DNA of 38,103 nt from Flavobacteriales bacterium (GCA_025210805.1 JAOAQX010000010.1:1-38103), one strand, 5' to 3'; numbered from the stretch's first letter, positions 1 to 38,103 are shown. Numbers and translations: made by a program. Notes: generated from the letters alone by a model not told the origin.

Positions 1-2421
1 GACAACTGTCAGCTACAAGGAGTAACAATCAGCCAAACAGTATTTGGATGTGCAGACCTTGGAACATCTGAAGTATTTGTTACTTCAACAGATATCTACG
101 GAAACGCAGATGTTGATACAGTAACAGTAGATGTTAAGGATATCAATGCTCCTGATGTAATTACTGTAGATACTTTCCATATTACTTTAGGTACAAACGG
201 ATTGTTTACAATTACTCCTGAAGCTCTTGTAACTTCAGCGACTGATAACTGTACAGATGTAGATTCTATCAACTTCTTCTTCAATACTACACAACCAGGA
301 TTGTTTACTGGAACTGCAGATTGTGGAATGGTAGGAACGGTTCAACAAGCGAGAATTAATTATAGAGACCTTTCTAATAATCAAGCTCAATCAGGAACAG
401 TTTATATTGTTGTAAAAGATATTACAGCACCAGTTGTTAATGCTACAAATTCTCAAGTAACTAAAACTTTAGATGCCTCTGGAAATGCAACAATTTCACT
501 TGCAGACTTCTCTTATACAATAGATGAAGCTTGTGGACCACTTTTAGAGTCTCTAAGTAAAATGAGCTTTACTTGTGCAGATCTTGGACCAAACAATGTT
601 ACTTACACTGTTGAGGATGCTAATGGAAATGCAACAACACATAACTTTACAGTGAATATTGTTGATAATATTGCGCCAACGGTGAACCTTGTATCTCCAA
701 CACTTCAAGTAACTCTTGATGCATCTGGAAATGCAGCAATTACTGTTGCCGATGTAGAAAATGGTTCAACGGATAACACAAACTGTGGTACATTGACTAA
801 GTCAATCGATATTTCAAACTTCGATTGTGCTGATGTTGGTACTCCAGTAACGGTAACTGTAACGGTAGAAGATCCTTCAGGAAATGCTAGTACAGGTACT
901 GTAGTTGTAACTGTTGTTGATAATATGAATCCAATTGCAGGTGTCGTACCTTCTATAACATTGAACCTTGATGCTAACGGAAATGCAACACTTTCACCAG
1001 CAATGGTAGAAAATGGATCAATCGATAATTGTTCTATTACTTCATCTACATTAACTAAGACTACGTTCTCTTGTGTAGATGCTGTAAATTCTCCAATAAC
1101 AGTTGGATACTTCGTAACGGATGCTTCAGGTAACAATAGTACTACTAAAGCAATCACGGTTACAGTTAAAGATGTAACTGCTCCAGTTCTTGTTACTAAG
1201 AATAAAGTAGTTTACTTACCATCTTTCAATAATCCTTCAGTTACTGTACAAGTAAATGATCTTGTAGATTCAAAATCAGATGCTTGTGGAATTAGTTCTA
1301 CAAAAATTGCTGACAACAACAGTGCATCTATGTCATTTGACTGTGCAGGAGTTGGAACTCACGTTCTTACTGTTGAAGTAAAAGATGCTTCAGGAAATAT
1401 GACTCAAGAAACTGCCGTTGTTGAAGTAATGGATACTGTAAAACCAATAATCGTTGGATTAGCTACAACACCTATCATTACTTATGACTGTGTTGCTGAT
1501 ACAGGATTTGTTTATCCAGTTCCTACATTTGCAGACGTAAAAGAAAACTGTGCAATAGATCGTATCGATCAAATTGCAGGTCTTCCTTCAGGAGCTCAAT
1601 TCCCAATAGGAACAACAGTATGTACTTATGTTGCAGTTGATGTAAATGGAAACAAATCAGCACCATATTCTAGAACAATTACAGTTCTTGAAACAACAGA
1701 AATGCCTGACTTAACAGGTGTGCAAACAACTTTCTGTGAAGGTGATGCTGATATGGATCTTTCATCTAATGTTACAGGTGCAATTACCTTTACAGGTAAT
1801 GGTGTAAACAATAATGTATTCTCTCCTGCAAATGCTGGAACATACTCATTGAATTACACTTGGATTGCATCTACAGGATGTCCAGTAGAAGGAACTATAA
1901 CAATTACTGTTAATGCAAAACCAGTTGCACCAGTAATTACACAAATTGCTTCAAACAAACTTGAAATTGCAGATAATGGATTCTCAAGTGTGAAGTGGTA
2001 CCTTGGTTCTACATTAATCCAATCAGGAACTTCAACACTTCTTTATATTGACCAATCAGGAAACTATAAAGTAATGGTTGAAAATAATAATGGATGTGCG
2101 AATGGTTCAGCTACGTTCACTGTTGGTGGAAATGCTTCAGATTTCGAAGCAAACAACAACAAAGTAGTAGAAATGGATGTACAAGTATATCCAAACCCAT
2201 CTGCCACTGGATTAATTACTCTTGATTACGGATTATCAATTGGAGCGACTTCAATTGAAGTATATGACGCAAGAGGTATTAAAGTGAAAGCATTTGACTT
2301 TAACAGCTACGATGAAAATAGTATCGAACTAGATCTATCAGAACTAAGTTCAGCTATGTACCACCTAGTAATCACTAGAGGTAAAGAAGTTGTTAGAAAG
2401 AAAATTGTTATTAACCGATAG
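1..2421 (+). CDS. Ig/HYR-like repeat protein with T9SS type A sorting domain (5' end outside window)
   Basis: The frame is open from base 1 with no stop upstream, so the first ATG-like codon near 202 is not the start and the gene begins before the window; 806 residues are visible. It carries about six tandem Ig/HYR-like repeats of roughly 80 residues, each opening with a D..AP or D..NP motif, containing DASGNAT-like turns and a pair of cysteines (DNC / CADxG). After these come a different Cys-containing region and a final beta domain starting near VQVYPNPSATG and ending KKIVINR. That ending is the classic Por-secretion C-terminal domain that directs export through T9SS and cell-surface attachment. 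The role is therefore an extracellular or surface adhesin-like protein; no enzymatic domain is visible in this part. A 1180-aa protein of similar logic lies at the other end of the window. Confidence 0.9.
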   Translation, partial: DNCQLQGVTISQTVFGCADLGTSEVFVTSTDIYGNADVDTVTVDVKDINAPDVITVDTFHITLGTNGLFTITPEALVTSATDNCTDVDSINFFFNTTQPGLFTGTADCGMVGTVQQARINYRDLSNNQAQSGTVYIVVKDITAPVVNATNSQVTKTLDASGNATISLADFSYTIDEACGPLLESLSKMSFTCADLGPNNVTYTVEDANGNATTHNFTVNIVDNIAPTVNLVSPTLQVTLDASGNAAITVADVENGSTDNTNCGTLTKSIDISNFDCADVGTPVTVTVTVEDPSGNASTGTVVVTVVDNMNPIAGVVPSITLNLDANGNATLSPAMVENGSIDNCSITSSTLTKTTFSCVDAVNSPITVGYFVTDASGNNSTTKAITVTVKDVTAPVLVTKNKVVYLPSFNNPSVTVQVNDLVDSKSDACGISSTKIADNNSASMSFDCAGVGTHVLTVEVKDASGNMTQETAVVEVMDTVKPIIVGLATTPIITYDCVADTGFVYPVPTFADVKENCAIDRIDQIAGLPSGAQFPIGTTVCTYVAVDVNGNKSAPYSRTITVLETTEMPDLTGVQTTFCEGDADMDLSSNVTGAITFTGNGVNNNVFSPANAGTYSLNYTWIASTGCPVEGTITITVNAKPVAPVITQIASNKLEIADNGFSSVKWYLGSTLIQSGTSTLLYIDQSGNYKVMVENNNGCANGSATFTVGGNASDFEANNNKVVEMDVQVYPNPSATGLITLDYGLSIGATSIEVYDARGIKVKAFDFNSYDENSIELDLSELSSAMYHLVITRGKEVVRKKIVINR

Positions 2422-2437
2422 TTAATTAAAAATCTAA

Positions 2438-2468
2438 TCCCGATGTGATTTTAACAGTCACATCGGGA
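2438..2468 (+). terminator. Hairpin after the T9SS protein gene
   Basis: Eleven-base perfect inverted repeat (TCCCGATGTGA / TCACATCGGGA) with a 9-base loop, 16 bases after the stop codon. It lacks a following T-run, so it may be a weak terminator or an mRNA 3'-end stabiliser rather than a classical intrinsic terminator. Confidence 0.55.
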
Positions 2469-2485
2469 ATTAAGAATAGATTATT

Positions 2486-3781
2486 ATGAAAAAGACTTTA
2501 ACATTTTTGGCCTTAGCAGGTTTTGCTTTCACAACTGCTCAAGCACAGGAAGATGCAAGTGTTGTTGCACCTGCAAAACCTAGTACTTGGTCTGTAGGGG
2601 TTCACGCAGGAAATTTCTTCTTGAATCCAATGCATCTTTTTAGCATTGTTGATAGAGATGCAGATCTAAGAGGTTTTAATGGAGACAATACTTCATTTGA
2701 TATAGGTTACGGACTCTATATCGAAAAACAAATATCGCCTATCATTGGACTCCAGTTGGGGTACGATATGGGTTCATATACAGGTGCTAATAGTGATTAT
2801 ACAGATCACTTAGGGAAGCTCAAGAGACATGAGTATGCTGAAGGAGATTTTAGTACAATTAGCTTGAACGCAACAGTAAACTTTTTAAACTTTACTAAAA
2901 AACGTTCATCAAATAATTGGGGACTTTACTTTAAAGGTGGAGCGTCTTATATGTCTTTTGAAGGTACAAGATTCTTCGCTGCTGATAAATCAAACCCTAA
3001 AGCAAAGGGAAGATCATTTAGCACGGATAACGAATTAATTTTCCAAGCTGGTTTAGGACTTCGTTATAATGTGTCTGATCGTTTCAGAGTAGAGCTTGAA
3101 TCTATTTTCCATGGAGTTCCTTCAGGTTCTTTAGATTTGAGTGCTGAGAATAAAACAGATGATAAGTTTGATTCTTACCAATACACTACTTTAGGAGTTG
3201 CATATACTTTTGGAAAAGGAAAGGCAATGCATAGATCTTCGGCTTATTCAAAAGAAAACTTCTGGGACAAGTCTCTTATTTCTGAAAATTCACAACCTGA
3301 TGAAGAAAGAATCAAAGGTATCGTGGGTGAAGAGGTAAAAGACGAAATGGAAGATATCATGGCTACTAAAAAGAAAATGGCTGAACTAGAGGCTCAAATT
3401 GAGGCTCAGAGAAAAGCTATTGAAGCCTTAAAGAACAAGAAGCCAGACTCGGATAAAATTGCTGTACAGCAAGTATTCCAAGTATTCTTCGCTTCAGGTT
3501 CTAATAAATTATCTGATCAGTATCAGAAAGAACTTACGCTTCTAGCAGAGTTGATGAAAGAAAACTCATCGCTAAAAGCAACAGTGACTGGTTATACTGA
3601 TAGACACGGTTCTGAGAAGTTGAATTCTGATCTTCGTCAAAGAAGAGCAGATCAGGTAAAAAGTTTCCTTGTGAACGCAGGAATCTCTACCGACAGACTT
3701 TCAACTGCTACAAGTAAGCAAAACATCGTTGGAGACAACGTTGAGCACTTAAACAGAAAAGTGACTATTAAGTTCAATTAA
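2486..3781 (+). CDS. OmpA-family outer-membrane protein
   Basis: 431 aa. A signal peptide (KKTLTFLALAGFAFTTAQA, cleavage before QEDAS) is followed by a beta-barrel region of about 220 residues rich in alternating aromatic/hydrophobic strands, then a coiled coil around residues 290-325 (KKKMAELEAQIEAQRKAIEAL), and a C-terminal OmpA/MotB peptidoglycan-binding domain of about 110 residues. That domain has the family features VFFASGS, TGYTDRHGSEKLNSDLRQRRA and a closing LNRKVTIKFN. The protein should anchor the outer membrane to peptidoglycan. It is flanked by hairpins on both sides, so it is probably monocistronic. The ATG at 2486 fits the signal peptide directly. Confidence 0.9.
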   Translation: MKKTLTFLALAGFAFTTAQAQEDASVVAPAKPSTWSVGVHAGNFFLNPMHLFSIVDRDADLRGFNGDNTSFDIGYGLYIEKQISPIIGLQLGYDMGSYTGANSDYTDHLGKLKRHEYAEGDFSTISLNATVNFLNFTKKRSSNNWGLYFKGGASYMSFEGTRFFAADKSNPKAKGRSFSTDNELIFQAGLGLRYNVSDRFRVELESIFHGVPSGSLDLSAENKTDDKFDSYQYTTLGVAYTFGKGKAMHRSSAYSKENFWDKSLISENSQPDEERIKGIVGEEVKDEMEDIMATKKKMAELEAQIEAQRKAIEALKNKKPDSDKIAVQQVFQVFFASGSNKLSDQYQKELTLLAELMKENSSLKATVTGYTDRHGSEKLNSDLRQRRADQVKSFLVNAGISTDRLSTATSKQNIVGDNVEHLNRKVTIKFN

Positions 3782-3803
3782 TCAGCAGATTTAACATCCC
3801 TTT

Positions 3804-3838
3804 AAGTGGCTACTCATTTGAGTAGTCACTTTTTTTTT
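3804..3838 (+). terminator. Intrinsic terminator of the OmpA-family gene
   Basis: Stem AAGTGGCTACTCA / TGAGTAGTCACTT (one G-T pair) followed by eight or more T residues. It lies between the OmpA-family stop and the glyS promoter, and shows that an in-frame upstream extension of glyS to 3806 is not translated. Confidence 0.85.
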
Positions 3839-3868
3839 GCTTTTTATTTACGAACCACTCTATTCAAT

Positions 3869-3876
3869 TATCTTTG
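3869..3876 (+). promoter_or_regulatory. Bacteroidota -7 box of glyS
   Basis: TATCTTTG matches the TAnnTTTG -7 consensus of Bacteroidota sigma-ABfr promoters, five bases before the ATG at 3881. The 5' leader would be extremely short or absent. Confidence 0.6.
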
Positions 3877-3880
3877 CGGA

Positions 3881-5425
3881 ATGGCAAAAAAAGATGATAC
3901 TTTCAAAAATATAGTTGCTCATGCAAAAGAATACGGATTTGTATTCCAATCTAGTGAGCTTTATGACGGACTTTCAGCTGTGTATGACTATGGACAGCTC
4001 GGAGTAGAATTAAAAAATAATATCAAACAATATTGGTGGGATGCCATGGTAAAGCTCCACGATAATATTGTAGGGTTAGATTCGGCAATTTTCATGCATC
4101 CTACGACTTGGAAAGCCTCTGGGCACGTAGATGCTTTCAATGATCCATTAATCGATAATAAGGACTCTAAAAAACGTTACAGAGCCGATGTATTGGTAGA
4201 AGATTGGGCAGAAAAAATCCGAACAAAAATTACCAAGGAAATCACCAAAGCAAAGAAACGTTTTGGAGAAAGCTTTGATGAAACACAGTTTCGAGCTACA
4301 AATTCTAGAGTTCTTGCAAATCAAGAGAAGATAGATACTGCTTTGGCAAGAATGGCAAAGTGTATGGATGATAATGACCTCGAAGCTTTTTACCAACTAA
4401 TTATTGACCTTGAAATAAAATGTCCTGTATCTGGTAGTGGAAATTGGACAGAAGTAAGACAGTTTAACCTGATGTTTGGAACACAAATGGGTGCATTGGC
4501 AGAAGGTGATGATACAGTTTGGTTGCGTCCTGAAACGGCACAAGGAATTTTTGTAAACTATCTTAATGTTCAAAAATCGGGTAGACAAAAAATACCTTTT
4601 GGAATTGCTCAAATTGGTAAAGCTTTTAGAAACGAAATTGTCGCCCGTCAGTTTATTTTCCGACAAAGAGAATTTGAACAAATGGAAATGCAATTCTTCG
4701 TTCGCCCAGGAGAAGAAATGAAATGGTACGAGCATTGGAAAGAATTCCGTCTCAAATGGCACAAACTTCTAGATCTTGGCGAAGATAAATATCGCTTTCA
4801 CGATCATATAAAATTGGCTCATTATGCCAACGCCGCTGCGGATATCGAATTTGATTTTCCTTTCGGTTTCAAAGAGCTTGAAGGTGTCCATTCCAGAACC
4901 GATTTTGATTTAAAAGCACATGAAGAACATTCTGGTCGTAAAATAAAATATTATGATCCTGAGCTAAAAGAAAGCTATACTCCTTATGTAGTAGAAACTT
5001 CAGTAGGGCTTGATAGAATGTTTTTAGCAGTTTTATCGGCTTCTTATAAGGAAGAAGAGGTTAACGGAGCAAAAAGAACAGTTCTTTCTATTCCTGCATT
5101 CCTAGCGCCTTATAAAGTAGCCGTTCTTCCACTAACCAAGAATGAAGACATGATGGCAGTGGCAGAAACTATTTTAAAAGACATTAAATATGACTATAAC
5201 TGTCAGTATGATGTAAAAGATGCCATAGGGAAGCGATATAGAAGACAAGATGCTATAGGAACTCCTTTCTGTATTACTGTAGATAATGAAACTTTAGAAG
5301 ACCAAACCGTTACTTTGCGTTTTAGAGATTCTATGGAGCAAAAACGTGTGAATATTTCAGAACTCAAAACAATTTTGGACCAAGAACTAAAGACGGCTAA
5401 TATTCTGAAAAAATTAGAGGCTTAG
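3881..5425 (+). CDS. glyS: Glycine--tRNA ligase (dimeric, eukaryote/archaeal-like type)
   Basis: 514 aa; charges tRNA-Gly with glycine in the cytoplasm. Class II synthetase signatures are present: motif 2 FRNEIVARQFIFRQREFEQ with the downstream EMQFFV, and motif 3 VGLDRMFLAVL, followed by an anticodon-binding domain beginning near PYKVAVLPLTKNED. The segment KCPVSGSGNWTEVRQFNLMF near the middle is typical of the single-chain alpha2 enzyme found in Bacteroidota, as opposed to the alpha2beta2 GlyQ/GlyS type. The start MAKKDDTF at 3881 is chosen because an upstream in-frame GTG at 3806 would place the start inside the preceding terminator, and because the -7 box lies just before 3881. It converges with recX on a shared terminator. 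Confidence 0.95.
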   Translation: MAKKDDTFKNIVAHAKEYGFVFQSSELYDGLSAVYDYGQLGVELKNNIKQYWWDAMVKLHDNIVGLDSAIFMHPTTWKASGHVDAFNDPLIDNKDSKKRYRADVLVEDWAEKIRTKITKEITKAKKRFGESFDETQFRATNSRVLANQEKIDTALARMAKCMDDNDLEAFYQLIIDLEIKCPVSGSGNWTEVRQFNLMFGTQMGALAEGDDTVWLRPETAQGIFVNYLNVQKSGRQKIPFGIAQIGKAFRNEIVARQFIFRQREFEQMEMQFFVRPGEEMKWYEHWKEFRLKWHKLLDLGEDKYRFHDHIKLAHYANAAADIEFDFPFGFKELEGVHSRTDFDLKAHEEHSGRKIKYYDPELKESYTPYVVETSVGLDRMFLAVLSASYKEEEVNGAKRTVLSIPAFLAPYKVAVLPLTKNEDMMAVAETILKDIKYDYNCQYDVKDAIGKRYRRQDAIGTPFCITVDNETLEDQTVTLRFRDSMEQKRVNISELKTILDQELKTANILKKLEA

Positions 5426-5610
5426 TATTTTCTGTACCAAAAACAGAACTTTTAATGACTTTGTCTTAGTACTAGATTGATTGAGTTGAGAATAAGAAAG
5501 CACGAAATTGGGGGATGTTACCGCTAACATTAATCTCGATTTACAAATATTTTTTGAATGGTCTAATACAGATTGATTATTCAAAAAAAACACCATTTAC
5601 AGAACATCAA

Positions 5611-5645
5611 AAAAGGCATTTTCTCACAAGAAAATGCCTTTTTTT
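5611..5645. terminator. Bidirectional terminator between glyS and recX
   Basis: Perfect 14-bp stem AAAAGGCATTTTCT / AGAAAATGCCTTTT with a 4-base loop, A-run on one side and T-run on the other, so it can serve both converging genes. The preceding 185 bases after glyS hold no recognisable gene. Confidence 0.85.
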
Positions 5646-6102
5646 AGTCCATAAAATTTTGAATCTCTTCATACAAATATCCTTTTTGAAGTGCATAACG
5701 AATCAGCTTTTGTTTCTTGTCGTAATCATTTTTGTATTTGATTATCAGTGATTTCTTTTCTAATAAATTTGCTAAAATGGACAAATATTCTTCTTGATCA
5801 ATTTCTTGAAGAGCCATTTCTTGTAGCTTAGCCGTAATGTTTTTTTGTTTCAGTCCAATTTGAATCTTTTTTCTACCCCATTTTTTATAACGAAATGCAC
5901 CCCGAACATAAGAACGAGCAAAACGCTCTTCATTTATAAAATCATGCTCCATAAGGTGGTCCACAAGATGATCTATAGTTTCGGGCATTAAGCCAAAACC
6001 ACGTAATTTCTGCTCCACTTCCAAGAAACAACGGTCTTGATAAACACAGTATTGTTCTATTTTTTGTTTAGCCTCCGCTAGGTCGTATATTTTTTTAGCC
6101 AT
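5644..6102 (-). CDS. recX: Regulatory protein RecX
   Basis: 152 aa, the usual size of RecX. RecX binds RecA filaments and limits homologous recombination. The sequence shows the helical three-repeat fold typical of the family: CVYQDRCFLEVEQKLRGFG, LMEHDFINEERFARSYVRG followed by KWGRKKIQIGLKQKNI, and a C-terminal repeat with RYALQKGYLYEEIQNFM. The GFINEERFA-like motif is diagnostic. It starts at an ATG at 6102 directly downstream of the 192-bp palindromic repeats, which may lie in its promoter region. recA is not in the window. Confidence 0.9.
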   Translation of the reverse strand: MAKKIYDLAEAKQKIEQYCVYQDRCFLEVEQKLRGFGLMPETIDHLVDHLMEHDFINEERFARSYVRGAFRYKKWGRKKIQIGLKQKNITAKLQEMALQEIDQEEYLSILANLLEKKSLIIKYKNDYDKKQKLIRYALQKGYLYEEIQNFMD

Positions 6103-6136
6103 TTTGTCCCATTTAAGGTGTTATATGATACGAATT

Positions 6137-6567
6137 CCCCCTTGGAATAGCTTGTCCCGATTTTCGGGAGGGTGAGGGGGATGTTACATCTGGTTTGATA
6201 ATCTAATTACATTTTATTTACTCATAGGTTTTAGTTTCTTTTTCGGTAGTGATTCGTTGTGTAACATCCCCCTTCCCCCCTTCAAAAGGGGGCTTATGCT
6301 TTTGAATTGGTACTATCAAGATTTAACTCCCCCTTTGAATAGCTTGTCCCGATTTTCGGGAGGGTAAGGGGGATGTTACATCTGGTTTGATAATCGAATT
6401 ACATTTTATTTACTCATAAGTTTTAGTTTCTTTTTCGGTAGTGATTCGTTGTGTAACATCCCCCTTCCCCCCTTCAAAAGGGGGCTTATGCTTTTGAATT
6501 GGTACTATCAAGATTTAACTCCCTCTTCCCCTCCCGAAAATCGGGACAAGCTATTCAAAGGAGGCTT
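6137..6567. repeat. Two tandem 192-bp palindromic (MITE-like) repeats plus an inverted fragment
   Basis: Two nearly identical units (6137-6328 and 6329-6520) follow one another with a period of 192 bases. Each unit contains a 14-base inverted pair AGGGGGATGTTACA / TGTAACATCCCCCT (6175-6188 with 6260-6273; 6367-6380 with 6452-6465) and a small hairpin TCCCGATTTTCGGGA. Bases 6524-6567 are a third, partial copy of the unit start in the opposite orientation (CTCCCGAAAATCGGGACAAG). The whole stretch from 6103 to 6641 has no gene. It looks like a dispersed non-autonomous repeat family rather than a coding region. Confidence 0.9.
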
Positions 6568-6641
6568 ATACTTATGAATAAGACATCATAAAGGGCTTTT
6601 GCCAATGAGAAAATTAAACCAAACATTTTTCTGCTACCAAC

Positions 6642-9410
6642 CTAAAACCAATCTCCTTCAAAATCGTTTTTCTGCTTCTTTTTAGTCATGGTGTTGAATT
6701 TGTAAGTTAAGCTTAGCATAAAGTAGGGTTGAAGCACTAAATTACTAGAACTTTCGGTGTAGTTACTCCTAATTCTTCTTTGGACCGAATTATTTTGCCT
6801 GAGTAAATCATAAGCTTTAAGCGAAAGTGTTGCTTTATCTTCCAAAACATCATAAGCAATTTTTGAATTCCAAAAAAGAACCTGATTGTCATAAATATCT
6901 TCTAAAGCCGGTGTATACATAAAATCTAAAGTATTTTCCCACCGAAGTCTCTTGGTAATATCCCAATTGAGATCCAGTTCTACATTATGGACAATGACTT
7001 CATTATCTTCAAAATGCTCTAGGGCAAATTCAGATTTTCTCCTTTCCCAGTCATAACTAAGAGAAATATCCCAAAGATCTTCGTGTTCATACGTAGCTCC
7101 AATTTGAGGGTTGAGGCTGTTGATTTTATTTTCACCAAGAATTCCATTATTATAAAAAAGATCATTGTAAAATTGGAAACTAATACGAGTAAGTGCCTTG
7201 AAGCTTTTCACAGAATCTACTTCAAATGTTCTTGACAAACTAGCTGAAGTATAAGTGTTATATTTTCCATTGGCATTGGTGTATGATGAAGTTCTGATAA
7301 AATTATCGCTGATGCTTACAGAGTCGATAATAGCATCATTTCTATAGTTGAAATTCCCATAGAAATAATAAGACCATCCTTTGTTTAAAGATCTTTTGTT
7401 GAAACCAAAATACCCATTCCATCTTTTGGTAACTTCTAGGTTTGGATTCCCCACGCGGATATTACTTGGGTTTGACAGGTCTCTAAATGTTTGAAGTTGC
7501 TGGAGAGAAGGGTTTTGGTTTGAAAACCTTACACTGGCATATAAGCTTTTTTGTTTTTTCATCCTTTTCCAGATATAGGCATTAAAACTTGGAAGCTGAA
7601 AGCTTCTACTAATCGTTTGTTCACTCCTTAAAAAATCTCTGTTTTCGAGTGTTCTCCAAGAGTATCCTACAAAGAAATTTGCATATAATTTATCGTCTTG
7701 TAACTCTAGACCTGTAAAAGGTGCGTGTAAAACAGAATTGTATTCAAAATTAGAACTCAGGTCTTTATTGAAATCATTAAAAGAATTTCCAACTTTATCA
7801 AAAGTGCTTTTTTCATTTTTGAGTTGGGAATAGTTCAAACGATAACCCGTTTTCCAATAAAGTTTCTTTTTCTTCAAGGCGTGACGATAGGCTATTTCGG
7901 GTCTGAAAACGATTTTATCAGATGCTGTAGTCACCTTTTGATCTCTATTGGTTTCCGTGTTATTGAGAGGCTCAGAAAGTTTAAGTGTCTGAAAATTGTC
8001 TGAACGGGTATTCACAAATTGATCCTGATATCTCAAACGAATAGAACTTCCTTTATTCCCAATATTATGGCTGATATCTAAATCATTTTGGAAATCAAGG
8101 TTATTAAAATCACTTTCATTAACAGATTTGGACTTATTTGCTATTTCACCATCACTATTTCTGGTTTCCGATTCAGAGATATTTTTAGATTCACTTTCAG
8201 AAAGATTCAACCGAGGTTCATAACTAATATACCAAGTGGTGTCCTTTTTCCAAGCCATTTCTAGGCCGAAATTATGATTATTTATGGTTCTGTCTCCAGA
8301 GTTTTTTCCAGAATTTTTGAATTTAGATTGATCCGGTAAAGAGTACTCCCTCTGGTATTCCTTGGCGGTTTCTGTGGTGATTCCTGAATGGAAATATTTT
8401 ACGCCAATATCTGTGTTTGCATTAATTTTATCATCATAATTGAGTCCAGCATTTCTAGAAGTGGTAATTCCATTGGCACCCCCAAACTGCATTCCATCTA
8501 TAGAAAAACTACCATTGCTAGAGCGGGTCATGCTTCTTCCGCCCCCATACATTTTTCTTATTTCTCCAAACCCAAAACCGGCTGTATTGATATTGTTTTG
8601 TCCAAAAAGAACACTAATTCTTCTATCGTTATTGAAATAATTAAATAAACCGGCACCTTCATATCTTTCGTCTGTACCTATTCCCGCAGAAACTCTTCCA
8701 AAAATCCCTTTGTTTTTATCCTTTTTGATGGTCAGATTGATCGATTTTTCTTCGGTATTTCCTTTTTCACCAGTAAGCGCCTCAGCTTTGGTTTTAGAAT
8801 CGGTAATTTGAATCTTTTCTATCATTTCTTTAGTAAGATTCTTCGTGGCAATCGTGGGGTCGTTTCCAAAAAAAGACTTTCCATTTACCGTGATATTTTT
8901 TACCTCTTTACCATTTACCATGATTTTTCCGTCTTTGGTAATTTCTACTCCAGGGAGTTTTTTTAGTAAATCTTCCACAGTAGCATTTTCTTTAGCCTTA
9001 AAAGAATCTGCATTAAATTCCAAAGTATCTTTTTTGATAATCAATGGAACGGCTTTTTCTGTTAGTTCCACTTCCCCAAGCATTCCACCTTCTGACAGAG
9101 AAATAGATCCTAGTGAGGTTTTCTTATCTTTAAGTCTTAATTTTCTTTCAATAGGCTGATATCCCACAAAAGAAATATGCAAAAGCACCTCAGAAAGATA
9201 GGTTCTTGTTTCTATTTTAAAATTCCCTTCTGTGTCTGTAATAGAATAGGCAATGAGGTTACTATCCGATGGATTTTCTATATAAACGGTGGCACTTTCA
9301 AGGCCTTCATTTGTGTTTTTATCCAGAATTTTCCCTGTAATTTCAACAGATCTACTTTGCCCAAATACCCATAGTGGTATTAAGAAAATAAGAAGGATTA
9401 ATTTTCGCAT
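6642..9410 (-). CDS. TonB-dependent-receptor-like outer-membrane beta-barrel protein
   Basis: 922 aa. A signal peptide (RKLILLIFLIPLWVFGQ) is followed by a carboxypeptidase-regulatory-like beta-sandwich (about residues 23-110: VEITGKILDKNTNEGLESATVYI, SFVGYQPIERKL). Then comes a plug domain (about 115-230: NATVEDLLKKLPGVEI, KEVKNITVNGKSFFGNDPTIATKNLTKEMIEKIQI), then a roughly 690-residue barrel with many alternating strands. This is the barrel-3 receptor family common in Bacteroidota; many members lack a clear TonB box and have no known ligand. No SusD partner or substrate enzyme is adjacent, so a substrate cannot be inferred. A good promoter lies just upstream. Confidence 0.88.
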   Translation of the reverse strand: MRKLILLIFLIPLWVFGQSRSVEITGKILDKNTNEGLESATVYIENPSDSNLIAYSITDTEGNFKIETRTYLSEVLLHISFVGYQPIERKLRLKDKKTSLGSISLSEGGMLGEVELTEKAVPLIIKKDTLEFNADSFKAKENATVEDLLKKLPGVEITKDGKIMVNGKEVKNITVNGKSFFGNDPTIATKNLTKEMIEKIQITDSKTKAEALTGEKGNTEEKSINLTIKKDKNKGIFGRVSAGIGTDERYEGAGLFNYFNNDRRISVLFGQNNINTAGFGFGEIRKMYGGGRSMTRSSNGSFSIDGMQFGGANGITTSRNAGLNYDDKINANTDIGVKYFHSGITTETAKEYQREYSLPDQSKFKNSGKNSGDRTINNHNFGLEMAWKKDTTWYISYEPRLNLSESESKNISESETRNSDGEIANKSKSVNESDFNNLDFQNDLDISHNIGNKGSSIRLRYQDQFVNTRSDNFQTLKLSEPLNNTETNRDQKVTTASDKIVFRPEIAYRHALKKKKLYWKTGYRLNYSQLKNEKSTFDKVGNSFNDFNKDLSSNFEYNSVLHAPFTGLELQDDKLYANFFVGYSWRTLENRDFLRSEQTISRSFQLPSFNAYIWKRMKKQKSLYASVRFSNQNPSLQQLQTFRDLSNPSNIRVGNPNLEVTKRWNGYFGFNKRSLNKGWSYYFYGNFNYRNDAIIDSVSISDNFIRTSSYTNANGKYNTYTSASLSRTFEVDSVKSFKALTRISFQFYNDLFYNNGILGENKINSLNPQIGATYEHEDLWDISLSYDWERRKSEFALEHFEDNEVIVHNVELDLNWDITKRLRWENTLDFMYTPALEDIYDNQVLFWNSKIAYDVLEDKATLSLKAYDLLRQNNSVQRRIRSNYTESSSNLVLQPYFMLSLTYKFNTMTKKKQKNDFEGDWF

Positions 9411-9439
9411 TTTTTAAATTATAAGGTTAAGTAAGGAGT

Positions 9440-9467
9440 CAAATGTATTGACTTCAATAGAGAACAA
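9440..9467 (-). promoter_or_regulatory. Promoter of the beta-barrel receptor gene
   Basis: On the minus strand, TTG (9465-9467), a 17-base spacer and TACATTTG (9440-9447) reproduce the Bacteroidota TTG-N17-23-TAnnTTTG promoter. It lies about 30 bases upstream of the ATG at 9410. Confidence 0.65.
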
Positions 9468-9516
9468 CGAAAAATATTAGTTATAAATTGTAAAACTCAA
9501 TTGAAAAATATTAATT

Positions 9517-9524
9517 TAACTTTG
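9517..9524 (+). promoter_or_regulatory. -7 box of pth
   Basis: TAACTTTG matches TAnnTTTG, 20 bases upstream of the pth ATG; divergent from the receptor promoter. Confidence 0.55.
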
Positions 9525-9544
9525 CTCGGCAGAGAAAGAACATC

Positions 9545-10114
9545 ATGAAAAAATTTGTAATAGTTGGACTAGGAAATATAGGTTCAGAATACGAAAACAC
9601 TAGACATAATATCGGTTTTAAAGTCGTGGAAGCTTTGGCAAAAAAATACCAAGGCAAATGGGAAACCAGTAAAAACTCTTACCGATCAGAAATCAAAATA
9701 AAAGGACGAACGGCTGTATTGGTAAAACCCACTACCTATATGAATTTGAGTGGTAAAGCCGTAAAACATCACCTCACAGCCGAAAAAGTACCTCAAGAGC
9801 AATTGATGGTAATTACCGATGATCTTTCACTAGATTTTGGAGCCATCAGAATAAGAGGAAAAGGATCTGCAGGAGGTCATAATGGACACAAGCACATTAT
9901 AGAAACCCTACGTTCTGAAGCTTACCCTCGTTTGCGTTTTGGAATATCAGCAGATTATTCAAAGGGCAGACAAGTGGATTATGTACTTGGAGAATGGAGT
10001 TATGAAGAAGAATTGGAGCTAGAAAACCTGATAGAACACTGCATAAAAGCTATGGAAAGCTTTGTTTTTAGAGGACTTGGAGACTGTATGAATAATTACA
10101 ATAAGAAGGCTTGA
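9545..10114 (+). CDS. pth: Peptidyl-tRNA hydrolase
   Basis: 189 aa, the usual bacterial size. It hydrolyses the ester bond of peptidyl-tRNAs released prematurely from ribosomes. Motifs seen: N-terminal GLGNIGSEYENTRHNIGF with the catalytic His21, KPTTYMNLSGKAV around residue 62, the TDDLSL segment with the conserved Asp near residue 93, and GSAGGHNGHKHI around 108, all in family order. It has its own promoter and is the last ordinary chromosomal gene before the accessory array. Confidence 0.96.
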   Translation: MKKFVIVGLGNIGSEYENTRHNIGFKVVEALAKKYQGKWETSKNSYRSEIKIKGRTAVLVKPTTYMNLSGKAVKHHLTAEKVPQEQLMVITDDLSLDFGAIRIRGKGSAGGHNGHKHIIETLRSEAYPRLRFGISADYSKGRQVDYVLGEWSYEEELELENLIEHCIKAMESFVFRGLGDCMNNYNKKA

Positions 10115-10346
10115 TTTTTAGTGTGTTCACGTTTTTTCAAGTGTTGAGGAATTAAAAATTGGTGGATGCTGAGTGAGTTCACCAATTAGAAATTGGCTGT
10201 AGCGGGGATTTCAGAAGAAAACTCAAAAGACTCCTAAAAAAGAAATAGAAAAGGCAGGAGGTTTTAATGAAATAATAATCTATAGGGTAACCATAAGATA
10301 GTCGATGTTTCAATCTGTCTAGATATCTCCATGTTAAACTAATATT
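10115..10346 (+). repeat. Intergenic repeat R1 of the cassette-like array
   Basis: 232 bases without a gene. It contains AATTAAAAATTGG, GGATGCTGAGTG, a CCAATT/AATTGG inverted repeat and a closing TAGCGGGGATT, all recognisable in the other intergenic repeats downstream (closest to the 13585-13710 copy). It marks the left edge of the accessory array, immediately after the pth stop codon. Confidence 0.6.
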
Positions 10347-10901
10347 ATGAAAATTCACTTATACCTAATTGTGCTTATAATGATGCTAATATCATGTGGT
10401 AATCTAGGTTCAAAAAACTTGAAAACATATATTTTGAATCCAAATGATAGATCAGATCTTTTTAAAGATAAATGTGAGCTTTTTGGACAATATATTAATA
10501 GTCAAGAATGTGATGTTAATATACAGCTGACAAAGAATAATATCACTATTATTCCGTGCCATTTAGTTGAAATATATCCCTTAGTAGATGAAAGTTTGAG
10601 TATATATGTGGATGAGGATGGAAATATTTTATTATATGGACAAAAAGAAGAAGATGAAAATGTTAAGAATTATGTATCTAAGTATTTTAAAAAACTAAAT
10701 GACTCTAACAAGAAAAATGCAAACTTTATTAGCATAGATTTTTACAACAAAGTTAATTGTGAGTCATTGAACACATACTTTGAAATATTAGATCAGTTAA
10801 TACTAGAAATAAAGAATTCCAGCCATAACAATATCTTAAAGCTTAGATTTATTGATTACAAATATCATAACGATTCTCCCTCAGTTGCCACAAATGAATA
10901 A
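10347..10901 (+). CDS. Small lipoprotein of unknown function
   Basis: 184 aa. An N-terminal lipoprotein signal ends in a lipobox LISC with Cys17, so the mature protein should be membrane-anchored. The rest is acidic and Lys/Asn-rich with no recognised domain; cysteines occur at CELF, QECDV, PCH and NCES. The C-terminus SPSVATNE and the stop codon are encoded by the start of the next intergenic repeat, a feature shared with the secreted protein ending at 13444. As a short AT-rich secreted cassette it resembles immunity-type or accessory genes, but this is inference only. Confidence 0.6.
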   Translation: MKIHLYLIVLIMMLISCGNLGSKNLKTYILNPNDRSDLFKDKCELFGQYINSQECDVNIQLTKNNITIIPCHLVEIYPLVDESLSIYVDEDGNILLYGQKEEDENVKNYVSKYFKKLNDSNKKNANFISIDFYNKVNCESLNTYFEILDQLILEIKNSSHNNILKLRFIDYKYHNDSPSVATNE

Positions 10902-11100
10902 CACCCCGTAAATCGCTTCTGTCTAGCCAGTATGTTAATAGTATTACAAGACTGAAATAAATAACTACAACAGCAACAAATCCAATCAAAATTATGATGT
11001 TGGATGATTTTTTGATATTTCATGTAAATTTGGTTGGATGATCAGTCCACACCTTGTCTCTAGTATCGGGAAATTAATAAAATTCGCGGTGCGGGGGATA
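10874..11100 (+). repeat. Intergenic repeat R2
   Basis: The left part (10874-10920) has the shared block CAG..GCCA..AATGAATAACACC..GTAAATCGCT that provides the last codons of the previous gene. The right part (11011-11100) has TGTAAATTTGGTTGGATGATCAG, CCTTGTC, CGGGAAATTA and a closing GCGGGGGATA. Bases 10969-11046 are identical to 13543-13620. No gene is seen between 10902 and 11196. Confidence 0.8.
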
Positions 11101-11196
11101 TTGCTGAAAAGTCTAAAATGAAAAATACTTAAACAGTATAACCAGAATTTAAAATTAATGACAGTCAATGGAAAAGACTACTAAAAACTAAAAAAA

Positions 11197-11643
11197 ATGA
11201 AGATAATCAAGGGTTATAAGAGTATGTTTTTTCTACTCAGTCTATTACTTTTTACAGCTTGTCAAACTAAAAAAAGTGTATTTTTTGCGTTTGAAGATGG
11301 TTTCGATGAGCATCAAGTCGAGATTGAGATCAACAAAGTTCCAGTTATATATAATACGAGAATAACAACTGATGAATCGCTTGGTTTGACATCGTTAACT
11401 TTTTCATTAAAAAAAATTGGAAGGAATAAGTACTTTGTCGGCTTCCTTCAAAAAAAATATTATCGTTTTAATGAAGAAATTGACTGGAATGGAAAGGACA
11501 CTCTTGAGGTAAGTGTTATAATCTCTGGAACAACATATAAGTTTTATCCTGATTTAGATAAAGGTTGCTATTTATCATTCAACAATAGGGAAAAAGTTGG
11601 ATTACAATTAGATCAATCGTTTGAAGCTATCGAATATGATTAA
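11197..11643 (+). CDS. Small lipoprotein of unknown function
   Basis: 148 aa. Hydrophobic segment MFFLLSLLLFTAC with a lipobox TAC (Cys near residue 22) indicates a lipoprotein; the basic stretch MKIIKGYKS precedes it. The mature part looks like an all-beta domain (VEIEINKVPVIYNTRI, LTSLTFSLKKIG, TLEVSVIISGTTYKFYPD). No family recognised. It sits between repeats R2 and R3 as a single-gene cassette on the same strand as its neighbours. Confidence 0.6.
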   Translation: MKIIKGYKSMFFLLSLLLFTACQTKKSVFFAFEDGFDEHQVEIEINKVPVIYNTRITTDESLGLTSLTFSLKKIGRNKYFVGFLQKKYYRFNEEIDWNGKDTLEVSVIISGTTYKFYPDLDKGCYLSFNNREKVGLQLDQSFEAIEYD

Positions 11644-11679
11644 TTAAGCATGTTAACCATGCATAGTTAACTATCATTA

Positions 11680-11865
11680 GCCCAGCTACAGCCAATAAAT
11701 ACCACACAGTAAATCGCTATTGCCAATTTTTATTGGTACCAGAATGAATGTCAAAACAGTGACACATTGCTTTTCAATATTTCCTGTAAATTTTGTTTGA
11801 TTATCGATGTGTTTACACCTTGTTCTGATTATCGAGAAACTAAAAATTAGTTGGAGCGGGGGATA
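11680..11865 (+). repeat. Intergenic repeat R3
   Basis: The left block at 11680-11730 (CCCAGCTACAGCCAATAAAT, then CAGTAAATCGCTATTGCCAATTTT with a CCAAT-ATTGG dyad) matches R2 and R5. The right block at 11773-11865 (CCTGTAAATTTTGTTTGATTATC, ACACCTTGTTCTG, closing GGAGCGGGGGATA) matches R2 and R4. Here the preceding gene stops about 40 bases before the repeat, so the repeat does not encode its C-terminus. Confidence 0.8.
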
Positions 11866-11892
11866 CTGTAGAAGAGTATGGTTCTTTTGAGT

Positions 11893-11900
11893 TATCTTTG
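11893..11900 (+). promoter_or_regulatory. -7 box abutting the DUF6934-like gene
   Basis: TATCTTTG ends three bases before the ATG at 11904; if transcription starts at the usual distance the message would be leaderless. Confidence 0.55.
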
Positions 11901-11903
11901 TTT

Positions 11904-12458
11904 ATGGATTTTTTAAACGATCGATACACTTTTGTGTTTGAAGGATTGCAAAACGGAGCTTACCTCTATAGATTTGAAAGTGAAGGCAAATATAATATTA
12001 CAAAGCAGGTTGGATTTTTTGATGTAGGGATACCAAATCTTTATAATCTTGGATTTGGAAATTTAGAGATCAAAAACGGAGAAAAATTTGTTGATGATAA
12101 TTCAGATGTAAATAATAATGATTTTAACAGAGTTTTATCTACTGTTTTTAGTTGTGCAATACATTTTTTGAATAATAATTCAGATGCAAGAATATTATTT
12201 TTTGGAAATACACAACATAAACATACCCTCTACATTAGAAAAATTGCAGCTAATTATTCTGAAATATCAAAGCTGTTTAGCTTGTTTGGAGGGGTTTTAC
12301 ATCATAAAAGAGATCTGGTAGATAGAAGCGTTCAAGATAGAGTTATTCGGGATAAAGATATGGATGGTTTAATTTTTGGAGCAGAGGCAATCAAAGATAT
12401 TGAAAGATTTGAAATTCAAAACTGTAGGAATTATGATTTTATAATAATCTCCTCATAA
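11904..12458 (+). CDS. DUF6934-family protein
   Basis: 184 aa. The arrangement YLYRFESEGKYNITKQVGF, VGIPNLYNLGFGNLE, LSTVFSCAIHFL and ARILFFGNTQHKHTLYIRKIA, followed by ISKLFSLFG, matches my memory of the Bacteroidota-specific DUF6934 family, whose members are usually about 150 aa and of unknown function, often beside a very short second gene. That arrangement is seen here (next gene 27 bases downstream). The start MDFLNDRY at 11904 is preferred over an upstream TTG because the -7 box lies directly before it. The C-terminal 40 residues are poorly defined. A toxin-antitoxin-like role is possible but not shown. Confidence 0.65.
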   Translation: MDFLNDRYTFVFEGLQNGAYLYRFESEGKYNITKQVGFFDVGIPNLYNLGFGNLEIKNGEKFVDDNSDVNNNDFNRVLSTVFSCAIHFLNNNSDARILFFGNTQHKHTLYIRKIAANYSEISKLFSLFGGVLHHKRDLVDRSVQDRVIRDKDMDGLIFGAEAIKDIERFEIQNCRNYDFIIISS

Positions 12459-12471
12459 AGAATTAATTGCT

Positions 12472-12479
12472 TAAATTTG
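12472..12479 (+). promoter_or_regulatory. -7 box of the small partner gene
   Basis: TAAATTTG matches TAnnTTTG, six bases before the ATG at 12486 and just after the upstream stop, suggesting separate, possibly leaderless transcription. Confidence 0.45.
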
Positions 12480-12485
12480 TGTGTT

Positions 12486-12692
12486 ATGTCAGATAAATAT
12501 AAAAAAATAGTAAATAAGCAGCTTGAAGATTCTACTTCTCACTGGGCGGGAAAGCCTCGAATGACCAAGGAAGAGATTAAAGCAGCCTTAGAGTTTGCTG
12601 AACGTAAAGCAAAACCAGTTAAAGCTTTTTTCTCTAATCCTAAAAACGTAGAAGATTTTGAAAGGAAAATGGCTGAACTAACAGAAAAATAA
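12486..12692 (+). CDS. Small highly charged protein, partner of the DUF6934-like gene
   Basis: 68 aa, beginning MSDKYKKIVNK. It is rich in Lys and Glu, predicted helical, with no signal peptide; the segment GKPRMTKEEIKAALEFAERKAK resembles the helical N-terminal parts of short Bacteroidota proteins found after DUF6934 genes. The ATG at 12486 is chosen over an in-frame TTG at 12477 because it follows the -7 box. The stop codon is the first part of a 9-bp hairpin. Function unknown; antitoxin-like size and charge are suggestive only. Confidence 0.6.
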   Translation: MSDKYKKIVNKQLEDSTSHWAGKPRMTKEEIKAALEFAERKAKPVKAFFSNPKNVEDFERKMAELTEK

Positions 12693-12715
12693 ACTGTAGG
12701 ATTGATCTACAGTTT
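12691..12715 (+). terminator. Hairpin after the small partner gene
   Basis: Perfect 9-bp stem AAACTGTAG / CTACAGTTT with a 7-base loop overlapping the stop codon. No T-run follows, so terminator activity is uncertain. Confidence 0.45.
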
Positions 12716-12841
12716 AAAGGTAATGGTGTTGATAATCATTGCTTTTTTCGTTTCTTTATAAAATAATTTCATAGGTTGATAAGAATGAGTTCTTTGAAAA
12801 GGGTGTAACTGCAAGTTATTCCAAATAATACATTGGAGCTT

Positions 12842-12926
12842 ATTCGATAATTCCTGTAAATTTGGTTTGATTATCAATGTTTCCAATGCCTTGTCCTGTG
12901 TATTGGGAAAGTGTAACCCCGCGGAA
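12842..12926 (+). repeat. Intergenic repeat R4 (right block only)
   Basis: TTCCTGTAAATTTGGTTTGA, TTATCAATG, TGCCTTGTCC, ATTGGGAAA and a C-rich end CCCCGCGG match the right-hand block of the other copies. The left block with the shared stop codon is missing here. Confidence 0.7.
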
Positions 12927-12952
12927 GACCAATTATACTTTTTAAGTAACGA

Positions 12953-13444
12953 ATGAGTATGAAAAAAATAATATTATTAATTTTCCTTTTGCAGACTATT
13001 GACACTGTTTCCCAGAATAACTATGATTGTCCAGAAATTAAAATTACAATGGCTTTCGGATATTCAATACAATATGATTGCTTAGGGATACTGCATCTTA
13101 ATGGTTTTGATTCTAATGGAGTGATAAAAGCTAATTATTATCCATCAATTTTAATAGAACGAAGGAAAAGAAAAAGGGTTATTAAGTATTTGAAAAATTT
13201 TGACTTTTTCAGAAATTCTGTATCACAAAAAAATGATAGTATTGACCTTTATAAACCAGCTAACATGGTTCGAGCTAGAGTTTATTCATTTAAAGTAAGT
13301 GGTTTAGAGAATAGTTATAACATTATCGATCGAAATTATATGAAGAAAGATACATTATCTAAAAGATTATCTAAGTTACTTGGATTAGTACGAAGTTGTA
13401 TTCCTTTAGATACAAATTCTTCTCCAGCTACAGCCGATGAATAA
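12953..13444 (+). CDS. Secreted protein of unknown function
   Basis: 163 aa (an alternative ATG at 12959 removes two residues). A signal peptide KKIILLIFLLQTIDTVSQ is followed by a mature part with two cysteines near the start (YDCPEIK, YDCLG), a basic patch ERRKRKRVIKYLKNF, and a C-terminus SPATADE whose last codons and stop lie in repeat R5. The two genes with this repeat-encoded tail are otherwise unrelated in sequence. No family recognised. Confidence 0.6.
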   Translation: MSMKKIILLIFLLQTIDTVSQNNYDCPEIKITMAFGYSIQYDCLGILHLNGFDSNGVIKANYYPSILIERRKRKRVIKYLKNFDFFRNSVSQKNDSIDLYKPANMVRARVYSFKVSGLENSYNIIDRNYMKKDTLSKRLSKLLGLVRSCIPLDTNSSPATADE

Positions 13445-13710
13445 CACCAGTAAACGTTACTCCCAATTTGTGCACGGTAGGCTGGGGTGAATGTTATATT
13501 AGAGAAAAAGACATTAGGAAAATTTCTTAGCAAAATAAGGAAAACAGCAACAAATCCAATCAAAATTATGATGTTGGATGATTTTTTGATATTTCATGTA
13601 AATTTGGTTGGATGATCAGTATTTCTACTCTTGCTTATAATGTCGGATGCTGAGTGTGTCCACGCCTTGTCCCGAGTAGCGGGAAATTAAAAATTGGCGG
13701 GAGCGGGGTA
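13421..13710 (+). repeat. Intergenic repeat R5
   Basis: The left block (13421-13470: TCTCCAGCTACAGCCGATGA, then ATAACACCAGTAAACG) overlaps the end of the secreted-protein gene. A perfect 78-base copy of 10969-11046 follows at 13543-13620. The right block ends GCCTTGTCCCGAGTAGCGGG and AAATTGGCGGGAGCGGGGTA (13710), with a local TCCCG-CGGGA dyad. An extra stretch containing GGATGCTGAGTG, also seen in R1, is inserted. No gene between 13445 and 13786. Confidence 0.8.
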
Positions 13711-13756
13711 TGTAATCATGCTTTTATAGTCTCATATATGATATGATTAAAAACTG

Positions 13757-13764
13757 TATCTTTG
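13757..13764 (+). promoter_or_regulatory. -7 box of the toxin-antitoxin pair
   Basis: TATCTTTG, 22 bases before the antitoxin ATG. Confidence 0.55.
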
Positions 13765-13786
13765 TGATATTAGATACTACAAATTC

Positions 13787-14035
13787 ATGGATTTACAAGC
13801 TCGAAAAATAAAATTAGCACAATACATCCTTAGTCAAACAAAAGAATCTGTTATAGAAAAGTTTAGTGCTATAATGGAAAGCGAATCCAATACTGAAATT
13901 ATTGCCTATACTGTGTCGGGTAAGCCTTTAACGGAGAAAGAATATTACAATAAAATTCTAAAGGCTGAAAAATCTATTGAAGAAGGGAGCTTCACTCATC
14001 ATGATGACTTAAAAAAGTATATTTCAAATTGGTAA
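13787..14035 (+). CDS. Antitoxin-like protein of a ParD/RelB-type pair
   Basis: 82 aa. It begins MDLQARKIKLAQYIL, a form common in Bacteroidota antitoxins paired with ParE/RelE toxins. A helical N-terminus is followed by a segment with YTVSGKPLTEKEYYNKI and a flexible acidic C-terminus that would wrap the toxin. It is promoter-proximal and overlaps the toxin gene by seven bases, the standard order for such modules. It would neutralise the toxin and probably repress the operon. Confidence 0.8.
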   Translation: MDLQARKIKLAQYILSQTKESVIEKFSAIMESESNTEIIAYTVSGKPLTEKEYYNKILKAEKSIEEGSFTHHDDLKKYISNW

Positions 14036-14313
14036 CTGAAATCATTTGGTCTGATGATGCTAAGGTCGAATTAGAGGTGATTTACGCTGATTTACTTAAT
14101 TATACAAAATCAAAACAGAATGCCTTGAGCGTAATTAATGACATTGTATCCCATGTGGAAGGAATTAAATATCCAGAACAATATCAGATTGACGAAATAA
14201 TTGGAGATTCTTATCGTAGGCTAATCGTTAGGAATTTCAGAATAACTTATCAAATAGTAAGCAATCATACGATTCGAGTTTTGGGAATCACCTCTACCTA
14301 TATGGATCATTAA
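14029..14313 (+). CDS. ParE/RelE-superfamily toxin
   Basis: 94 aa. Typical fold signatures: VTEIIWSDDAKVELEVIYADL at the N-terminus, VEGIKYPEQYQIDEIIG in the middle, and a C-terminal strand set YRRLIVRNFRITYQIVSN then IRVLGI. ParE members poison gyrase and RelE members cut mRNA; the sequence alone does not separate these. The start is unusual: the frame has no ATG nearby, and the TTG at 14029 overlapping the antitoxin stop (TTGGTAA) is the best start, implying translational coupling and low toxin output. Confidence 0.82.
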   Translation: MVTEIIWSDDAKVELEVIYADLLNYTKSKQNALSVINDIVSHVEGIKYPEQYQIDEIIGDSYRRLIVRNFRITYQIVSNHTIRVLGITSTYMDH

Positions 14314-14403
14314 AAATTACCTTTTTTTCAGATTCAAATTCTCAATAGATATCCAACTTTTAATCAATCAATTTCTCGAGAGCTTGTCAAATAGTTTTTG
14401 TAA

Positions 14404-16659
<2,256 letters not shown>

Positions 16660-16673
16660 AACAAAATTTATTC

Positions 16674-16714
16674 AAAAAAAAAGCCATTTTCAGCAATGAA
16701 AATGGCTTTTTTTT
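16674..16714. terminator. Bidirectional terminator between icd and the sugar kinase
   Basis: A-run, stem AAGCCATTTTC / GAAAATGGCTT with a 6-base loop, then T-run; works for both converging genes. Confidence 0.88.
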
Positions 16715-16729
16715 GATGTAATATAAGAG

Positions 16730-17659
16730 TTAATCAATCAATTCCACTTGAACTTTAATAAGCTTTTGGAATTCACTAATTCTAGCATTTAAAGCTTCTT
16801 TAGAAAGATTTTCTAACATTTCTGTTCCGAATTTTTCTACCGTTAGTGAAGCCAAAGCAGAACCGTAAACAATCGCCTTTTTCATATTCTCAAAATTGAT
16901 ATCATCTACCTTTGCCATATAAGAAATAAATCCTCCAGCAAAAGTATCTCCAGCACCTGTAGGGTCAAAAACTTCTTCAAGAGGAAGGGCAGGGCAGAAG
17001 AACATATTCATTTCCTTATCGAATAATAAAGCACCATGCTCCCCTTTCTTTATGATGAGGTATTTGGGTCCCATAGTAAGGATTTTTTTAGCTGCTTTTA
17101 CGAGGCTATACTCACCTGATAGTTGACGAGCTTCTTCATCATTAATGGTAAGTACATCTACCATAGAAATGGTTTCCAAAAGTTCATCCCAGGCAATGTC
17201 CATCCAAAAGTTCATGGTATCCATAGCAATCAGTTTTGGGCGTTTTTCAAGACGATCAATTACCGATTTTTGAACCTGAGGAGATAAATTACCTAGCATT
17301 AAATACTCGGCACCTTGATAACTATCTGGAATAATAGGGTCAAATTCTCCCAAAACGTTTAGTTCGGTAATCAAAGTGTCTCTAGAGTTCATATCAAGAT
17401 GATATTTCCCACTCCAAAAGAATGTCTTCCCACCTTTAATAATTTGCAAACCTTCTACATTTGCTTTATGTTTTTTGAGCATTTCGATGTGCTCAGTAGG
17501 GAAATCTTCTCCCACTACTGATACAATATTTGCACCTTCTACAAAGTTTGAAGAAGCTAAAGCAATATAAGTACCTGCACCGCCTAAAATTTTGTCTGTT
17601 TTTCCAAATGGTGTTTCAATTTGGTCAAATGCCACAGAACCAACAACTAATAAATTCAT
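16730..17659 (-). CDS. PfkB-family sugar/nucleoside kinase
   Basis: 309 aa. It phosphorylates a sugar or nucleoside from ATP; the exact substrate cannot be read from sequence. PfkB features: N-terminal NLLVVGSVAFDQI, the GGAGTYIALASSNF glycine-rich lid, the LTINDEEARQLSG segment, and the C-terminal signature DPTGAGDTFAGGF with the catalytic Asp. The ATG at 17659 is preferred: an in-frame GTG at 17695 would lie essentially at the transcription start predicted from the TACCTTTG box at 17698-17705. Confidence 0.9.
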   Translation of the reverse strand: MNLLVVGSVAFDQIETPFGKTDKILGGAGTYIALASSNFVEGANIVSVVGEDFPTEHIEMLKKHKANVEGLQIIKGGKTFFWSGKYHLDMNSRDTLITELNVLGEFDPIIPDSYQGAEYLMLGNLSPQVQKSVIDRLEKRPKLIAMDTMNFWMDIAWDELLETISMVDVLTINDEEARQLSGEYSLVKAAKKILTMGPKYLIIKKGEHGALLFDKEMNMFFCPALPLEEVFDPTGAGDTFAGGFISYMAKVDDINFENMKKAIVYGSALASLTVEKFGTEMLENLSKEALNARISEFQKLIKVQVELID

Positions 17660-17697
17660 GTTATTTTGATGTAATTTTTTTTCGTTTTTTTTCACTG

Positions 17698-17705
17698 CAA
17701 AGGTA
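17698..17705 (-). promoter_or_regulatory. -7 box of the PfkB kinase gene
   Basis: Minus strand TACCTTTG matches TAnnTTTG; it sets the likely start codon downstream at 17659. Confidence 0.5.
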
Positions 17706-17727
17706 TTGTTTTATTCAAATATTCCTA

Positions 17728-17735
17728 TATATTTG
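17728..17735 (+). promoter_or_regulatory. -7 box of the tRNA-Asn array
   Basis: TATATTTG matches TAnnTTTG, 35 bases upstream of the first tRNA, divergent from the kinase promoter. Confidence 0.5.
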
Positions 17736-17770
17736 CATCGCTTTTGTTGAGAAACAGCAAAAGAAAACAC

Positions 17771-17844
17771 TCCTCCTTAGCTCAGTTGGTTAGAGCATCT
17801 GACTGTTAATCAGAGGGTCCTAGGTTCGAGTCCTAGAGGGGGAG
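17771..17844 (+). tRNA. tRNA-Asn (GTT), first copy
   Basis: A complete 74-base cloverleaf: acceptor TCCTCCT with AGGGGGA, D arm GCTC-GAGC, anticodon arm TCTGA-CTGTTAA-TCAGA with anticodon GTT, T arm CTAGG-TTCGAGT-CCTAG and discriminator G. CCA is not encoded. It is followed by its own terminator, so it can function independently of the copies downstream. Confidence 0.97.
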
Positions 17845-17853
17845 CAAAATAAA

Positions 17854-17882
17854 AGTTTAACATGAAATGTTAGACTTTTTTT
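17854..17882 (+). terminator. Terminator after the first tRNA-Asn
   Basis: Stem AGTTTAACAT / ATGTTAGACT (one G-T pair) with a 3-base loop and a seven-base T-run. A second small dyad TTGAGT / ACTCAA follows at 17881-17900. Confidence 0.75.
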
Positions 17883-17914
17883 GAGTGAAATTTTTACTCA
17901 AAATAGGAGTAAAT

Positions 17915-17990
17915 CCCTCCTTAGCTCAGTTGGTTAGAGCATTCCGATTATTCATCGGAAGCGTCCTAAGCTTCAGTCCTAGAGAGTGAG
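17915..17990 (+). pseudogene. Degenerate tRNA-Asn-like copy A
   Basis: The 5' half is the same as the intact gene through GAGCA, including the whole D arm. The anticodon arm is replaced by TTCCGA-TTATTCA-TCGGAA, two bases longer in total. The T arm reads CTAAG-CTTCAGT-CCTAG, losing the TTCGA loop, and the acceptor has three mismatches (CCCTCCT against AGAGTGA). It is unlikely to be a normal decoding tRNA. The near-identical second degenerate copy 16 bases further on argues for duplication after divergence, or retained structure. Confidence 0.8.
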
Positions 17991-18006
17991 AACACAAAAT
18001 AAACAT

Positions 18007-18082
18007 TCCTCCTTAGCTCAGTTGGTTAGAGCATTCCGATTATTCATCGGAAGAGTCCTAAGCTTCAGTCCTAGAGAATGAG
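18007..18082 (+). pseudogene. Degenerate tRNA-Asn-like copy B
   Basis: Almost identical to copy A: same D arm, same 19-base rebuilt anticodon arm (perfect 6-bp stem), same altered T arm. Its acceptor is somewhat better (TCCTCCT against AGAATGA, two mismatches). The short spacer before it (AACACAAAATAAACAT) and that after it (AATGAAAAATAAATAT) are similar, so the array grew by tandem duplication. It could be a remnant of earlier integration events at this tRNA, or a structured tRNA-like RNA. Confidence 0.8.
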
Positions 18083-18098
18083 AATGAAAAATAAATAT

Positions 18099-18172
18099 TC
18101 CTCCTTAGCTCAGTTGGTTAGAGCATCTGACTGTTAATCAGAGGGTCCTAGGTTCGAGTCCTAGAGGGGGAG
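18099..18172 (+). tRNA. tRNA-Asn (GTT), second intact copy, element junction
   Basis: Identical in sequence to the first tRNA-Asn over all 74 bases. The sequence diverges right after it and enters recombinase coding sequence on the opposite strand: the stop codon of that gene (18138-18140) lies in the anticodon stem. This tRNA is therefore the probable chromosomal attachment side of the mobile element. Confidence 0.96.
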
Positions 18173-19691
18173 CTTTTTTAGAAAAACCGTCATTTTTGGC
18201 GGTTTTTTCAATTTTCAAATATTTTAACTCGTTGTTTTCTAATATTATACACTCTAATAAATAACTGATGTTTTTGGTTCGATATTGATTTTTTTCAAAA
18301 GTCAATTTTTCAGGAAATATCGAACCAACAAGTAATTTTTTTAGTTTGATATCTGCTTGAGCGTAGAGTTTTCTGATATTTTTGATAAAAGTAATTCCAG
18401 ATTTTAAATGATTGGCAAAATTATCATCTAATGAGTTTAACTGAGATATTGATACTTTGATTTCTTGAATTCGTTTAGAGTTTCTAAGTTTAGCTTTATT
18501 ATATGTTTTCACATCAATAAGATCATCTAAGAATTTGTCCTCCATTGAAGATTGTCTTTCAAGGAGTTTATTGAGTTCCCTTTTTAGACTTTGTTTTTGA
18601 ATTTTAATATCATTCGTTTTGGAACCATGTATTTTTCTAATGATCTTTCTATAGAGTGAGGCGATATCTTCCTTAATCTGAATTTCTTCAAGCATGAGTT
18701 CAAATAAGATATTTACATCATCGGCTTTAAATCGTACTCTACAAGGTGGATTACAATGGTAATAATAGTAAGAGTTACCAGTTCTTCCTTTGGAGCTCGA
18801 TCCTGTAAGATTTCTATTACAAGAAGGACAAATTAGATGCCCTCGAAGAGGAAGAGCCTTGTCTATTTCTTTTGGTTCTTTTGTCGTAATACTAATTTTC
18901 TCACTAAAGTTGTTTTGCACCTTATCAAAGATATCTTGATCAATAATTGCAGGATGAAGTCCTTCGACTAATTGCTCATTATAGTCTTTATTTCTGTGAA
19001 TATAAATTTTTCCTAAATAAGTCGGATTTTTAAGCATGGAGATCGTTCCATTTTTGGAGATTTTGATATTGTTTTCAATTAGCATTAGCCTGATTTCTTG
19101 AATAGAATACATGCCTTGGCTATACATTTCAAAAGCACGTTGAATATAAGGTGCTTTATGGTGATCAATAGCCAAAGTGGATTTACCATTTTCATCACGT
19201 TGATTCTTATAACCCTTAGGGGCAAGTCCTGTAAAGCACCCCTCTAATTTCGCCTTGTGTAAAGCACTTTTTGTTCTTTCGCTGTTCTTATCATTTTCGA
19301 CTTCTGGGATAACAAGATACATTGCTAAAATGACCTTTGAATCAGACTGAGATAAATCTAAAGGCTGCTCTGTTGCACTAACTTCAATATTATAAGAGTT
19401 GAAAGTTCGAATCATTTTATAAGCTTCTTCAATATTTCTTGAAAACCGATCCCATTTAGTGAACAGAATTTTGTGAATTCTTTTTTTATTATTTTTTGAG
19501 AAATTCAAAAGCTGAGAAAAAGCTGGTCTTTTAAAATTTTTTGCTGAGAAATCTTCTTCAAAATGAGCCAGAATAGTGAGGTCATTATTAAGACAATAAC
19601 GTTCTAGGGTGCTTTTTTGATTTCGTAAAGAATAGCCTTTTTGTGCTTGTTCATCGGTGCTTACTCTTGTGTAGATAATAACGTTTTCCAT
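18138..19691 (-). CDS. Large serine recombinase (integrase) ending inside tRNA-Asn
   Basis: 517 aa. The N-terminal resolvase domain has YTRVSTDEQ with nucleophile Ser11 and DRFSRN with catalytic arginines near 82-85. A recombinase domain (about 150-260) follows with GYKNQRDENGK and MLKNPTYLGKIY, then a zinc ribbon with Cys288, Cys291, Cys313 and Cys317, and a coiled-coil C-terminus (about 325-420). Such enzymes integrate and excise mobile elements at short att sites. The last 12 codons including the stop are the reverse complement of the tRNA 3' half (end PPLGLEPRTL), which puts the crossover at or near this junction; the C-terminus may differ in the excised form. Confidence 0.9.
   Translation of the reverse strand: MENVIIYTRVSTDEQAQKGYSLRNQKSTLERYCLNNDLTILAHFEEDFSAKNFKRPAFSQLLNFSKNNKKRIHKILFTKWDRFSRNIEEAYKMIRTFNSYNIEVSATEQPLDLSQSDSKVILAMYLVIPEVENDKNSERTKSALHKAKLEGCFTGLAPKGYKNQRDENGKSTLAIDHHKAPYIQRAFEMYSQGMYSIQEIRLMLIENNIKISKNGTISMLKNPTYLGKIYIHRNKDYNEQLVEGLHPAIIDQDIFDKVQNNFSEKISITTKEPKEIDKALPLRGHLICPSCNRNLTGSSSKGRTGNSYYYYHCNPPCRVRFKADDVNILFELMLEEIQIKEDIASLYRKIIRKIHGSKTNDIKIQKQSLKRELNKLLERQSSMEDKFLDDLIDVKTYNKAKLRNSKRIQEIKVSISQLNSLDDNFANHLKSGITFIKNIRKLYAQADIKLKKLLVGSIFPEKLTFEKNQYRTKNISYLLECIILENNELKYLKIEKTAKNDGFSKKAPPLGLEPRTL
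18173..18209 (+). terminator. Terminator of the tRNA array, lying inside the recombinase gene
   Basis: A T-run directly after the tRNA, then a dyad GAAAAACCG...CGGTTTTTTC followed by more T residues. On the + strand this can end tRNA transcription; on the minus strand it is coding sequence of the integrase C-terminus. If the element did supply this terminator, integration would keep the tRNA gene functional. Confidence 0.5.
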
Positions 19692-19923
19692 AATCCAAGT
19701 GGGTTTTATGATTTCAACAAAAAGATCTCATATTCAATTAATGCAATTTTCTCTAGAAATTGTATGAGTAACCTATGTTGATCATCTGTTTGTAAAATGT
19801 TTTTGTATTTCATATAGTAGGTTTATCCCCCCTTTGGGAAAAAACTCGAAACAATTCAAAGTATCTCTATTTCAGCTTGTTTTCAAAGAGGGTGTATTGG
19901 TTTTTAGCTCATTTTAAGAAATA

Positions 19924-20208
19924 TTAGCGCTCTAAGTGATTTTCCTTTTCTTCTCTGATTTTTTGAAGTTTTTCCAACTTATCCAGTCGCTGATGAATTT
20001 GTTTCATATGATGTCGACTATTCAACATTTCAAAGTCTTTTTCTCTAATGGCTAATTTCTGCCAGGAGTAACGTTTGCCGTCTATGTCTTCAATCCCAAG
20101 GGGAATCCCCTTTTTATGATAGATGTTAAGACCAAGGTTTTCTAATTTGTCATAAAATTCTCCCATAGAATGAGAGCTTGCTAAAAGTTTGTGTTTGATA
20201 AATTTCAT
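19924..20208 (-). CDS. Stand-alone relaxase C-terminal-like protein
   Basis: 94 aa, ATGA overlap with the relaxase stop. Its plan matches the relaxase C-terminal third: SSHSMGEFYDKLENLGLNIY aligns with SKSLSEFKELLHNHDLIHY, then GIPLGIEDIDGKRYSWQKLAI with GIPTGVISCSGKKYRFKTLDI, and the endings LEKLQKIREEKENHLER with LEKLKKIRENKQQHLNR. It therefore looks like a duplicated C-terminal domain without the nuclease. It may serve as a relaxosome or coupling-protein adaptor. No independent family recognised. The 232 bases between it and the recombinase gene have no gene. Confidence 0.75.
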   Translation of the reverse strand: MKFIKHKLLASSHSMGEFYDKLENLGLNIYHKKGIPLGIEDIDGKRYSWQKLAIREKDFEMLNSRHHMKQIHQRLDKLEKLQKIREEKENHLER

Positions 20209-21068
20209 CGGGTACGATTTAAGTGTTGTTGTTTGTTTTCTCTTATTTTCTTGAGTTTTTCTAAAAGCTGATTTTCTTTTTCTAAATCTTTGGATTGGTT
20301 TAAATCCAAATAATCTTCGAGTTGAATGTCTAAGGTTTTAAATCGGTATTTCTTCCCTGAACAAGAGATGACTCCCGTGGGTATTCCATCACTTCTCCTT
20401 TCGTAATGGATCAAATCATGATTATGAAGTAGCTCTTTAAATTCTGATAGGGATTTGGATTGTTTTAATGCTGTTTCTATATTCTGTTTTACGGTTTGTG
20501 TTACCGATGTGCCACCATACTTGATTAAGTTTCCTTCTCGCTCCTTGATATAAGGTCTACCTTTTCCATGTTCAATATGAGAATGTTCAAGACCTAATTC
20601 TTTGGTTACAAAATTTTCCATCTCCAGTTTCAAGTCTGCTAATTCAGATTTTCTCAAGGAACTGGATTTGTTTTGTCGATATCGAGTGGCAGATTCTAAA
20701 ATATGAATATGCGGGCTATCTGTATTAAAATGTGCAATTGCGTAACCAAGAACATCTCCTCTTAAATCAAAGTACTTTTCTGTAATGCTGGTCATCACTT
20801 CTGAAGTACAGTATGATTTGTCTTTTTCACTCATGGAAATAATGGTATGGAAACAGTAAATCCGATTTTCCGTAATCTTTCGGTAAGCCTCATTTTCAAT
20901 AAAAGCATCAATGATTTTTTCTTTTTCATCAGGGTTTGCTCGAATGTTATGAAGAATAGGAGTAAACTCCTGCTGTTGTGTTTTGGTTTTATGCTCGTTT
21001 TGTATGTAATTGATGGTATTCTCAAAGGCATACAATCGAGATCGAGAAAGCATTTTAAGTAGAGGCAT
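20205..21068 (-). CDS. HUH relaxase / mobilization nuclease
   Basis: 287 aa. It nicks the transfer origin and leads the strand during mobilization. The metal-binding HUH motif is in AHFNTDSPHIHIL (His113, Asp117, His120, His122), matching the MobV/MobP-like HxDxxxPHxH pattern; an Arg/Tyr-rich N-terminus RSRLYAFENTINYI may carry the catalytic tyrosine. A C-terminal domain (about 195-287) has a SEFKELL helix, a beta region GIPTGVISCSGKKYRFK and a basic coiled end. It overlaps the upstream accessory gene by 14 bases and the downstream duplicate by 4. The shortness, and no primase or helicase domain, fit a mobilizable rather than a self-transmissible element. Confidence 0.85.
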   Translation of the reverse strand: MPLLKMLSRSRLYAFENTINYIQNEHKTKTQQQEFTPILHNIRANPDEKEKIIDAFIENEAYRKITENRIYCFHTIISMSEKDKSYCTSEVMTSITEKYFDLRGDVLGYAIAHFNTDSPHIHILESATRYRQNKSSSLRKSELADLKLEMENFVTKELGLEHSHIEHGKGRPYIKEREGNLIKYGGTSVTQTVKQNIETALKQSKSLSEFKELLHNHDLIHYERRSDGIPTGVISCSGKKYRFKTLDIQLEDYLDLNQSKDLEKENQLLEKLKKIRENKQQHLNRTR

Positions 21069-21495
21069 GATCCGTATCGTTTAAATAGTTTAACAATCGC
21101 TCTTCTATAAAAAGCAACGTACTTAAAACTTCATTTTGAGAAGATTGATTTGTTTTCATCAGTTTATTGATGAGTAATCCTAAATCAGCACTCAGATTCG
21201 TAAGTGCAGATCTGTTTGGAATAGAAGCTTTTGCATGTACTTTTTCAAGTAGTAAACTTTTAGCCAATAAACTTGGTGATATATTATTATGTTTACAGAG
21301 CTTCTCTAAGGTTTTGTAAGGCTTATCTTCCAAATAAAATCGCAATTCGTGAAGGCTTTTTCGTTTTCGTTTCGCCCACTGACGCTGATATTCTCTACGA
21401 TAGAGTTTCTTGTATTTTTTACGCTTTTCAGGATTATCTAAAGCTTCATGTTTAATAAGAAAAGCTAGTAGGAATTGTGATTTAATTTTGACCAT
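21055..21495 (-). CDS. Mobilization accessory protein (MobC-like)
   Basis: 146 aa, strongly basic N-terminus (PEKRKKYKKLYRREYQRQWAKRKRKS) followed by LHELRFYLEDKPYKTLEKLCKHNNISPSLLAKSLL, a ribbon-helix-helix-like pattern, and a helical C-terminus with IEERLLNYLND. Position directly before the relaxase, with 14-base overlaps on both sides, fits a DNA-binding relaxosome protein. The family assignment is by size, charge and context rather than by a firm motif. Confidence 0.65.
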   Translation of the reverse strand: MVKIKSQFLLAFLIKHEALDNPEKRKKYKKLYRREYQRQWAKRKRKSLHELRFYLEDKPYKTLEKLCKHNNISPSLLAKSLLLEKVHAKASIPNRSALTNLSADLGLLINKLMKTNQSSQNEVLSTLLFIEERLLNYLNDTDHAST

Positions 21496-23044
21496 CTGAA
21501 GATTGTTTTTGAGTGAAACATTCAGCTAAATAGTCCTCTATACTGAGATGTTTAATCTTTGAGGATTTATCGTATATTCCATTTTTAACTTTTGTCTTTC
21601 TTTTAAATGGAATCTTACTTTTTCTGACCATGGATGGGATTTTATAAAATGGAGTAAAACTCAAAAGCAAAGGTCGTTTCCCTGTAATGGTTACAATGCC
21701 TTTATCTTGTGACGAAAGTGCCATTAATTCCGTTTTTGTTTTTAGTGGTCGGGTAATCTTTTGCTCCGACTCTTTAGGTGTATAAGTATAAGTTCCCAAT
21801 ACTTTTTCTAAATGCGTGGCTTCTTTTAAATCGATACTTAGATACACATGTGTATTTAAGTTTGAAATAATGGTGTCCGATTTTTCTTTGGAAAATGTAG
21901 TAGTAAACTGGCTATGCGGATTTTGTGCAAACAGACATAGGCTACCATTATATTTACGAATATTACTTGTGATAATATCCAAATTATCGATCTTCAATAC
22001 AGGTGTTTCATCTAAAATAAAATAGGTGTCTCTATCTTTCTCCGTTGGTAATTCCTGAAAAAAAGCATCAAAAAATTGAGTAAAAAACATGGTAGAAATT
22101 GGACTATAATATTCCATCTTTGTGGTTGAAGAATGAACAAACACCGCTGTTTTTGTTTGTCGGATTTTGGTTAAATCCCCTAGGGTGTCATGTGAAGTGA
22201 TTTTTGCAAGATTTTCATCCAATCCATAAATGGACAGTGCATTTGATAAGGTCGATAAAACGCCACTCAAGGTGTTCTCTGACATGGATACTATTGATGA
22301 ATACGTTGTAAAAAGTTCAGGTTTATGTTCTGACAATTCAACGACCAATTTATCAAAGGATTCTCTTTCTGTTTCGGATTGTAATTTTTCCACCAGATGA
22401 TAGAGATTATAAAGTGTATCATAAACTTTTGGTAATCCCTTTTGAAGTTCAATAAGAAAAACGAGTATGGACACAGCTTTGGAATTCCAAAAGTCCATTT
22501 TGCCTTTTACAGTATTGGATATTAGGGTATAGGCAAAAGCATTAAACTGAGCTTTGGTTTGTAATCGAAAAAGTGGATTAAACCTTGACGAGTTATTGGC
22601 ATTGGCAAAATCAAGAATTAAAATGGAGTACCCTAAGGATTGTAAATACCCTGCAGTATATCCGAAAATTTCTTTGGATGGATCGTGTATACAAAGCATG
22701 GATTCTTTATCTATATTAAATAGTATGGGTAAACAAAGTTTTACAGATTTCCCAGAACCCGTACTTCCTGACACTAAAACCCCTTTTCTATCCTGATCTT
22801 TTGTTAGATTTAAATACCCATTGATAGTTAATCCTCTATTCTTTCTGCGAAACACAGAAGAGATTTCCCCAAAGCCATCTTCAATTTCATGCTTTTGTTT
22901 TTTCATGGAATCCAAAAGATTAAGACTCAACGATGCCATTTCTTCGTTTGTATCTTCAAAAAAGACATCCGCTTTGTTAAAAAACTGTTTGGACTTTTGT
23001 TTAAGCCAAACAAGTTTTCTTAGTGTTGTTATGGTTAATTTCAT
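21482..23044 (-). CDS. VirD4/TraG-like type IV coupling ATPase
   Basis: 520 aa. Walker A GSTGSGKS at residues 93-100 and Walker B YFILDE at 341-346, with the coupling-protein hallmarks FNPLFRL, WNSKAVSILVFLI and NPHSQF. It would bring the relaxase-DNA complex to a secretion channel. There is no strong N-terminal membrane segment, unlike classical TraG; the membrane proteins encoded immediately upstream may replace it. It overlaps its upstream 49-aa gene by ATGA and the accessory gene downstream by 14 bases. Confidence 0.87.
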   Translation of the reverse strand: MKLTITTLRKLVWLKQKSKQFFNKADVFFEDTNEEMASLSLNLLDSMKKQKHEIEDGFGEISSVFRRKNRGLTINGYLNLTKDQDRKGVLVSGSTGSGKSVKLCLPILFNIDKESMLCIHDPSKEIFGYTAGYLQSLGYSILILDFANANNSSRFNPLFRLQTKAQFNAFAYTLISNTVKGKMDFWNSKAVSILVFLIELQKGLPKVYDTLYNLYHLVEKLQSETERESFDKLVVELSEHKPELFTTYSSIVSMSENTLSGVLSTLSNALSIYGLDENLAKITSHDTLGDLTKIRQTKTAVFVHSSTTKMEYYSPISTMFFTQFFDAFFQELPTEKDRDTYFILDETPVLKIDNLDIITSNIRKYNGSLCLFAQNPHSQFTTTFSKEKSDTIISNLNTHVYLSIDLKEATHLEKVLGTYTYTPKESEQKITRPLKTKTELMALSSQDKGIVTITGKRPLLLSFTPFYKIPSMVRKSKIPFKRKTKVKNGIYDKSSKIKHLSIEDYLAECFTQKQSSDGQN

Positions 23045-23190
23045 TTTTTATGTTTTTGATAGGTTTTATGGAGTTCTCCAATGAAGCTTAGTACTTCATG
23101 GAGAACTTTTAAAAGAACAGAAAACAGGAGCATAAGGCAGTTGAACAAAAAGAGTAGAAACTGCCAGCATGCACTAAAAAGGGTTTTCAT
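23041..23190 (-). CDS. 49-aa single-pass membrane peptide in the mobilization operon
   Basis: A 49-codon frame from ATG at 23190 to TGA at 23041, encoding MKTLFSACWQFLLFLFNCLM, then LLFSVLLKVLHEVLSFIGEL and a basic tail HKTYQKHKK. It overlaps the lipoprotein gene by ATGA at its start and the coupling-protein gene by ATGA at its end, exactly filling what would otherwise be a 142-base gap in a gapless operon. One hydrophobic segment of about 25 residues with a positive C-terminal tail suggests an inner-membrane peptide, perhaps anchoring the soluble coupling ATPase. No homolog is known to me. Confidence 0.8.
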   Translation of the reverse strand: MKTLFSACWQFLLFLFNCLMLLFSVLLKVLHEVLSFIGELHKTYQKHKK

Positions 23191-23885
23191 AAAGCTGAGG
23201 TATTTTGAGATGTTGTTTCAAAAAATTGTCCCATTTGTATCTTGTAGCCTTTAGGTTCAAGCACTGCTTTATAGATTTCTAAAATGGACTGTATGTAGAG
23301 ACCTTGCTCATAATCTTTTGGACTGAAATAGACATAGACCTGAGTATTCCCTTTTTGGATGGGAATTTTTGAATAGTCCAATATCAATTGGTCTTTATGC
23401 TTGATAATCTGCTGAGCCGTTTGAAAACGATTAAGTTTTGTGAAAGAATTTTCAATCATATCGGTAAATAAATGCACCTCAGATACTCCGTTATTTAAAT
23501 GCTGAGCGAGGATAGGAAAAATCACTGATTTCGGGCTGGATTTTTGAGTCTTATTCTGTTGGTTAATAATATGCTCAGCTTGCTGATAAAAATGCTTGAG
23601 TTGTTTACGATTTTCTAAATCGTTACTGAGCATCCCCGACTTCAAATCCAATGAAATTTGCTGTTTATTATGAAAAGGCAAATCGTCAATACGTTCAAAC
23701 GTCACTTGTGACTTCCCTGTTTGATTCCATTTTTTGAGAGCTTTAAACCAGCCTATACTTGGATAAATCGGCATGACATCAGAGTGGTCTGTTAATATTA
23801 CCATTTTGTCTAATTTGTTTTGTTTCTTCTTTGTACAAGCCGCTGCAAAAAGAAGAATGCTTAGGGTAATGATCATTCTATACAT
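23187..23885 (-). CDS. Lipoprotein of the mobilization operon, possible vWA-like fold
   Basis: 232 aa. The signal ends in a lipobox AAAC (about Cys17, LFAAACTKKK). Two strand-plus-acid segments, KMVILTDHSDVMP near residue 30 and VSEVHLFTDMIENS near 135, resemble the first and fourth strands of von Willebrand A or metallochelatase-like domains, but the canonical DxSxS is not there (DHSD). The assignment to that fold is tentative. It starts eight bases inside the upstream membrane-protein gene. A periplasm-facing lipoprotein in a mobilization operon is unusual and might contact a helper channel or mediate exclusion. Confidence 0.6.
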   Translation of the reverse strand: MYRMIITLSILLFAAACTKKKQNKLDKMVILTDHSDVMPIYPSIGWFKALKKWNQTGKSQVTFERIDDLPFHNKQQISLDLKSGMLSNDLENRKQLKHFYQQAEHIINQQNKTQKSSPKSVIFPILAQHLNNGVSEVHLFTDMIENSFTKLNRFQTAQQIIKHKDQLILDYSKIPIQKGNTQVYVYFSPKDYEQGLYIQSILEIYKAVLEPKGYKIQMGQFFETTSQNTSAL

Positions 23886-24939
23886 AATCGTTTAGGTTTA
23901 AACTTTGATACTTTAGATTTAATGTTGGGAGGGATGGCGTTTTAACGGATTCCCCTTTTTGAAGACTAAAATTCAGTATGACTTCTTGCACTTTCTGATT
24001 ATACTTTGCCTGTATCAATTTTTCCTGCTCATTTAGATAAACCAATAGACGATTCAGCAATTGCTCTTTTTCAATGACTTCATTCGGAATAGATTTTAAT
24101 TCTTTTTTGATGTCCGAAATTCTATTTTTATTTTTCCAAGCTGTTTCAGCATCTTTTTTACTCTGTAAATAAGCTTTCTTTTGATTTCTGGTGGGACTGT
24201 TTTTATAAGAAAGAAACATCGCTGTGGAAAAATAAATGAGGTTTAAGCAGACAAAACTCCAATTGCCGACCTCTAAACTGCCATCATTCATCTGAGAGAT
24301 ATAAAGCAATCGTAAATGAGAAATGAAATAAAAAATTAAGCTCATCAGCCCTAGAGATAAAGTCCAATATAGAGCATGTTGCCATAATGTCTGGGCGAAT
24401 TTTCTAATAAAACTTGCCAAAAAGTGAGCTAAAAATACGAGCGAAACCCCTAGTGTTAAGGAAAGAATAATACCTACAAAAACATTTGGAGCGAGTACTT
24501 GAAATGCCTTATAATTAAATGCTAATTCTCCTAAAGTTAAAAATGCGATTACGATCTTAATTAGATTCCATCGTTTAAATACATGTTCTAAATAACTTAA
24601 ATCATGATCACGATTATCCAATATTTGCTTACGAACAGTTTCTTTTATAGTTGCTAGTTCGATTTTCAAATCTTGTTTTCTTTTACCTGATGTTGATTGC
24701 AACTGAAGAAACTCTTTAAGTTGATTCTCCCACTGAATACTGAGGTAAAGTTTTGATAATGTGATTTGGAATAAACTAAAAATAAATTGAATGAGATATT
24801 CAATTTTACCTCCTTTCATTGCTGAAGTTGAACGGGTTTTTGTTGAGACTTTCTGATCGATGCTTAATAATTCTTTTTGCAACTCTTTCTCGAAAGCCTT
24901 GTCAATGGTAATGAAATTCTTTTTCATGGTATATAACAT
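23878..24939 (-). CDS. Membrane protein with four transmembrane helices and coiled-coil ends
   Basis: 353 aa (an alternative ATG at 24927 removes four residues). After a charged N-terminal part come four hydrophobic segments between about residues 125 and 245 (IKIVIAFLTLGELAF; NVFVGIILSLTLGVSLVFLA; ALYWTLSLGLMSLIFYF; FVCLNLIYFSTAMFLSY). A C-terminal soluble coiled-coil region follows, rich in Lys/Glu (KNRISDIKKELKSI, LLVYLNEQEKLIQ). It is the first gene of the seven-gene minus-strand operon. No family recognised; by position it could be the membrane platform for the coupling protein. Confidence 0.65.
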   Translation of the reverse strand: MLYTMKKNFITIDKAFEKELQKELLSIDQKVSTKTRSTSAMKGGKIEYLIQFIFSLFQITLSKLYLSIQWENQLKEFLQLQSTSGKRKQDLKIELATIKETVRKQILDNRDHDLSYLEHVFKRWNLIKIVIAFLTLGELAFNYKAFQVLAPNVFVGIILSLTLGVSLVFLAHFLASFIRKFAQTLWQHALYWTLSLGLMSLIFYFISHLRLLYISQMNDGSLEVGNWSFVCLNLIYFSTAMFLSYKNSPTRNQKKAYLQSKKDAETAWKNKNRISDIKKELKSIPNEVIEKEQLLNRLLVYLNEQEKLIQAKYNQKVQEVILNFSLQKGESVKTPSLPTLNLKYQSLNLNDYV

Positions 24940-25286
24940 AATTTATGATTACACAAATTTTGTTATTCTATTCAGTTCGTGAATATGTTTGCTACCAGTG
25001 GGTATTTAGTAATCTAAAAGGTCAAAAAATCAACTCAAGAGGTTTTATATTCATTTTTTTATGTAATTTAGTGGCACGTTCTTTAACAAAAAGAAGACAC
25101 TCGTTTTGAGTGTCTGGTAGAATAGGGTGTTGATCAACAGGAGTATGTCTCCATAAAGATAGATGAATCTGATATTCAGCTGAGTATCATCTGCTTTAAT
25201 TTAGGAATCCACAGAGATACATATATATAACCAGAGACATCAATCTTAATGCCTAGCCTATTTCTAACTTTCTAATACTGAAGGAA
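24940..25286. other. Intergenic control region between mobilization operon and LytTR gene
   Basis: 347 bases between two divergent transcripts. It holds an 8-bp perfect dyad AGACACTC-GTTTT-GAGTGTCT (25095-25115) and a palindrome TTGATCAA nearby (25130-25137). No good TAnnTTTG box stands out for the operon. It could contain the operon promoter, a LytTR target, or the transfer origin; no nick site can be recognised by eye. Confidence 0.4.
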
Positions 25287-25712
25287 ATGAAAAAAGCTTA
25301 TCAACAAACTATTGTAGAAGTTTTGCTAGTCTTAAAAAACTTTGAATCGATAAATACCTTTAACCCAAGAGACAAAGTAGATGAGATGTTAGCGGAAACT
25401 ATTTTAATTAAGGTGCCTGTTTGTGATATTATATACATAAAATCTTCAAAGCGCAAGAAAGGTTTTTATGTGGTCAGGACACAATCGGGAGTATTCTATA
25501 CAAAAACACCATTAACCGAGCTGGAATCAATATTACCCAGCCGAAAATTCTATAGAGTACATAGACAAACTATTGTCAATTTGAGTTTTGTTTATGGAAT
25601 CAATAGGAGAAATAACTTAGTACTTCAAATTGACAACGATAAAATTGAAATTCATTGTTCAAGAAGGAAGAAAGTTCAAATTAAGAAAGTCATTCTTAAT
25701 TCTGAAGCTTAG
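25287..25712 (+). CDS. LytTR-domain DNA-binding regulator without receiver domain
   Basis: 141 aa. A short helical N-terminus (about 40 residues) is followed by a LytTR domain, seen in LIKVPVCDIIYIKSSKRKKGFYVV, then TKTPLTELESILPSRKFYRVHRQTIVNLSFVYGI with the HR..IVN pattern typical of the family. No receiver or membrane domain is present, so it acts as a constitutive or ligand-free DNA binder. Its divergent placement next to the mobilization operon suggests that it controls that operon. Confidence 0.88.
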   Translation: MKKAYQQTIVEVLLVLKNFESINTFNPRDKVDEMLAETILIKVPVCDIIYIKSSKRKKGFYVVRTQSGVFYTKTPLTELESILPSRKFYRVHRQTIVNLSFVYGINRRNNLVLQIDNDKIEIHCSRRKKVQIKKVILNSEA

Positions 25713-25773
25713 TTTCGAAAATTGCACAGTCGTCTAAACTACTAAGTCAAAAGAAGAGAATATCTCTAAAAAC

Positions 25774-25797
25774 AAACCTCACTCAGTGAGGTTTTTA
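25774..25797 (+). terminator. Terminator of the LytTR gene
   Basis: Stem AAACCTCAC / GTGAGGTTT with loop TCA and a T-rich tail. Confidence 0.75.
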
Positions 25798-25947
25798 TAT
25801 TTTATACAAGTAAATTTTTCTTTTAATCCACATTCGACAACAGCTATTATTTGGTTTTTTGATAAAAAAAGTTCGAAAATCAGAAGATTTTGGGCTTAAA
25901 ATTCCTAATGCTTTATACTCTCCTTATGTTTGAAGTAATTCAATCAT

Positions 25948-26067
25948 GTGAAGGAGCTTAAAGGTAATGGGAACTTTGACTTTGAATCATACTGCGACAC
26001 TCTTCCAGAATATGCTCGACGTAGATTTCCAGAGATATACAATTTGATAATAAATAAGAATCTCTAA
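25948..26067 (+). CDS. Possible 39-aa ORF, doubtful
   Basis: In the 404-base gap between LytTR and the RuvC-like gene (25713-26116), a GTG-started frame reads VKELKGNGNFDFESYC, then DTLPEYARRRFPEIYNLIIN and KNL. The composition looks protein-like, with a GAAGGAG stretch just inside the start. No ATG is available and it may be a fragment of a lost gene. The rest of the gap shows only the two terminators. Confidence 0.2.
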   Translation: MKELKGNGNFDFESYCDTLPEYARRRFPEIYNLIINKNL

Positions 26068-26104
26068 AGAAAAACACAACTAAACATGGGTTGTGTTTTT
26101 CTTT
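26066..26104. terminator. Terminator downstream of the RuvC-like gene
   Basis: Perfect 15-bp stem AAAGAAAAACACAAC / GTTGTGTTTTTCTTT with a 9-base loop; A- and T-rich arms allow action in both directions. Confidence 0.8.
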
Positions 26105-26116
26105 ACCTAAATTTGA

Positions 26117-26617
26117 TTATACAAGATAATAATGCGTCAGCCCTAAACTCACCGCATCAAACAAACCTTGGTTATGTGCTTCAGAATCGCCTAGTTTCTG
26201 TGGCTTAGGCATTTTATGCTGAAGTTTCGGAAACCATTTCGCAATTTGTTTAGCGATTTCATACTTGGTAAAAGCTTCAAAATTAGAAAAAACCTCTCTG
26301 ATATTTTTTCGTGAATAAGCAAAAACCTTTAAGTTGTTTTTCAAGGCTTCTCTACGAATAGAGGCAATAAGTTTCCGAATTCGTGCACGTTTTCGAGCTC
26401 CTTTCACCCAAACATCTTCTACAACGATTATATGAGGTTGAAGATCTTCAATAAGTTTTTTGATTACTTTTTTGCATTTTATGTTGCATATGGGGCGAAC
26501 TCGAATAATCCCTTGGTAAATGAGGGCTTGCGGATTTTCAAAAAAAGCATATCCTATGCCAAGTGCATTGGGAAAAAATGCCAGTACAATTCGTTTTCTT
26601 TGTAGAGAAGATTTCAT
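26117..26617 (-). CDS. RuvC-like RNase H-fold protein, first catalytic Asp absent
   Basis: 166 aa. The layout is that of RuvC resolvases: a first strand (IVLAFFPNALGIGYAFFE), a second acidic strand IIVVEDVW with Glu67, and a C-terminal helix EAHNQGLFDAVSLGL with Asp154, matching the DAxDA segment. In RuvC the first strand carries IDPG; here the Asp position is Phe15 (AFFPN). It is therefore either a divergent or an inactive nuclease. It overlaps the XRE gene by ATGA and is co-transcribed with it. Confidence 0.65.
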   Translation of the reverse strand: MKSSLQRKRIVLAFFPNALGIGYAFFENPQALIYQGIIRVRPICNIKCKKVIKKLIEDLQPHIIVVEDVWVKGARKRARIRKLIASIRREALKNNLKVFAYSRKNIREVFSNFEAFTKYEIAKQIAKWFPKLQHKMPKPQKLGDSEAHNQGLFDAVSLGLTHYYLV

Positions 26618-26955
26618 AGATTTTCACTATTTAATCGGACTAAAGCAGCTTTGAGGAATTCGCATTTTGCCTTACTCTCATCTGTTGATTTTGTTTTGTT
26701 TAATCGACTTAATAACTGAGCAATGGTACTTTTCAATAAATAATGAGCTTCATGATACTGCATAGGAAATATTTCTGCCATATTCTTGCCAAACAAACAA
26801 GAATATGTTATAAAAATATTAGGGGGACAGATTCTATTGGCTTTTTCAATTTTTGATAAAAAAGATAAATCTACCCCTCCTAAAAGATGGGCTATATCTT
26901 TTAGGTTCATGGGCGTTTGCTTGCGAATTCTTCGCAAGTGATTGGTCTGTGACAT
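26614..26955 (-). CDS. XRE-family helix-turn-helix regulator
   Basis: 113 aa. The N-terminal HTH of about 60 residues has LRRIRKQTPMNLKDIAHLLGG, then VDLSFLSKIEKANRICPP. The C-terminal half is helical, Lys-rich, perhaps for dimerization. It is first in a two-gene operon with the RuvC-like protein and presumably represses its own promoter or a neighbour, as is common for element regulators. Confidence 0.82.
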   Translation of the reverse strand: MSQTNHLRRIRKQTPMNLKDIAHLLGGVDLSFLSKIEKANRICPPNIFITYSCLFGKNMAEIFPMQYHEAHYLLKSTIAQLLSRLNKTKSTDESKAKCEFLKAALVRLNSENL

Positions 26956-26964
26956 ATAACGATT

Positions 26965-27013
26965 AAGACCCTACAGGATTAGAAATAATGATGTTCTGTA
27001 AGGGTCTTTTTCA
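26965..27013 (+). terminator. Hairpin upstream of the XRE gene
   Basis: AAGACCCT-ACAG / CTGT-AAGGGTCTT arms with a 19-base loop and a T-run on the + strand. No + strand gene ends here, so it may be an antisense terminator or a leader structure for the XRE operon. Confidence 0.45.
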
Positions 27014-27449
27014 ATTATAACAAGTCATTAAATGCTTCCAATACTGGCAAAATGGACAGAAGTCTATTTTCTTCTTTCTAATGTGCTTTTATTTTAATGA
27101 AAGATTAGCCCAAATCTTTCCTTTTTTTTGGTCTTTCTTTTTATAAACATAAAGTTGAATATTGGCTATTTTCAGCTGAAATGAGGTTTTGAATAATTGC
27201 ATTATGGGGTTTTCTTTTTAAAGTTTATAGATGTTAATTATCGATTGCTCCGTTTTTATTTATCTCAAAAAAAAGAAAAAATCCTTTTGTACATTTTATT
27301 TTGTAAAATTTCTTTTTGTCGCATGTAGATTCTACATAGGTTTCATGACAAAATCTACATGACTTGGAATACAAAACCTCATGAGTCGTTGATATCTAAC
27401 AGAATTTATAGGCATTCTCATGTAAATTGTACATTCAAAAAAGCCCATT
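27014..27449. other. Dyad-rich intergenic region
   Basis: About 436 bases without a gene. Inverted CATGTAGATT (27322-27331) and AATCTACATG (27352-27361) flank a third CTACAT at 27332-27337, so ATGTAG/CTACAT occurs three times in 40 bases. A further dyad ATGTA-TACAT lies at 27420-27434. The stretch is very AT-rich. It fits an operator for the XRE or replication-like protein, or an origin; not decidable by eye. Confidence 0.45.
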
Positions 27450-27461
27450 TTAGGGCTTTTT
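27438..27461. terminator. Terminator overlapping the replication-like gene stop
   Basis: Stem AAAAAGCCC / GGGCTTTTT with the minus-strand stop codon in its 6-base loop. Confidence 0.7.
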
Positions 27462-27980
27462 ATCGTTTTCTTCTACTTTCGAATGTAGTTTTTTCCGACT
27501 CATGATTTCATCTATTCTTTGCTGATCGCTCTGCCATTTAATATTTCGGATGGCTTTCTGACTTACATTCATCTTTTTTGCATGGGGATTAACAGAGGTT
27601 AATTCATAAAATATCTTGGATTCCAATTGCCGCTGCCCAGCATGTTCTAAGACTTCATTTTTAGTATTGGATGCTCGAACTAGTCCAATGGAGATTAACC
27701 TTTCAATAGCTAAAGAAATTGTTCGGTTAGAAAGTCCTGTTTTCTTTTCAAACAATCGGATGGCTATCCAATCTCTACGTTTTCGTTTTCCTGTAGAACG
27801 GTCTATATAACCCAAAGTTTGTCGAATAATAACTAATAATACGGATAGTTCTGAGGGTTTCAAATTTGGTTGAAACTCATCGAATATATAATTCGGTATG
27901 CTTGTATAATAATTCATATACTTTAAGCCTATCGAATTGAACTTTTGATTTCTATACTGGTAAATTGGACTTTTGACCAT
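27450..27980 (-). CDS. Replication-protein-O-like winged-helix protein
   Basis: 176 aa from MVKSPIYQYR. It contains the pattern of phage replication protein O N-termini and plasmid winged-helix initiators: YTSIPNYIFDEFQPNL, then KPSELSVLLVIIRQTLGYID, then the HTH LFEKKTGLSNRTISLAIERLISIGLV. The C-terminus is basic and helical. The ATG at 27980 is preferred; 28031 is an alternative that would overlap the divergent gene's start. A 9-bp dyad (27952-27993) surrounds the start codon, suggesting self-repression or an origin. Its likely role is replication or copy control of the excised element. Confidence 0.7.
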   Translation of the reverse strand: MVKSPIYQYRNQKFNSIGLKYMNYYTSIPNYIFDEFQPNLKPSELSVLLVIIRQTLGYIDRSTGKRKRRDWIAIRLFEKKTGLSNRTISLAIERLISIGLVRASNTKNEVLEHAGQRQLESKIFYELTSVNPHAKKMNVSQKAIRNIKWQSDQQRIDEIMSRKKLHSKVEENDKKP

Positions 27981-27993
27981 CTTGCCAGTATAG
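27952..27993. promoter_or_regulatory. Dyad around the start of the replication-like gene
   Basis: CTATACTGG at 27952-27960 and CCAGTATAG at 27985-27993 form a perfect 9-bp inverted pair 24 bases apart, with the ATG of the minus-strand gene between them; next to it TATA-GCGG-TATA, and ACTTTTGA occurs twice. Its position suggests an operator between two divergent genes. Confidence 0.5.
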
Positions 27994-28008
27994 CGGTATA
28001 AACTTGAG

Positions 28009-28212
28009 ATGGATAAAATAGGATTATCCATGTTTGATAGTGAATTACAACACAATAAGCAAATCATCCATCGATTTAAGCAGTTGTATATTAAAAAATA
28101 CAACAGACCTATTTCTGATCATGAAGCATTTGAACTGACACGATTTATGCTCGGTGTTGTTTTTCTAATTCACAAAACAAATAAGACAGTATATAATAGT
28201 CATGCTAGGTGA
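28009..28212 (+). CDS. Small helical protein before the second recombinase
   Basis: 67 aa, or 60 if the ATG at 28030 is used. It contains QIIHRFKQLYIKKYNRPISD and HEAFELTRFMLGVVFLIHK, a mix of basic helix and one hydrophobic stretch. It looks like a real protein by composition and position, divergent from the replication-like gene and upstream of the recombinase. Its stop codon lies in an inverted repeat arm. It may be a small regulator or directionality-type factor; no family recognised. Confidence 0.55.
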   Translation: MDKIGLSMFDSELQHNKQIIHRFKQLYIKKYNRPISDHEAFELTRFMLGVVFLIHKTNKTVYNSHAR

Positions 28213-28309
28213 AGACAATATTATAAATGTAAAATATTTATCCCAAAAAGGGGCAAAGGATGTTTTTTCACCTAGCAGTTTAAATTCTATTCCTTTGTCC
28301 CTTTTTGGG
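28204..28309 (+). repeat. Two interleaved inverted repeats before the second recombinase
   Basis: Arms GCTAGGTGAA (28204-28213) and TTCACCTAGC (28267-28276) form one pair; CCCAAAAAGGGGCAAAGGA (28242-28260) and TCCTTTGTCCCTTTTTGGG (28291-28309) form a 19-bp pair with one G-T. The pairs are interleaved A-B-A'-B', the topology of a pseudoknot. TTTTT follows directly and the recombinase ATG is 17 bases later. Confidence 0.8.
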
Positions 28310-28325
28310 TTTTTAAATAAACACT

Positions 28326-30020
28326 ATGTATCAAAATCATTCCATAAAATATTTTATTTATGCTCGAAAATCGACCGATAGAGAAGATAAGCAAATTGCA
28401 TCTATCGAAGATCAAATTCGAGAGTGTCAAAAAATTGCACAACAAAAAGGGTTTGAAGTTGTAGATATTATCTCTGAATCTAAATCTGCAAAAGCTCCTG
28501 GACGAAAAGAATTTAATTCCATGATAAGCCGAATCGAACATGGTGAAGCTAGAGGGATAATTTCTTGGAAAGCCAATCGCCTTTCAAGAAATCCAATGGA
28601 TAGCGGACGAATCTCTTGGCTTTTACAACACAATATTATTCAACATATCCAATGTTATAGCGAAGATTATAAACCTAGTGATAATGTTCTTCTACTTCAA
28701 ATTGCTCTTGGAATGGCGAATCAGTATATCAAAGATTTAGGAAGCGATGTAAAGCGAGGACTAAGAAATAAAGCAAAAAATGGGTGGTACCCTATTGCCA
28801 CTCTTCCGATTGGTTATATGAGAAATTCTGATAAATCCAGTGTTAAGAAAATTATTCCAAACCCTGACACTTTTCCTATTGTTAAAAAACTTTGGAAACT
28901 TAGATTAGAAAAAGGATATTCTATTGCTGGAATTAAGAAAAAAGCAGATGCCTTAGGTTTAACCAATAAAAAAGGTCAACCTTATGCATTAAATACTTAC
29001 GCCCAGATGCTCAAAAATGAGTTCTACGCAGGATATTTCTACTGGAGAGGGGCTGATGGTCATCTAGAACGATTTGAGGGTAAACACAAACGAATGATCA
29101 GCTTACTCGAATTTCAAAAAGCCTTAAGACTTTCTGAAGATAAAGGTAGACCTAGCCAATCAAAAATAGATGATTTCACTTTTAGAGGACCTTTGGTTTG
29201 TGGAGAATGTCAGGCAGCCATCACAGCTGAAAGAAAAAAACAAATCATTTGCAGTACTTGTAAGTATAAATTTTCCTGTCTCAAAACGTCTGCTTGTCCA
29301 CAATGTAAGCTCTCAATTGAAAAAATGAAAAGTCCATCTCGTATTGATAAAATATATTACCGATGCACCAAAAGAAAAAAGAAAAACTGTTCTCAAAAAT
29401 ATATCGAAGAAACTAAACTGCAATCCATTATTCTAAATCGTTTACAAGAAATACATCTAGATAAAGACTTTGTAGAGTTAGCCTCTGAATATATAGACAA
29501 TCATGTAGAACAAAATAAGGAAGAAGATAGAGAAGTTAAGAGGGTTTTAGAAAAACGAAAAACGGAGTTGCAGAAGAAAAAAGAATCCCTAGTAGAGCTT
29601 CGTCTTAATGGAGAAATAACCGCTGATGAACTTAAAATTCTCCGAGTTAAAGTTGATCAGCAACTCCAAGATAATCAACGAGAACTTGAGCAAATGAATT
29701 TTCACTCCCTAAATTGGAAAAATGAAGTCGAAACAAAACTATCATGGAGAAATACCTGCGTAGAGATCTTTAAAAATGGATCAAAAACACAGAAAAAAGA
29801 GCTTTTAGCTGATTTAGGTTCGAACCTAAATATTTTGAACAATGAGCTTTATTTTTCAAGGGATTTCATTGGAACACTACTTGATGAGTGGAATCGTCTC
29901 TATACCCTAAAAAAGCATGGGTTCGAACCTAAAAAGAGCCTTATTTTACAAGGCTCATTTAGAGATTTTGAACACCTAAGTTCAGTCATGCTGGCCGAAC
30001 TTAAGTTAGTTCGAACCTAA
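28326..30020 (+). CDS. Second large serine recombinase with extended zinc region
   Basis: 564 aa. The resolvase domain has IYARKSTDREDKQ with Ser16 and the RLSRNP arginines at 85 and 88; the recombinase domain spans about 155-265 (GWYPIATLPIGYM, MLKNEFYAGYFYWRG). Instead of one zinc ribbon, five cysteine pairs or singles run through 292-355 (CGEC, CSTC, C, CPQC, then C..C). A coiled coil follows (about 380-460) and an end LKLVRT. It is not closely related to the other recombinase of the element. Its 3' end carries GTTCGAACC palindromes. It could be the integrase of this element or of an inner element with its own att site. Confidence 0.9.
   Translation: MYQNHSIKYFIYARKSTDREDKQIASIEDQIRECQKIAQQKGFEVVDIISESKSAKAPGRKEFNSMISRIEHGEARGIISWKANRLSRNPMDSGRISWLLQHNIIQHIQCYSEDYKPSDNVLLLQIALGMANQYIKDLGSDVKRGLRNKAKNGWYPIATLPIGYMRNSDKSSVKKIIPNPDTFPIVKKLWKLRLEKGYSIAGIKKKADALGLTNKKGQPYALNTYAQMLKNEFYAGYFYWRGADGHLERFEGKHKRMISLLEFQKALRLSEDKGRPSQSKIDDFTFRGPLVCGECQAAITAERKKQIICSTCKYKFSCLKTSACPQCKLSIEKMKSPSRIDKIYYRCTKRKKKNCSQKYIEETKLQSIILNRLQEIHLDKDFVELASEYIDNHVEQNKEEDREVKRVLEKRKTELQKKKESLVELRLNGEITADELKILRVKVDQQLQDNQRELEQMNFHSLNWKNEVETKLSWRNTCVEIFKNGSKTQKKELLADLGSNLNILNNELYFSRDFIGTLLDEWNRLYTLKKHGFEPKKSLILQGSFRDFEHLSSVMLAELKLVRT
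29813..30016. repeat. Three GTTCGAAC palindromes in the 3' end of the second recombinase
   Basis: A perfect 18-base palindrome TTTAGGTTCGAACCTAAA at 29813-29830, a GGTTCGAACC at 29920-29929 and GTTCGAAC at 30009-30016, each followed by CTAA(A). The core TAGGTTCGA also occurs in the T arm of the tRNA-Asn used as the element junction. They might be binding or att-related sites. Confidence 0.55.
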
Positions 30021-30097
30021 AAAAAGGAACTTTATTAATCCATCTGTCCAAACCTGCGGTATAGCTTTCCATCCCCCAAGAGCTAAACTGTGACCCT

Positions 30098-31303
30098 ATG
30101 CGGTTACCTCTAAATCCACAAATCAATTATTTTGCTCGAACGAACTTTAGGAATCATCACAAACTTTTTGGGATTAAACAAAAAGATCGATTGTTCCACA
30201 TGGCTCTTTTTGGAAAAACAGGTGCTGGGAAAACAACCCTTTTGGAAACTATGATTATGCAAGATGTGCTCTATGGGCGAGGTCAATTCATTGTTGATGT
30301 CCATGGTGATTTATCAAGGAATATTCTTTCAAAAGCCGATGAAAAATCGAAATCAAATATTGTTATTTTAGATATGGCAGACCCGAATCAACCTTGGTAT
30401 TTTAACCCCCTTGCTCATGTGGATGTTGAAAGGCGTTCGCTGATGGTTTCTAATATTATTGATACCTTTAAAAAGCTTTGGAAAGCGGCTTGGGGAGCAA
30501 AAATGGAGCATATCTTAAGAAATATTCTTCTTACCCTTATCGATCAGCCTACAAGTAACTTTGCTGATGTCTACCGAATTCTTCATCAAAAAGAATTTCG
30601 ATTTGAATGTCTAGAACATGTTCACTCAAAAGAACTTTTAGACTTTTGGAAAAATGAATTCCCGAAATATAAAGGTATGGACTTGATGCCGATTTATAAC
30701 AAGATAGGAGCCTTCTTGGCTCATCCTTCTATTCGAAAGCTTCTTATTCTTAATCATAAAATCTTCGATTTACAAAAGTTTATTGAAGAAAATAAAACCA
30801 TTATTCTTCGGATTCCCAAAGGAGAAATAGGAAATGATTCGGCCTTGCTATTGGCTTCTTTGTTTTTAAATGCGGTGCTTTCGGCTGGCTTTTCAAGGTC
30901 GAAGATTCCTCTCCATGCACGAAAACCTTTTATATTGTATTTAGATGAATATCCAAATTATGTTCATGGAAACAGTATTGAAGCCATGCTTTCTGAACTT
31001 CGAAAATTCAATATGGGAATTGTACTTTCAGCTCAAAGTTTATCGATGTTATCAGTAGATCTTCGAGATATTATTTTGGGAAATGTTGGGAGCTTGATTG
31101 TTTTTCGAGTGGGATATAAGGATGCTCAATATTTTGCAAAGGAGTTTCATCCTGTGTTTAAAGCCAGTGATTTTATCAATCTTTCCAATTATGAAATCTA
31201 TATCAGACTTTTTATTGATGGAAAATCCTCTCGTGGTTTCTCTGCTTGTACTGTTCTATACAGCGATATTTCCCAAAGAATTCAATCCGATTACCCTTTT
31301 TAA
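30098..31303 (+). CDS. Second VirD4/TraG-like ATPase
   Basis: 401 aa. Walker A GKTGAGKTT (39-47), a second conserved segment FIVDVHGDL (about 64-72) followed by WYFNPLAHVD, and Walker B ILYLDEY (about 279-285) with the later LSAQSLS motif. These identify a TraD/VirD4-type DNA-pumping ATPase core without N-terminal membrane helices. It is quite different from the coupling protein at 21482-23044. It is 77 bases downstream of the second recombinase and ends before a terminator. It may drive DNA translocation or be a HerA-like ATPase with another function. Confidence 0.82.
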   Translation: MRLPLNPQINYFARTNFRNHHKLFGIKQKDRLFHMALFGKTGAGKTTLLETMIMQDVLYGRGQFIVDVHGDLSRNILSKADEKSKSNIVILDMADPNQPWYFNPLAHVDVERRSLMVSNIIDTFKKLWKAAWGAKMEHILRNILLTLIDQPTSNFADVYRILHQKEFRFECLEHVHSKELLDFWKNEFPKYKGMDLMPIYNKIGAFLAHPSIRKLLILNHKIFDLQKFIEENKTIILRIPKGEIGNDSALLLASLFLNAVLSAGFSRSKIPLHARKPFILYLDEYPNYVHGNSIEAMLSELRKFNMGIVLSAQSLSMLSVDLRDIILGNVGSLIVFRVGYKDAQYFAKEFHPVFKASDFINLSNYEIYIRLFIDGKSSRGFSACTVLYSDISQRIQSDYPF

Positions 31304-31353
31304 CAAGGTGTCCAAAAGTGTAGTATTGGAATATTTCTCCTTTCTGAGAAACT

Positions 31354-31393
31354 AAGATTAAACCAGTTCTTTATTACTCGTTTAATCTTTTTT
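31354..31393 (+). terminator. Terminator after the second ATPase gene
   Basis: Perfect 10-bp stem AAGATTAAAC / GTTTAATCTT with a 16-base loop and T-run, eight bases before the methylase start. Confidence 0.75.
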
Positions 31394-31400
31394 AATTGCT

Positions 31401-32195
31401 ATGCCCAAGACTCCAATTTCCTATTACGGAGGAAAACAAAATATGCTCAAGGAAATCTTGCCAAGAATTCCTGAGCATAAAATCTATACCGAAAGTTTTT
31501 TCGGTGGTGGTGCTGTGTTCTTTGCTAAGAAACCCGTTCCATCTGAAACCATTAACGACACCAACAATATGGTGGTTAATTTTTATCAAGTTCTTAAAAC
31601 GGATTTTAAGGGTTTGGTTACCAAAATTGAATCTACCCTTTTCTCTCGAGCTTCCTATATCGTGGCTCATACAATTTATAGAATGCCGCATTTGTTTGAT
31701 AAACTACAACAGGCTTGGGCATTCTATATCGCCACCAATATGGGCTTCTCTTGTAAGATAGGATCTTGGGGCTACGATAAGTATGGAAAACGAGTGAAGA
31801 CATTTCTCAATAAAAAGATGAATTTTTCTTTTGATGTTGCACTTCGTTTAAAACGTGCTCAGATTGAATCAAATGATGCTATCAATGTTATTGAGAGTAG
31901 AGATACTTTAGATTCTTTTCACTATGTCGATCCTCCATATATAGATTCTAATCAGGGACATTATGGGGGTTACACAGAGTCAGACTATACCAATCTTTTG
32001 GAATGTCTTTCAAAAGTCAAAGGAAAATTCCTTTTGTCTTCCTATCCAAGTGAGATTCTTTCTGAATTTATTAAAAAGAATGGTTGGCATTCCATTTCAT
32101 TTGGAAAGCCTCTTTCTGCTCAGAAATCTCAAGACGGAAAAAAACGAGATAGAAAGGTTGAAGTTCTTACAGCCAACTATCCACTCGATATATAA
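31401..32195 (+). CDS. D12-class DNA adenine N6-methyltransferase
   Basis: 264 aa. It transfers a methyl group from S-adenosylmethionine to adenine N6 in DNA. Motifs: ISYYGGKQNML (SAM binding, about 6-16), YTESFFGGGAVFFAKKP, NDTNNMVVNFYQVLK, and the catalytic DPPYIDSNQGHYGGY (about 177-191). The order and spacing fit Dam-type D12 enzymes. No restriction nuclease is adjacent, so it is probably a solitary methylase that protects element DNA from host restriction or marks its replication. Confidence 0.92.
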   Translation: MPKTPISYYGGKQNMLKEILPRIPEHKIYTESFFGGGAVFFAKKPVPSETINDTNNMVVNFYQVLKTDFKGLVTKIESTLFSRASYIVAHTIYRMPHLFDKLQQAWAFYIATNMGFSCKIGSWGYDKYGKRVKTFLNKKMNFSFDVALRLKRAQIESNDAINVIESRDTLDSFHYVDPPYIDSNQGHYGGYTESDYTNLLECLSKVKGKFLLSSYPSEILSEFIKKNGWHSISFGKPLSAQKSQDGKKRDRKVEVLTANYPLDI

Positions 32196-32225
32196 ACTGA
32201 ATACCAATCCAAAAACTTAAAAACT

Positions 32226-32774
32226 ATGAACCGATTATTTCGATTTCAATTGATGCGTTTTTTTCTTGAGCAATACCGTTTGGAGCTGGAGGAAAAACAA
32301 GAAGAGGCATCGACTCTTGCTAAGAATTTCTTAACCCAAAAAGAAAGTGAAGAGATTATACAATATCTGTATCCCACAAGAACTAAAAAGACGATTTTGA
32401 AAGATTCAGAAATTATATTGTTTCTACTACACGATCTGGAAAACCTTCAGGAGCGTTTGGACAATCCAAAACTATCTGAAGTACAGACTTTGTTTTCTCA
32501 CCTAAGTATCTATGGAAATTATTTGTGCCATAAAGAAATAGCAGATTGGGATGATTATGATTATTCCAATTTCCACAATCAACTTGTAAAAGCAGGTCTG
32601 GCTATACGAGCTCATGGTCTCTTTGAGGTATATTCCAAAACAGGAGTTCTTAGAATCATTCGTTGGTTTGACCACCTAAGTACGGCTCAAGAAAAACGCA
32701 ATGAACTTATCCAGGAGCAAGAATTCACAGAAGAGCAACTGAAAATTTACCAAGAGCTTAGAGCTTTAAGTTGA
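32226..32774 (+). CDS. Unknown protein, helical
   Basis: 182 aa. Predominantly helical with charged stretches (FFLEQYRLELEEKQEEASTL, LHDLENLQERLDN); a central region HLSIYGNYLCHKEIADWDDY and a C-terminal coil. Not recognised. It lies 30 bases after the methylase and 21 before the RadC-like gene, in an evident operon, and so is probably an element maintenance or anti-defence accessory. Confidence 0.7.
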   Translation: MNRLFRFQLMRFFLEQYRLELEEKQEEASTLAKNFLTQKESEEIIQYLYPTRTKKTILKDSEIILFLLHDLENLQERLDNPKLSEVQTLFSHLSIYGNYLCHKEIADWDDYDYSNFHNQLVKAGLAIRAHGLFEVYSKTGVLRIIRWFDHLSTAQEKRNELIQEQEFTEEQLKIYQELRALS

Positions 32775-32795
32775 ACCCTCAAAAAAAACTATATC

Positions 32796-33278
32796 ATGAA
32801 AAAAAATACCCACCTGCCCCGCAGGATTCATTTACGGTTTGAGCCACCTGAAGAAGAAACTCAAGCGCCAATACTCAACCAAGCTGATAGCTGTTTTGAA
32901 TATCTCAAAATGATTTGGGATGTAGATACGCTCTATCTTCAAGAAGCCTTTTATATTGTTTTTCTTAAAAGCAATTTACAAGTCATTGGATACCATCAGT
33001 TATGTATTGGTGGTTTGGATTATTGTAATCCCGATATGCGTATCGCCTTTGGAATGGCTCTGAAGACAGGAGCTACAGCTATGCTGTTGGCTCATAATCA
33101 TCCTTCTGGAATTCAAAAAGTTTCTAAAGAAGATAAGAAGCTGACTCAAAAATTCCTTTATATAGGATCATTGCTTGGAATTCGAATTATCGACCATATC
33201 ATCCTCTGCAGTGAGCAACAGTATGTTTCATTTGAAGATCTTGGATATATGCACCAAGATTCTTGTATAACTCAATAA
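32796..33278 (+). CDS. RadC-like JAMM-domain protein (MPN/DUF2466)
   Basis: 160 aa. The JAMM metal site is clear: HNHPSGIQKVSKED (His100, His102, Ser110, Asp113) with upstream acid Glu50 in LQEAFYIVFL. The helix-hairpin-helix N-terminus of chromosomal RadC is missing, as in the short RadC-like proteins common on mobile elements and prophages, whose role (sometimes anti-restriction or repair) is not settled. Its neighbour, an adenine methylase, fits an anti-restriction block. Confidence 0.88.
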   Translation: MKKNTHLPRRIHLRFEPPEEETQAPILNQADSCFEYLKMIWDVDTLYLQEAFYIVFLKSNLQVIGYHQLCIGGLDYCNPDMRIAFGMALKTGATAMLLAHNHPSGIQKVSKEDKKLTQKFLYIGSLLGIRIIDHIILCSEQQYVSFEDLGYMHQDSCITQ

Positions 33279-33291
33279 ACCCTTAAACGCT

Positions 33292-33813
33292 ATGAAAGAA
33301 AATAGTATGATTGATAGCCTTATTGATGCTATCCAAAGTGATCAAAAACTTCTATCGGAAGTAGAAGTAAACATCTCTAAATCGAAAGAGGAAAAGCGGC
33401 GTATTCAAGAACGACTTCGCTTAGGTAAAAATGATATGCTTGTACTCTTGAAATACCTTGATGACTCACAAAAAGAACGAGTGGAGTCTTTAGATTTGAA
33501 TCTTGATGTTTCTTTTTCAAGGAAAGAGCTCAATGGTGTTGCCAAGACAGCTTTTGAATTGATTCTTGAGCATAAAGATTACAAAATGAGTAATCAGCAG
33601 TGGTATGAAGCGTATCTTAAAAGTAAAGGAAAAGATGCTGAGCATATTTCTTATACCGATTTTAATATCAAGTGTCGTTCACTGTTCAATTCTCAGAAAC
33701 TCATTAGAACAAAAGGAAAAGACCCGAAAAGTTCTAAAGATGATGTGATTTCGCTGAACGGGAGACCGGTAAATTCCAAAACTCCCAAAGAAACGAAAGT
33801 TTCTAAGGGATAA
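33292..33813 (+). CDS. Unknown coiled-coil protein at the end of the element operon
   Basis: 173 aa. The N-terminal half is a charged coiled coil (LLSEVEVNISKSKEEKRRIQ, ERLRLGKNDMLVLLKYL), followed by a segment SFSRKELNGVAKTAFELILE and a basic C-terminal tail. The latter half could be a small DNA-binding region (YEAYLKSKGKDAEHISYTDF). No family recognised. Last gene before the terminator at 33863. Confidence 0.68.
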   Translation: MKENSMIDSLIDAIQSDQKLLSEVEVNISKSKEEKRRIQERLRLGKNDMLVLLKYLDDSQKERVESLDLNLDVSFSRKELNGVAKTAFELILEHKDYKMSNQQWYEAYLKSKGKDAEHISYTDFNIKCRSLFNSQKLIRTKGKDPKSSKDDVISLNGRPVNSKTPKETKVSKG

Positions 33814-33862
33814 GGATTTAAACCCATTTGTAAAAACTTAAAAGTGAATAAGATTTCATAAG

Positions 33863-33892
33863 AGACTGTCTGTGATTGGACAGTCTTTTTTT
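33863..33892 (+). terminator. Terminator at the right end of the element operon
   Basis: Stem AGACTGTC / GACAGTCT, 8-base loop and a seven-base T-run, 50 bases after the last stop. Confidence 0.85.
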
Positions 33893-33974
33893 GTAATAAA
33901 ATTACGTCTTCAATCTTTTAGATTCAAATTTACTACAGATGAATGCTTATTAAAGAATGAAAGTTCTTATTGAA

Positions 33975-36900
33975 TTATTCCTTAATAATTTTTAGGACCT
34001 CCATGTAATTTCCAGATTTGACTTCCAATAAGTACAAACCAGGAGGTAAACCTTGAAAATCAAACTCTACCGTGTGCTGATTATATTCTATTGCCTCTCT
34101 CATCAACCTACCTTGATTTGAAGAGCACGTCATTTCTATAATCGGAAATACCTTTCCCAATTCAATTGTCAAATAATCCTTAACAGGATTTTTGTAGTAA
34201 ATCAAACCTGTATCAAAGAAATTTTCAACGAACATGGTTTTACAACTTGTTGTAATTGAGCAATGACCTTTAATAATTATTACAGAATAACTCCCATTTT
34301 CATTAGGGTAAAATGTTGACCCAGTCTCCTCTATAATGACAGAGCTATCTGCACATGATATCCATTGATAGGAATCAGCGTCTTGAGTAGCTTCTATCTT
34401 GTTGTTAGTAATAACAAGAACAGAATCTATTGTTTCAGCATTTATCTCGTAATTATAAATCTCTTTTTCGCACATATTTGAATAAAACACAGTATCAGAA
34501 TAGAACCCAGACTCAGATAAAACTTGCCCTTTAACACTTAGGAAGGTTTCATTTCCACATAAATATACGGTTGTATCTTTTCTTTTTACATCATATTTCG
34601 TAATAGCTATATGAACTATACTGTCGCAGCCCAAAAATGTAGTTGTTGTATCAATATATAAACCAGTTTGGGAAACAATTTCACCTGAAATTAGCGTATA
34701 AACTTGGTCGTGACAAAGATTTACTTTTTGTGAGGAAAATTTTTCAAACTCAATAATAATCTCTGTCTCAATTATAGAATCACATAAAAAGTGGTTTTCA
34801 AGAGTATCAATGTAGATTCCAGCTTGTCCAGTCCAATTTCCATTAGGTAATACAACACTATCTCCTTGACAGACATAATATACCTGACTGAAGGTCGAAA
34901 TAGGTTTTACATGTAAAAAAGTGTTAATAATTGAATCACAACCCTGTTTCGTAGATAAAACACTTGTATAGATACCAGGTTGAGCAACCTGTGTTGAATC
35001 TGGCAATAAAAAATTATCACCTTGACATATTGTATCAAACAGAGAATAAGAATATGTTGGGAATACACTAATTTCTTGAATATAGATAGAGTCACAACTA
35101 TTTGTTGTAGAAAATGTATCTATATATAAACCACTTGTAGAAACAGTATCACCTGAATGTAAAATATACATTTGGTCATCACAAATTTCTATAGTTTCAG
35201 AGAACATAAAAGTAGGGTTCACAAGTATATCACTGATTATTATAGAGTCACAATTATCTACAGTAAGCAAAGTATCATAGTAAATACCAGTATTGGATAC
35301 AGGTATTCCATTGGGACGTATATAAACTTCACCATGACATAGGGTATCCGTTACAATATATTCATAGGCAGGATGAACTATCAACTGAACGACAATCGTA
35401 CTATCACAATTGTGAATACTTGAAAATGAATTAATATACTCACCTGAGTTTGAAACAGATACTCCATTCGGCAATAAGTAATCCTCACCTTGACAAATTT
35501 CAACACTAAAGTTTGAGTAAAAAGTGTCGTTAACAACAACGTAATTTGTCCAAATGGAATCGCATGAACCAATTGACGTTTCCAGAGTATCTATCCAAAC
35601 ACCACTTTGGGTAATCAATTGACCTGCAGGGCTTATAAAGGTGTCACCTAAACAAATTTCAATAGATTGACTATAATTGTATTCTGGAAGAACTTCTAAA
35701 TTAGTGATAATTATAGAGTCACATATATTGATACTGTTTAAATTAGAGGTATAAGTTCCTGTTGCTGACACAGTATTACCATTTGGTAGTACATAAGTAT
35801 TTCCTTGACAAATTGTATCAAAGAAAGTGCTATAATAAGTTGGGAATACAGTAAGATTTATTTCAATAAGGCTATCACACCCCTCACTGGTTTCAAAGGT
35901 ATTTGTGTAAATCCCGGAAGCTATAGCAGTATCTCCATTAGGTAAAATATAAAATTGATTATCACAAATGCTTGCACTTAGGTAGTTATGATAAACAGGA
36001 TAAACGCTTAGATCATAAATCACGACAGAATCACAACCTTGCGAATTCAACAAGCTATCTGTATAAATTCCAGAATTTGTATAACTTCCACCAGAAGCTA
36101 ATTGAAAACTATCAGTAGAACAAATATGCGTATCAACTAAAGTAAATTGGGTTTGGTACACGGTTAATATTGTCTCTACAATTAAAGAATCACATGTGTT
36201 TTGACTTTGTAAGGTATCAAAATAAGTACCTGAACTGGTTTCAATATCTCCAAGTGGTCTTTGATAACTCTCTCCCTGACAAATATTGGAATATACGTGA
36301 ATATGGTTTAACGGTAACACATCTATGAATTCATGAATAACTGAATCACACCCTTGCTCATTTAATAGCTTTGTAGTATAGGTACCAGTTGTATAAATAT
36401 AATCTCCATTTGCAAGTTCGAAGCTATCTCCTTGACAAATCGAATAAGAAAAATAAAATTCATGTTTTGGATAAATCATATAGCTTTTTGGAGCTGAAAA
36501 CACTGTATCAACAGAAACACACACGTGATTAGAAATCATCTTTACTAAAACTATTTGGGGTGCGGTTGAATATTGTAATACAGGAATTTTTAATACAGGA
36601 ACAGAGGTTGTGATCCAATTTCCAGTTGGAAGAAGCCATTGAAATTCTGGGTTACTCCCAGCATATTGAACATCCGCAAAAAAAACAATGGTATCTTGTT
36701 CACAAACCGTTGGTTCAGCATTTAGTTCAACGCTTGGGTTTGCAATGATAAATGAAGGGTTAGGAGAACCAATGTCTAAACCGATATTTCCAAAAGTTTC
36801 CTTGCTATATAGTGATTTATGAACAGGTGTGCTATCGCAAATTAAACTTAACGACCAATTATTTGGTGAAATCTCCGACGAATCTATATTCGATAAATAG

Positions 36901-37517
36901 AATGAAGATTGATTATTGAACATGGGAAAACCTGAAATTCCAACAGGAACATAAGAAAGTGCATGGTTTAGGTCATTCTTTTGATAATCTTCATAATATC
37001 GCCAAAGAGCAACTGTATCTATTTGGGAAACACCTGGCCAAGGTGAAACCGCAATGGATGGTATTGTGTTATTCCATACAGAATCAAATTGAGTTTGCTG
37101 CATCGAGTCAGCATTGAAAAGAATAACAGAAGACACTGGATGAATAATACCTTTCAAAATATTACCTCCATAAAAATCTTTTCCACTACATGTAGAGAGT
37201 AAAAAGCCCGATAGATCGATAGAGTCACTGGATTTATTATAAACCTCTATCCACTGCCACTTTAAATCATCATCTCCGGAAGGATCTGACATAATTTCTG
37301 TTATGACTACATCTTGAATATTCGTTACCCCTCCCACTGAGTAAGTTGTTTCGTTTCCATTCTTGTCGTAATGGTGATCAACTATTATATTACCGATATT
37401 TTCTGTTTTTAATCGATATAAAGAATCATAGCTTAGTATTTCTTGGGCCTGTATTGAATATGCAGTAAGAAAGTACCAGGCAAGAATGAAATTCAAAATG
37501 TAATTATACAGTTTCAT
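33975..37517 (-). CDS. Lamin-tail-domain, Cys-repeat T9SS surface protein
   Basis: 1180 aa from MKLYNYILNF (ATG at 37517; an upstream TTG at 37520 is not needed). A signal peptide ending SIQAQ is followed by a short YD-repeat-like stretch (about residues 29-60: SYDSLYRLKTENIG, HHYDKNGNETTYS). Then come a lamin tail domain (about 67-180: VVITEIMSDPSGDDDLKWQW, IEVYNKSSDSIDLSGFLLST), an Ig-like region, and 13 tandem repeats of about 48 residues framed by C.G..Y.LPNG...S.SG.Y.DTL and CDSI. The C-terminus (residue 1095 on: NPVKDYLTIELG, GLPPGLYLLEVKSGNY) is a T9SS type A sorting domain. It is a large secreted adhesin-like protein. Confidence 0.9.
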   Translation of the reverse strand: MKLYNYILNFILAWYFLTAYSIQAQEILSYDSLYRLKTENIGNIIVDHHYDKNGNETTYSVGGVTNIQDVVITEIMSDPSGDDDLKWQWIEVYNKSSDSIDLSGFLLSTCSGKDFYGGNILKGIIHPVSSVILFNADSMQQTQFDSVWNNTIPSIAVSPWPGVSQIDTVALWRYYEDYQKNDLNHALSYVPVGISGFPMFNNQSSFYLSNIDSSEISPNNWSLSLICDSTPVHKSLYSKETFGNIGLDIGSPNPSFIIANPSVELNAEPTVCEQDTIVFFADVQYAGSNPEFQWLLPTGNWITTSVPVLKIPVLQYSTAPQIVLVKMISNHVCVSVDTVFSAPKSYMIYPKHEFYFSYSICQGDSFELANGDYIYTTGTYTTKLLNEQGCDSVIHEFIDVLPLNHIHVYSNICQGESYQRPLGDIETSSGTYFDTLQSQNTCDSLIVETILTVYQTQFTLVDTHICSTDSFQLASGGSYTNSGIYTDSLLNSQGCDSVVIYDLSVYPVYHNYLSASICDNQFYILPNGDTAIASGIYTNTFETSEGCDSLIEINLTVFPTYYSTFFDTICQGNTYVLPNGNTVSATGTYTSNLNSINICDSIIITNLEVLPEYNYSQSIEICLGDTFISPAGQLITQSGVWIDTLETSIGSCDSIWTNYVVVNDTFYSNFSVEICQGEDYLLPNGVSVSNSGEYINSFSSIHNCDSTIVVQLIVHPAYEYIVTDTLCHGEVYIRPNGIPVSNTGIYYDTLLTVDNCDSIIISDILVNPTFMFSETIEICDDQMYILHSGDTVSTSGLYIDTFSTTNSCDSIYIQEISVFPTYSYSLFDTICQGDNFLLPDSTQVAQPGIYTSVLSTKQGCDSIINTFLHVKPISTFSQVYYVCQGDSVVLPNGNWTGQAGIYIDTLENHFLCDSIIETEIIIEFEKFSSQKVNLCHDQVYTLISGEIVSQTGLYIDTTTTFLGCDSIVHIAITKYDVKRKDTTVYLCGNETFLSVKGQVLSESGFYSDTVFYSNMCEKEIYNYEINAETIDSVLVITNNKIEATQDADSYQWISCADSSVIIEETGSTFYPNENGSYSVIIIKGHCSITTSCKTMFVENFFDTGLIYYKNPVKDYLTIELGKVFPIIEMTCSSNQGRLMREAIEYNQHTVEFDFQGLPPGLYLLEVKSGNYMEVLKIIKE

Positions 37518-37980
37518 CAAGTTTGTTATTAATCATTTATCACCAAATTTATCCATATTTATTGGAATGTAATAACTTAGATTTGAAAGCAACCGACAAG
37601 ACATAGAATTTTGCAGTTGGAACGACGTTGATTCATTAATATATACACAGCAAACATGCTATACAATTTGATATGTGAGCTGTAACTCGAAATGTTCTTT
37701 CGAGCTTGGTTCAATTTCTTGCAAGCGAAAAGAATGTAAATTTCCGATGTATTTTGCCCTATCGTAGAAATGAAAAAACAATACAAAGGTCAATTATATT
37801 AAAATTTTTAACCACTTACTTCGTAGAAAATTGCCATCGATCGCTCCTAGAAAGACAAAATTATGATCAAAATGACGTATTATTGTTAAAATAAATTATT
37901 ATGAGCGGATAGTAAAGGGGTTAGACTACCATTTTTTTGAGTTCTTTCTTTCCTCACTGTCCAAAAAACAATAAAAACCA
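37518..37980. other. Intergenic region before the last gene
   Basis: 463 bases between divergent genes. A CTCGAAA-TTTCGAG dyad (37686-37704) is present; a 62-codon frame at 37706-37894 has no good start context and looks spurious. Promoters for both genes should lie here; no clear TAnnTTTG box was found by eye. Confidence 0.35.
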
Positions 37981-38103
37981 TGAAAAACTATTTATTAATA
38001 CTGATGTTGGTTTTGGGTAGCACGATATATGCTCAAAGTCCAGATATGTTTAGTTATCAATGTGCTATTCGAGATAACGCAGGAAATTTATTAACCAATA
38101 CCA
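37981..38103 (+). CDS. Secreted protein, 3' end outside window
   Basis: 41 codons visible. Signal peptide MKNYLLILMLVLGSTIYAQ, then SPDMFSYQCAIRDNAGNLLT. This opening resembles Bacteroidota surface proteins that start with a FSYQAVVRDANGNLL-type segment, typically large and carrying repeats or a collagen-like part. The remainder is cut off. Confidence 0.7.

Follow-up and report, generated by a model that had tools for sequence, protein, structure and literature searches.

Y1 transposases cut single-stranded DNA at folded ends, and what is chiefly known of the REP-associated tyrosine transposases (RAYTs) is that they disperse tiny REP repeats. REPINs and bacterial MITEs are RAYT-related, short and non-autonomous elements with inverted ends. 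Integron cassette arrays hold a repeat between unrelated small genes that point in one direction. The closest described transposases are those of HUH subclass 2.6 (TnpA_REP/RAYT), Y1 enzymes with NHVH and YxHNNP motifs; in Bacteroidetes their genes are described as lying between atypical secondary structures, of which further copies exist in the same genome (PMC6006769). In T6SS clusters of Vibrio cholerae new effector-immunity units displace old effectors and the old immunity genes are kept downstream; no specific integration site was found there and rare illegitimate recombination was proposed (PMC5361080). The rAID arrays of Bacteroidales combine co-oriented short genes, orphan immunity and conserved intergenic motifs with an adjacent tyrosine recombinase, their defining feature (PMC12247911).

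The array reported here is located at 10115-13710 of a stretch of 38,103 nucleotides from a Flavobacteriales bacterium (the window, i.e. the whole stretch of DNA analysed; contig C10). Its unrelated small genes are separated by modules that derive from a RAYT element, which shares with HUH subclass 2.6 the Y1 transposase with both motifs and the flanking structures with copies elsewhere in the genome. In contrast to that subclass, internally deleted modules are concentrated in toxin/immunity arrays, an association not found in the accessible part of PMC6006769. Compared with REPINs and MITEs the modules are longer, retain the 3' end of the transposase gene and are clustered and co-oriented in arrays, not only dispersed. 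The array would work in the same way as the displaced immunity arrays of V. cholerae, yet here the right end of a transposable element marks the junctions. With rAID it shares the co-oriented short genes, the apparent orphan immunity and the conserved intergenic motifs, but it has no adjacent tyrosine recombinase and its intergenic motif is a RAYT derivative. Like integron arrays it places a repeat between unrelated small genes of one direction, but there is neither an integrase nor an attC core site. A search of the open literature, which did not cover subscription papers, found no paper that links RAYT elements to polymorphic toxin arrays. The transposase is a member of a known family, while RAYT modules at toxin/immunity junctions were not found in that literature.

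Layout of the window array

Sequence inspection, repeat search and alignment identified related repeats in all five gaps of the array. The sequence-only reading had described five related repeats that end in GCGGGG. The relationship held for all five, but only gaps 2, 3 and 5 contain full modules, while gaps 1 and 4 contain right-half remnants and GCGGGG is missing from gap 4. Therefore the locus comprises three full copies and two remnants rather than five equal units. Four of the repeats were far above chance (nhmmer E 5e-48 to 3e-13); the remnant in gap 1 was weak (E 3e-3) and its assignment rests partly on position. As had been claimed, all genes are on the plus strand and share no similarity with one another in an all-against-all blastp comparison.

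Gap 1 is directly 3' of pth and holds degenerate right-end remnants (10120-10207; partial nhmmer matches at 10108-10177 and 10184-10212) with the right end ATTGGCTGTAGCGGGG at 10192-10207, which has one mismatch to the consensus. It is followed by an ORF for a small lipoprotein of 184 aa that is immunity-like by position and had no Pfam match over the cut-off (10347-10901). The stop codon of this gene falls within the left end of the first full module (10880-11096; nhmmer 10877-11107, E 6e-40), an internally deleted RAYT element by the evidence given below, with an overlap of about 24 bases. Directly 3' of the right end a short open frame, DIAEKSKMKNT followed by a stop, may be a toxin tail (11098-11133), its length making it insignificant alone. 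The next ORF, for a small lipoprotein of 148 aa, is likewise immunity-like by position and belongs to no family (11197-11643). It gave a single very weak match among the other 395 genomes of the order that were searched, and its assignment as a known immunity protein was rejected.

The array-specific 3' block GCAAACTATCATGAGCCC is present in degenerate form (11666-11683, 3 mismatches in 18) and abuts the left end of the second full module (11681-11861, E 5e-48), which has two mismatches in its left and four in its right end. Behind it are the gene for a DUF6934 protein of 186 aa (11898-12458; PF22028, E 4e-27) and that of its 71-aa partner (12477-12692); paralogues of both, again with the partner behind DUF6934, are present in the C32 and C28b arrays. 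The right-half remnant of gap 4 (12840-12916) covers positions 109-184 of the model with an E of 3e-13 and precedes an ORF for a small secreted protein of 163 aa (12953-13444). The stop codon of this ORF again lies within the left end of the next module, with an overlap of about 24 bases. This last module (13423-13708, E 3e-46) is full with one mismatch in the right end, and its right part is duplicated. A two-gene toxin-antitoxin pair of the RelE/ParE type follows (13787-14313; PF05016, E 5e-7; TIGR02385), and the C28 array has a paralogous pair immediately after one of its modules. All these features are on the plus strand. Searches found no match to a plasmid origin and no PADLOC defence genes.

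The module as a RAYT element

The modules are about 180-290 bp long with inverted ends, CCCCGCTACCGCCAAT...ATTGGCGGTAGCGGGG. Alignment of the full copies gave terminal inverted repeats of CCC[CA]GCTACCGCCAAT at the left and ATTGGCGGTAGCGGGG at the right. The ends are sharp against unrelated flanks: the right edge carries 1.5 bits at the last base and about 0.0-0.5 outside, and the left edge is similarly sharp. Both inverted ends are kept in three copies of the window and in about a dozen elsewhere in the genome.

One full-length copy on C28 contains, between the module's own left and right ends, an ORF of 185 aa (MSRNYKYHNPEG...NHVH...YVHNNP...HVNLV, stop). The product scored 82.3 bits against NF047646, the REP-associated tyrosine transposase of NCBIfam (cut-off 80), and 34.7 bits against PF01797 (cut-off 23); its motifs and its phylum fit HUH subclass 2.6. 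The window modules have no transposase gene. Yet the last codons of the C28 transposase, ...ATTCATGTAAATTTGGTTTGA, correspond to the conserved TGTAAATTTGGTT block already pointed out in the sequence-only reading, and the ends are the same. Thus the modules are internally deleted RAYT elements. The genome has the Y1/HUH transposase, the inverted REP-like palindromes that flank its gene and copies of these elsewhere, as in RAYT families, and short non-autonomous elements with both inverted ends, as in REPINs and MITEs. We regard it as practically certain that the modules are decayed, non-autonomous copies of a RAYT (Y1/HUH) element. The sequence-only reading had overlooked the inverted repeats at the module ends, the corresponding arrays at other places of the genome and the copy with the transposase gene.

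That reading had left open whether the module is confined to the window, which it is not. Copy numbers were derived from blastn of the genome and nhmmer of the fetched stretches: there were 29 blastn matches across the assembly (3.12 Mb, 34 contigs), window copies included, and about 40 profile matches in the fetched stretches. Most of the latter are in four co-oriented arrays, i.e. the window on C10, C28 at 13.7-29 kb, C28 at 181-185 kb and C32 at 113-121 kb; further copies are scattered on C3, C23 and C25. Copies outside the arrays are solitary, in ordinary places and mostly opposite in direction to the neighbouring genes. In the arrays the gene to the right is co-directional with the module in 25/28 cases, in contrast to 2/8 for the non-array copies of the genome (Fisher 0.001; both counted by hand from the hit table) and to 23/44 for solitary relatives in other genomes, which show no preference (Fisher 0.002). 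These counts are not fully independent because the genes of one array share a direction.

In related genomes the outcome was divided. At the DNA level only weak, short matches were obtained in 2 of the other 59 genomes, so the module is specific to this genome in sequence, but not in kind. Counting its own genome, 34/296 genomes of the order encode relatives of the transposase, and such relatives are also present in other classes of the phylum. For most of the relatives inspected, inverted repeats of a similar outer form, GCTNGCG...CGCNAGC, stand on either side. In the only genome of the same family that was compared, gatC comes after pth and the array is missing; this genome is too distant to serve as an empty site.

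Toxin tails and immunity-like genes

At the start of the C28 array an Rhs-core fragment bears an M91 effector domain, and an immunity-like lipoprotein gene comes next. A further Rhs-core fragment is located within the C28 array and another one upstream of the C32 array. Toxin tails and genes for small lipoproteins accompany these fragments at both arrays, and the lipoprotein genes have a 3' block in common with the gene behind an Rhs toxin. No Rhs fragment was found in the window array. The lipoprotein behind the Rhs toxin ends with TNYHASD, and several of the orphan genes end with NYHxPN. The 3' block GCAAACTATCATGAGCCC, which is related to the NYHxPN ends, was present in 14 copies in the 339 kb of fetched sequence with 0.2 expected by uniform chance; all were confined to the C10, C28 and C32 arrays and had the direction of the genes. 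Open stretches that resemble a toxin tail, e.g. GTTFYVRSGTIYKPTTPLKK and a stop, come after many of the right ends. Most of these are too short for significance alone; one on C32 extends over 178 codons. Furthermore, the arrays have cassette families in common: the DUF6934 gene with its partner of about 70 aa in C10, C32 and C28b, and the RelE/ParE-type pair in C10 and C28.

The same layout, i.e. right end of an element, truncated toxin, immunity gene and next element, recurs in other genera. Genome G260 has three RAYT elements in tandem that are 95-96% identical, with unrelated DNA between them. A toxin C-terminal fragment and a small gene come after each right end; one fragment is an EndoU domain (PF14436, E 9e-9), one is deaminase-like with a weak YwqJ match and one had no match. 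In G185, CdiA_C, toxin-deaminase, YwqJ-deaminase and SUKH-3 domains surround the RAYT copies, and G137 encodes a colicin/pyocin DNase toxin together with its immunity gene. G367 and G260 have the outer flanks of a locus in common, while the interior differs except for the elements and REP-like spacers. The terms 'immunity-type' and 'cassette-like' of the sequence-only reading were well chosen: repeats of this kind enclose toxin C-terminal tails and immunity genes in sister arrays of this genome and in arrays of other genera, and gene content differs completely between two species at one syntenic locus.

At C28, at C32 and at the G356/G003 locus, putative immunity genes are found near a toxin locus with the toxins lost or truncated, as in displaced immunity. 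Position and homology argue for an immunity function at all three, and the genes of the C28 and C32 arrays are very probably orphan immunity genes. The lipoprotein genes of the window had no match to an immunity family or any other family in Pfam, NCBIfam and PADLOC searches, so that an immunity role is assigned to them by analogy only. The window shares its modules with the C28 and C32 arrays and has cassettes paralogous to theirs; its genes are probably orphan immunity genes, too. In general, the genes between modules appear to be mainly orphan immunity genes from polymorphic (Rhs-type) toxin loci, often placed after a toxin stump.

Origin of the junctions

The sharpest junction was seen in G356, where base 9711 of L152 is the last of the element and toxin homology begins at base 9712. 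From there on the sequence is 87% homologous to the last codons of the toxin of G003 (VIWHRFFNPVKKR, stop) and to its downstream gene, which is intact in G356; at the syntenic locus G003 has a longer toxin and the same downstream gene. The upstream part of the toxin is absent from G356 and was not found left of the element's left end. A simple, clean insertion of the element into an existing array was rejected for this locus, because it would have left the upstream part of the toxin left of the element. Either the element brought about a neighbouring deletion that stops at its edge, or the toxin gene received DNA that carried an element at its 3' border, with the right end as the junction. On either account the reaction would take place at the right end, which agrees with the action of a Y1 transposase. 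At this locus G003 carries a different insertion. Its right end immediately adjoins the tail of an ordinary small gene that lacks its first part and does not encode a toxin.

A RAYT transposase could give rise to such junctions by cutting and joining single-stranded DNA exactly at the right end of the element. A rearrangement anchored there would bring the element, and any new toxin/immunity DNA on its upstream side, up to the 3' part of an older toxin gene. The upstream part of the older toxin would be lost and its immunity gene retained, still protective. Repeated in one direction, this would generate a co-oriented array of right end, toxin stump, immunity gene and left end, and the elements would later lose their transposase genes and decay to modules of about 180-290 bp. 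We give an even chance to the view that this is an orphan-immunity array with junctions that arose at RAYT right ends. The array may have grown by repeat-mediated capture.

The other view is that arrays form by ordinary illegitimate or homologous recombination, in line with the proposal for V. cholerae, and that RAYT elements insert in non-essential spacers and delete locally, with selection for immunity genes deciding where deletions stop. In G487 and G502 the orphan gene of G356/G003 and a short toxin tail are located at ordinary loci without RAYT. Orphans thus can form independently of the element, and we only infer an active role of the transposase. Moreover, manual sorting of the RAYT loci examined in relatives yielded 44 solitary and 8 toxin-associated ones; that most copies are solitary and away from toxin loci speaks against an origin at right ends. 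The G003 junction with a gene other than a toxin, the lack of immunity-family matches for the window genes and the lack of an Rhs fragment in the window array count against it as well. The solitary elements already prefer the 3' side of a co-directional gene (34/44), and displacement arrays without such elements have been published (PMC5361080). On the other hand, toxin homology from the very next base in G356, with no upstream toxin left of the element, would require a deletion that ends exactly at the element each time, since clean insertion fails there. The right-side orientation bias of the array copies is not accounted for either. Taken together, RAYT elements as mere passengers are an explanation to be taken seriously, although we consider it the less likely one.

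A broader reading, with RAYT transposases as active builders of orphan-immunity arrays in Bacteroidota, is a tentative proposition; transposition anchored at the right end would then take toxin/immunity DNA along with the element and swap toxin C-termini. If true, a role in loci of interbacterial warfare would be a new function of RAYTs and a third route to immunity banks beside the tyrosine recombinase of rAID and plain recombination; a jumping gene may be one tool by which such bacteria collect antidotes. Junctions that lie exactly at right ends of elements from a known transposase family suggest a concrete enzyme for toxin/immunity exchange and open the question to experiment, and the modules can serve as a sequence tag for unannotated immunity genes in Flavobacteriales.

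Finally, an integron-like or rAID-like cassette array, in which a tyrosine recombinase uses the intergenic module as its recombination site, is highly improbable and already largely refuted. It would agree with the co-oriented short genes and conserved intergenic sequence known from rAID (PMC12247911), and with the folding of the single-stranded module, which was better than that of shuffled sequences (z -4 for one copy). However, the module ends are RAYT element ends, and solitary copies occur in ordinary places; the repeat does not represent the recombination site of a cassette system. No PF00589 tyrosine recombinase was detected within about 60 kb of the C28 and C32 arrays or on C10. Nor was there a full-length IntI: no protein exceeded the TIGR02249 cut-off, the best being a C-terminal fragment of 77 aa on another contig. 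The ends, CCC[AC]GCT... and ...AGCGGGG, are not the RYYYAAC/GTTRRRY core sites of attC. The absence of a nearby integrase and of canonical attC sites, noted from the beginning, was thus corroborated. Covariation comprised one pair with several compensatory changes and a covariation term of +0.7, hence there is little support for a conserved structure beyond the terminal stem. An RNA element with a regulatory or terminator function that follows small genes merely by chance, suggested by the hairpins of the module and its position right behind stop codons, is very unlikely considering the unfavourable covariation term, the lack of an Rfam match over the gathering score, by which a known RNA element was rejected, the mostly opposite direction of solitary copies and the homology to the transposase element, which accounts for the sequence.

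Insertion sites of RAYT elements in relatives

A co-directional gene lay in front of 34/44 solitary RAYT elements, i.e. copies outside toxin loci, among the RAYT loci of the relatives, which suggests that these elements prefer the 3' ends of genes. In the genome G205 (L105, around 8584-14174) one large gene was present as a truncated and as a full copy with a RAYT element between the two, an arrangement that would fit movement of the element together with adjacent DNA. In G367 a right end was located upstream of a deaminase-like toxin tail (L149:10860-11200) and its REP family differed from that of the neighbouring elements. Thus, more than one type of RAYT occurs at such toxin-tail junctions.

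Recurrent components of the arrays

The DUF6934 gene was partnered every time by a gene of ~70 aa in the window (11898-12692) and in the C32 and C28b arrays of the same genome, and a right-half module came after the pair every time. Possibly, the two genes constitute a functional unit in their own right. The C28 and C32 arrays carried a second array-specific repeat, GCAAACTATCATGAGCCCAATTGAC, at the 3' ends of genes; it encodes NYHxPN tails that were common to otherwise unrelated proteins.

Recombinase genes

A putative mobilisable element (17700-33813) adjoins the array in the window. Its genes, named from sequence only, comprise two large serine recombinases (18138-19691, minus strand; 28326-30020, plus strand), relaxase-like and coupling-protein-like genes, a DNA methylase-like gene and a RadC-like gene.

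An isolated stretch of contig C34 encodes the C-terminal part of a tyrosine recombinase that resembles integron integrases, with no complete gene surrounding it. The 77-aa fragment (L046:7548-7781; G000:C34:97532-97756) matched TIGR02249 with 86 bits across 75 positions.
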